Assembly (NCBI RefSeq): GCF_016859285.1
Contig: NC_053407.1
Span: 5,944,857 to 6,008,856, forward strand
From: Xiphias gladius
Taxonomy: Eukaryota; Chordata; Actinopteri; Istiophoriformes; Xiphiidae
Length of the DNA: 64,000 bases
Reading direction: 5' to 3'
A program made the translations under genes and the position numbers. Below, one piece after another: positions 1 to 64,000 of this stretch; position 1 is the stretch's first letter; every line of letters starts with the position of its first letter. Under the pieces are notes generated by a model. It had not been told where the DNA came from, did not search any database, and saw only the letters and a program-made list of their open reading frames with translations.

Positions 1-54
1 ACTTGTTTGTATGCTCTGAGGACAGTGGTTACAGAATAGCTAGGTGTTACCCAC

Positions 55-336
55 CTGTGCCTCGTCGGTGCCGCTGTCTCTGTCCAACTCCCCGATGTAG
101 TACTGCTCCATCCACCGCCGGGCGTTCTCCGAGTGACGGTGTGGGGGTCCTTCCATCTCCTGGCTCACGTCCTTGCCCGACCGCCTAAGTATCAGCGCCT
201 CTCCGCCCGGGTGCCTCCGCAAGAAGTCGGTCACGTCATACACCCTGGTCCCCAAAAGCACCCAGCAGGAGTCCTTGGTGCAGTGACAGGCCACCTCCCT
301 TATCGTAAAGAACCGGGGGGACGTGGAAGGAGACAT
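55..336 (-). CDS. fa2h: Fatty acid 2-hydroxylase, first coding exon (cytochrome b5 domain), partial gene
   Basis: This exon encodes the 94-residue N-terminus of fatty acid 2-hydroxylase, the ER membrane enzyme that makes 2-hydroxy fatty acids for sphingolipids. The sequence shows a cytochrome b5 fold: YDVTDFLRRHPGGEAL carries the heme-ligand HPGG, followed by GPPHRHSENARRW and EQYYIGEL, which match vertebrate FA2H closely. I chose the ATG at 336-334 because the protein then begins at the usual distance from the b5 domain; another in-frame ATG lies at 384. The exon ends in a consensus donor (CAG|GTGGGT) at 54 in phase 0, so the remaining exons should lie beyond the left edge. Same-strand FA2H 3' exons occur at 5012-5874, which is upstream of this exon and therefore out of order. 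The assignment to FA2H is firm; which copy it belongs to is not. Confidence 0.9.
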
Positions 337-3300
337 CCTGACGGTGGAGATGCAGAGCGTCAGCTCGAACCGAAAACTGAACACAGGGAAGTGAGCAGAG
401 AGACCTCCTTGGAGGGCCGTCGACCTGACTACTGGACTAACAGTTCAAATTGGCCGTTTACACCCTGCGGCTCTAAAACTCAAAAGTATTCACTAGAGGA
501 CAGCGACGAGAGAGGCGGGGTCTGTGAGGCGTTCAATAACCCGGACCGTGGGATACAAGTAAGTGACTATCACAGCAGCCTACAGATGTTTCAAAAATTG
601 AAACATATGAAACATGCCTCGTTTTTTTCTCGTTTTATAAACATAGGTTTTCTGTTTTCTAGCAAAATTAATCACCTTACTGCAGAGAAAAGACGAGTTT
701 TGAGTAAGACTATGAGAGATGCCCGAGTCCTATATGTTCCCTGAATGCAGCATTGCATCCTGACTCACCTGTTGATGTGAAAATTGTCGGGGCGACATTT
801 AAATCCTGAAGACTGCTGTGTAGAGCAAACAGATAATCATTTAATAATTGAATTACAGTCTAAACAAATCTCTCAACGTGAAGTATTCAAATTGACGTTA
901 ATTATAGACGTCAGATGAAGACTGATATAACATTTAAAAAACGGTCATGTAGTCCGCGAATACTTCCTGATTAATAAGTAAGGCCCATGCTCTGACGCAT
1001 TTAACGTCTAAGCTGTAAAGCTAAATACATTTGAATAACGGTAAATCTATATAACCCCGACATTTCTAAAGCAGTTTCTCAAAAATTGAGATTACAGTTA
1101 TCTTTATGTGCCTCGCGTTTAGGCAACTTCCTTGATGACGGGCTCGTGGAAGCCGGTTTCCGTCAATGTAATGAAAAAAGATCCTATAAGTCATCATAAG
1201 GTTAAACTTTTTCGAAATACTGATTTAGTATCTCAAAAAAAAGAGAAATTTTGTCAACATAATGATTTAGTATCCTAAAATAATGAGAGACCTTCTCAAA
1301 ATAATGACTTGAGTATCTCAAGAGAGTGTCGTTTTCACTTGTCATGAATTTATTTCCTCCGGGCAGGTGGTGACACAAGCCTTCAGAATCTCCTGCAGGT
1401 TAAACTGAACTTTTGAAACACTTTCAAAGCTGATTAACTCTGAAAAACTCACTATAGACAGACTCGAAAACACTCAATAGCCTGGCAGCATAACAACGCT
1501 GCAAATAACCCATAAGTCATCACTTTGTAAAAGACTGTATACTGGTTCTCTCGTACGCACAGGTAATTATCTAGCCCTGAAATTTAAAACAACCCCCACT
1601 TTTTTAAACCTCAGTTTAAGAAAAAATTATTGTCTTACATTAGGATAAATAGTATTCTTTCTCTCAAAAGCGGCAGGGAACGCTCAGCATAGTTTTCCCC
1701 GTTCATACAGTTTAGGTGCTACGCAAAAATGCTTATAATGGTAGGGAAAACCGTTTTTTTCCCCATCACATTGGCGATAGCTAACTGTGCTACTGGCCTG
1801 CCAAAAAAAAGGGAAGTCACATAGTGTTGAAAGCAGCAGGAGACCTAAAACTTGTCCGCTAGTGGCGTCCTGCATTTTTAGGTGAATATGTGATGTGCTG
1901 TCAAAGCCATGATGGACAAAGTGATGTGAATATTAATGATATTTAAAGTAAAAAATAAGTAAATAAATACAAGAAAAACAGATTAGGCTATTACTTGAAC
2001 AAGTGGCTCCACACTTAACAACACTTTTCAGATGATAGTTAGTTAGGAGCTTTCCAGAATGGTAGAAAAATAATGTCTGGTTGTAGGGCTTTATGATAAA
2101 GCTTAGTCAAAAACTAAAATAAAATGCAACTGAGATATCTACTGAAGACATCCCGGTTTACAATTAGGCCTCATTGTCCTGGTGGTTGTTTGATCCTGTC
2201 TACCCATGACAGACACTAAGATCCTTTGGTTATCATTGTTAATGTTAGAGTTAGGTCTCACCTCTGACCATAATCTGAGCTGGAGAATAACCCCAAGCAT
2301 AATGTCAGTTATGTTTTTAAGAACGCCCTGTAGTGTTACATAAAGAGTGTTTCATAAAATTTCCAGTTTAATACAATGGATTAGATTTTGCTGTTTAGCT
2401 TTAGCGGATTTTATTTTACCTTTTTTTTTGGCTAGGTAAGGTACTGAACATACCGACTATGAACAACAACACATTGATCAACTCTCACACGGTTAAACAC
2501 ATTCATATCAACGTTCATTGCTGCCTGTCAGAAAGCCAGTGTCTTTTACCAATTTAAAAAGTCACTGAAATTTCTAAAATTTTTAAATCCTAGGGTCTTT
2601 AATTGCCTTGGTCAGAGTCAACATAGGAAGTGAGGAAGGGGCAGCCACATACTCAATCACTTCCCTGACCATACTATCAGCATCAGTCTGCAAAACAGAT
2701 GACATTCATACTGTCACATCTCTGCATAGTGTAGGTCCACGTGTTTAACTGTAAAAACAGTAAAATACTTACATTAGCTTTTAATGATGAATAGAATAGA
2801 GCAGAATAGATAGTATGGCACACAATAAAAAGTAATACATTGCCATATAATATGGTAAACTACAACAAAACAAAATAACAGATAAATGTGTTTTAAACAG
2901 TGCATTATCTCACAAGGGAATACAACACAATGCAATGTTTTAACCTGTTTGAGGTAGAGTGGTGAAGAAAACAGCAGGGGGCAGAAAAGAACCAAAGTAC
3001 ACATACAGTAAATGGGTGGGAGAGAGGGAAGTAGTGAGGTGTTGAGAGAGTTGGTGAAACATCAAGTGAAACAAGCCGCATAATCTGACCTCTTAGTAGT
3101 TGTTTTTTTTTAGGAAGTACACACTGCCACAGTGAAGTGTTAGGTCTTATTTTGGCAGAGGATTCAACACCTAAGTGATGATGAAAACTAATGAGCTGAT
3201 GACTGAAAGATGGCAGGGTGAAAGGGAACAGCACTTCAGGTGTTAGCAGAAAATTTTCACACACACACACCTCTCGTGTTAGCTTTGCATATGTAGAGAA

Positions 3301-4469
3301 AGGTTCTGACCGAGTCAGACCTCACTGTTCCCTTAGTTAATAATGAATAAACTATGCACTGATCCGAACATTTGTGTATGCTATACTGATGGGGCCCTCA
3401 ACGGAGATCAATATTATACCACAAAATCCATGGTTTTCAATAGAAGCAGGCAGTATGACTTGTCATTGCAGGAGAAGCACAGGTGGAGCTAACAATTGCC
3501 CCATTCAATTAATGTGTACCATGTCACTGAACCAACATGAACAATAGTTGGGTCCTAGAAGTTGGATACCTAATAGGAAGTAATGTTATAGGTGTGCTTG
3601 ACAAGTCAAAATGCCTGCTGTGAGAAAGCTCTATGATTATCTCTGTATTCTATATATATATTTCAGTAAACATTAACTTTAATGCACGGTTTTTCAAATC
3701 TTCCATGATTGTTTATTACATTTTTGTAAATTCTCAGTTGTTAATACAAAATGTTCATACCATCTCTCCCTCTATAGATATATAATTAAAGAGAAAGGTA
3801 AGGGTTAATTCTCTGTCAAATATTAGTTAATTTTGAATATGAAAGTATATTAGAGAGAAGAAAAAAGATGGGTGTATGCTTTATTACAAGTATTCTTTGA
3901 CCTATACACACGTTTCTTTTTATGTTACATAGTTCAATATAAATGCATTGTTAATCTTAAATTTCTCATAAGGAAGTTATAGGGGAAGTCAGGAGAAAGT
4001 TTTAATACGCAAGATTCTGAAAAAAAATTACACATATTGTAGCTGCTTCTTTAGACATTTAGTAAAGCTGTATCACACTTAAACCATGTAAAATATTAAT
4101 GCCTAAGATGGCCATTTTTAATGACTGCACTATTAGAGCAGAAGGAAAAATCTGCAGCATTTTAGTTCTTGAGTCCCTTTAACTTCCTAGAAAGGAACCA
4201 ATGAGTAATTGCTGATTCTTAAGAAATTTCCTGGAAACAGCTATGTATTTTGATATTAGCTGGGAAAATGGAGACCAATTAGTTCACTTCCAATTAGCTA
4301 ATTGCTAGCATATGCTACAAAGTATTTTAATCAGGGCACAGCAGATCTGCTGAACATATAAAAATGTGAAAAATGTCTTGAGCAAACACACAATTCAATG
4401 TATACCAATCATCCACAATATTATATAGACATAACATATAGATATATACTGTATGTTTGTATATGTATA

Positions 4470-4545
<76 letters not shown>

Positions 4546-5011
4546 TCTCTCTCTCTCTTTCTCTCTATGGCCCACATCTTTGCTGAATATTATAGCGTTG
4601 TGACTGGTGATCAGGTGACAACGTGGCTGGTGAGGTCAGTGCATTGAGAGTTCATATTTTCCTGTTGGTTTAGTTATAAAAGTGTCACAGAAAGGCCTCA
4701 CAACTGTGCAGAAATCATTGTAGTTAGGAAATAGTGCAGAATGGTTGACACGCACACGGTTGACAGAGGAGAAGAAAATAATGTGCTGATGGCTGAAATC
4801 AAAAAGGAGGCCGATATGTGTTATAGTGTACATAGATCGATTCGTTGCAATTCATTTGTAGGAGTCTTCAGAAGTGGATCTTCCTCCTTGGTTGTTGAAA
4901 TTATGGCTGCAGAGACTGAACTAATGGTGTTACAGTTGTTAAAGCACGTGGGCTGATTTCTAAAGAAGGTGGTGACAAGCCCTGTGGCCCTTCAGGAGAG
5001 CCGTTTCTATG
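337..5011. other. fa2h 5' flank and intergenic DNA, no gene seen
   Basis: The first few hundred bases are probably the 5' leader and promoter of the left-edge fa2h copy. No coding exon could be supported on either strand, and I looked in particular for FA2H exons 2-5 and found none. At about 1220-1330 a degenerate AT-rich motif (ATTTAGTATCTCAAAA and relatives) repeats three or four times. The rest is AT-rich single-copy-looking sequence up to the (GT)n tract at 4478. Confidence 0.6.
4478..4558. repeat. (GT)n microsatellite with (TC)n tail
   Basis: About 33 uninterrupted GT units are followed by a short CT-rich run and preceded by TATATG-type repeats. The open frames that cross it are products of the repeat and are not genes. 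Confidence 0.97.
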
Positions 5012-5874
5012 TTAGAATTTCTCATCAGGGATTAGTGTGTTAAAGGGGTGGTCCCAGAACGTGGAGGTGATTCCAAAACCTGGAGAGGAAAATAAAGATT
5101 ATATTAGATTGATCAGACAAAAAATGCAAAGAAAATCAAACATAAAAATTAAATATCTTCCTCAATAGTCCAAGTTTGGTCTGGTTTCCAGTGCTCACCT
5201 GCTCTTTGGTGTTCAAAGTGGTGTTTGACATGGTAGGCCTTAAGACTATACATATACGACCCTCTCTTTGGCGAGCCGTAGTGAAGGTAGTAATGGATCA
5301 TATCGTACACGACGTAGCCGCACAGTCCTCCGACAAACACAGATATCCCAAGGATCTCTGGGAGCGTGTTGCGGAGAATTGCATAGAAACTTCCCACTAC
5401 TAAGGAAGCCAGGCCAGGGGGGAAGACCAGCCGAGAGCCGTCAAACGGAGACTGTGGAGAAAAGAAGTTTCTGTCATGCACTGAGACATGAAACTGTAGA
5501 CGTAGAAACTAGCAAAATACAGATAAAAAAGCTGATTCTTAACACAAGTGAACAGTATTTTATCTAGTTTTTTTCTGCTTTTCAAACGCAAAAAAGCTTG
5601 CTTGTTTTAAGATAACCATAAAAGATCAGTGTCAATTATAACTACATAATGGTTATAACATGATAACACAGGTCAGAAAAGTTCATGTAAAACTAAAACT
5701 ACTGTACAGTATGTAGAATAGGAGAAGAGCTGTTTATTACCTGCAACATGAAATTATTCATTAATGATGTGCCATAAAGCACAACATAATAAATCATTTC
5801 ATGATTAAACCAGTTTTACAAGCATGTGTTTGTGTTTGTACCTTGTGGTGCTGTCCATGCAGGAGAAAATGTAG
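5012..5874 (-). CDS. fa2h: Fatty acid 2-hydroxylase, 3' exons only (end of exon 5, exons 6 and 7)
   Basis: Three consecutive FA2H exons read leftward: 5874-5842 (11 codons ending HGQHHK), 5451-5199 (253 nt) and 5079-5012 (68 nt, ending at a TAA). They join in frame through consensus splice sites. The protein holds the catalytic histidine boxes of the hydroxylase domain: HGQHH, HYYLHYG and HVKHHFEHQ, then the conserved end [19 protein letters not shown]. No stop or frameshift is seen. The upstream part of exon 5, which should encode the IHRFLFHMKPP-like segment, is absent: a (CA)n/(TA)n tract begins directly before the eleven codons. No exons 1-4 were found between 5880 and 19500. It may be the 3' remnant of a tandem fa2h duplicate, or one gene whose order was scrambled in assembly at the microsatellite. 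Confidence 0.85.
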
Positions 5875-5875
5875 T

Positions 5876-5878
5876 GTG

Positions 5879-5940
<62 letters not shown>

Positions 5941-5995
5941 TACATACACACACCATTCAGTCACAAAATTAAAACCAGTAACTGGTTTTAATGCT
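5876..5995. repeat. (TG)n(TA)n tract plus palindrome next to broken fa2h exon 5
   Basis: TG units pass into about 24 TA units, then TACACA units. Just after, 5968-5992 forms a near-perfect palindrome: 12-base arms, ATTAAAACCAGT and its complement, around one base. The block resembles the ends of small fish inverted-repeat elements and replaces what should be fa2h exon 5 sequence. Confidence 0.8.
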
Positions 5996-7059
5996 GTGGT
6001 AAGTGACTACAAAAATAATAGTGTTGCCAATAATAAATCAATAATGAATGAATATATACTTAGCTGTTATTGGAGCTTTTCCTTCAAAAGCATATTCTAA
6101 CTGCTTTTTTAAACAGTTTTAAATCAACAACTGGGTAAAAACAGAACACAACAAATTAAACTGAACTGTCTAAGAATTTTGTCAAGAGCAGGGGTTTGAA
6201 GCCAGGTGGGTTGGTGAAATACTTTTAACTCAGCATTTAAAACAGCAAAATTTCGCTCAATTTGCTGGGTTGACATAAATCCACATGAATTATTCCCACT
6301 GAGTTAAATTTGAGTGTATTTTGACCCATGAATTATGGCCGAGGTGCATGTGTTTGAATAATGAGTTGAGACGGTGAGTTTGAATGATGGTTTGATTTCT
6401 TGGCAGTTCAGCCCTTCTCCTATTTCTTTTCTTTGCAGACTAGAACACACATCAGAGTGAGTGTGTGTCTAATCATCTATTGTCACTTCCCATCAGTGAT
6501 GTGTAATATTGTATTGATTGACGATATATAATGCATCAGTGCATCACATTGTTCAGGCACGTCAGTTTACACTGTGACACCTGCTTCCCTCCTCACCCTG
6601 ATCCAGACTTTTGTTGTGCACCTGTTTTCCTCCCTCTATCACTGTCTTTTTATCCCCTTTCCTCCCTTTTTGTCATCTTTCTCTTCTTTCTTGTCATCTT
6701 CCACTCTTCTGCCTGACTCTGTTTTCTTTTTTAATCATCATCATCCACTAGTTTTTCTCCTAGTTCCCAGAATTACAGCGGCTTCTAAATTTACCCTACA
6801 TAACAAAAGAGTCCTCAGTAATAGACTGCATGTTCAAGTCTGTAACCTGAACCAACAGGCAAGTGCGTGTGTGCGTGTGTTAGTGTGTGTGTGATGTTGA
6901 GAGTGACCTCACCGTGGTGGTGTCAGAAGTAGGCGGGGTTATTTTGTGTTTTATGAAGAACGATTGGCCTGTTGTCTGGCCGGGTCATATCAGCAAGTAT
7001 AAGAAGGCAACGATTCACAAACTAATATTTTTTTGACTACAGACCTTTAACGGTCCTTC

Positions 7060-7575
7060 ATGGCTACTGTTGTTCCTGTAAGTATCTACGTGTGTGTGTC
7101 CTGTGTGCATGTTTTTGCATGTCCATCTCAAACTTTAGAAATGACTCAGTTCTGCCTTTAAGTGCTGTATCATTCATAAAGAGTCATGCTCTGTTTTAAT
7201 GGTGACCTGAGGTCACTGTTAGAGGTTATCAGGCAGATCAGCAGGTAAAAGTGGAAGTGTCAGTAGTGCTTAAATTGTTACTGTCAATATTTTTAGGAAA
7301 CCTGGATGACATTTTGTGCATAAACTTAACCATTTGAAAAATGAATTTGTCAAATGTAATTTTGCTATTAGTACTGTAGCTATTGGATATGATCAACGGG
7401 TATTGTTTTCTCTGCACATGAAAGAGATACTGTAGCAGAGCGGTATTATGTGTACAAATGTGTGTGTGCATGAGTAAACAAATGTTTGAAGGCCAGTCTA
7501 CATGATGAAGTGTTGGTCCTGTAATTGAAACTGCACAGCTGGATTCTCTTTCTGAGATCACCCTTTGTGTGTGTG

Positions 7576-7671
<96 letters not shown>

Positions 7672-7757
7672 TGTGTCTAGGGTTTCTGATGGAGTGGGTG
7701 ATTAAATCTGCGAGAGGAAGACAGAGGCTCGTATGCTAATTAAAATGGTGTGATATG

Positions 7758-7789
<32 letters not shown>

Positions 7790-10236
7790 AGTGTAACATT
7801 TGAGGTGTGAATGACAGAGGTACACAGCTGAGCCTGTAGCTGCTCACATAGCCTCATTGCTCTACAGTATCTATTATGCTCCAGTAGATTATCATGTTGG
7901 GGGGGGCTAATAGCAACTTGTAAATACATAATTATCAGTATTTCCAATGATGTATCAGTCATCAAATAATTTCTTAAGTAACAAAGAGTGTAAAGGGAAT
8001 ACAAAGCATTGTCAGTTGCAGATACAGACACATATCACACAGCAGAGTCCATGAATCACCCTGCACATTTAGTGTTTATCACTGTATTAATTTTAGGCAG
8101 TAACATGTAGAGTCAGCCTGTACCTACAGTCTGCAGCACCTTGTCAATCCATATTTCAGTGCATCCTTAACTACATATATGTAGTTAAGGATGCAATAGC
8201 TTTGTAGTTCATTTGTTTCAAACATAGGGTGGTAGTTGTCCATATAAGTATATCATATACTCACGTAACAAATACCATCTGATTTACATTATCGGGGGAA
8301 AATGAGCAGAGTAAATCATGACGGCTAAGACAACTTAGTGGCTGTAATTATGATTCATCATATATACAAAACATATTGAAGAGGATCGGGTATGTGTGGA
8401 AAAATAATTTGTGTATGTTGAAAGTCAGAACAGTAAAATATCTCTATGCAGGGTACAGCAAACTTGATCACAACATCTAACAATCCCACTCATCTTCCAT
8501 GACTCCCAGTTCGCATCCTGCTATGCCAGTGTTCAGCCGCTGCAGCTGTTTGGGAAAGGACCCAAAGGGGGCAACTATCTGTCACTTCTCACATACCGGG
8601 GCCCTCATTGCACCCCACGACCCCGACTGGCATGCCATGCTCCCAAGATGACCCTGCGGCAGATCTGTTGCATGCTGAAAGTGATGAAGCAGGTCAGAAA
8701 CAGAGAGGCTGCTGCTTCTGCTGCTGCCTCCAGGTGAGGAACAACTCTCCTGCAAAAGCCTTAAACTGATGGCCAAAAACTGGTGCAGTAATTGGCAATG
8801 GCACTTTACTTTTATAAGCTAATAGAAATATGAATACATAAGACCCTCTGTCTTAATGTTGTACCGTCATTCACTGCTGGCTCTTGCCTCTTAAGTCTAA
8901 TAACCATGTATCTGTATCTCCATGTATCTAACCAGTGTTGCCTCTTTACTAAATAAGCCAAACAAGACAAGAGCCATGCCAGCAGCTCTTTTAGGCTTTA
9001 CTTAGCAACAGTGCTGTTTTAAACTAATTGCTATTGTCAACATGCTAACACTCACGATTACAATGCTAATGCTGACATTTATTAGGTAATGTTTACCATG
9101 TTCCAGTGTTCACCATCTGAGTTTCGTATGTTAGCATGCTGACATTTTAGCACTAAACATGAAGTACAACTGAAGCTGATAGAAGTATTTGGCTATAAAT
9201 GAAAGTATTGGACAAATGAGTGCCATAACCAAAATTTTGAGCCAATCCATTATCTAGATGCTAAAATAGTTTGCTGGATAAGAGGAAATTCGACCTCCCG
9301 TTGGTGCCACAGGCAATGTTTAGAGATCAAGTCAATAGGTAGCATTCTCTAGGTACTATGAAAACATGTTCCAAATTTCAAGGCAATTCATCCTATAGTT
9401 GTGTCAGTCTGGAGCAAAGTCGTGGACCAAGCGACCAACCAACATTGCCATACTGCCGCTAGCATGGCTAAAAATTGTATAATCTTTAATGTTTGGATAG
9501 TTATTTACCCCAGGACATATAAATCACCACTAAAATCTCATGTAAATCAGAGAATAGTGATCCATTTTTATTTTCTTGTGAGGACACTAACATCATGTGT
9601 AAGCGTAATACAAAATAGATAAAGACAAGAGTAGAGAAAGTCCCGAAACCTGAGTCCACGACTAGAGTAGAAATGTAGAAAGTAGAAATGTAATATTTAG
9701 TAAAGCACTAAATTACAGTATACTTTACTACTGTTTTAACATTTAGGAACCAATTTCTAATAAGGCATCCTGTATACATTTTTTAAAAATTGTAACTAAT
9801 GATGCCATTAATGGTTAATGAATCATTGACCAATGCTTTACAGTTCAGAAATAAATCATTAATAAGAAGAGCACGTTTTTGGGTTGCCAAGTTGTAAAAA
9901 TCATTACAATACTATTATTACATTATTGATGTATTTAGGGAGAATACTAACCAGCCTGTTTGTGCTGTTCTTTGCTGTCCCACTCTGGACTGTGATCACA
10001 CCAGTGCTTGGATCCTCCAGTTAATAATTAAGTGCTCTCATGTCACTTCCACAGCAACTATTCATTCCCACTTCCTCTTCTCCTTTCTCTGCCTCTGGAT
10101 CTGGTCTCTCTCTCTCTCTCTGCACAGGAAGCAAGGGTCTGCATCTCCGACCCCAGTGTCGCCTGGCACCAAGTCTGAGAAGAAATGCATCCCAAGCTGT
10201 TTCAGACAAAAACGCAGTATAAAACGCGTCGGCTAA
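7060..10236 (+). CDS. Candidate gene, 3 exons, 116-aa basic protein of unknown family
   Basis: I do not recognise this protein. Exons are 7060-7077 (MATVVP, donor CCT|GTAAGT), 8510-8733 (acceptor CTCCCAG, donor CAG|GTGAGG) and 10128-10236 (acceptor after a long CT tract, TGCACAG). They join in frame (18+224+109=351 nt) with one stop at the end. The middle exon stays open for 74 codons. The product has no signal peptide or membrane segment. It has a cysteine-rich middle (LACHAPKMTLRQICCMLKV), an alanine-rich run (EAAASAAAS) and a very basic tail with two cysteines (KKCIPSCFRQKRSIKRVG). An in-frame TAA lies just upstream of the ATG. A TATA-like TATAAG stands at about 6998, and an acceptor-like tract ends at 7041, so a 5' non-coding exon is possible. 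AATAAA at 11040 fits a 0.8-kb 3' UTR. It is my reconstruction, without family support. Confidence 0.55.
7576..7675. repeat. (GT)n microsatellite in intron 1 of the candidate gene
   Basis: A nearly pure GT run of about 48 units, interrupted once near its end. A second shorter GT run lies at about 7756-7793. Confidence 0.97.
8160..8195. repeat. 36-bp perfect palindrome
   Basis: TGCATCCTTAACTACATA is followed directly by its exact reverse complement with no spacer. Symmetry ends abruptly on both sides (G versus A). It lies in the intron of the candidate gene, 315 bases before its second exon. Confidence 0.95.
9020..9475 (+). repeat. Teleost interspersed repeat copy (plus orientation)
   Basis: The segment contains phrases typical of a repeat family common in fish genomes: TTAGCATGCTGACATTT, CCAAATTTCAAGGCAATTCA, CAGTCTGGAGCAAAGT and GCCGCTAGCATGGCTAAAAA. 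A copy in the opposite orientation lies at 54945-55515. The family assignment comes from memory of teleost sequence, not a search. Boundaries are approximate. Confidence 0.7.
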
Positions 10237-11039
10237 CCCATAAGCATTGGCTGACCATAACCAACCCTTTAACCCCAGCAGATACCCATTTACCACCCAG
10301 TTACCACTCTCACAGTGACATGGGAGATCATCACCTGCACCCCTCCAATGGAAAACTTACTTCAGATTATCCTAATTTGGACAGCTAGCCTAGCAGTGTG
10401 ACCTAGGACGTTGGAGGATGACGTTCACTTGACTTGCGGTCTGTCAGGAGAAGATGACAGGATCTTATTCCTAAACACCCTTTGCTTTAAAAGTGGAGTT
10501 GCTCCTGAGATTCTTTTAAGATGAAAAGAGCTTTAACTACAATTTTTAAAGTGCTTCCTGAGTGTTTTCTGTTGTTTTGTTAACAAGAATGTAATTTTTT
10601 TGACTCTTGTCATTCTTTGTATTTCTGTTGTGGTCAGTCTCTAAATCCAGGACATTTCACCAGACAATCTCATCCTCTTCTCATCCTCTCCAAAAGACTT
10701 TTAATGAAGCTTATTTGCCATGTTTCCATATCTTTTCTTAATAAAACCCAGACAACTTTTAATCACTTTACTCAATTTGATAAACAAATGTTTGCTTATT
10801 CAAGAAAAAAAGTGTACAGCTCTTATGTTAGACCACTTTAAATATTAAATATGTTTTCCTTAATCAGTACAACATCACACAAAAAATGTAACATACTCAA
10901 AAACCTAGTATTAAATCTGGCAGATGAGGTCACATTTAATCATTTAGCTAAAATTTAAGTCTAAATTAAGGAAATGACAACCTTCTCCTCTGTTCTCTGA
11001 ATGCAGTGTTGTTTTTGTGAATGTGTTTCTTAAATGTGC

Positions 11040-11045
11040 AATAAA
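11040..11045 (+). promoter_or_regulatory. Poly(A) signal AATAAA, candidate-gene 3' end
   Basis: Canonical AATAAA about 800 bases after the candidate gene's stop codon, in sequence without other coding signals. It would give a 3' UTR of ordinary length. Confidence 0.5.
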
Positions 11046-11059
11046 TTTTCAAGAACTAA

Positions 11060-12116
11060 AGAACTGACTAATAATGAAAGAAAAATGTGAATACACATCC
11101 AGTCTTTGTTTGGTTTAATGAAAAAGCTTTTAACATTCAAAAACTTTTCTTGCCAATGACCAAACAACCCTTTGTCATTGGATTCTGATTCAAAAGATAC
11201 TAAATCGTGATTGGTGCATGGCTGTATGTGACATCACCTTTTTCCAACTAAGCCACATCTACTTCAAAACAGTTAGAAATGCACTAAGAGAATACAGAAA
11301 TCTCCAAGCAGACATTTTGACTTGACATAGTAAAAAAAAAAAGCACGTGTCAATGTCTCCATTTTATTCTTGCACCTAGTAAGCCATGACAGTGTGACAG
11401 TGTGCCAGAATGCACTATACCAGGAACTTGAAACTGAAGCAGCTAAATGAAATTCTGCTGTAATTACATTTTTTATTTACACCACTGCTTTTCCTACTGA
11501 GATGTGTAAAATATTTTGGATATTTGGATGAAGAGTGACGCATATTTGATTGTTCTCAACGGCACAATTTTAATTTCACAGCAGACAAAATGACACGTCA
11601 CAGAAGGAAAAGCACAGGTGTAAATAATAATATCAATAACAACTGTATTCCATTAAGGTGAGCAAGATCCAGGTTATTGTCCATGCCGGCTCTCTAAAAG
11701 TGGCTTAAGTGTCACTTAATGGAACTGCAATGTAATGTACTAAATTAGTTAAACCTGTCTTTTTCCTACTCTTACATGTCAAAATGTACATGTGGGAAAA
11801 AGCCTATAATAAGCCTCACAAAGTATTTTAGTACAATATTGCAAGCAGAGAACTGTAATTTTTTTAAATGACTGCAAATGTTCCCTTGCAGTTTTATATT
11901 TTTTGGAATCTACTGCAACAGCAAATTTGCCACATACTGTATTTGCCATCTCTTAAACTGCATAAAAACTGTTTCAAGTATAACTTGAAAATGTGTAACA
12001 GAGAGCCACTAAAAGAACTTTTAGATTAGTGAGTATCATGTGAAACAAAGGAAAGGTAGTCAGATGGAAAAGTACATACTGAAAAAGTACACTGAAACAG
12101 AGAGCTGTGACCATGT

Positions 12117-12153
<37 letters not shown>

Positions 12154-12455
12154 TGTTTGTGTGAGTGTGTGTGTGGTGGAAAGAGAGAGACCAGAGACCA
12201 GGAGCCCTCTGAACGGACAATAGCCACTGCTGATTAGACAGTTTGCTGTTGAATGTTTCATGGCCAGATGCTAAAGAGGTAATGCAGTGTTCCTGTGCAT
12301 CCAGTTATATGTGTCTCACTCTCTGTGTACGCGTGTGTGTGAGAGAGAGAGAGAGAGTACCTGAACTTGAACAAGGAATGAGGTTGTAGAACAGGAAGCC
12401 AAAGCTCTGGTTTCTATACAAGGAGGAAGCTGATACTTCTACAGCTTGGTGGCCA

Positions 12456-12522
<67 letters not shown>

Positions 12523-12681
12523 ACCACCACCACCACCACCAGATGTTTAGTGACCTGTAAAGGTCAACTATGGTATACATTAGAATTAATCATAACCTAC
12601 ACAGTACAGGTTTAACATGATGAAACAAACAACAGGCAGTAATGTGATAAAGTGGACTGATTTTCACAGTATAGAAATATC

Positions 12682-12722
<41 letters not shown>

Positions 12723-13184
12723 GATCAAGTGCTACCAAGAGTAAATTAGTATCCCTGATGTGCTTCATTATTAACATGCAGTAATAGCCCGATAGAAGAA
12801 AATAAACAAACAAAAATACACATGGGATAAATGTAGCGGATTGTAGCTAATGCATCATACAGTAAAAATGTTCAAAATGCCCATCATGCAATGTTAAGAC
12901 ATTCAGTGATCCACACTTAGAGCAAACTTATAATTGATTAACTTTTTACTAAGTTTTTACTGAGAATCTGACAAATTTTTTTAGATCACTTCGTAACTCA
13001 CAAGAGCTAATTAGATATTTCTCAGGAGCAGGGCATCAAGTCTCCCACTACTGTAAATGTGCTGTGGATGTGCGCATGTGAATGCACTGATGATTTTTTA
13101 ACTCTAGAGTCAAGCTTTTAAGTTGGCTATCATACTGACTCTTTACTCTGCTTTATGGACAGGATATAATGTATATGGAAGGCC
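11060..13184. other. Intergenic DNA with microsatellites
   Basis: No gene is supported here. It holds a (TG)n tract at about 12116-12174, a (GA)n stretch near 12340-12357, a compound (CA)n(CCA)n tract at 12458-12540 and a (TA)n tract at 12687-12718. The open frames in this stretch are repeat translations. Confidence 0.75.
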
Positions 13185-13390
13185 AGTGAGGCCAAAAGTA
13201 CCTGAAATTGACATCTGAAGTCACACCTTTGTACACACTTCGTTTGCACATTGTTAACACGGGAAAATTTGACTCATGTTAAGAAACCATGAACAACCAC
13301 TAACACTATGTTGACAACATGTTAACAACATGCTGACAACATGTGACTTCAGATGTCAATCTTCTGTTTTTTTGCCCTTGGCTTAGAATA
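13185..13390. mobile_element. Small inverted-repeat element (MITE-like)
   Basis: An exact 18-base inverted repeat (TTGACATCTGAAGTCACA at 13208-13225, complement at 13342-13359) encloses about 116 bases. The flanks also match loosely as an inverted pair (GCCAAAAG on the left, CTTGGC on the right). Inside are repeated GTTGACAACATGTTAACAACA-like units. There is no coding capacity. Size and structure fit a non-autonomous DNA transposon; no family is assigned. Confidence 0.55.
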
Positions 13391-13424
13391 TTTGTACATA
13401 CAGTATATGACAGAAAATCATGTA

Positions 13425-14580
13425 CTGTCCTGGTGAAAATTATTGGCACCCCTAAATTTTAAGTACAGACTAACATATCTTCAGAAATAAATGTAAATTA
13501 ACCAATTTTGTATTATAAAAATATTTTAATAAAATGTCCAAGGTTACTGAACAAAAGAAAATAAAAATAAAAACTTGCATAACTGTGAAATGATGCAAAA
13601 AAAAAAAAAAAGTGACTCAGACACAGTATTTGGCACTCTTCACTAGTATTTGGTTGAAGAACCTTTGATGACAGCCTCTAAATGTTTCCTGTAGCCATCT
13701 AGAGGTTTCTTGCGCATGTCTGCTGGTAATTTCTGCCACTCTTCCATTGCTATGCATTCAAGCTCTTTTAAATTTGCAGGAGTCCTTTTTGCAATGGCAG
13801 ATTTCAGCTCTCTCCAAAGGTTTTAAATGGGATTGCTGAAAGACCCAAGACCTTCATCTCTAAACTAGTTTTCTGACACTGGGTAACACATTTTGCTCTA
13901 AAATTCCTTGGTAATGTTCTGATTTATTCATCGCTCCTTTGATACATTCAGTAAAGCAGCCCCAAAGCATGATAGAACCTCCATCATGTTTTACTGTAGG
14001 CAGGCTGTTCTCTTCCTTATGGGTTTCACTTCGTCGCCTATAAACAAACTGATGCACTGCATTCTAAAAGAGCTCTACTGTGGTTTCACCTGTCCATGGA
14101 ACATCATCCCAGAAAGACTGTGGCTTATCTATGAAAGTTTTTGCAAACATCAGTCTTGCCTTTTTGTGCCTTTCTTTAAATAGTGGTGTCCTCCTTGGCG
14201 TTCGCCCATGGAGCCCTACTTGGTTTGATTTGCAGTGTATGGAACGGGCTGAAACCACCACTCCAGATTGCTCCAGGTCAGCTGAAGCTCTTTAGATGTC
14301 TTGTGTGTTGTTTTTTCCACAATCCACATCAACCTTCACAGACTTCTCTCATTGAGTTTCTTCTTAGCACTATGTCCTGGAAGCATCTAAACATTTTTAT
14401 GACCGTGGAACTTCTTGATAACATCACGAACTGTTGAAACAGGGAGTTCAAGATCTTTGGTGATCGACTTGTAGACTTTGGAATTATGTTTTTGATAATA
14501 GCATTTCTGTTGCTTTCAGACAGCTCTTTTGTATTCACCATTGTGAAAAGGAAGAATGATGACACAGCGAAAAGGCACTG
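13425..14580 (-). mobile_element. Tc1/mariner transposon, decayed copy
   Basis: The left end TCCTGGTGAAAATTATTGGC and the following 150 bases match the long terminal repeat of fish Tc1 elements and the element at 42780-44298. The transposase reads on the minus strand. It begins near MVNTKELSESNRNAIIK (14540), continues through HGRTPRRTPLF, FWDDVPWTGE and [12 protein letters not shown], and ends in LKELECIAMEEWQKLPADM and VIKGSSTKY. The frame is broken. The stretch that should carry the second catalytic aspartate (DNxPKH) is deleted around 13830-13860. The right terminal repeat is missing, so the copy is 5'-truncated relative to its transposase. Confidence 0.9.
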
Positions 14581-16595
14581 TAGTTCAAATATAAGGAACT
14601 AGTTTAACATTTTTAGAAAATATGCTTATTATTTTTTCTTGCCAAGACTTAGATCAGAAGATTGAAAGCACTCTCATGTCTGTAAACTGAATATGAAGCA
14701 GCAGCCAACAGCTCAAATTGGCATGAAGAATGGCGACTTCAAGACTCTACAAAAGACAGTGCATCTGGTCAAGTAATAGTCCAACACATAACCCCCTGTA
14801 AAAGCGCAATATGTTCTTTTTACACTTAAGAGTTTTGTTTGGATTAAACAAACAAAATATGTCTTAGTGAGCTTTAAGGGTGTTGGTACCTTTAGATAGA
14901 GCCAGGCTTGCTGTTAATGCTAAGCTAACTGTCTGCACCTTCAAATTCACAAAGACAACACTGCATGCATACAGACACATATGAGAGTGGCATCAATCTT
15001 CTCATCAAAGACTCAGCAAGTCATATAGCTCTCATCTCATTATCATATCAGTAGCTCGTGTACTTGAAATGTCACAACATGTCTGACAAAAGCTCACAAT
15101 GTAACTGATTTCAGTGTAACGAAAGTTCTGCTGTGAGGTCATGTGAAGTGGCCATTAAACGTAAGTAATCATTTCACTGAACGGAGTAATGTGCAAACAA
15201 TCAGTGTCATTCTTAGTACTGATGGATGTCTTCAAGGTCAATCGGAGATTAGGATCTAGTACATGGGGTAAAGTACATGGGGTTAATTTTTTTGGTTTTC
15301 CTGCCACAACTTTAATGTTTTGATTCACTCATTCTGCTTTCATCAGTGTCATTTCCAGCAAAAAAAAAAAAAAGCCCTAATAAACCCACTGAAAACTACT
15401 GACACCAACAAATGACAAATGAAAGTCAAACCAAGTCAGCAGCTAGCTGGTGAACATATGGAGCAGGTAACAGCTTCCATAAGGTTTAATCATTAGCAGC
15501 AATCATGAGGTTTAAAGCTGCATCATCGGATTTATTTTTTTTTCATACTATCACCTTTTAAGTTAATATGGCAAACGTATTAGTGAACAGTTGCCTATTT
15601 ATACATCCAGCAGCTGCAAGGCACCATTGATATTTATCGTCGAGTCGTGTTTGTTTCCAGCTGCTAAAGTCCAATATTCCCTCCTCTTTTAGGTCTGTTT
15701 TGGTCTCCATTTCCTAAAAAAATATCTGTCTCTTTTAGGTGCTAAATGCTCCACTATTTTAACCATCTATTTGCTAACTTCGTCTGAATGCTGTTTGGTG
15801 CCATTAGGTTAGCTACCTCACCTGTGGACGTGACAAAAAGAGAGCATCATCCGTCATTTCAGCTGGCTGTGAACTAGGTGTCGCAGCTTTACACAATAGG
15901 CTCAACTTTCACAATCCCCCACTCTCATTACAGAAGGTCAGTGTCTGTTCAATTCTGTTCTGTCATAACACAGAGTGCAGGTGGACTTGTCTTACTGTAC
16001 TGCATCAGCTTTGCAGCATTTCACACATCATTTGGGACATTTTAGTTGTAGGGGTTGGTTTTCAGTGTGGGTTACAGTACATGTGAACAAAGTAGAGGTT
16101 ACAAGTTGGGGTTTAAAATAGACTCAGTGGAAAGTTTTTGATGATTACATCTCTCTTTGTGGGAGTGGCTGCTGAAAGAGGCAGTTCATTCAGCTAAAAA
16201 TGAAATTAAAAAATGCCAATAAAACACAATATTCTGAATATTAAACTTTTTTTCAATCTCATATTAAGACTTTTTCTTGGGACTGTCTTAATCTCGCTCT
16301 TAAATGTATAAATTCATTTTATTTTGATTCTATGTTTATATTATTAATTTTATAATATATTAGTGTCTGCTGCTTTTATCAATGTTATTAAGGGTGTTCT
16401 TATGCTCTGTCAATGTGTTTTATCTTTATTACTCTGGAAAGCACATGATGGACTACATTTATACCCAAGAGTTGTAAATGTATGATGCTTTGCCAATATC
16501 TCAGGCAGATATTGACTTTGATTAAAGATACTGTCCAGTCAATTTGGACTTTGGAAAAGGCATACAGAGCGAGGTGCAGACCAGTGTGAGCTCCA
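14581..16595. other. Intergenic DNA, partly old repeat
   Basis: No gene is supported. The part at about 15600-15900, with AGGTGCTAAATGCTCCACTA and CTGAATGCTGTTTGGTGCC, resembles a teleost interspersed repeat. The remainder is AT-rich and unremarkable. Confidence 0.5.
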
Positions 16596-16599
16596 GTAC

Positions 16600-16990
16600 A
16601 TGCATTAAAACCTTTTTACTTTAATTATATACTGTTACATGGAAAAACTAAATCATTCTACTTTTTATGCAATTATTTATCTAAAAGCATTAGCTACTAG
16701 CTACTAAGTAGATTAACATTTGTGCAGTGTTATTAACTATAAAGAAGTTAGAATTATCTCCACCTCAGCCATAAACATTAAAAATGCTGCTGTACATACT
16801 GTAATATATAATGTAACTCTGAAAGGGCCATTCTGCTATATTATGTGTATATTTATGTAATACTTTAAGTGCATTTTGCAGATAAATTTCTTATCTTCAA
16901 TGTAGGACTTTACTTGTAATGGAGTATTTTAAAAAGTTGTCTTTCAATTACTTTCATCTAAGGGTCTAAATACTTCTCCACCAATGTTCA
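16600..16990 (+). repeat. Teleost interspersed repeat, 3' half
   Basis: It contains GAAAGGGCCATTCTGC, ACTTTAAGTGCATTTTGCAG, GGACTTTACTTGTAATGGAG and the end TAAATACTTCTCCACCAATG, a set typical of a common fish repeat. The 5' half of the same family is at 23160-23378 in the opposite orientation. The family was recognised from memory and the edges are approximate. Confidence 0.65.
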
Positions 16991-17882
16991 TCAATTGCAG
17001 TGACGTGTGACTTATGATTTGTGTTTTGTACAAAATAATTAGGAATGTAAGTTATTCGTTTCCTGTATATGGATATTTATTTTTCTTGTAAACCTTTTTC
17101 TTACTAGATACTAGATTTTTGATCCTGATCCCCATATTGATACTTGGGAGATTAAAAACAGTCTGATAAAAATATATTAAATTTAATAAAGATGTTAAAT
17201 TTTATAAACAAATATTTTAATAAGGAGTTTAGAATTTGTTTTTTTTCAACTTGTCAATACTCTGGTGAACAATCTATCAAATTGCAACAGTGTTTCTAAA
17301 TAATATCAAAAATAACTTCCATACTGCAATTTCTTATTACTTATTGGCAGACATATACACCATTACTGATGTCTTGTGTAGCTCTAACGACAACACCTGT
17401 AATTGCACTGCTTCGGATGTATCTAAGCAGTTATTTGGAGGCTGGCCTGGAGCTGCCCTTGACAGCGGCTTAGCTTTCAATAATTTAATAAAAATAATCT
17501 TCTTTGTGGGGTTTTAGTGGCCCATGTTGACATAAAGGCCATTTCATAGTTCTTTCCACCCTTATATAAAAATCTATGTTGCGCACAAACAAATATTCAC
17601 CTTTCAAAAACCCGTACTGCTGTAACCATGTAAGTTATTCCTATGATAATGAAAATGATAATAACTACATTCTAATCTTCTCCCTTGTTAAACTGCTAAT
17701 GCCTATAATTATCTAATGTCAAAGTTTGTGGCATTATATAAATATGAGTCCTTTAAGCACATAAGGACTTGTAAAGTGACATCTGACACTTTACGATGAC
17801 AAAACTAACATGCAATACATTCACTCCAGTCACAGGCAAAGTTCATCTAAATAAAAATCATTTATTTTTCATTAATATTATT

Positions 17883-17903
17883 ATCATCATCATCATCATC
17901 ATC
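17883..17903. repeat. (ATC)n microsatellite
   Basis: Seven ATC units. A G run lies nearby at about 17983-17994. Confidence 0.9.
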
Positions 17904-18642
17904 AATCTATCTAGAGAGAGTCCACCATGCCACTTTCAGAACTGGAATAGTGAGACGTCTGTCTGTCTGTCGGGGGACATGATGGGGGGGGGGGCAGACA
18001 GACAGATGGAGGAACAGGTTGGAGGTGAGGGACTTGTACAGGCTCACACTCCCGATCATTCTCCATGCTGATGCAAACAAGGAGGGGATGATATAAAGGA
18101 GAGATGGAGGGAGAGAGAGGAGGAGAGACTGAATTGTCTTTAAAAGTAGTTTGTCCTTGTTGACCTACATGAGACTGAGCTGGGAGGACCACGAGCATTT
18201 GAGGGGACGATGGGGGAGCAGCTTCAAGCTCATTGGTCATCCTACTGGACAGGGAACCAGGACAAGCCAATCACAGACTGATACAGAGGAGGAGGGTGTA
18301 TGTATATGTGACTGCATGTGTGCGTATAGAGGTGTGCTTGCACTGATGTATGTGGGTGTATGTGTGTAGTTGTATGCACATATCTGTGAGTGTGTAACTG
18401 GTCAGAGTTTCTTTGATCCATTGTCACTGTACACTTGTCAAAGTTACTGTCACAACCGGGTACAAAGTTGAGGTAACAAACATCCTTCTTCTTCCACCTC
18501 TGTGAAAAGTGAGAACACAAGAAAGAGTGTTAGTGGGAGGAAAGAAAAGAAGGGGCATTACAGCAGAAATCGTGACATGTAACATACTTTTCACCCCGAT
18601 TTCTAGTCTTAGATGTGTTTAATTTTCCCAGTCTACCACACT

Positions 18643-18720
18643 GTGAAAGCAGTAATAGTAAACATGTTGTGAAAGCAGTAATAGTAAACATGTTGTGAAG
18701 GCAGTAATAGTAAACATGTT
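18643..18720. repeat. 26-bp minisatellite, 3 copies
   Basis: The unit GTGAAAGCAGTAATAGTAAA plus CATGTT is present three times head to tail. The third copy differs from the first two by one base (AAAGCAG to AAGGCAG). It lies about 0.8 kb beyond the csnk2a2 stop codon, perhaps in the 3' UTR or just after it. Confidence 0.95.
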
Positions 18721-18873
18721 GTCCTCTAATGACCAATCAGTCACAAGTATAAATGAGTGACAGGAAAAAGCTGAAAAATTTGTATGGAAACATACAATTA
18801 CAAATGCAGATGTTTGCACACAGGGTCTGATGGATCTCTGCTTGGTTTTCTTTCAATTTGTCACCCATCTGTA

Positions 18874-19090
18874 CAGTGCATTCAAAGTACTCACTCTGTT
18901 TCACATTTTGTTATTTTGCAGCCCTATGCTAAAATTGTTTAAATTCATTTTTCCCCCACATCAATCTACACAATACCCCATAATGACAAACCAATAACAG
19001 AATTACAGAAATTTTTGCAAATTTAATTAAAAAGGAAAAACCGAAATATGACTTTAATGCAAGTGTTCAGACCCTTTGCTAAGACAAAAT
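18874..19090. mobile_element. Tc1/mariner terminal-repeat fragment, second family
   Basis: It begins CAGTGCATTCAAAGTACTCA after a TA and continues through TTGTTATTTTGCAGCC, CAATACCCCATAATGACAAA and AGTGTTCAGACCCTTTGCTA. This is the characteristic outer terminal repeat of a widespread fish Tc1 element. Nothing of the transposase follows, so it is a solo end fragment. The family differs from the two larger Tc1 copies in this window. Confidence 0.8.
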
Positions 19091-19502
19091 CCTGTCCCTG
19101 TGCAGTGTACATTAATGTGTCTATGACTGGTACTAAATGACATGTATCTTCTTGCCGAAGGACAATAAGGTGGCATTAATGGTAGACTTTGTTTAACTTT
19201 TTTAGACTGAAGAGGATTAAAAAAAGAGCGATAGTCTAGTAGGGTCGCTAGCTGGTTTGTTTAATGAAAAAACCGAATCACAGTGAAAAAAGGTGCAGTC
19301 TGTGTTGCTTTCAGCACATTCATTAAGGGTCCACAAGTCAGATCGATGTGGGCTAAATTTTTATATTGTGAAATTCTACATGCAGTGGCTTTTATAATGT
19401 AAATTATACAGAACTTCTGAATCTCAAAAAACTCTCAATCAAAAAAATCTTCAAAATACACAGTGATCAGTGAGTAATAATGTTCAAACTGTTACCTTTG
19501 TT

Positions 19503-30167
<10,665 letters not shown>

Positions 30168-31150
30168 GGCGAGAGCCGTGGCTCGGGCGCTGCGGGGCGT
30201 GTGTCACGGAGATCTGCTGCGGTGGGGATCGCGGACGAGTTGGAGTGGACTGTAGGGGTAGATCCGTAACTGTTTGGGTGTGAAGTGGAGCAGGCCGGCC
30301 AGCTAGCTTCCCCCTGCAGCCAGAATGAGCAAAAAGGGAGACGGGGATGGAGAGAATCGGATATGTCCACCGGGGTTCGCCGCAGTCAGTGCACGCAGAG
30401 CAGCGCTCCTCGTTCGGATTGTCAGAAGCAGCAGAGCCGGTGTCCGTGGAGCACGGAGGGGGCTGATCAGAGTCGGGGTGATAGTGCAGCTGAGGTTACA
30501 CACAGGGACGGGGAGGCATTCGGGTATTGAGGTAGAGAAGAAACGGACCCCTAAAAAGGCCACAGGAGGAGGAGGAAAGGGGGTTGGTGATCTAACTATC
30601 ACGGGTTGAAACTCCGAGGCTACTCTCTTTGCGGGCCCTAAATCTGAGCAGAAAAGGCTGGGCTTCCTGCTCTAGGCGCTGGACGGTCGGGGAGGGGGAA
30701 ATGGCCTCGGCGGTCCTGTGCAATCAATCAATTGTTGATGTGACGGATCGGTGGCGGGGTTCGACCGGAGGGAGAGAGGGGTGGAGTAGCAGAGGGATCG
30801 ATGTTGTTAGCTAACGTTAGCCAACGATGCTACTTCAGCGCGTAGATGTCGCACCGACGGGGAGCCCTCGGCGCCGTGCACCACCATCGGCGGAGCTCGC
30901 GTCATGTGCGACCGGCTGTGAGGGAAAGCAGCGCCTCAGGGGGGCCGGTACCAGACGCCGACGAAGGGGCCCGGAATTCGAGGATTTCTTCTGTAGCCAC
31001 GGACCTCCCCGGGCGAGAGCGCAGGGAAGGGAAGCGGATTGCGATTGAAGGGGAGCGAGAGAGCCGCCCGGATGTGAAAGCCGCTTGATGCCGGGGTGAA
31101 AATGAGGAACGTGATGTTCGACTGAGCAGCCGGGAGACAGCGCCCTCTAC
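30168..31150 (-). promoter_or_regulatory. GC-rich promoter region (CpG island) of csnk2a2
   Basis: Base composition shifts sharply to GC with many CpG dinucleotides, unlike the AT-rich surroundings, and the change starts at the csnk2a2 start codon. It must contain the 5' UTR and transcription start. No TATA box is evident near the ATG, as is usual for CK2 genes. Several open frames cross it on both strands, but they reflect low stop-codon density in GC-rich DNA. Confidence 0.75.
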
Positions 31151-32417
31151 TGATAAGGATGTGATAGAGTTGCAAAACTTGGAAGTCTCAGGGCTTTTTT
31201 CTCTCTCAGAGGTAAAAACCTTTTTATCCTTACGTGATAACAAATTTCCCCAAAACCTTATTGATATGGTATGTTGCTTCTGCTCTGGCAGAGTCAGCCA
31301 CCTAAAAACTGAGAGAAATTGTTTTTTGACAAAAATAATCCCAACTCAAGGTCCTCTTACTACCTTTTCCCAAGGCTTTCAACCGTATAACATGATCTTA
31401 TGCAGAAATTGTTCAGGCGTCATTAAGATGGACCTGATGACATTGCACTTGAATACTTCTTGTCCACATGGGGATCAAATGTTCAGCATTAAAGTTTAAA
31501 TAGAATAAATAAATTACAAATAATAAAGTTTAAATGAGAGAAATACGTTTCTGACACTATTTGCATAGTGTTGAAAGGATTGGCCAACTGACAGAAAATT
31601 GACAACTGTAACAGGTTGATCAGTGACTAAACAAAAATGCCAAACACTTTCTGGTCTAACCTTTCAAATGTAAGGGATTTGCTGATTTGCTGTTAAATTA
31701 GGCTACTGTTAAACGGAATACCTTCGGCTTATGGACTGTTGGTTAAACAAAACAAACATTTTAAAGACACTGCCCTTTGGATTTAAAGGACATTGCTATG
31801 GACATTGTTTCACTGTTTTATAGCATTTTATAACCCTTTTAAAGGTGGAAAAAAATTATTGTACAAGTAAACATTCATGAAAATAACTTTTGTCTAGACA
31901 TGCTGGGCAGGACTATGGGGCAATTGCTGGTTGGTCACATTTCTAACAACACCAGGCAAAAAACATTTCTTATGCAGCAGTCATTAAATTCATGTCCTGG
32001 TAAATAAGGGCAAATTGCAATTAATGTAGAATCTGGAATAATATCAAATGGTAGAAACAACTGTTAGAACTGCATGTTTTTCATTATGCACATTCACTGC
32101 AGATATTCATTGCATTGCCGTGAACCAGAGCTAAGTTTTTATTCAGGACACTGTCAACATTGGTAAATTCTTTTATCTTGCCATGTCAATACTACCATTA
32201 GAGTAACACATTAGAGTAAACGTTAAAAGCTTTTAAATTACATTGTATTTGCTGAATTACACCAAGAGGAGAAAAGAAACATTTTACAAGTCAAAAAGAC
32301 CAACAAATGTTAAAAACAAAGCTCTGTTATATGAGAAATAACATTGCAATTTCTTAGAGAGCTGAATTCCAGCTTGAAAAATCCCACAAGCCATTTAAGT
32401 TTATAAATGAAAAAAGT
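31151..32417. other. Intergenic DNA with a repeat copy
   Basis: No gene is seen. About 31590-31875 is a diverged copy of the repeat described at 28554: ACAAAAATGCCAAACACTTT, GGACTGTTGGTTAAACAAAA and TTTCACTGTTTTATAGCA. Confidence 0.6.
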
Positions 32418-35400
32418 TTTATTTGTTAGTGCTGTGTGTAATTGAATGCTACATACATACAGATAATCCTAGCATGAATGTACATGTACTGTACGTCGCC
32501 ACAGAGTTTTTTTTCATTTTAAAGGTTTTTTTTTTTCCAACATCATTCACATAAACTACAGTACAATTTGAAAAAGCTATAGGAGGGAACAGTGCTGTGA
32601 TGGGGTGGGGTGGGGCACCAGTTCCCAGGGACAGAACACAGGAACTAACACAGCAAGCATGCAGAGAGCAAGAGATACCAGGGTCTGATGGGTTCACTTA
32701 CTGGAACTGAAAAGAAGAGAAGGATGGCCGGTGGGTAAACTGGTGCCTAAACTCACTTTTTCGATTGAAACCAATGCAGACGGGGAGATTTATTTAATTT
32801 GTGCTTATACAGGAGAGCTTCCTCTCCTTTCCCCGACTGCTTGCTGGATATGTGATTGATTTTTAACCGAGAACTGATTGAGATGTGACATTTTTCAAGT
32901 GCAGCGCTCCCTTTCACTTTGCAGTATTCCTCACTGCATTCTCAGATTGGTCCGTTACCATTACTGTAAGTATAATCTATAACACACAGGACAAATACAC
33001 TACCAGACAGTCTCCATCACTAATACTAACTACTATACTAGTGCTGCTGGGCTGGAATAATTCTTTGGCTTTGAAGGTACACTTGTTGTATTATTTTACA
33101 TGGTTATTATAGTCTACTGTCAGCACTAAACAGTTTGTGAGGTACTTCTGGAGTGTCTATATTTATTATGCACATCTGATGATGTGCCAGCACCAATTAA
33201 CAAGTCAAAGTCCTTGAGTACTTGTAGTTCTTGGCAAATATTTTTTGTAGTACTTATTCACGTTTTACACCACCACAGAAATCTTTGTGTACAGACTGTT
33301 TTCTTCTATGATTTGGCCTTAGATACTACTATACATTGTGAAAGCTGAATGCAACTCTGGCAAATGTGTTAAAAAAAATAATAAAAATACAGCCATCTTT
33401 ATACCGAACCTACCCCAAGGCCCTGGTCTCTCCCTCCAAGGATATAGATATTCATATCAATTCAAAGAATATTAATAAAAAAATATATAAACAGATGTGA
33501 AACCATGAAAAACATACAGTACTTTTTAACTTTAAGTCTAAGTTGTTCTCACAGTCATAATGCCAGATTTCAGAAAGTAAAAGTAAAAATGTGATGGCTG
33601 ATGGGACCAACCATTTTGACCTCGCATGATGATAATGACGAAGGAGTGAGACAGAAAGCAAAAGAGGAGGAGGAGGTGGCAGAGGGGCATTGTGGCCCCA
33701 CCGTAAGGCTAACAAAGAAAAATTAAAACAAGAATTTGAAAAATGTCACTTCTATCTCCTCGGCCTCCTCCGTTTGTATTAAATACTTTTCAATACTGCA
33801 CTCAAACCATGAATCAACAGTAAAAGACAGGAAGGTGAGAGAGGAGGGAACAGCTCCCCAGATGGACAGAAAAAGGAACAGTGGCGATCACAGCCAACAT
33901 GTAAACCAACTGGTGTTCCAAGCTTCATAACAATCTCATAGCATTCAAAGAAGAGGAAGGCATCATTCACTCTGGTATAAACCCAACCTGACAGACACAA
34001 CGTCGAGCTCAATGCAACATGAATGAGAAGAAACAGTATTAATATTTCTTTCAAAACATGGAAAATATTCAACACAAGGTGCAGATTCATCCTGCAAAAA
34101 ACAGCTCTCAGAGAGACCAGTAAGGTTAGTAAATTAAAAAAACAAAAAAAAAAAGGCGCAGGTCTGTTGAAACATTTCTAATACAATTCTCTTCAGTCTG
34201 AATTTCCCTGTTTGACAGAATACCATTTACATTCACACACTCAGACTCACACACACGAAGGGTGCTCTTTGAGATTCCCTGCAACATGCCAATACAATCA
34301 CTAAATGGACTACAAAAACAACAAAAGAGCATTTGTCAAAACATTTCACATGGTAAAAAGTATCAAGAATACAAAAACAGTTCTTCAATATATTTTTTAA
34401 GAAAGACAATCTGGCTAAGTACACTCACACATCCATAGTATGTACAGGCTGAGAGAGGAAGTGTAATGTTCAAATGTGGACATTTTCAGTACACATTAGT
34501 CTAACAGCACTGACTTCTGCAGGAATATGACGAGTATATTAGTGTGAAATATATATTTCTATATATGTCTATAACCGAGGGTGAGATTGGAATCAAACAT
34601 TAGGGGTTTTATTGATAGTTCATTTCTGCTGGTTGGTTAGTCTATACACGACTGGGATCAGGTGCTGCTTTATACTGGTGTTCTGGTAGAAGCAGGAACG
34701 GCCATAAAAATCATGGCCTACATATACACTGAAATACATTTCATCATCAGAATTATTTCACTATAGGACAAAAGATCCCCAAACTACCCCCATACTTTTT
34801 CCCTTCACATATGTTGAAGACATTACTGGCTATTTCAGAATTAAGAAATGTAAAAATTCTAAAACCCAGTGATGAGGAAGCAGGGTGTTAGGTTGGGACC
34901 AAAGTCCCTGTTTGATACACTGTTTCTGTTTCACTGTAGGGAAAATGAAAACCAAAAGAATCTTAGTCATCCTTCACCTGACCAAAGGAAAACGAATGTG
35001 AGTGTACGTGTGTCTAAGGGGTTAGTCAATCTTTCCAGTCAGGGACAGGGAGCAAAAGACAAGAAGAAAACTGATGGAGGGGAAGAGGACTTATTGGAGA
35101 AAGAGAGGGAGATATGGTGAAAGAAAAAAACAAAAGGAATGATCCCCTTCCAGTGGATACTCTAGCAATCACAACAGTTTCTGGCCTGATCAGTTTAGGT
35201 GGAGACTCAACTCTATTGATTAATTCGATACTCTTTACAACATACTTACTGCCAAACTATTTGAAAAACTCACGCACACACACACACAAAAAAAAATAAA
35301 AAAAATAATGGTTGTCTGATATTGGCAAGACGATGACAAGACTTTTTTTTTCCTCTCTAAGGGGAGGAAATTAAGGAGGACTGAAGTATTTTCTAGAGAA

Positions 35401-35779
35401 ACCTGCATTATGGCACCTGATTCTGTCAGCAGAAGTTGCACTTGGCTGGCAGTAAGTATGACTGATGGGAGTTAATTGGTTGTGGCCTCTTCACTGGTAT
35501 CAACTGTCTGAGTGTGGGTTTGAATAAAGAAGGAGGGAAGGGGTTCAGGAACGGAGAGAAAAAGTGCTCCTCGGGATTTCAAGGAATGAGTGGGTTGGGA
35601 CAGGTTAGTAGAGCAACAAGGACCTGATGTTGCACTGGTGGAAATGAATGCAATAGTAATAGCCTAGGCTGTCCTGAAAATGTAATGAATGTTAGGCTGA
35701 ATAAATAGCCTACATGGTATACACAAAAGGACACAGAGTTTAGGGAACTGTCCGTTTAGGGGAAAAAGTCTCCAGAGAT
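32418..35779 (-). other. znf319: Probable 3' UTR of znf319
   Basis: This stretch beyond the znf319 stop has no coding exon and none of the fish repeats seen elsewhere, which is unusual for this window. A minus-strand AATAAA lies at 32423-32418 and another candidate at about 34607. Mammalian ZNF319 is known to have a long 3' UTR, so a 3.3-kb tail is plausible but inferred. Confidence 0.45.
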
Positions 35780-37736
35780 TTATATGCACTGGGGCACAGG
35801 GTAACCCCCTCCATCGGCTGTGTGCTGCACCGTGTGATCCTGCAAAGAGCCCAAGTCACTGAAACGCTCGCCACACCAAACACACTTGAACTGGCCCTCT
35901 CTAGAGTGTGTGCTCTGGTGTTTGGTCAGATGCTCGCGCTGTTTGAAGCCCTTGTTGCAGTGGCCACATTTGTACGGTTTTTCCCCTGTATGTACGCGCC
36001 GGTGTCGGTTCAGGTCAGATGAGTATTTGAAACGTTTCTCACAGTCTGGACACTTCAGTGGCTTTTCCCGCGATGGGTCGCAGCGATGCTGGACGAATTC
36101 CGAAGAGGACAGGAAGCGGCGGTCACAGAGCGAGCACTTGAGGGGCTTTTCTTGGCAGTGAGAGTTTTGATGACGCTGTAACGTGGAACTCTTCTTGTAG
36201 CCCTTGCCACAAACATCACACTTATACGGCTTGTCTGGTGAGGTGTTGGATGACTCACCACATTTGTGTCTGAGCAGCTCTCCTGACTGGCTGAACTCCT
36301 TCTGGCATGAGGTGCACTTGAACAGGTTGTCCATGCCGTGGACGTGCTGGTGGTAGAGGAGGTGAGAGGGCTGCATAAAACCCTTGTCGCACAGATTGCA
36401 TTTGAACGGCCGGTCAGTAGGGTCTTTGTGTGTGCGTCTGTGGCGCACAAGTGCGTACTGCTGTTTAAAGCTCATCTGACACTCCTCACAGTGGAAGGGA
36501 CGCTCCTCAGAATGTGTGCGCTCATGTTGGCGAAGGTCGGACGGCCGCTTGAAACCCTTTCCACATGTGGCACAGCGAAATGGGCGGGAACCCTGTGGGT
36601 GGCAGGGGTGGTGAAGGAGCTCCGATGACTCTTTGAAATGCAGCTCACATAAGTTGCATTTGAACAAGTGCTCACCAGAGTGCACATACATGTGGCGCAC
36701 GAGGTGGGAACGGTGCTTAAAACTCTTTTCACAAACAGCGCACTTGAATGGGCGCTCATTGCTGTGTGTTCGCTGATGGTGCTGTAGATGTGAGGACTGG
36801 CTGAAGGCCTTGTCACACGTGTCACATTTGAAGGGCTTCTCTCCTGTGTGCACCCTCTCATGCCGTGTGAGTTCTGACAGGTGTTTGAAGCCCTTCTGGC
36901 AAACAGAGCATTTGTACGGCCGGTCTCGGGCTGAGGGAAAAGGGAGAATGGATGAACTGCTGCTGGCTGATGCCCCATCACTGCTAGGTTGCTGGGGGTT
37001 GTTTGAGTTTGGTGTGGCATTGCCAGAAGAACCGGGTCGGTAGGTCTTCTCACATATTGAACACTTCATTGGGTTGGTGCTGTTATGTGATGTGTGGTGC
37101 TGGGCTAGAGAAGTGAGTAGGGAGAATCCCATTTTACACACCCCACACACAAATGGCTTTTGCTCCACCTGAACACACTGGTGTTCTAGCAAGTCTGTTG
37201 CCTGGTGGAAAATCTTCATGCACTGGGTGCACTGGAATGACCTGTCCTGACTCACCATGCACTGGTGCTCATGTGGGTTAGCAAGGTGGGAGATATCATG
37301 TCCACAGGCCCCACACTTGTGTCCTCCCTCTGTCCCCACCTGTACGGAGGTCTGTTGGGTCTGGGTAGTGTGCTGCTGCTGACTGTGTTGCCCACCTGCA
37401 TGCTGCTGACCCCCGCTGTGTTGCTGGCTGTGCTGCCCATGCTGGGTCTGTTGCTGCTGCTGTTGCTGCTGTAGAGACGTAGCATCTGGCTGCAGTACGA
37501 TACCATACACGGCACAGCCCAATGCACTCTCAGTTACTGGAGGAATGGTGTGGACGACTGGAGGTGGAGCAACAGCATGCTGCTGCCAGGCCTCAGTCAT
37601 GCGGGCTCGGGTGTAGGGATTCAGTTTGGCAGCTGGTGTGGCCCAACTGCAGTGAAAAAGGGAGATGGGCACATATTTAAACAATGGGCTAAACTACTCA
37701 GAGTGTGTTAAGAAAACAAGACAAAACTCACTCCAT
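35780..37736 (-). CDS. znf319: Zinc finger protein 319
   Basis: Complete C2H2 zinc-finger protein, presumed nuclear DNA-binding regulator. The main coding exon is 37646-35780. Starting at the ATG at 37600 (MTEAWQQHAV, matching the start of mammalian ZNF319) it gives 606 residues. A mini-exon at 37736-37732 (ATGGA|GTGAGT) joins in frame across an 85-base intron and would add 17 residues beginning MDWATPAAKLNPYTRAR. That ATG has a strong context (AAGATGG); the inner one is weak. The protein has LGCAVYGIVLQPD near the start, then a glutamine/histidine-rich stretch, then about 16 fingers, several of them C2HC, with TGEKP-type linkers. The first fingers (KCGACGHDISHL, FQCTQCMKIFHQATDLLEHQ) and the last (FKCVWCGERF) are diagnostic. 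It lies head to head with usb1. Confidence 0.96.
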
Positions 37737-39948
37737 CTTAGCAAGTGGCACTGAAGAACTAGAAAGGGTGCGTCGTGAAGGGGCCGTGACGGAGGATCTG
37801 ATGACAGGACAGGAACAGTGATGTGTAGAGGAGCTGTCGCTGTGTGGGGAGCAGACTTATGTGGAGAGATCTACAAAAACCCCATACTGTCACTTTATTC
37901 TTGGCCTTAAGGTGTTATCTGGATTAAAAAGAGAATCAAGGTGAGTCAAAATATCAATGTGCAGAAAGAGGTTACTCAATAACAAGTGTCTGTGGGTTTA
38001 AGCTACAGACTCCAGCATTATGTTGCATTTCCATCATCCGCTGATCCAACAAACAGTACACCCTGGCTGAAAAAGAATACCTGTGTAGCAAAATGCTTAA
38101 AAAAATTTGCTTTGAAAATTCAAGTATGCCTTTGAAATCTTGCTACATCAGCTTTAGCAGCCAGTCTGTGCAACTTGTGACTAGTCTGTAAATTCGGCTG
38201 AAACAGAGCCATTAAAAATGTGGATGAGTAATATTGTAGGACATGTTGCAATATTAGGTTTACAAGAGCTGGGTTTCAGACTATGCAGACACCCTCCCAA
38301 ACAAAATATCATAGCAGTTTTTTCATTCCTCCTTAATGAACAACTCTCGAAGATGGTAAACCCCAAGCGACGTTTTTAATCAGTCGTATTTTTTATGGAG
38401 TTATGTACACAAGGATGTGAAGAATCTGAGTATTCTTACGATGATTTTTAGCTTATGTTGACATTGCTTAAAACATCCCAATTGAATAAAATGTATTTAG
38501 ACACAACGGGCTAGTTTTAGCTGTGGAACATACTTGAACACAGAAACACACAACTGAACACTCATTAACATATACACTTGGACAACGATGGTTAACGTTT
38601 AATCGTTAATTTAAATCTTTATACTATTTGTCATGTGGTTCCACCCCTGTCTATGCAGAAATCCAAATGCTCAACGATTCGCGGTTAAAAAAAGTGGAAG
38701 GCAGCGTCTGCGCATCATAACGTTTTTCATCTCCAGGCAAAGATCACTGTAATCAGGATAGGTTAGATAGCTAGCCTAGCCACTTGCTAACGCAGCCACA
38801 GAGGCGCAGGAGAGAGCTAGTGTTAACATTAGTGGGCTAACCACGGGAAAATAATAGCCAAGTAGCAGCTACGGCAGCGACACGTTTGTTGACGAATGTT
38901 GCATGTAAACAGCGATGAGAACGTTTGCATTTACATACCTGGTGCGTCCAGTCCAGCCTGCTGAGTATTCCCGATAAAATACCAGTCTATTGTAGGTTAG
39001 TTACTCCCACAAATAACGTTAGATCCCCCTCTTACATCCGAAAACGGAGCTCGGGTGCTCTCTTGTTCTAACGCGGTGGCTCCAGGGGCCGGAAAAAACG
39101 GGATTTGCGGGTCATTAAAAGGACCCAAAAATCTCCGGCGAGTTGCAAAATCTCACTATAGAATCTATCGTTTAACGTATAAATTTATTTGACTCCTAAA
39201 GCACCCTCTCGGCTGGTGAAAAAATATGCATTTTGTTCTAAATTGCTAGCTAGCTATCAGCTAGCTTCTGAGCCCCTGCCCGCGCACGGGAACATGAATA
39301 ATCCAAGAGTTAATTGGCATGCTCACAACACACACACACACACACGCACACGCACGCACGCACACACACACTCACTCGCTCACTCACTCTCTCACTCACT
39401 CTCTCACACAAACATACATACACACGGAGCATTCTGTGCGATGGTATTACTCAGTCAAAGGTTGTCTTGTTCACCACATCAATTCCTGGTGTCGTGGAGT
39501 AAAGTGTTAATGGCTGTTAATGATTCGTATTGATTAAGTGATTTAAAAAAATGGCATCTTCCAGTTTTAGCTGAACCCCTCACTTCGTTGTTGTCATGAC
39601 ATAAATAGATGTTTGAATAATAAAGAAATATTTAAAGATGCGCAGATAACAGTACTTAAAAAACTATGCTCAAGTTCCTCACTAATGCACTGTACACATA
39701 TTGTAGCGAGGCTCTGATAGGGGAACTGATTAGCGGTAGTGGCTGTTTCACTGGGACATATATTATCATCACAACAGGTTGTTTACATCGGAAATGCAGG
39801 GCAGTGCGGACCATACACCGGATGATTGTTTGAAGCCGCTGGAAATACCTCTTGAAGCCATGAAAACATGTTACTTCCTCTTAGTCTTTTAGATAATGTA
39901 CATGTATAATGAATGTTTGATATGTCCTGACATATCACATACTGTAGG
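37737..39948. other. 5' regions of znf319 and usb1
   Basis: The stretch between the two start codons holds the leaders and promoters of the divergent pair. On the minus strand a donor CAG|GTATG at about 38938 marks a likely znf319 5' non-coding exon reaching to roughly 39080, in a locally CpG-richer patch. On the plus strand an acceptor-like ACTGTAG ends two bases from the usb1 ATG, so usb1 may have a non-coding first exon. A (CA)n/(CT)n tract lies at 39329-39415. Confidence 0.55.
39329..39415. repeat. (CA)n(CACG)n(CT)n microsatellite between znf319 and usb1
   Basis: CA units run into ACGCACGC units and then CTCA/CTCT units. Open frames across it are repeat translations. Confidence 0.93.
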
Positions 39949-42900
39949 ATGTTGGTTGGCTACAGCAGCAGCTCGGAGGACGACAGCGAAGCGGCGATTG
40001 ATCTAAACAAAAGCTGCTCTTCAAAGTTTCAAGAGGAGGACGATGGTAACGATGGCTCCCCAGTGAGGAAGAAACCCAAAACTGAAGAAGAGGTTACTAA
40101 AACTAGGTGTGTGTAACTAGGGATGTTTTGTGGATTTTTTTAGGTTGAGTGGGATGGTATGATGGCAGATACAGTCCATAGTGAAATGAAGAGCATCTTC
40201 ACTCATAACTGACATGTCTAAAGCACGTTAAAGCTAATATGCAAAGCTTTTGCCAAATGGGCTTCAATAAAAATACGTATACAGTACAAAAAAAAATTAA
40301 GAAAATACAAAAAATAGATTAACAAATGCAAAATGAATCGTAATAAAATACAACTCATCACCCATGACCACATGTCTGGTCCTTTAGAAACTTTCAAATA
40401 CTGACCTCATGTCCTTAGAAAGCTATCTGTCCACAGGAAATTTTCCTGAAAGGTTGTTGAACAATTCAACATAGCTGCACCTCAAGGAGGTTTTTTTTAC
40501 AGCAATGATAAGATCTTATCTTCCCACAAAAAAAATTTGATTATGTGATAATATATCATTTTACGAGGTTGATTATTATAGGTATGTTTATTGTATTAGC
40601 TGCTTGATACCATGAAGTTGCTCAACTTGAATGCAAAAAAATATGGTTGAAATGGTAAACACTCTCAGATGAGTCTTAATGTATGTATATTTGCTTTTGC
40701 AACCTTAGTTACTACTGCTATATGTTTCTCAAATTTTAACATATAACCAAGATTACTTAAGAAAACTGTTTGATAGATTTCCCAGTAACTTTTTAATGTA
40801 ATCAACGATTAATTTCCAGCAATGGCCCAAGATTTAAAAAAAAAAAAAAATTGATGTAGGTTTATTAATTGCAGTCTTAGATGTGAGTTTTTAAATGAAA
40901 CTGAAGCCATATAGAATGACATTGGCTGTGTTTCTTGCAGGCTGCCTCTCCCTAGTTGCCTGCTGGCCATGTTCCCAGATGAAGTGGACCCACAGACTGA
41001 AGACAGCTCTCTTCATGGTGGACGTATCCGCTCTTTCAAACATGAGAAAGGAAACTGGGCCACCTATGTTTATTTGCCATGTAAGACTCATACACAGCAC
41101 TGTTGATGATTGATAATGAACCAAAGTTGCATCCTGATTCCTCACATCTGGATTCTTATGTACATGTCTATTGTAACGCTGAGGGAGTTTTTCTCTCTTG
41201 TCTCCTCACCACATCAGACCATCCCGAGGAGGAGTTCAGGGAGTTGTTGGAGGAGCTGCTTTCAGCTGCCAGGGTCCATGGTGTGGTTATGACCCCACAG
41301 GAGGAGTTCCACCTCAGCCTGTCTCAGACAGTGGTGCTGAGACACCACTGGATCCAGCCCTTTACACAAAGCTTAAGGGCAGACATAGCACACTGCAAAA
41401 GGTTCTTTTATCTACTCATGGCCCATATACACACGCTAATTTGTCAATTTAAAATGGGATGGTGGGAAAGGAAAAAGACTATCTTGTTTCATTTTAATGA
41501 AAAAAACAATTTCTTCTTTACACCAGTGTTTTTTTTTACACAAGTAATTTATTTGCATAAATAATAAAACAGAAAAACACACGCCAGCAATACATGAGAG
41601 AGGGGGAAAAAAATGAAAAACAAGACTAGACAACAAGACAATGAAAATTTAAACATTTAGAGTTACAGTATTAATCCATGAAGAGAATGCAACTCTTACC
41701 TAACAAGGCAAGGTGATTAAAATCCCATTTGCTGTAGCAGCAGCCTAGATGATCAGTTGCACTAGAGCAGGTGGAATAGTAAAAACAGATTACATCTAAA
41801 GTTGAATATAGTGAAATTTTCATTCTAGCTAAAAAAAAGCCTCTGTTTTTTGTTGCCAGGTTTGTGTGCTCAGCAGGGAAGCTAAGGGTCTATTGTAACG
41901 CTGAGAGGACGAGGTGAAGTCAAAGTTCTTAATTGTCTCTCTTTCTCATAGTCAAAATATATGACTTTCTCACCTACAAAGGACCTGTAGACAAAAAATT
42001 CTCATTGTGGGACAGACAATTCCCTTGTTACTATCGCTAAAAAGTTGTGCACTTTCAACCTATTTTTATGTGTTTGCTTTCCTAATGTTTCTGTTTTAAT
42101 TTTCTGAGCGGTCTGATGGCCTGTATGTATTTCTCTCTGTCTGTCTGTCTGTCCCCTGCAGGACATTCTTGGGAATGGAAGTGTGTACTGGGCATGCTCA
42201 GTTGTTGGACCTTGTCCAAGTTGTGGACAGAACAATGACAGAGTTTCGACTAGACACTTTCTACAAGGTCACTAACAAATGGATTCTGTCTTGTTAGCCC
42301 TTAAGCTAAAAATATTTTTGTGTCACCGTGCATAAATTACACTTTTTCTGTTATTGGAAGTGTTTATACCTGGGTAAATACAGTGAAACTACAGGGTCTC
42401 AATTAGTGAATGAGATGTTGTTTTATGTTGTAGCAACCCTTTCATTCTATTTTTAATATAAGATAGGTCAGAGTGCACATTCATGTCTTAAGCTAATAAT
42501 ATTCCCTCTTATGTACCTCTAGGATCCATCTTTCCATGTGAGTCTGGCTTGGTGTGTTGGAGACCTGACATCACAGATGAGGGAATGCATTCAGGAGATG
42601 CAGGTACTAAGACATCTTGTTTCTGTCAGTCCTAACTCTCAACACTGATGTCATTGTGTGTTCATCCTTCTTTTTAAATGTCACGGTTCCTTCTCTAATA
42701 CAGTCCATTTTAAGGTGCCCATTTCTGTGTAGAGCCAGCCCGATTGACTGGCTGGCCTATATATCAACAAGTATGAGCCAATTAACCAATTTGTGTAATC
42801 AAAATGTTTTAATAAAATGCCTCAGTTTACTTAACAACAAAAAAAGCTTCCATGTAGTGAAATAAAAAAATACAGACATAAAATATATACTTGACACAAT

Positions 42901-43911
42901 TATTGGTACCTTTGTGATGAATTTAAATTAGAACCTCAAACAAAATAAGGAACAAATAAGACACACCTGTGCTTAATTTTCAGTGTTCACATGACCTGAA
43001 TCAACCAATGAATGATGGTTTTTACAGCATAAAAATGGGCTGATTGTTTCCAGTTTCTTTCACTATAGCGAAAACAAGAGAGCTGTCTTAGAGCACCAGA
43101 AATTCTATTATCAAAAAACAGAACAATTCCAAAGGCCACAAGGCAATCGCCAAAGATCTTGAAATCCCTTTTTCAATAGTTCGTAATGTTAAAGTTTCAC
43201 AATCATAAAAAATGTTTAGATGCTTCCAGGATGTGGCGCTAAGAGGAAACTCAATGAGAAGTCTGAAGGTTGATGTGGACTGTGGAAAAAACAGCACACA
43301 AGACATCTAAAGAGCTTCAGGCTGCCCTGGAGCAATCTGGAGTGGTGGTTTCAACTAAACCAAGTAGGGCTCCAAGGGACGAAGGCTAAGGATGACACCA
43401 CTATATAAGAAGGGCACAAAAAGACAAGACTAGTATTTGCAAAAACTTTCATAGATTAGCCACAGTCTTCCTAGCATAATATTCTATTTACAGATGAAAC
43501 CAAAGTAGAGCTCTTTGATAATGCAGTGCTTCAGTTTGTTTATTGGCGATGAAATGAAACCCATAAGGAACAGAAGACCCTACCTACAGTAAAACATGAT
43601 GGAGGTTCTATCATGCTGTGGGGCTGTTTTGCTGCCTCTGGTACTGGGGGCATTGAATGTATCAAAGGAATGATGAAATCAGATGATTACCAAGGCATTC
43701 AAGAGCAAAATGTGTTACCTTGGGTCAGAAAACTAGTTTTGAGGTGAAGAGTTTGAGTCTTCCAGCAGGACAACAACCCAAAGCACACATCCAGCAGCTC
43801 AAAAGAATGGTTGAAAAGGAAAATATGGACTGCTTTAAACTGGCCACAAATGAGTCCTGACCTAAAACCCATTGAAAACCTTTGGGAGAGAGCTGAAATC
43901 TGCCACTGCAA

Positions 43912-43945
<34 letters not shown>

Positions 43946-44500
43946 CTCCTGCAAACTCAAAAGAGCTTGAATACATATGGAAGAGTAGCCGAGACTACCA
44001 GCAGACATGTGCAAAAAGCCTCTAGATGAATACAGGAAACATTCAGAGGCTGTCATTGTTGCCAAAGGTTCGGCAACTAAATATTAGTGAAGGGTGCCAG
44101 TAATTGTGTCTCGTGTACATTTTGTTTGTGTATTATTTCACTATTATGCAAGTTTTGTTTTTCATTTTCTTTTGTTCAGTAACCTTGGACATTTTATTGA
44201 AATATTTTGATTATATTATTATTGGTTCACTTGCATTTATTTCTGAAGACATTCTAAATTCTGTTGTTATAATTCAGGGGTGCCAATACTTTCAACTAGG
44301 ATCATATGATACATTTTGACTGGGTGACTTGCACAGAATTTACCAACTGATCACTGGTCTTTGGGTCTGATTATTTACTATTGATTATTAAGCGTGTGGT
44401 TGATGACCATGAAGAAGGACCTTTTCCTCTGAGGTTGGATGGCGTGGAGATGCGCTGCAGGACTGGAAACAAGACCTTCCGCTTCCCCCTGGAGCCCTAA
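39949..44500 (+). CDS. usb1: U6 snRNA phosphodiesterase 1 (Usb1)
   Basis: Complete gene for the nuclear 3'-5' exoribonuclease that trims the oligo(U) tail of U6 snRNA and leaves a 2',3'-cyclic phosphate. Exons: 39949-40106, 40941-41080, 41218-41401, 41860-41913, 42162-42267, 42523-42603, 44393-44500. They sum to 831 nt, 276 residues (human about 265). The N-terminus [14 protein letters not shown] matches the mammalian acidic start. [20 protein letters not shown] precedes the catalytic domain. The two HxS motifs of the 2H phosphodiesterase fold are HLS (131-133) and HVS (219-221), in [15 protein letters not shown] and SLAWCVGD contexts. The C-terminus ([15 protein letters not shown]) is typical. 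The intron 5 donor, AAG|GTCACT, is weak but GT. Intron 6 is enlarged by a Tc1 element. It is convergent with pla2g15. Confidence 0.97.
42780..44298 (+). mobile_element. Tc1/mariner transposon inside usb1 intron 6
   Basis: The right end (GGGGTGCCAATACTTTCAAC at about 44277-44296) and the preceding 200 bases form a typical fish Tc1 terminal repeat. Its inverted partner is partly preserved at 42780-42912 but has lost its outermost bases. The transposase reads on the plus strand with many frame breaks. Recognisable pieces are AVGLFCCL-type [11 protein letters not shown] sequence near 43605, [10 protein letters not shown] near 43770 and [15 protein letters not shown] near 43845, the last two carrying DDE catalytic residues. 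A run of about 26 A at 43916-43942 interrupts the C-terminal region. It is the same family as 13425-14580, inserted in the sense orientation of usb1. Confidence 0.92.
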
Positions 44501-44704
44501 AACCTGACAAGACAGAAACCTCTCATGTCACGTCATTAGCCACATTGCAAAGCCAGGAGAAGGACTCACCAGATTCATTACAACTGTTGCTCACATTTTG
44601 ACCATGAAGATGAAAGTAACCTATCAGCTTTTATCAGACTTTGGTAATCCCCTTTAATAACTGCTGACAGGTATGTAGCATGTCCTGGCAAAGATATAAA
44701 TATA

Positions 44705-44710
44705 AATAAA
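44705..44710 (+). promoter_or_regulatory. usb1: usb1 poly(A) signal AATAAA
   Basis: AATAAA 205 bases after the usb1 stop, followed by a T-rich stretch (TTGTTTTATACTTTTTATAC), as expected for a cleavage site. Confidence 0.8.
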
Positions 44711-44719
44711 GTTGCCACT

Positions 44720-47158
44720 TGTTTTATACTTTTTATACTATAGTTACGAATACTACAAGTTGTGTTTTGGGTTCACGCGGAGTGATTTGTGAATGAAACA
44801 AGCTTTTAGAGAATCATGACTCGTGTGAGAAGCTGCATACTCGAAGGGGCAATGTACAAAAGCCTCAATGAAAGGAAGTTGTGGACTTAATCAGTATTGA
44901 AACCTCACCGAGAGGTTGCAACAAAGTCATATCTTGCCATTTACCTTTTACCATTTATTTACACAGAGGAAGTGATTTGTCATCAATTAATACAGTTAAA
45001 ACGACTATTGTCCTGTGCTTATACAAAGAATAACTTAACTGTCCAAAAGAACAACAATTACATGAATTTTTAAAACAATGTGAAAGGTTTACCAGAGGGA
45101 TTTTCTCCACAAAGAAATGTCAATGGCTGAATGTAATATGACATATTGTACTCTTTAGATGTCACCACATTATTATGACACACAATGTTATGATAATTCA
45201 CAGCAGATATGATACTTAAGAGTATATCATCTAGGTCTTCACCAGTGAGGGCTGGATAGCACAGTACAACCACTCAAGTCAGAAGGATTCTGGCTGCATT
45301 TCCACAAGGACAGGGAATCAAATTTTAACAGTAGTCTGAAATTTTCATGTCTGTCTAAACAGAGAGGAAATAACAAATAAAAGATCTGACCTATTCCATA
45401 AGCAATAAAAGTCCCCTCATTTGTGCCTGTGTAAAACCTGCCTATCTAGTCACCTGGTACACACTAAACCTGGGAAAAACATATGTACCGAAACATCAAT
45501 ATACTGTATGGAACATGGAAAGTTATGTGAAACAGCTGTTCCTTTGTAATTTATGGATAGAGGTACTGCAGGAGTGCATGCTGACCAGATAGGCTGAAGT
45601 AAAAAGCAGTATTCCTATGCTGAATATAGTGGGTAATTTCATTTTAGAACCTCAATTTTGCTTGAATACTAAAACACTGTTTCAAACAGTTAAAAAAAAA
45701 AATTCACTATCATTTGGCTTTTTATTGCCAAATTAGAAAGCCATTTGGATACAACCATCTAGAAAACAATCTGGAAAATGATTTAAAATGAATTTCATTT
45801 GCTGAAAATCAGAAAAAGTACTCAAGCTCCTCTTACCTGAGTTTCTGGTACTCTCGCCCACATCTCATGATCTTCATCAGCAGATAAAGTTATCATCATG
45901 AGGCCTAAAAATAAAACTATGGTCTGAAGTTCGAACCAAAGTCCCATACATAGGTCACTTGAGCACAACTGAGCTACCTCCACAAAAACTCATCAAAACT
46001 CCATTTATTGATAAAGACCATGGAATGCAGTTGAAAGTCTGAAGAAATAAATGGACCTCAAGTTCAGATTTTTTTTTTTCCAAAACTCTTGACATATCTT
46101 TTTGTTTGGTTGTTGAGTCAAATAGCATATTTTTCAAGTTTCTCAAGGTCCACTTGCTGGCTTTTTCTAGAGCTTTCAACTGCATTTCCCGGTCTTCTTC
46201 ATAGCATAGAACAATTTCAATGAATGGAGCCAACTTTCTATGGATAAAGGTCATGAGATGCAGTTCAAAGCTCCTGAAAAAGATATTAAGTGGACTTTGA
46301 GTAAAATGTTTTTTGTTTAAAGCTTATTGTTTGACCTTTGAGTGGCTTCAGCATGACTAAAATCAACTTCCATATCCCAGGTATGGGTCCAGTCCTTCAG
46401 CACATGATTCATGTAACATGGACAACACAATAAAAATAAAGCTCTAGGACAATCAGGGAGTTACAGCTTGGCTGCATGCAGAAAAATAAAAAAAGATCAA
46501 CAAAAGGATCACTAGAAATCAAATGAAATTACATGACAATAAAATGTATCTAGTCGTTTTTGGTAAAAGCCTGCTTAGGTTTTTTCACTCATTCACATAT
46601 ATACCAAGCACTGATACATATGACCTGGTGCACTGAGAAAGATATAAATAAAATATCTACTTAAACCATTTAGCCTAACAAAATTAGTCAAAGAAGTTCA
46701 GGATTCTATTTCACAACACTGATAAAAGATCTGACTTTGATTGATAACACAGATAGTGGCACATACATTATATCCCTGGTTTTTGACATGTCCTTTATCA
46801 TAATATGGATTTGGTGGGTAAACTCTTGGGTTCTTTCAAATCTCAGACCAATATAAAAGTCATCGTATTTAGGCTTTGCTCAAGAGTAAACAACCTGACT
46901 TTAACATAAATTGTAAAATTACAGCTATAAAATTAACTTAAAACTTTGATTCTGCAATTGCACTACAAAATTTCAATACTTTTTCTTGAGCAATGTGGCA
47001 TGTACAGGGGAATATTTTGGCAGTCAGTGTTCAGAGAGACAGATGAGATGAGTCATTCCCTGTCTGTCCTTCATATGGCTGTGTGTGTGTCAGTGTAATA
47101 TTACAGCACGTGAGTAAAGTGGTCTCCCTGCCAGGCTGTCCCTCAGTATCTGCTAGCA
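44720..47158. other. Convergent intergenic region usb1/pla2g15, with repeat
   Basis: No gene is supported. The right part should hold the pla2g15 3' UTR on the minus strand. About 45975-46300 is an interspersed repeat: it contains two versions of one phrase (GATAAAGACCATGGAATGCA and GATAAAGGTCATGAGATGCA) and the central phrase GGTCCACTTGCTGGCTTTTT. The 99-codon open frame across it looks like repeat sequence, not a gene. Confidence 0.6.
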
Positions 47159-48352
47159 TCAGGGCGAGAACAGCACGGTCTTGATGTAAGCCACAGTCGT
47201 CAAGTTCAACAACATGTTCACATGTTCGTTCCCTGGAAGCTCTTTTAACATCACAGGCTGTTTCTGCTTTCCTACCCACTGCTTGCACTGGACAGCGCTT
47301 CGCAAGTTCACTGTCCCATCCCCATCGCCGAACACCACCGTGGGTTCCACGTCGGGGAACTTGTCGGAGTACCGGAAGGCCTCAGATGTGTTGATACCGC
47401 TGCCATATAAGCAGTGGATGGCCACGCCGGGGGGTGTGAGGTCGGCTACGAGTGGCTCCGTGTCCTGACGCATCAGCCAGCCATCCTCAAAACCGATGTC
47501 TGAGTAGAGCCGCTTGTAGTCCAGCATGGTGTAGTTGGTGGTGGGTGTCTGCACCAGGACCTTAAGGTGGAGGAGAAAAAGATAGTTTCCTGGTTGCTTT
47601 TTTTGGTTATTTCTACAAAAAGCTAATGAATAAGAAGTTACAGCATGTTCGCACTAACTATTACATTTTTATCATAAATAGTAAAATAGTGCATCATGTG
47701 GAGAGACTTACTCAGTAACTGTTTAAAAGGGTTACCTTTAATTAAAGCTGCATTAATTGTTTTTGGCCATTTTGCAAGGTACATGCCTAAATCCTGAAGT
47801 TAAATCCAATACCTTTTAATACCTTTTTTAAGACCTTATATTTTAATATATTTTAAGACCTCAATGCCAATTTCAGTTATAAGTAGTTACATCAGTAACA
47901 CACCTTTAACTTACATTTACTATACACTGATTTTGAGATAGCAAAACTTAACAGTCTTAGTTCGCAATAACTTCTATCGACCACTGTATCCATACAACAG
48001 AATTCAGATAGGCTGGGAGGTAACAAAGCTAAAGAGAATAAATTGAGTGACTAACCCAAAGACAACACACACACGCACACGCACACGCACAAAGGGTTGG
48101 GTGATGTTTGCGCCTAAATTGAAACATGCTTTCACTTGGCACCTCTTTCATTTTTGGCTCTCCTTGAAATACATATTCATCGATCCTATGGCTCAACTTG
48201 ATTCCTGTGGAAATCGCAGCAAATAAGCCATAAATAAGACATAAGTAATAAATACAGCATGAGCAACACATTATCTGAGAAACAGCTCCGGTGCGGCTGG
48301 AACACAGCAATACAGGCACAGTGCACACACACACAGTGCACACACACACAGT

Positions 48353-48410
<58 letters not shown>

Positions 48411-51400
48411 CATCTTTGGGCCAAGAGTGGGCATAGGGGAGCAGCCAGGAGGTGGAGACAGCAGAACGTTGCTGAGAGCGAATCTTCAACGGGCTAATTA
48501 CTGGGATGCGGTTATTATCACCTGTAGGAAAAAAACAGAAAGTAGTGATAGCGAACTGAAACTGTGCTAAGAATTTCTAGACCAAGACCCCAAAACAAGT
48601 GAGGAGAGTTTCATTGTGTGCCTTTATTAAAAAAAACACTACTCATGTCCTGAGAGACATACTGTACCTGAAACCCATGACCCATATACAGTATAATGTA
48701 TTGTATGGTATTGTTTAATCGAGAGTATATCAGTGTTTGATTCTCCAAGGTAACATTTACCAACATAAAGAATCTGATGTAACTGTCCTTTATGCAATTT
48801 GGCTTTAGAAACTATGAAGTAACCTAGTAAAGGAACAGAGGGTGGAAGAGAGCAGTCACTGTGTGCAATTGGAGTTTTTACACAGGCTTCAGTTGCTTCA
48901 AATATAGCTGCATTTGGTTACTTCCTACTTTGGGGCCTGACAATAATGGCTGAATGAAGATTTAAAGACTTCACAGGTAACACTTCTGGACTGGGTTGCA
49001 CAGGCTATACATAAATCCATCACTAAGTTTGTGTGTAAAGTCATCTATAAGTTCTCAGTAACTACTAGCTTCTTTCAAAAAAAGGGATATATTAATACGA
49101 GTGGCATCCGTAAAACTTAAGAAATGTCTTAGCTAGTAAAAACTTTAGTAATGTGTAAATTGATTGCTAGGAAACATCAGTGGCGTCATCCACTCAAAAG
49201 CAATCAAGTCACTGCAACATCATAAGCACATATCTTCCAAAAATAACAGTTTTGGGGGACAAATGATATACTAGCCTTAACTGCCACTCCTATGCAAAAG
49301 TAATTTTGCATAGGAGTGGCAATATTTTGTCTTATTTCAATCTGCATACATGGAGAAATATGTGTGTTTCAGGGTTAGTACTCTTCATACAATTTTGGGT
49401 CATTTTGCAAAACTTTATTGGTGCAACATTTTGCAGTTGAAGGTATGTTGTGTTATTTTTGTGAAAAGTAATTTAAAATCTCTCCAGTTTATGTCATAAT
49501 TAAAAAAACATTTGATCAAATGTCACACATATGGGCCATATTCCATATTTTCTCTTTTACTCTTGAAACTATGTTGGCTTAGGTGGGGAGCCTGCTTGTG
49601 TTACATCTGTTTTTGATGTAACACAAGCAGAGACCATTTATGCAAGAAACCCTGTGAATGCTTTATTTCTATACATCTGCATACATGTGGGTTTCTTGCT
49701 TGACTGCTTATTTTGTAATATATTGAAGAAAAAACATATTTTAGGTTATTTATTTCTTTTATGAGAATTTTAATTATCTTTGGAATGTTAGTGTGTATAT
49801 TGTGCTTTCATCTTTCCTCTTTTTATTCTGGACTTTCCCTGAGAAGGCACAGAGAGCATTAATGCAAGAGAGACCAGACCTTGTGCATGTGTTTCTCTAC
49901 TATTGCAGGGAAGTTATGATGTAGTCTTGCAATAAAGTCCTGGAAGAGTTGACCCTAGTCCACTGTACAACACAACACAGACAGACCTGCAACATATACG
50001 AAGTAGTAGTGCTTCCATAATATTAGTTTCATCTCTTACCAGAGATGATCACGCGGAGGGTCTTGGCCACTCCAGCCCACGGTGGACCCAAACAGATGAA
50101 AGCTTTGATGTATTTGTCTTTCCAAGCCTGAGGCTGCTGGTTGAGGAAGTACAAGGTGTACATGTTGCCCATACTGTGAGCAATGAGCACCACAGGCCCA
50201 CCAGCTTTCTCTGCCATCTGTTCAATCATCTGCTGCAGTGCCAGGAAATACTCTTTATTCTCATCTGGAAGAGGAACAAAGAATGACAGAGAAGATGAGT
50301 AAACAAATTCCCCCCACTGGCCGTGCTGTGAAATTTTCTGCATTTCCAATATTAGGGTAGAGTGCTTCTAAGAACTGACATCTGATTATTTCCTGGTTTG
50401 GACAGAAAAGCTCGAACAGCATTGGACCAGTTCAAAAATATGGCTTGATGGGTATAGTTTCCCACACTTCCCAAGGTTATTTACACCTATTTATTCTGAC
50501 TTCACTGCCTTTAATACCCATTTCAAAATAAAAATCCATGACTGTCAGGAACAGTGTTTAAAAAGATGTGCTCAAATTTATAAAATTATCATCATCCAGT
50601 TTTTTTTGTTTGTTTGTTTGTTCCCTCATATCACGCCAAGTAATAAACACTGAGTCCGAGCTCACAAGATGTACAATAAGTTTTGTTCATTTTAAGGTCT
50701 GCAAATCATTTAACATGCCTGCTAAGTGACCCTTTAAATTTCTTAAATCCTGAATTAAAGGGATTGTGTGTAAGAAGTTGGCCAAACGTCAACTTCATCC
50801 TCCAAACAAATAAGTGGCAGCATATTACCAGAAAGTTGGGATCTCCCTTTCCATTCCTCTGTGCCATAGTCAGACTGGCCATAGGGCATACCGGGACAAA
50901 TCCCAGTGGGCCACCACATCGGTGGACCATCAAAAAAATCCAGTTTTTTGTTGACATATTGCCAAACCTGCGTGGATTGGGAAAATGTTTTCCACACAGG
51001 TTTATCTTGCGATCTGATTATATAACTTTTAGGTTGTTTTCTTCAGTTTTTGTTAGACTGAGGTTGACAATTCCACACCCAGTCTGCCCAGTAAGAGAGA
51101 CAGGGAAGATGTAGTGGTTGCAGGAGTAGAGGACAAGCCATGAGAAGTCGAGGAACGCAAGGGAGAGTAGCTAAGGCAGCAGCATCAATAGCTGAGCTTG
51201 AGGAAAGAGAGGAGAAATGTTGCAGAGAGAGGACAGCTGCAACACAGGTTTATAGCCTACCAGTTACTACTTATTCATCCTCTCATGTTGGACTGAGGGC
51301 AGACTGGATGCCACAGTGACTTACTATTGCCTCTTGAGGTACAAAGTTCTATTACAAGACGGTACAGGCTGGGGCTAGCTGGTTAGCTTGCTAACTTCAG

Positions 51401-54400
51401 TAGATATCTCTGCAACACAATACGTAGATGTCTTTGACATAAAGTCAAAACTGTTATTTCTTCACATTCTTTTGATAATCTTAGTTAATTTCTGAATGTT
51501 TAAACTAAAATACTTACATATTGCCTCTTTCAACACAGAAATACATCACAAGGAAGCAGTAACGTATCCTGTCTGTATTTGTCGTGTGTTTTAATTGTGT
51601 CAGCTGCTTAAACCCACAAATCACAGACAGGATCTCCAAAGACCAGTTAATATACTGTATGTTCTTCTGTTCTAGTGAGGAACAGCTACACGAGCCAGAC
51701 CAGTCTCTCAAGTTCTTTTGTGTGATCAATGTATTTTAGATTTTACAGGTGAGGGTTCGACATTCATGGGTTAGGGTAAAGACTGAGGGAATAGATGTTA
51801 ATCAGGGCTCACTACCAGCATTTCTTTGAGTGTGTTTATGCGTGTTTGCTTACTTGGGGCTTTCCTCCAATCATAAGGAGCTCCTCTGACATCGTCATCT
51901 CTGGTGTAGCCCCAGTCTACCAGCGCTTGCACTATAGTAAAGAAATACATGCCTAGTAGATAGACACACACACAAACACAAGAAAGAAAAAATAAATCAT
52001 CATACATTCTAGTCTCTTACCCAAAACATGAGCACTGACAAAAGTGACAATCTGATTCTTGTCTGTCTATCTTTGTGAGAACCCATTTGGCCCTTGCGCG
52101 TGAGGACTTTTTTGGAGGATATTTTAAACGGTTCTCACTTCTCTAAGGGACTGTTTGGTTTTGTGCCTTCAACTCACCCACACTGCGTTTGCTGGGGTCC
52201 AGATACTCCAGTGAATACGTCTGTCCGAACCCCGGGACACGAATGTCCACACCTGGAGGAGACAAGGTGGTGTGTGTGGTCCTGTTGTACATCAATCTGC
52301 ACATATACAAAAATTGTGACAAGAAGAACTTTATCAGGATTAGTTCTGCATCTGTGCTGAACCACACACACTCACAAACACTGTATATACTCGCTATCAT
52401 TCCACAGTTGCAAATGTAAGAAAAGACATCTTGGTTTAGCGAGCAGAAGTGAACATATAGGGAAAATATTTTCAACATTTTTGTACATTTTTGAAAATCA
52501 ACAAATCTATGATTGTTAGATAAGGACTCACAATGGCTTTGGATATTTTCTAAACAAATTCTAATCAGCTTTATAATTTTTTTTTAACTTATGAGGGTTA
52601 AAACTCTGAATTTCACCTTCCTTTACCAAAATGTATTTAAGTTATTTCACTAAAACTGCCAATTGTTGACTTACACAGTTACACCTTTGCAGTATCCATT
52701 TAGCCCGATGCAAACATGAAAACATGTACAAACATTTACAAACCTGTAGCACAACTGTCATTTCTCACACACGTATACTTTTTAGTCTGTCATTCAAGTT
52801 GTCTAGGTTCTAGGTAATTTTATGTACATGGATTAGACCAGGGCAGTGTTCTTGATAGGTGATAACTTAGTTGGCTTGATTGGATTGCTAATGTTTTCAC
52901 ATTAGCCTGGATATTCCAGATCTCTGAAGCTGGTTTAAAATGTATCCAGAGCTGTAGACCTTAAAGTCCTTAAAGCAAGACTATGTCACTTAAAATAAGA
53001 AATAACACATTATTCCTCTTACAAATAAAAAGTTGATTTCATAAGCACTAAGAAGTGTAGCTGCTTTATTCAATACATTCAGAGGTTTTTCTACTACAGT
53101 CTTAATTGGTCTGGTATGACCACTACCCTCTGATTGCTAATGTCAGCAAACTTTGGATAGATACTTTTGTGTAAATGAGATTACTGAGGCATTTTAAAGA
53201 CTTTACAATTCTTTACTTGTGCTACTGCTAAATGTTTTAGTTGTCTTGCAAATGTCAATTGTGAACACAGTGGCTACTAATGAAAAAGCTACATAGGCTA
53301 GTTTTAAGCCCAAACTTATTCATGGTTGATTTAACTAATTGTCAGGAACAAATGACTCAATTTCTAAGAGAGATGCTGAGAAATGCTGTCATTAGATGTC
53401 AGATGGCAACATGTAGGTTGTTGAGAAATTGTCTGATCTGTTGGTGCAATTCTTACAATTTCAGAATTTTCACAATAGTGAGTTAGTTATACTGACATGA
53501 CAAAATACAGTATGCAACAAAATAAAATAAATGTAGTTTGGGATAGTATTAGTAATGAAAGAGCAATTTAACCAAATGTTTTCGATTAGAATATGTTTAA
53601 GGTGGTTAGACAGCTTTAAATTAACTATTGTGCAGCTTCAATAAAAAACGTTCTGTTTGTAGTCTTTGTCATGGCAGCCGATCAAGTGCAATCATTCGAT
53701 CAGCCAATTATATGAATATTGATCATGGTTTCCACTATCTATTAATATTGCCCTCATTTCACAATGAACAAACCGTACACCATTACTGAAGATAACTTTG
53801 TTCAAGATTAACAAATCAGTCCTCTGACTGCACTATTTAATTGCTTAATGGCGAAGTTCTCATTACAAGATAAATGTAGTTCACGGTTCTCATCTCTAAA
53901 TGAATAAAAAATGCAATACATATTTTCTGAAAACAGATTTTGTTCCAGTAAAACAATAACAAAACATATAACAGAATAAGTTGAATATTTAGAGCACAGT
54001 CAGACACAATATCAAGCCTTGAAGTCTTTTTTTAGTTGATAGCTGATGGACACCTTAAAGGCATGCTATCTCACCCTCTGTTTCCTTCCTTTCCTTGCTG
54101 ATAAATGCAGGGTTCAAAGGTCAGATTATCCAGTGTAGGTTGATTAGTGTTCGTAGAAAGTCAGCCAGGTCATTGAATCCATCTAGCTACTCCCTGATGA
54201 AATTTGGAATTTGCACCACGCCGTGTTTTTACAAAAATCAAACTTTCCCCATAAAACAGTGAAGGGAAAATATACTATCCTATTTGGTCACCACAGAAAA
54301 ATACTACAATATGGTTAATTATATTTTATGATTAACTATTACATAATAATAGTTCATTATAATATATTTTAAAAAAGGCTGTTTTCAACATTTAAAAATG

Positions 54401-57400
54401 GCAGCATCAGATTTCCCTGTTACTTTGATGCCATAAAACTGGAAAAATGGGACCTCATCAAACATTTTACAAGAGAAAATTCATTTTGTGTATTTGGTGA
54501 GGTGAAGAAATCCATCAGTGACTGACAAACCTTACTTTATTGATGATTGTATGTAAACGTTAAGACTCAAGCAAACAGAGACACCCATGCCATACCTTAT
54601 GTTGTCTATCCAACAGTCTATGGCTACAGGGACCAGCAGCTCCAGGTTGAGCCACAGAGTGAAAAAGGAGTCAGTCTTCTTATAGCAGATGTAATGGACA
54701 ACACTGGGTTTATCCAGCTTTGCCTCCAACTGGTTTCCTAGATCCCCAGGAACTGCAAAAGCAATGTGAGCTAAGAATTACTGCCAACTCACTTTGATAC
54801 ACTGGCAATATTTTATAACTTTTATTATGTATAAAGTAATCAGTAATTGACGAAAAAGAATGGTAATCAATAATCAAACCTATTATCAGGCTAAGCAGGT
54901 TGCTTAGTTTATTTGCTAAGTTTCGCCTTCTTGCTTTTTAGTCATGCTTTCAGCATGGCTCTAGGGATGGCAGTGTCTGTCAGTTTCTTCCACCAATTTG
55001 GTCCACATGGAAATATCTCAACAACTATAATAGTCTGTAACAGTGATCTGGACTGGACTATGGAATGGGTCCAGAAGATGAAACGTAATGATTCCCTGGC
55101 TGTTCCTCTAGCTCCACCATGAGGATCTGTGGTTTTAAGTGAAATGTCTCAACAACTTCTGGAATGATTACCATGACATTTGGTACACAAATAGAAGCCC
55201 CCCTTACGAAGAAATGTTATAACTCTGGTGACCTTTACTTTACCTTTACTAACCTTTACTTTTGTGTAGTTCCACCATAAGGTCAAAATTTCCCTTTCTG
55301 CAATGCTTTGCTTTGCTTTATGACCAAATACTTACTAAACTAATGACATTCCCATCATCCTCTACTTTACTTTATGTTTTTAATAACTCGAAAATGTCAG
55401 CAAATGCACTAAACCAATTTGGCAAACATGGTAAACATCATACCTGCTTAAAATCAGCACTTTAGTGCTGCCATTGTGATCTTATTAGCGTGCTGACGTT
55501 AACATTTAGCTCAAAGGAAAGCTGTACCTAAGTTCAGTCCCACAAAGCTCCTGGCATGAGTATACACACTTGTTCTTTCCTCCATGTAATCAAACATACA
55601 CAAAACACTGCAAATAAGTCCAAAGAAATTTATACTCATATACACAGCCAATTCTCCTGATGGTGGGGCTATAGCAAATGTCTTCATCACTTTGAAAATT
55701 CTAAAAAAAAAAAAAAAAAATCCACCATACATTTTTGAAGTTTACAAATAACTGATTTTTTTTTTTAAACGTAACTAAATTTGACTATTTAATTTCGCTA
55801 TCATTGGTTTAAATATCACAAAAGTACTGAATAACATGTTTCAACATGAAAAAGTTAAATGACTACTTGGGTCCTATAACACAAAGATATGTCAGGATGC
55901 TACAGTTACAAAATAAAAAAGGTAATATATGTAAATATATGAATGTTTAATTGACAGCACATTCATTTATCCTGAAATTTGAAAGTATTTACAGAGTAAA
56001 CACTTTGAATATTAAAATAGGTTCCCTATTTAGTCAAAATGTGAACTTCACACATATCAAAATATTTGGTAATAAATTGTCAAGCTTTTAATTTTTTAAT
56101 TTCTACTTTTCTTTTCTTTTAATAACACTGAGCCACACTTTCCAGAATTAACCACTATGATGCAAATTCAAATATTATACAATATGGAAATACTGTATCT
56201 TTCTGATTGTGGTGAATTCTGAATATATATTAAAACTTGCAATGGTCAATGTATTTCCTCTTTAAGCTTTTTGTTTAGCTCTTTGTCCCACTCTAAAATT
56301 CTTACATAGTTGAAAAGACCTTTCTGGTTGCCTCGCTGTCAGTGTAACACAACTTTACAAAAGCTCCACACAGGCTTTTGTTCATAACTGTAATAATGTA
56401 GAGTTTGTGGTTGTCTTTAGAAATGAATTTGAGAGTCAATAGTCAAAGTTTTGTTCAGTGGCAATTTGGACCCACTGTACTAGTAATGATTGAATCACAA
56501 GACAGTCAGTAGTATCTTGCCTAAGACAGAAGAGAGGAAACACATTTCTTTTTCTAATGCTACATTGATTTGTGTGTTATAACACCAATCCCTTATCTTA
56601 AACAATGTTTTGAAATCTGCAGGGACCTGGGTTTGTAACGGCAGCATTATGATGTGAGCCGTTTAAGAATAATTATTTAGAGATAAGTAACAAGAACAAC
56701 TTTTGGGTTGTGACCCAACCTTACTGCAGGAGGAGATCGCTAGAAAAGGCTGAAGATAGGGAACTAGTAAGAATTTGTAGAGAATCACTTTATTATGTAG
56801 CGGAATACTTGCAGAAATTTAAACATACATATGGTACATCCACAGATACTGGCTGATTAACAACAATCACAAACAAACAGTAAAAGATCACTGCGGATCA
56901 AACTGTTACACAGATTCTTATCATACACTCATGTAGTCAGACAAAGGTTGTGGTTGGGACTAAGCCAAACACAGATAAGATTCCTCTAAACCTAAGCCCC
57001 TTTCAATGAAGGAGTGGAAGAAGAAAAGGAATTGCAGAGATTTAAACTGGTAATAGATCTTTTGTAGTAAATCTTAACCTGGATTTGGAATTGGAATTTA
57101 TATAAAAGTTACACACTTTATTGTAAGACTAAAACAGAGTCCAGAAAACTCCATATAGAGACTTCTCCAGTATCCTATAAACTTAACTGGCTGCAGTGCT
57201 GGAGAGTCAAATTCTGCTCCAACTCAGTCATATGATCAAGGGACTGCTCCGACTGTAAACAATCAGCCTTAACACACGCGCGTGCGCGCGCACCCAAACA
57301 GTTCTAATTCACTGCAGACACAATGGTTGAATGTGCACTCGATCTCGCAAATGTATGTCAACATAGTGTGGTAATCAATGTTTTTTCTTGGTGATAATCC

Positions 57401-58128
57401 TCCTAACTGACTTCAAGCCGAACTCCGATCAAGAATATAGCAATTTTGGACGCCTTTCTGTAAGACAAAATTTAATCTTCGACAAATGATGACTAAGTAC
57501 ATTTTCGGAATGCAGGGCAACCCGTTTTCGATACTACACAAACATAATATTAAAAACTGCATTTTTTCCGAATACAGTGCTACGTACAACCTGGTACACG
57601 CCTCTCTCCACGATGAATCGCTGGATCTTTTGATGGAAGAAGAAAATGGGACCAACAGGCCAAACATTTAATAAAGTTAAAATTGAATTAAAGAATATAC
57701 AGCCTGGGTGGATATGTGCAAGCCGATTTGAGCAATGGCCAAGAAGTAATTTGAAAAGCACCGAATGTTACTTTGAGTTTCATATGATGTTTGCAACGAG
57801 CAAGGATATATTAAAATGGTGATATTTCGCATTAAGTTTGCCCTACCTTGACTATCAACAACCGTCGCTAACCGTTGAGGTGACAGAGGGGTGACAATAA
57901 GTTGTGCGATTATTTGGAAACAGATGGTAAAGTGAACAAGCCTATAAACGCTGTAAAACACTGAGGAAAACACTTACTGAGGACCACGGGAGGTCTTGGG
58001 GGCTGACAAGACTTGTAGTCGAGACATTTCTCCGGTGGTCTCCCGCTGCTCCTAGCTGACAAGAGCAACAATAACAAACCGACTAGAAGCTGCGAAGAGA
58101 AAGCGGTTATCCGGTGCCAACCCGCCAT
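47159..58128 (-). CDS. pla2g15: Lysosomal phospholipase A2 / group XV phospholipase A2
   Basis: Complete gene for the lysosomal acyltransferase/phospholipase of the LCAT family. Exons: 58128-57978, 54752-54596, 52296-52178, 51952-51854, 50264-50040, 48521-48409, 47560-47159. They sum to 1266 nt, 421 residues (human 412). Residues 1 to about 29 are a signal peptide ([16 protein letters not shown]). The next segment has about a dozen more residues than human and two added cysteines (KCLDYKSC). Then come [15 protein letters not shown], the lid region with CWIDNIR, and [10 protein letters not shown]. The nucleophile is Ser206 in AHSMGN. The acid lies in FGDGDGTVN (about 366-374) and the base is His401 in [22 protein letters not shown] is diagnostic for PLA2G15. 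The donor of exon 6 sits inside a GT repeat. lcat lies 1.2 kb upstream in the same orientation. Confidence 0.98.
48303..48408. repeat. (CA)n microsatellite forming the pla2g15 exon 6 donor
   Basis: Three CAGTG-separated CA blocks (48316-48350) are followed by a pure AC run to 48408. The run ends exactly at the exon: on the minus strand the junction is GATGAG|GTGTGTGTG, so the first intron bases are repeat units. Confidence 0.95.
49282..49699. repeat. Cluster of three hairpin-forming inverted repeats in pla2g15 intron 5
   Basis: Hairpin 1 has an 18-base perfect stem (49282-49299 with 49304-49321, TGCCACTCCTATGCAAAA) and a 4-base loop. Hairpin 2 has a 16-base perfect stem (49592-49607 with 49615-49630, CTGCTTGTGTTACATC) and a 7-base loop. 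A third pair of 11-base arms (GCAAGAAACCC, 49642-49652 with 49689-49699) encloses 36 bases. The phrase TCTGCATACATG occurs twice (about 49341 and 49676). No coding potential is seen. It may be an unrecognised foldback element. Confidence 0.85.
54945..55515 (-). repeat. Teleost interspersed repeat copy in pla2g15 intron 1
   Basis: Same family as 9020-9475, reversed. It contains GGCTCTAGGGATGGCAGTGT, TCTCAACAACTATAATAGTC, CTAGCTCCACCATGAGGATC and, at the far end, GCGTGCTGACGTTAACATTT. This copy is longer and includes an internal part absent from the other. Confidence 0.7.
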
Positions 58129-59301
58129 GGCTCCTGATGTCTCATAGCCAAATGGTCATGGCGTCTAGCTTTGGTTTGTATACTTCTTCGTTGTAGTGTG
58201 TCTGGTTTGCTGTTTTTCCCTGATCGTTTACCACAACGTAACGGTTGACGTTGATTGGCGACCAAAACGGTGGCGATCACGAGATTCTCAAAAGATTATA
58301 GAGCAATCCACCCGGGAAGGCAATTTCAGCGATCTAGTCACAAGTAATCGAACTCAGATGTAGTCCGACGGACGCAAAGAAAGATTAAGTTTGACATTTG
58401 CAGATGATAAACTAATCATTTGACACGTGTGACTTTTGTTACCAGAGATGCTTTATTATAAACGGAAACATTCAAACTTGGCATGCTACACGGCAATATA
58501 AAATATCCCTATTATTTTATATCGTTTTATCGTCATTTTATCTTTATCATTTTATGTGCGTGTACAAGCTACTATATGTGCCTGCGGAAAAAGTGATTGA
58601 ATGATCATTTTTCGAATTTTTTTTTAAATATATTTTCTAAAAATATATTATAAATGGAAATATTGCAATTATATCATACACAATAAGAATAAGCGGTGAG
58701 GTCGCTATAACCTATCTATTCATTACAATCACGCTCTAACTACCCATATAATATGACAAATGTGTCATGTTGGCGTGTGTGTACTTAAATATAATAATGA
58801 TGTGATGATTAATTCATCATCCATCAAAAGTAAATAAACCAGAATTGTGTTTTTTTAAAGATGTGTCTAACAAGATTTGAAGTTGACAAGACTGTCACAA
58901 AACTACGAGATCAAAGAAACCATCATAAAAAAATCCCTATTACTCTGTTTGAAATTATTGTGATAATGATGTGTATCACGATTACCACTGTATGTCTCAT
59001 CATGATCACCATCAAATATAAGGGAGACACAACAAAATAGCATGGGAAAATGGGGGTTAAACCTATATTGCAAGTCATCAGCATTTAGTTTTGATAAGGG
59101 GGTCGCAGTTATGGGCTGGGGGGTCAGGGTTAGGTTAGGTGCAAGTCCATATTGGTTTGGAACTGTTGCACTTACTTGGGCCAAGACGGGGGTGTTAATA
59201 AATGTCAGAGATATCTGGAATGTGTTTTTTGACACCCGAACAGACTCAAAAGTCAACTATGTAAAAATCCCGCATTCCAATTTTATTTTGTTTTTAACCT
59301 C
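58129..59301. other. pla2g15 promoter and lcat 3' flank
   Basis: The first 250 bases upstream of the pla2g15 ATG have several CpGs and probably hold its promoter; no TATA box is clear. On the minus strand an AATAAA at 59287-59282 is only 15 bases past the lcat stop and could serve it, giving an unusually short 3' UTR. The remaining sequence is AT-rich without a supported gene. Confidence 0.5.
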
Positions 59302-62197
59302 TTAAACGCTGTTTTTTTGTGATTTAGCTCCTGATCTGACATCAACCTCTTGAGGTGTATCCGATTTGCCCTCCAGGATATGCTGGATTTGGTTGAGCAC
59401 CTTCTCATGGAACACTATATCAAGGTGGGTCAGACCTCGGTATTCTGTAACATGGACAGGCTTCTCCTGCTGCCCCATCCAACGTTTGCAAAGACTCATG
59501 CTAAAGCTGTCCACTGTGTCGTCCCCATCGGCGTAAACAAAATCCACTGGGTCCACATTGGGAAACTCCTCGTCGTAAATGTAGGTTATAGGAGTGGGAA
59601 GCCCCACGCCATACATACACCACACCTCAACACCAGGTGGGTGGAGATCACCAGTGAGGTTCCTGGTATCCTCCCACATGTACCTAGAACCAACAAGAGG
59701 ACAAGAGGTTTATTAAATGGAATGGCCCAAAACTTTAAAGCAGTTATAATCAATATTTTTATATTAATAATAGATAACATGACTACTTGTTACAGGGGTC
59801 GTTCGTAGCGATGAACCCTCAGAGAATTATCACCTGAACTTTTCAGTTCCCCTTAGCTCTTATGGAACTTTTTAGACATCTTAAAAGAGTACTCCACCAA
59901 ATGGCACTCTTATAACAGTGTTAGACTCACAATGGACAGTTTAAAACAAAAGAGATCAATGCAACAAAACCACACATATTGTCTTTTTTATCCCACACAT
60001 TCCTCTTCCTAGTCAAAACCTAGCACCCGCAATACCCACAGCCCAACTCGACTCAATTCCCTCAGCTGTACAGATTTGGATGTATCATGCTATTGGCTGC
60101 TTAAGTAGCCTCGAACTGCTAGCCTCAAGCAGAGATGATGGGCAGGGTATAGAGGACTGGTAATCTCACTTCCCTCTAACTCCAGATTCCCAGTTTTTTC
60201 ATTTTCAAACCTGTAGCTTTCAGCTTCAACCAACGCCAACTCAAGTGACATCACTTGCAGTCATTTATCAGATTTCATGCAGCTTTCCACAAATGGTTTT
60301 ATACAATTTTTTTCACATATGCAGTGGTACTACCCAAGACTTTTAAATGGACTGATATGTAAAATCGGTGCAGTTCCCCTTTAATGTATCCAGATACAGA
60401 TTAATAAAAGATGTAAATGGTGCCACTGAATAGGTTCACATTAAAAAAAATCTGTTTTAGAGGGTAAGTTAACACCAGACTGGAAAGCAGCCTGGTGTCG
60501 CAGACTTTTTTTTTCCAGTTTCAGGCTGGAAAACCAAAGCAATGAGCGAAACCCAATATTTTGTTTTTCCAGCCCACAACTTTACTGTTTTCGTTCACTC
60601 TGGTTTGCACTTATGTGTTGTTTTTGGGCCGCAGCAAGCAGTTGTTTTGAGAGAAAAAAGCTCTAAAAGCCTGTGCTCCACCCTTACAGCATTATAAAGT
60701 AGACAGAAACAGTAAGTTAATTGGAGAATTTAGCAGCTAAAGAGCCACATATTTCCCTCAGGAGTTGGTGAACACCAACAATGGAGCTAAAAAGAAGATT
60801 GAATACTGGACCTAGAATGTCAAATGACCAAAATGAAAACTCTGAATGAATGCTAATGCTGCTCTGCACCTGCGAAATGTGTAAATAGGAAACCATGTGC
60901 TAATAAGTTAGCAATATCAACTTAAAAAGTAATAATAATATGTTAGGTTCATGTTAACAGCTTGTTTCTGCTGCCCCCAAGCGGCCAAAAAATTGGAGGT
61001 TATTTTAGGTTTAAGCCCCAAATGTCGGATTTGAACATTTCTGACTTTAGCAACTCCCAAATAAGACACCTCCAGATTCTCAAAATTTTCAACAAACAAA
61101 AATGTTATCGGTCAAAATAACTTTAAAGATGCTCTAAACATATAAAAATTCTCCACATGGGGGATTAAACAGTTTCAGTCATTAACTGCTATTTCTCAAA
61201 ATAATGTGTCGACACAGATGCAACCACAATGAAACTGTCCTGTACTGTATCTGTCATGGTGGAAGGACACATAATGTAGAGACTGCACACTTATCTGCTC
61301 CCAAATGACCACTGCTACTACATAGTCACTATTCTGCAAAAAATTAAAACTTAGAAAGAATTTAAGACAGTTAGATTGATTCATGAATATGATACATCGA
61401 AAATTTAAGGTGGGTAATAGCACAGCTTTTGTTGATCAAGGCTGTGTAATAACATTAAAGCTGTTAGCTACCAGCCGTCCTCAAAACCGATGTCTCTGAA
61501 GAAGCGCTGGTAGTCCTGGTTGGTGTAGTTAAAGGTCGGTGTGGAGATGAACACGTGATCCTTTGGCCAGGCTTCCTCAGATGGCAGCATCCAAGGATTA
61601 GTTGTTGTCATCCTCTGCTCCTCACGGATCTTGATGTTGGAAATCATCGGAATGCCATCATTTTCACCTGCAATGAACAAGAAGTGAGAAATATAAGAGA
61701 GTTACAGTTGCAAATATGTGCTGCAAGAATGTACAGAACATGCTTGATTAGTTGGATCAAATATGAAATACTCAATCAGATCAGGTGGTTGTTTTAATGT
61801 TCCACAAAGTTAACACTGCTCTGCAAAGTTTTTGATACTCTTAGTCATAAACATAACAAAAAATATGAAGGTGTATGGGAATACTTTTTTGTTATATTTA
61901 CAGTTTCACGTAAAGATCCATTACGCAGCCTCTTCTATTTTAATGTATTCTACTCTAAATACTTTGCATTACCCGATGCCAGGACTCTAAGTGGTTTAAC
62001 AGCACCCCCCCATGGAGCTCCCAGGGAAATGAAGCCCTTGATGTACTTGTCCTTCCAGGCCTGAGGCTGGTGGTTGAGAAAGTAGAGGACGTAGTGGCAG
62101 CCCATGCTGTGTCCCAGCAGGTAAACAGGATGCTGGTACTGTTCGTACATATCCTCAACCAGATCCTGCAGCTTTGTGAAATACTCTGCATTCTCAT
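59302..62197 (-). CDS. lcat: Lecithin-cholesterol acyltransferase, last three coding exons (partial at right edge)
   Basis: These are the C-terminal exons of the secreted plasma enzyme that esterifies cholesterol on lipoproteins. Exons: 62197-61973 (225 nt), 61667-61472 (196 nt), 59683-59302 (382 nt including the stop). They join in frame through GT-AG sites. The nucleophile serine is in [14 protein letters not shown]. The acid lies in [11 protein letters not shown] and the base in [10 protein letters not shown], completing the family triad. LCAT rather than PLA2G15 is shown by [54 protein letters not shown] and [13 protein letters not shown]. The C-terminal tail ([18 protein letters not shown]) is fish-like and not conserved. 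The exons for the lid and N-terminus were not found up to 64000, so they lie past the edge. It is a tandem paralogue of pla2g15. Confidence 0.96.
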
Positions 62198-62352
62198 CTG
62201 TTGGAAGAGGAATGAAGGGAGGGTTGCAAGCTAAAGGCAGGAACTTCAATTGTTAAAATTAGGCTGTGCCTTCCCCTCATTCTCTATGTTTTCCCTCTGT
62301 TTTCCCCTTCTTAGTGTTTCATGTTCATTTCAAGTTTGTCTATCTCCCTGTC

Positions 62353-62355
<3 letters not shown>

Positions 62356-62427
<72 letters not shown>
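62356..62427. repeat. (TG)n microsatellite in lcat intron
   Basis: A nearly pure TG run preceded by CTGTCTGTC units. Other simple repeats in this intron are an AAAC run at about 63231-63252 and a run of about 17 G at 63374-63390. Confidence 0.97.
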
Positions 62428-62432
<5 letters not shown>

Positions 62433-63639
62433 TCCGCTAGGCGTGGCGATCCAGTTCACGTAATGCATAATCATGATCCTCCTCCTCCTTATCATCTTCA
62501 GCAGGAGTTTGACCTGACTGAATCAGTTTTGTTCTTTAAAGCTTTATTAATTTCTTTTGGCCACATGTTGTTAGAAGAACTCCAGAACAAGCTGACAACC
62601 CCACAGTTCTGACATACTAACACCTTATTATTACTGTGTGGCAAACATGCAAGCAAATGGCTTCCTATTTATGCATTCAGAAGACAAAAAGCAACATTTT
62701 TAATTATTTGGAGTCATGAGGTGGCCAACTGAATGCCTGGCTGTAAGTCAAATATTCACCTTCCTTTTAGCTTTATTTTGGTGTCCACCAAGTCCTGAGA
62801 AAAAAATATTGTTGTCTTTAGCTGCTAGATAATTGACTTTAGTTATCAGCTAGTTACTTTGTCTTCCTGCCATTAAAACAAAACAATGAGCTAAGAGAGG
62901 CTAAAAAATTGAGTCAGTTGATAACTTTGTGTGGGTTTCTCACTACAGGCAATCCTTTTTCCATTATGTGTAGTCATTTCAATTTCCATTGCAAGCTGCA
63001 GGAATCAATATTGTTATATTTATAATACTAGGATAGGGCGATGATATGAAAGTGAATTTTAATCAGGTGAACAGAAACGTGAATCGAAATTAATAATAAT
63101 ATTGCTCTGTGTTTACTGGATTTGTGAATAAGAAACTGTTTGCTTATATGTTCGCCATAATAACTTCATAAGGTTATAATACAGTATCTTAGTGTTGCAT
63201 TCACAGCTTTTTCCACTGTCTCCCAGTGGCCAAAAACAAACAAACAAACAAATGGTACAAATTTTATGTTAAAAAAATTTACTAGTGGAGCTTTATGAGT
63301 ACCATACTGTATATTTTTGTTTTCTCATCAGATCTAATTCTGTTGTTTCTCACATCAATACAATAATAGAGAATGGGGGGGGGGGGGGGGTATCACCTAC
63401 ACAGGATATTATTATTTAAAAAGGACAAGCTGAATTGGTATGCAGGCTCCTTTTCGCTACTGATGTACTTTTTATTCTTCAAAGCCACCACGTGCAAAGT
63501 GCCAAACCCTTTTATTTACATAGTCTCTCTAGATAAAAAAATTACACTGGTGTGTGTTATGACAATGTGATAGATATGCTGTACAAAGTTATTTTAATCA
63601 ACCAGTTATAGTGTGAGTGTATATGAGGGTGCATGTATA

Positions 63640-64000
63640 CAGTGGGGAAAAAAATTAGTGAACCCTTTGTGTGTAAGTGAACCCATTACCTAAGTTACAA
63701 TTATTAACAAAAACAATCTATTTTAATCAATAACATACAAATAATTGTATGTGTAATAAGTATGGGCTCATGACATCAACAAAAGTTAACTGGAGCCAGG
63801 AGTTATCAAACCTGGAGTCCAGTCAATGAAACCAGATTGGAGGTATGGGTTAGAGCTACTTTGACTTATAAAAAACACTCGTACATTTTGAGTTTGCTGT
63901 TTAGAAGAAGAATCTGCTGATGTGAACCATGCCTTATAAAAAAGAGAACTCAGAAGACTTACAATCAAGAATTGTATAAAGCTTGAAAGGGTTGCAAAGT
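63640..64000 (+). mobile_element. Tc1/mariner transposon, 5' part, cut by window edge
   Basis: After a TA the terminal repeat starts CAGTGGGGAAAAAAATTAGT and continues GAACCC. It is followed by GGGTTAGAGCTACTTTGACT and TTTTGAGTTTGCTGTTTAGA, a leader typical of a fish Tc1 family. The transposase starts at about 63929 with MPYKKENSEDLQSRIV and meets a stop within 20 codons, so the copy is decayed. This is a third Tc1 family in the window, inside an upstream lcat intron. Confidence 0.85.

Follow-up and report, generated by a model that had tools for sequence, protein, structure and literature searches.

The closest described counterparts of the locus analysed here belong to two classes. Lineage-restricted (orphan) small-protein genes share with it a short length, few exons, the lack of a family match and an odd composition, although in our candidate transcription, translation and age are putative. 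Spliced long non-coding RNAs in which open frames are incidental likewise resemble it in combining good splice signals with a weak coding signal, whereas the codon choice in its second exon beats most shuffles in the joined frame, which sets it apart from them.

The candidate is flanked by a CSNK2A2-like gene and an FA2H-like fragment in a 64 kb stretch of Xiphias gladius DNA (referred to as the window), in which a first-pass annotation had proposed a three-exon gene for a basic protein. From the splice sites, the joined frame and the rarity of such a combination in shuffled sequence, we infer transcription and splicing, and we consider the case evenly balanced that exons 8510-8733 and 10128-~10760 belong to a genuine small spliced transcript of the plus strand. 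Exons 2 and 3 would then be transcribed and spliced together, with polyadenylation near 10760. If real, the locus would add to the small spliced genes that lack a family and offer a useful lineage-restricted case, and no general idea would be changed. It is exons 2 and 3 that are of practical interest, and exon 1 should not be assumed.

Gene model and its 5′ end

Checking against the sequence returned the exon coordinates and GT/AG borders of the first-pass annotation (Table 1), with exons of 18, 224 and 109 nt joining on the plus strand into a single continuous frame of 351 nt that encodes 116 residues and ends in one stop. The further descriptions of exon 2 as open for 74 codons and as richer in GC than its surroundings are also accurate, with a GC content of about 57% compared with 38.5-39.5% in neighbouring 2-kb bins. 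The product is basic, as had been claimed, and strongly so, having a computed pI of 10.5 with 21 Lys and Arg, 2 Glu, no Asp and 7 Cys. The remark that a simple open reading frame (ORF) scan would miss all of the exons is incorrect: exon 2 lies in an 89-codon stop-to-stop ORF at 8468-8737.

Table 1. Elements of the candidate gene and recognisable features elsewhere in the window
Feature	Position	Strand	Basis or remark
ATTGG (reverse CCAAT)	start 6963	+	Sequence
TATAAG, TATA-like	6998-7003	+	Sequence
Exon 1 (proposed)	7060-7077	+	MATVVP, then GTAAGT; unsupported
Exon 2	8510-8733	+	74 codons plus 2 nt, GC-rich
Intron 2	8734-10127	+	GTGAGG...CACAG
Exon 3	10128-10236	+	End of split codon, 35 codons, stop TAA
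AATAAA, possible poly(A) signal	10740-10745	+	Sequence; about 0.5 kb 3′ of stop
Cytochrome-b5 exon	43-444	-	Pfam
Fatty-acid hydroxylase-like exon	5152-5508	-	Pfam, 22.6 bits; cut-off of 31 not reached
HTH_Tnp_Tc3_2 (Tc3-type transposase piece), ORF	14064-14291	-	Pfam
Two protein-kinase pieces	21.5-22.2 kb	-	Pfam, both just under cut-off
C2H2 zinc-finger gene	35.8-37.7 kb	-	Pfam
HVSL piece	41 kb	+	Pfam
LCAT-family pieces	47-60 kb	-	Pfam

The three-exon model survives in part, as exon 2, intron 2 and exon 3 stand above chance, but the exon 1 start is at chance level. Exon 1 contributes just 1.3 bits to the exon-chain score described below and ranks eighth among 20 possible upstream initial exons of phase 0. 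Its donor score is matched or beaten by 185 of the 7865 GTs on both strands, which ranks it no higher than the top few per cent. The CCAAT-like and TATA-like signals are located 57-97 nt upstream of the exon 1 ATG, and the complete group of CCAAT, TATA, ATG and donor occurs once in the window when both strands are counted, whereas 40 mononucleotide block shuffles average 1.5 occurrences and contain up to 5. The TATA-like box and the AATAAA to which the first-pass annotation pointed are both present, but the plus strand of the whole window holds 63 TATAAR and 75 AATAAA motifs; neither signal is therefore evidence for a gene.

Exon 1 is possible, yet it is unsupported and carries no weight. The exact 116-residue gene, with this exon included, gains from the joining of the frame and from the placement of the promoter-like signals ahead of the ATG, but we judge it improbable in view of the rank and small contribution of exon 1 and the chance-level frequency of the composite start pattern. 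Longer models with additional upstream exons were disbelieved, as they gained at most 5.3 bits.

Splice signals and exon-chain scores

Splice sites were scored with a simple weight matrix for the 7865 GTs and 8068 AGs found on both strands. For the donor after exon 2 the score is 8.4 bits, a value reached by just four GTs; for the acceptor before exon 3 it is 11.7 bits, reached by a single AG, with the CT run ahead of this acceptor accounting for part of the score. The acceptor before exon 2 belongs to the top few per cent only (its score is reached by 261 AGs). Among open intervals of 222-600 nt bounded by AG and GT on both strands of the window, exon 2 is the sole one with sites scoring at least as high as its own.

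For whole gene structures, we used a home-made search for three-exon chains that combines codon score, splice scores and start context, allows introns of 70-4000 and lists 23 chains that do not overlap on a strand. The originally proposed chain of exons 1, 2 and 3 scores 53.1 bits. With another first exon (4567-4629), the pair of exons 2 and 3 reaches 62.5 bits and is the fourth best of the 23 listed chains, behind an LCAT-like chain (109.5 bits), a zinc-finger chain (85.9 bits) and a kinase chain (62.6 bits), and ahead of a USB1-like chain (51.8 bits). The zinc-finger chain is one long ORF cut up and thus a positive control for the coding score, not for exon structure.

When the window was dinucleotide-shuffled 60 times in 800-base blocks, the best chain averaged 34.5 bits (maximum 44.1); another 60 shuffles in 150-base blocks gave 38.7 bits (maximum 52.2), and the score of the originally proposed chain was reached in none of the 120. 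Block shuffles destroy microsatellites, whereas the reversed window keeps them on both strands; its best chains reach 28.5 and 28.8 bits on its two strands. The half-chain of exons 2 and 3 alone scores 51.9 bits, compared with a maximum of 36.1 bits in 60 shuffles when the best 200 chains per strand are considered. Given the shuffle maxima and the reversed-window scores, exons 2 and 3 therefore exceed chance, though narrowly against the finer shuffle, where 52.2 comes close to 53.1.

The absence of so high a score from all shuffles at both block sizes, together with the uniqueness of the exon 2 interval, argues against a chance arrangement in which a GC-rich island carrying an open frame sits between good splice-like sites and gives rise to no transcript. 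Such an arrangement is nevertheless a serious contender, which we place well below an even chance. The candidate was picked by a reader out of the entire window, its exon 1 and promoter signals occur at chance level, and a presumably false chain antisense to the LCAT-like exons reaches 55.1 bits in the real window. The amino-acid composition and the weakness of exon 3 discussed below are also in its favour.

Coding signal and search for relatives

The coding signal was assessed with two codon tables, one trained on the window's own genes and one human table. In exon 2, the proposed frame is the best forward frame with both tables, though narrowly with the window-trained table, which gives 0.153 as compared with 0.144 for a frame containing four stops. 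In exon 3, it ranks first among the forward frames with the window-trained table (0.146 versus 0.036) and second of three with the human table. Out of 2000 dinucleotide shuffles, 45 attain the codon score of exon 2, four of them while also open, and 88 of 2000 attain that of the two exons joined. For exon 3, the corresponding count is 681 of 2000, and this exon is therefore without a coding signal of its own. When the same test was applied to 18 known coding pieces, 12 gave fewer than 10 in 2000, one gave 17, and five zinc-finger pieces gave 40 to 331. Most of these known pieces thus outscore exon 2, which is comparable to the weaker ones among them. The coding evidence is moderate for exon 2 and absent for exon 3.

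The open frame of exon 2 is by itself weak evidence, because a second of the three forward frames is also open and 952 of 4000 dinucleotide shuffles of this exon retain some open forward frame. In 4000 shuffles run apart from the 2000 described above, 13 combined an open given frame with a score as good, and 59 did so in any forward frame. Coding in the second open frame (RILLCQ...CCFCCCLQ) was rejected with 6.2 bits versus 23.0 bits for the proposed frame, and searches with its translation found nothing in Pfam or PDB up to E 10. GC content stays flat across the three codon positions of exon 2 (0.57/0.55/0.59), while in each of the nine known coding stretches tested it drops at position 2. 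The 110 residues from exons 2 and 3 include two acidic ones, where 13.1 would be expected in a vertebrate protein and 7.1 in random translation. With vertebrate amino-acid frequencies, their log-ratio of -2.4 bits means that random translation fits slightly better than vertebrate protein. Synonymous codon choice in exon 2 contributes +13.0 bits. Taken together, the coding signals give a mixed picture.

Strong intron signals beside weak coding signals, along with the second open forward frame, would suit a spliced non-coding RNA whose exons meet at the 8733/10128 junction and in which the open frame is incidental. The synonymous codon choice and the small proportion of shuffles that reach the exon 2 codon score in the joined frame speak against this, and we regard a non-coding RNA as rather unlikely. 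A previously unlisted, lineage-restricted fish gene is also a tentative reading and, in our estimate, falls well short of an even chance; its product, strongly basic and Cys-containing, would measure about 64-116 residues and have no relatives among known families. The readings overlap, and the probabilities that we attach to them do not sum to one. Of the protein gene put forward in the first-pass annotation, what held up is that exons 2 and 3 look beyond chance; as a protein gene they are no more than a candidate.

If the candidate transcript is translated in the proposed frame, the N-terminus of this lineage-restricted product is uncertain, and a start at the ATG at 8648 would yield the 64-residue form. 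Guessing from composition, the most likely mode of action would be that of a mostly disordered basic peptide. On the same guesswork, a possibly helical stretch, MTLRQICCMLKVMKQVRNREAA, would bind a partner, and the basic Cys-containing tail, KKCIPSCFRQKRSIKRVG, would serve in nuclear or membrane contact.

Up to E 10, neither Pfam nor NCBIfam contains a match to the 116-residue product, in agreement with the initial statement that it could not be matched to a known family, and PDB contains no credible relative. The one PDB match, found with phmmer, aligns residues 16-64 to chain T of 6w1s (MED25, Mediator subunit 25) at E 0.22 and 15.2 bits; a single reversed-sequence control had no PDB match up to E 10. 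We took the MED25 alignment as chance, as this E-value is not significant and there is no Pfam match up to E 10. Searches for exon 2 in viral and prokaryote collections gave 17 and 77 pattern matches, respectively, none of them confirmed, and little would be expected there for a fish gene. A known RNA family was rejected with no matches at gathering thresholds across the whole window. A repeat within the window was likewise rejected, as comparison with the window at E 0.01 gave nothing beyond self-matches for exon 2, for exon 3 with its downstream sequence and for the promoter stretch. Antisense FA2H exons were set aside by eye, exon 2 being unlike FA2H on both strands. No naming of the locus was found in the abstracts covered by our literature search.

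Genomic surroundings

A Pfam scan of ten ORFs identified the neighbouring features listed in Table 1, which we take to be the teleost set of FA2H, CSNK2A2, ZNF319, LCAT/PLA2G15-like and USB1. Between about 6 and 19.5 kb, inspection by eye of ORF lists (at least 35 and at least 32 amino acids) revealed no recognisable gene besides a transposon. Beyond the ORF matched by Pfam, Tc1/Tc3-type transposase pieces were seen by eye at 13600-14600 on the minus strand. Within intron 2, the plus-strand stretch at 9020-9480 resembles what we presume to be an interspersed repeat of perch-like fish.

The FA2H-like gene on the minus strand at 5012-5874 has its last two exons, both bearing splice sites, at 5012-5079 and 5199-5451; of the exon before them there is a stub at about 5842-5874, cut short by a TA/CA repeat. 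All of these were read by eye. Further upstream, as far as 14.5 kb, ORFs of at least 35 amino acids showed no earlier exons of this copy, which looks like a pseudogene or a 5′-truncated tandem copy. Downstream, at 43-337, lies a distinct FA2H-like first exon. The same C-terminal part of the LCAT profile is matched twice, at 47162-47653 and 59305-59709, and the minus strand at 47000-62300 probably carries at least two LCAT-family genes in tandem.
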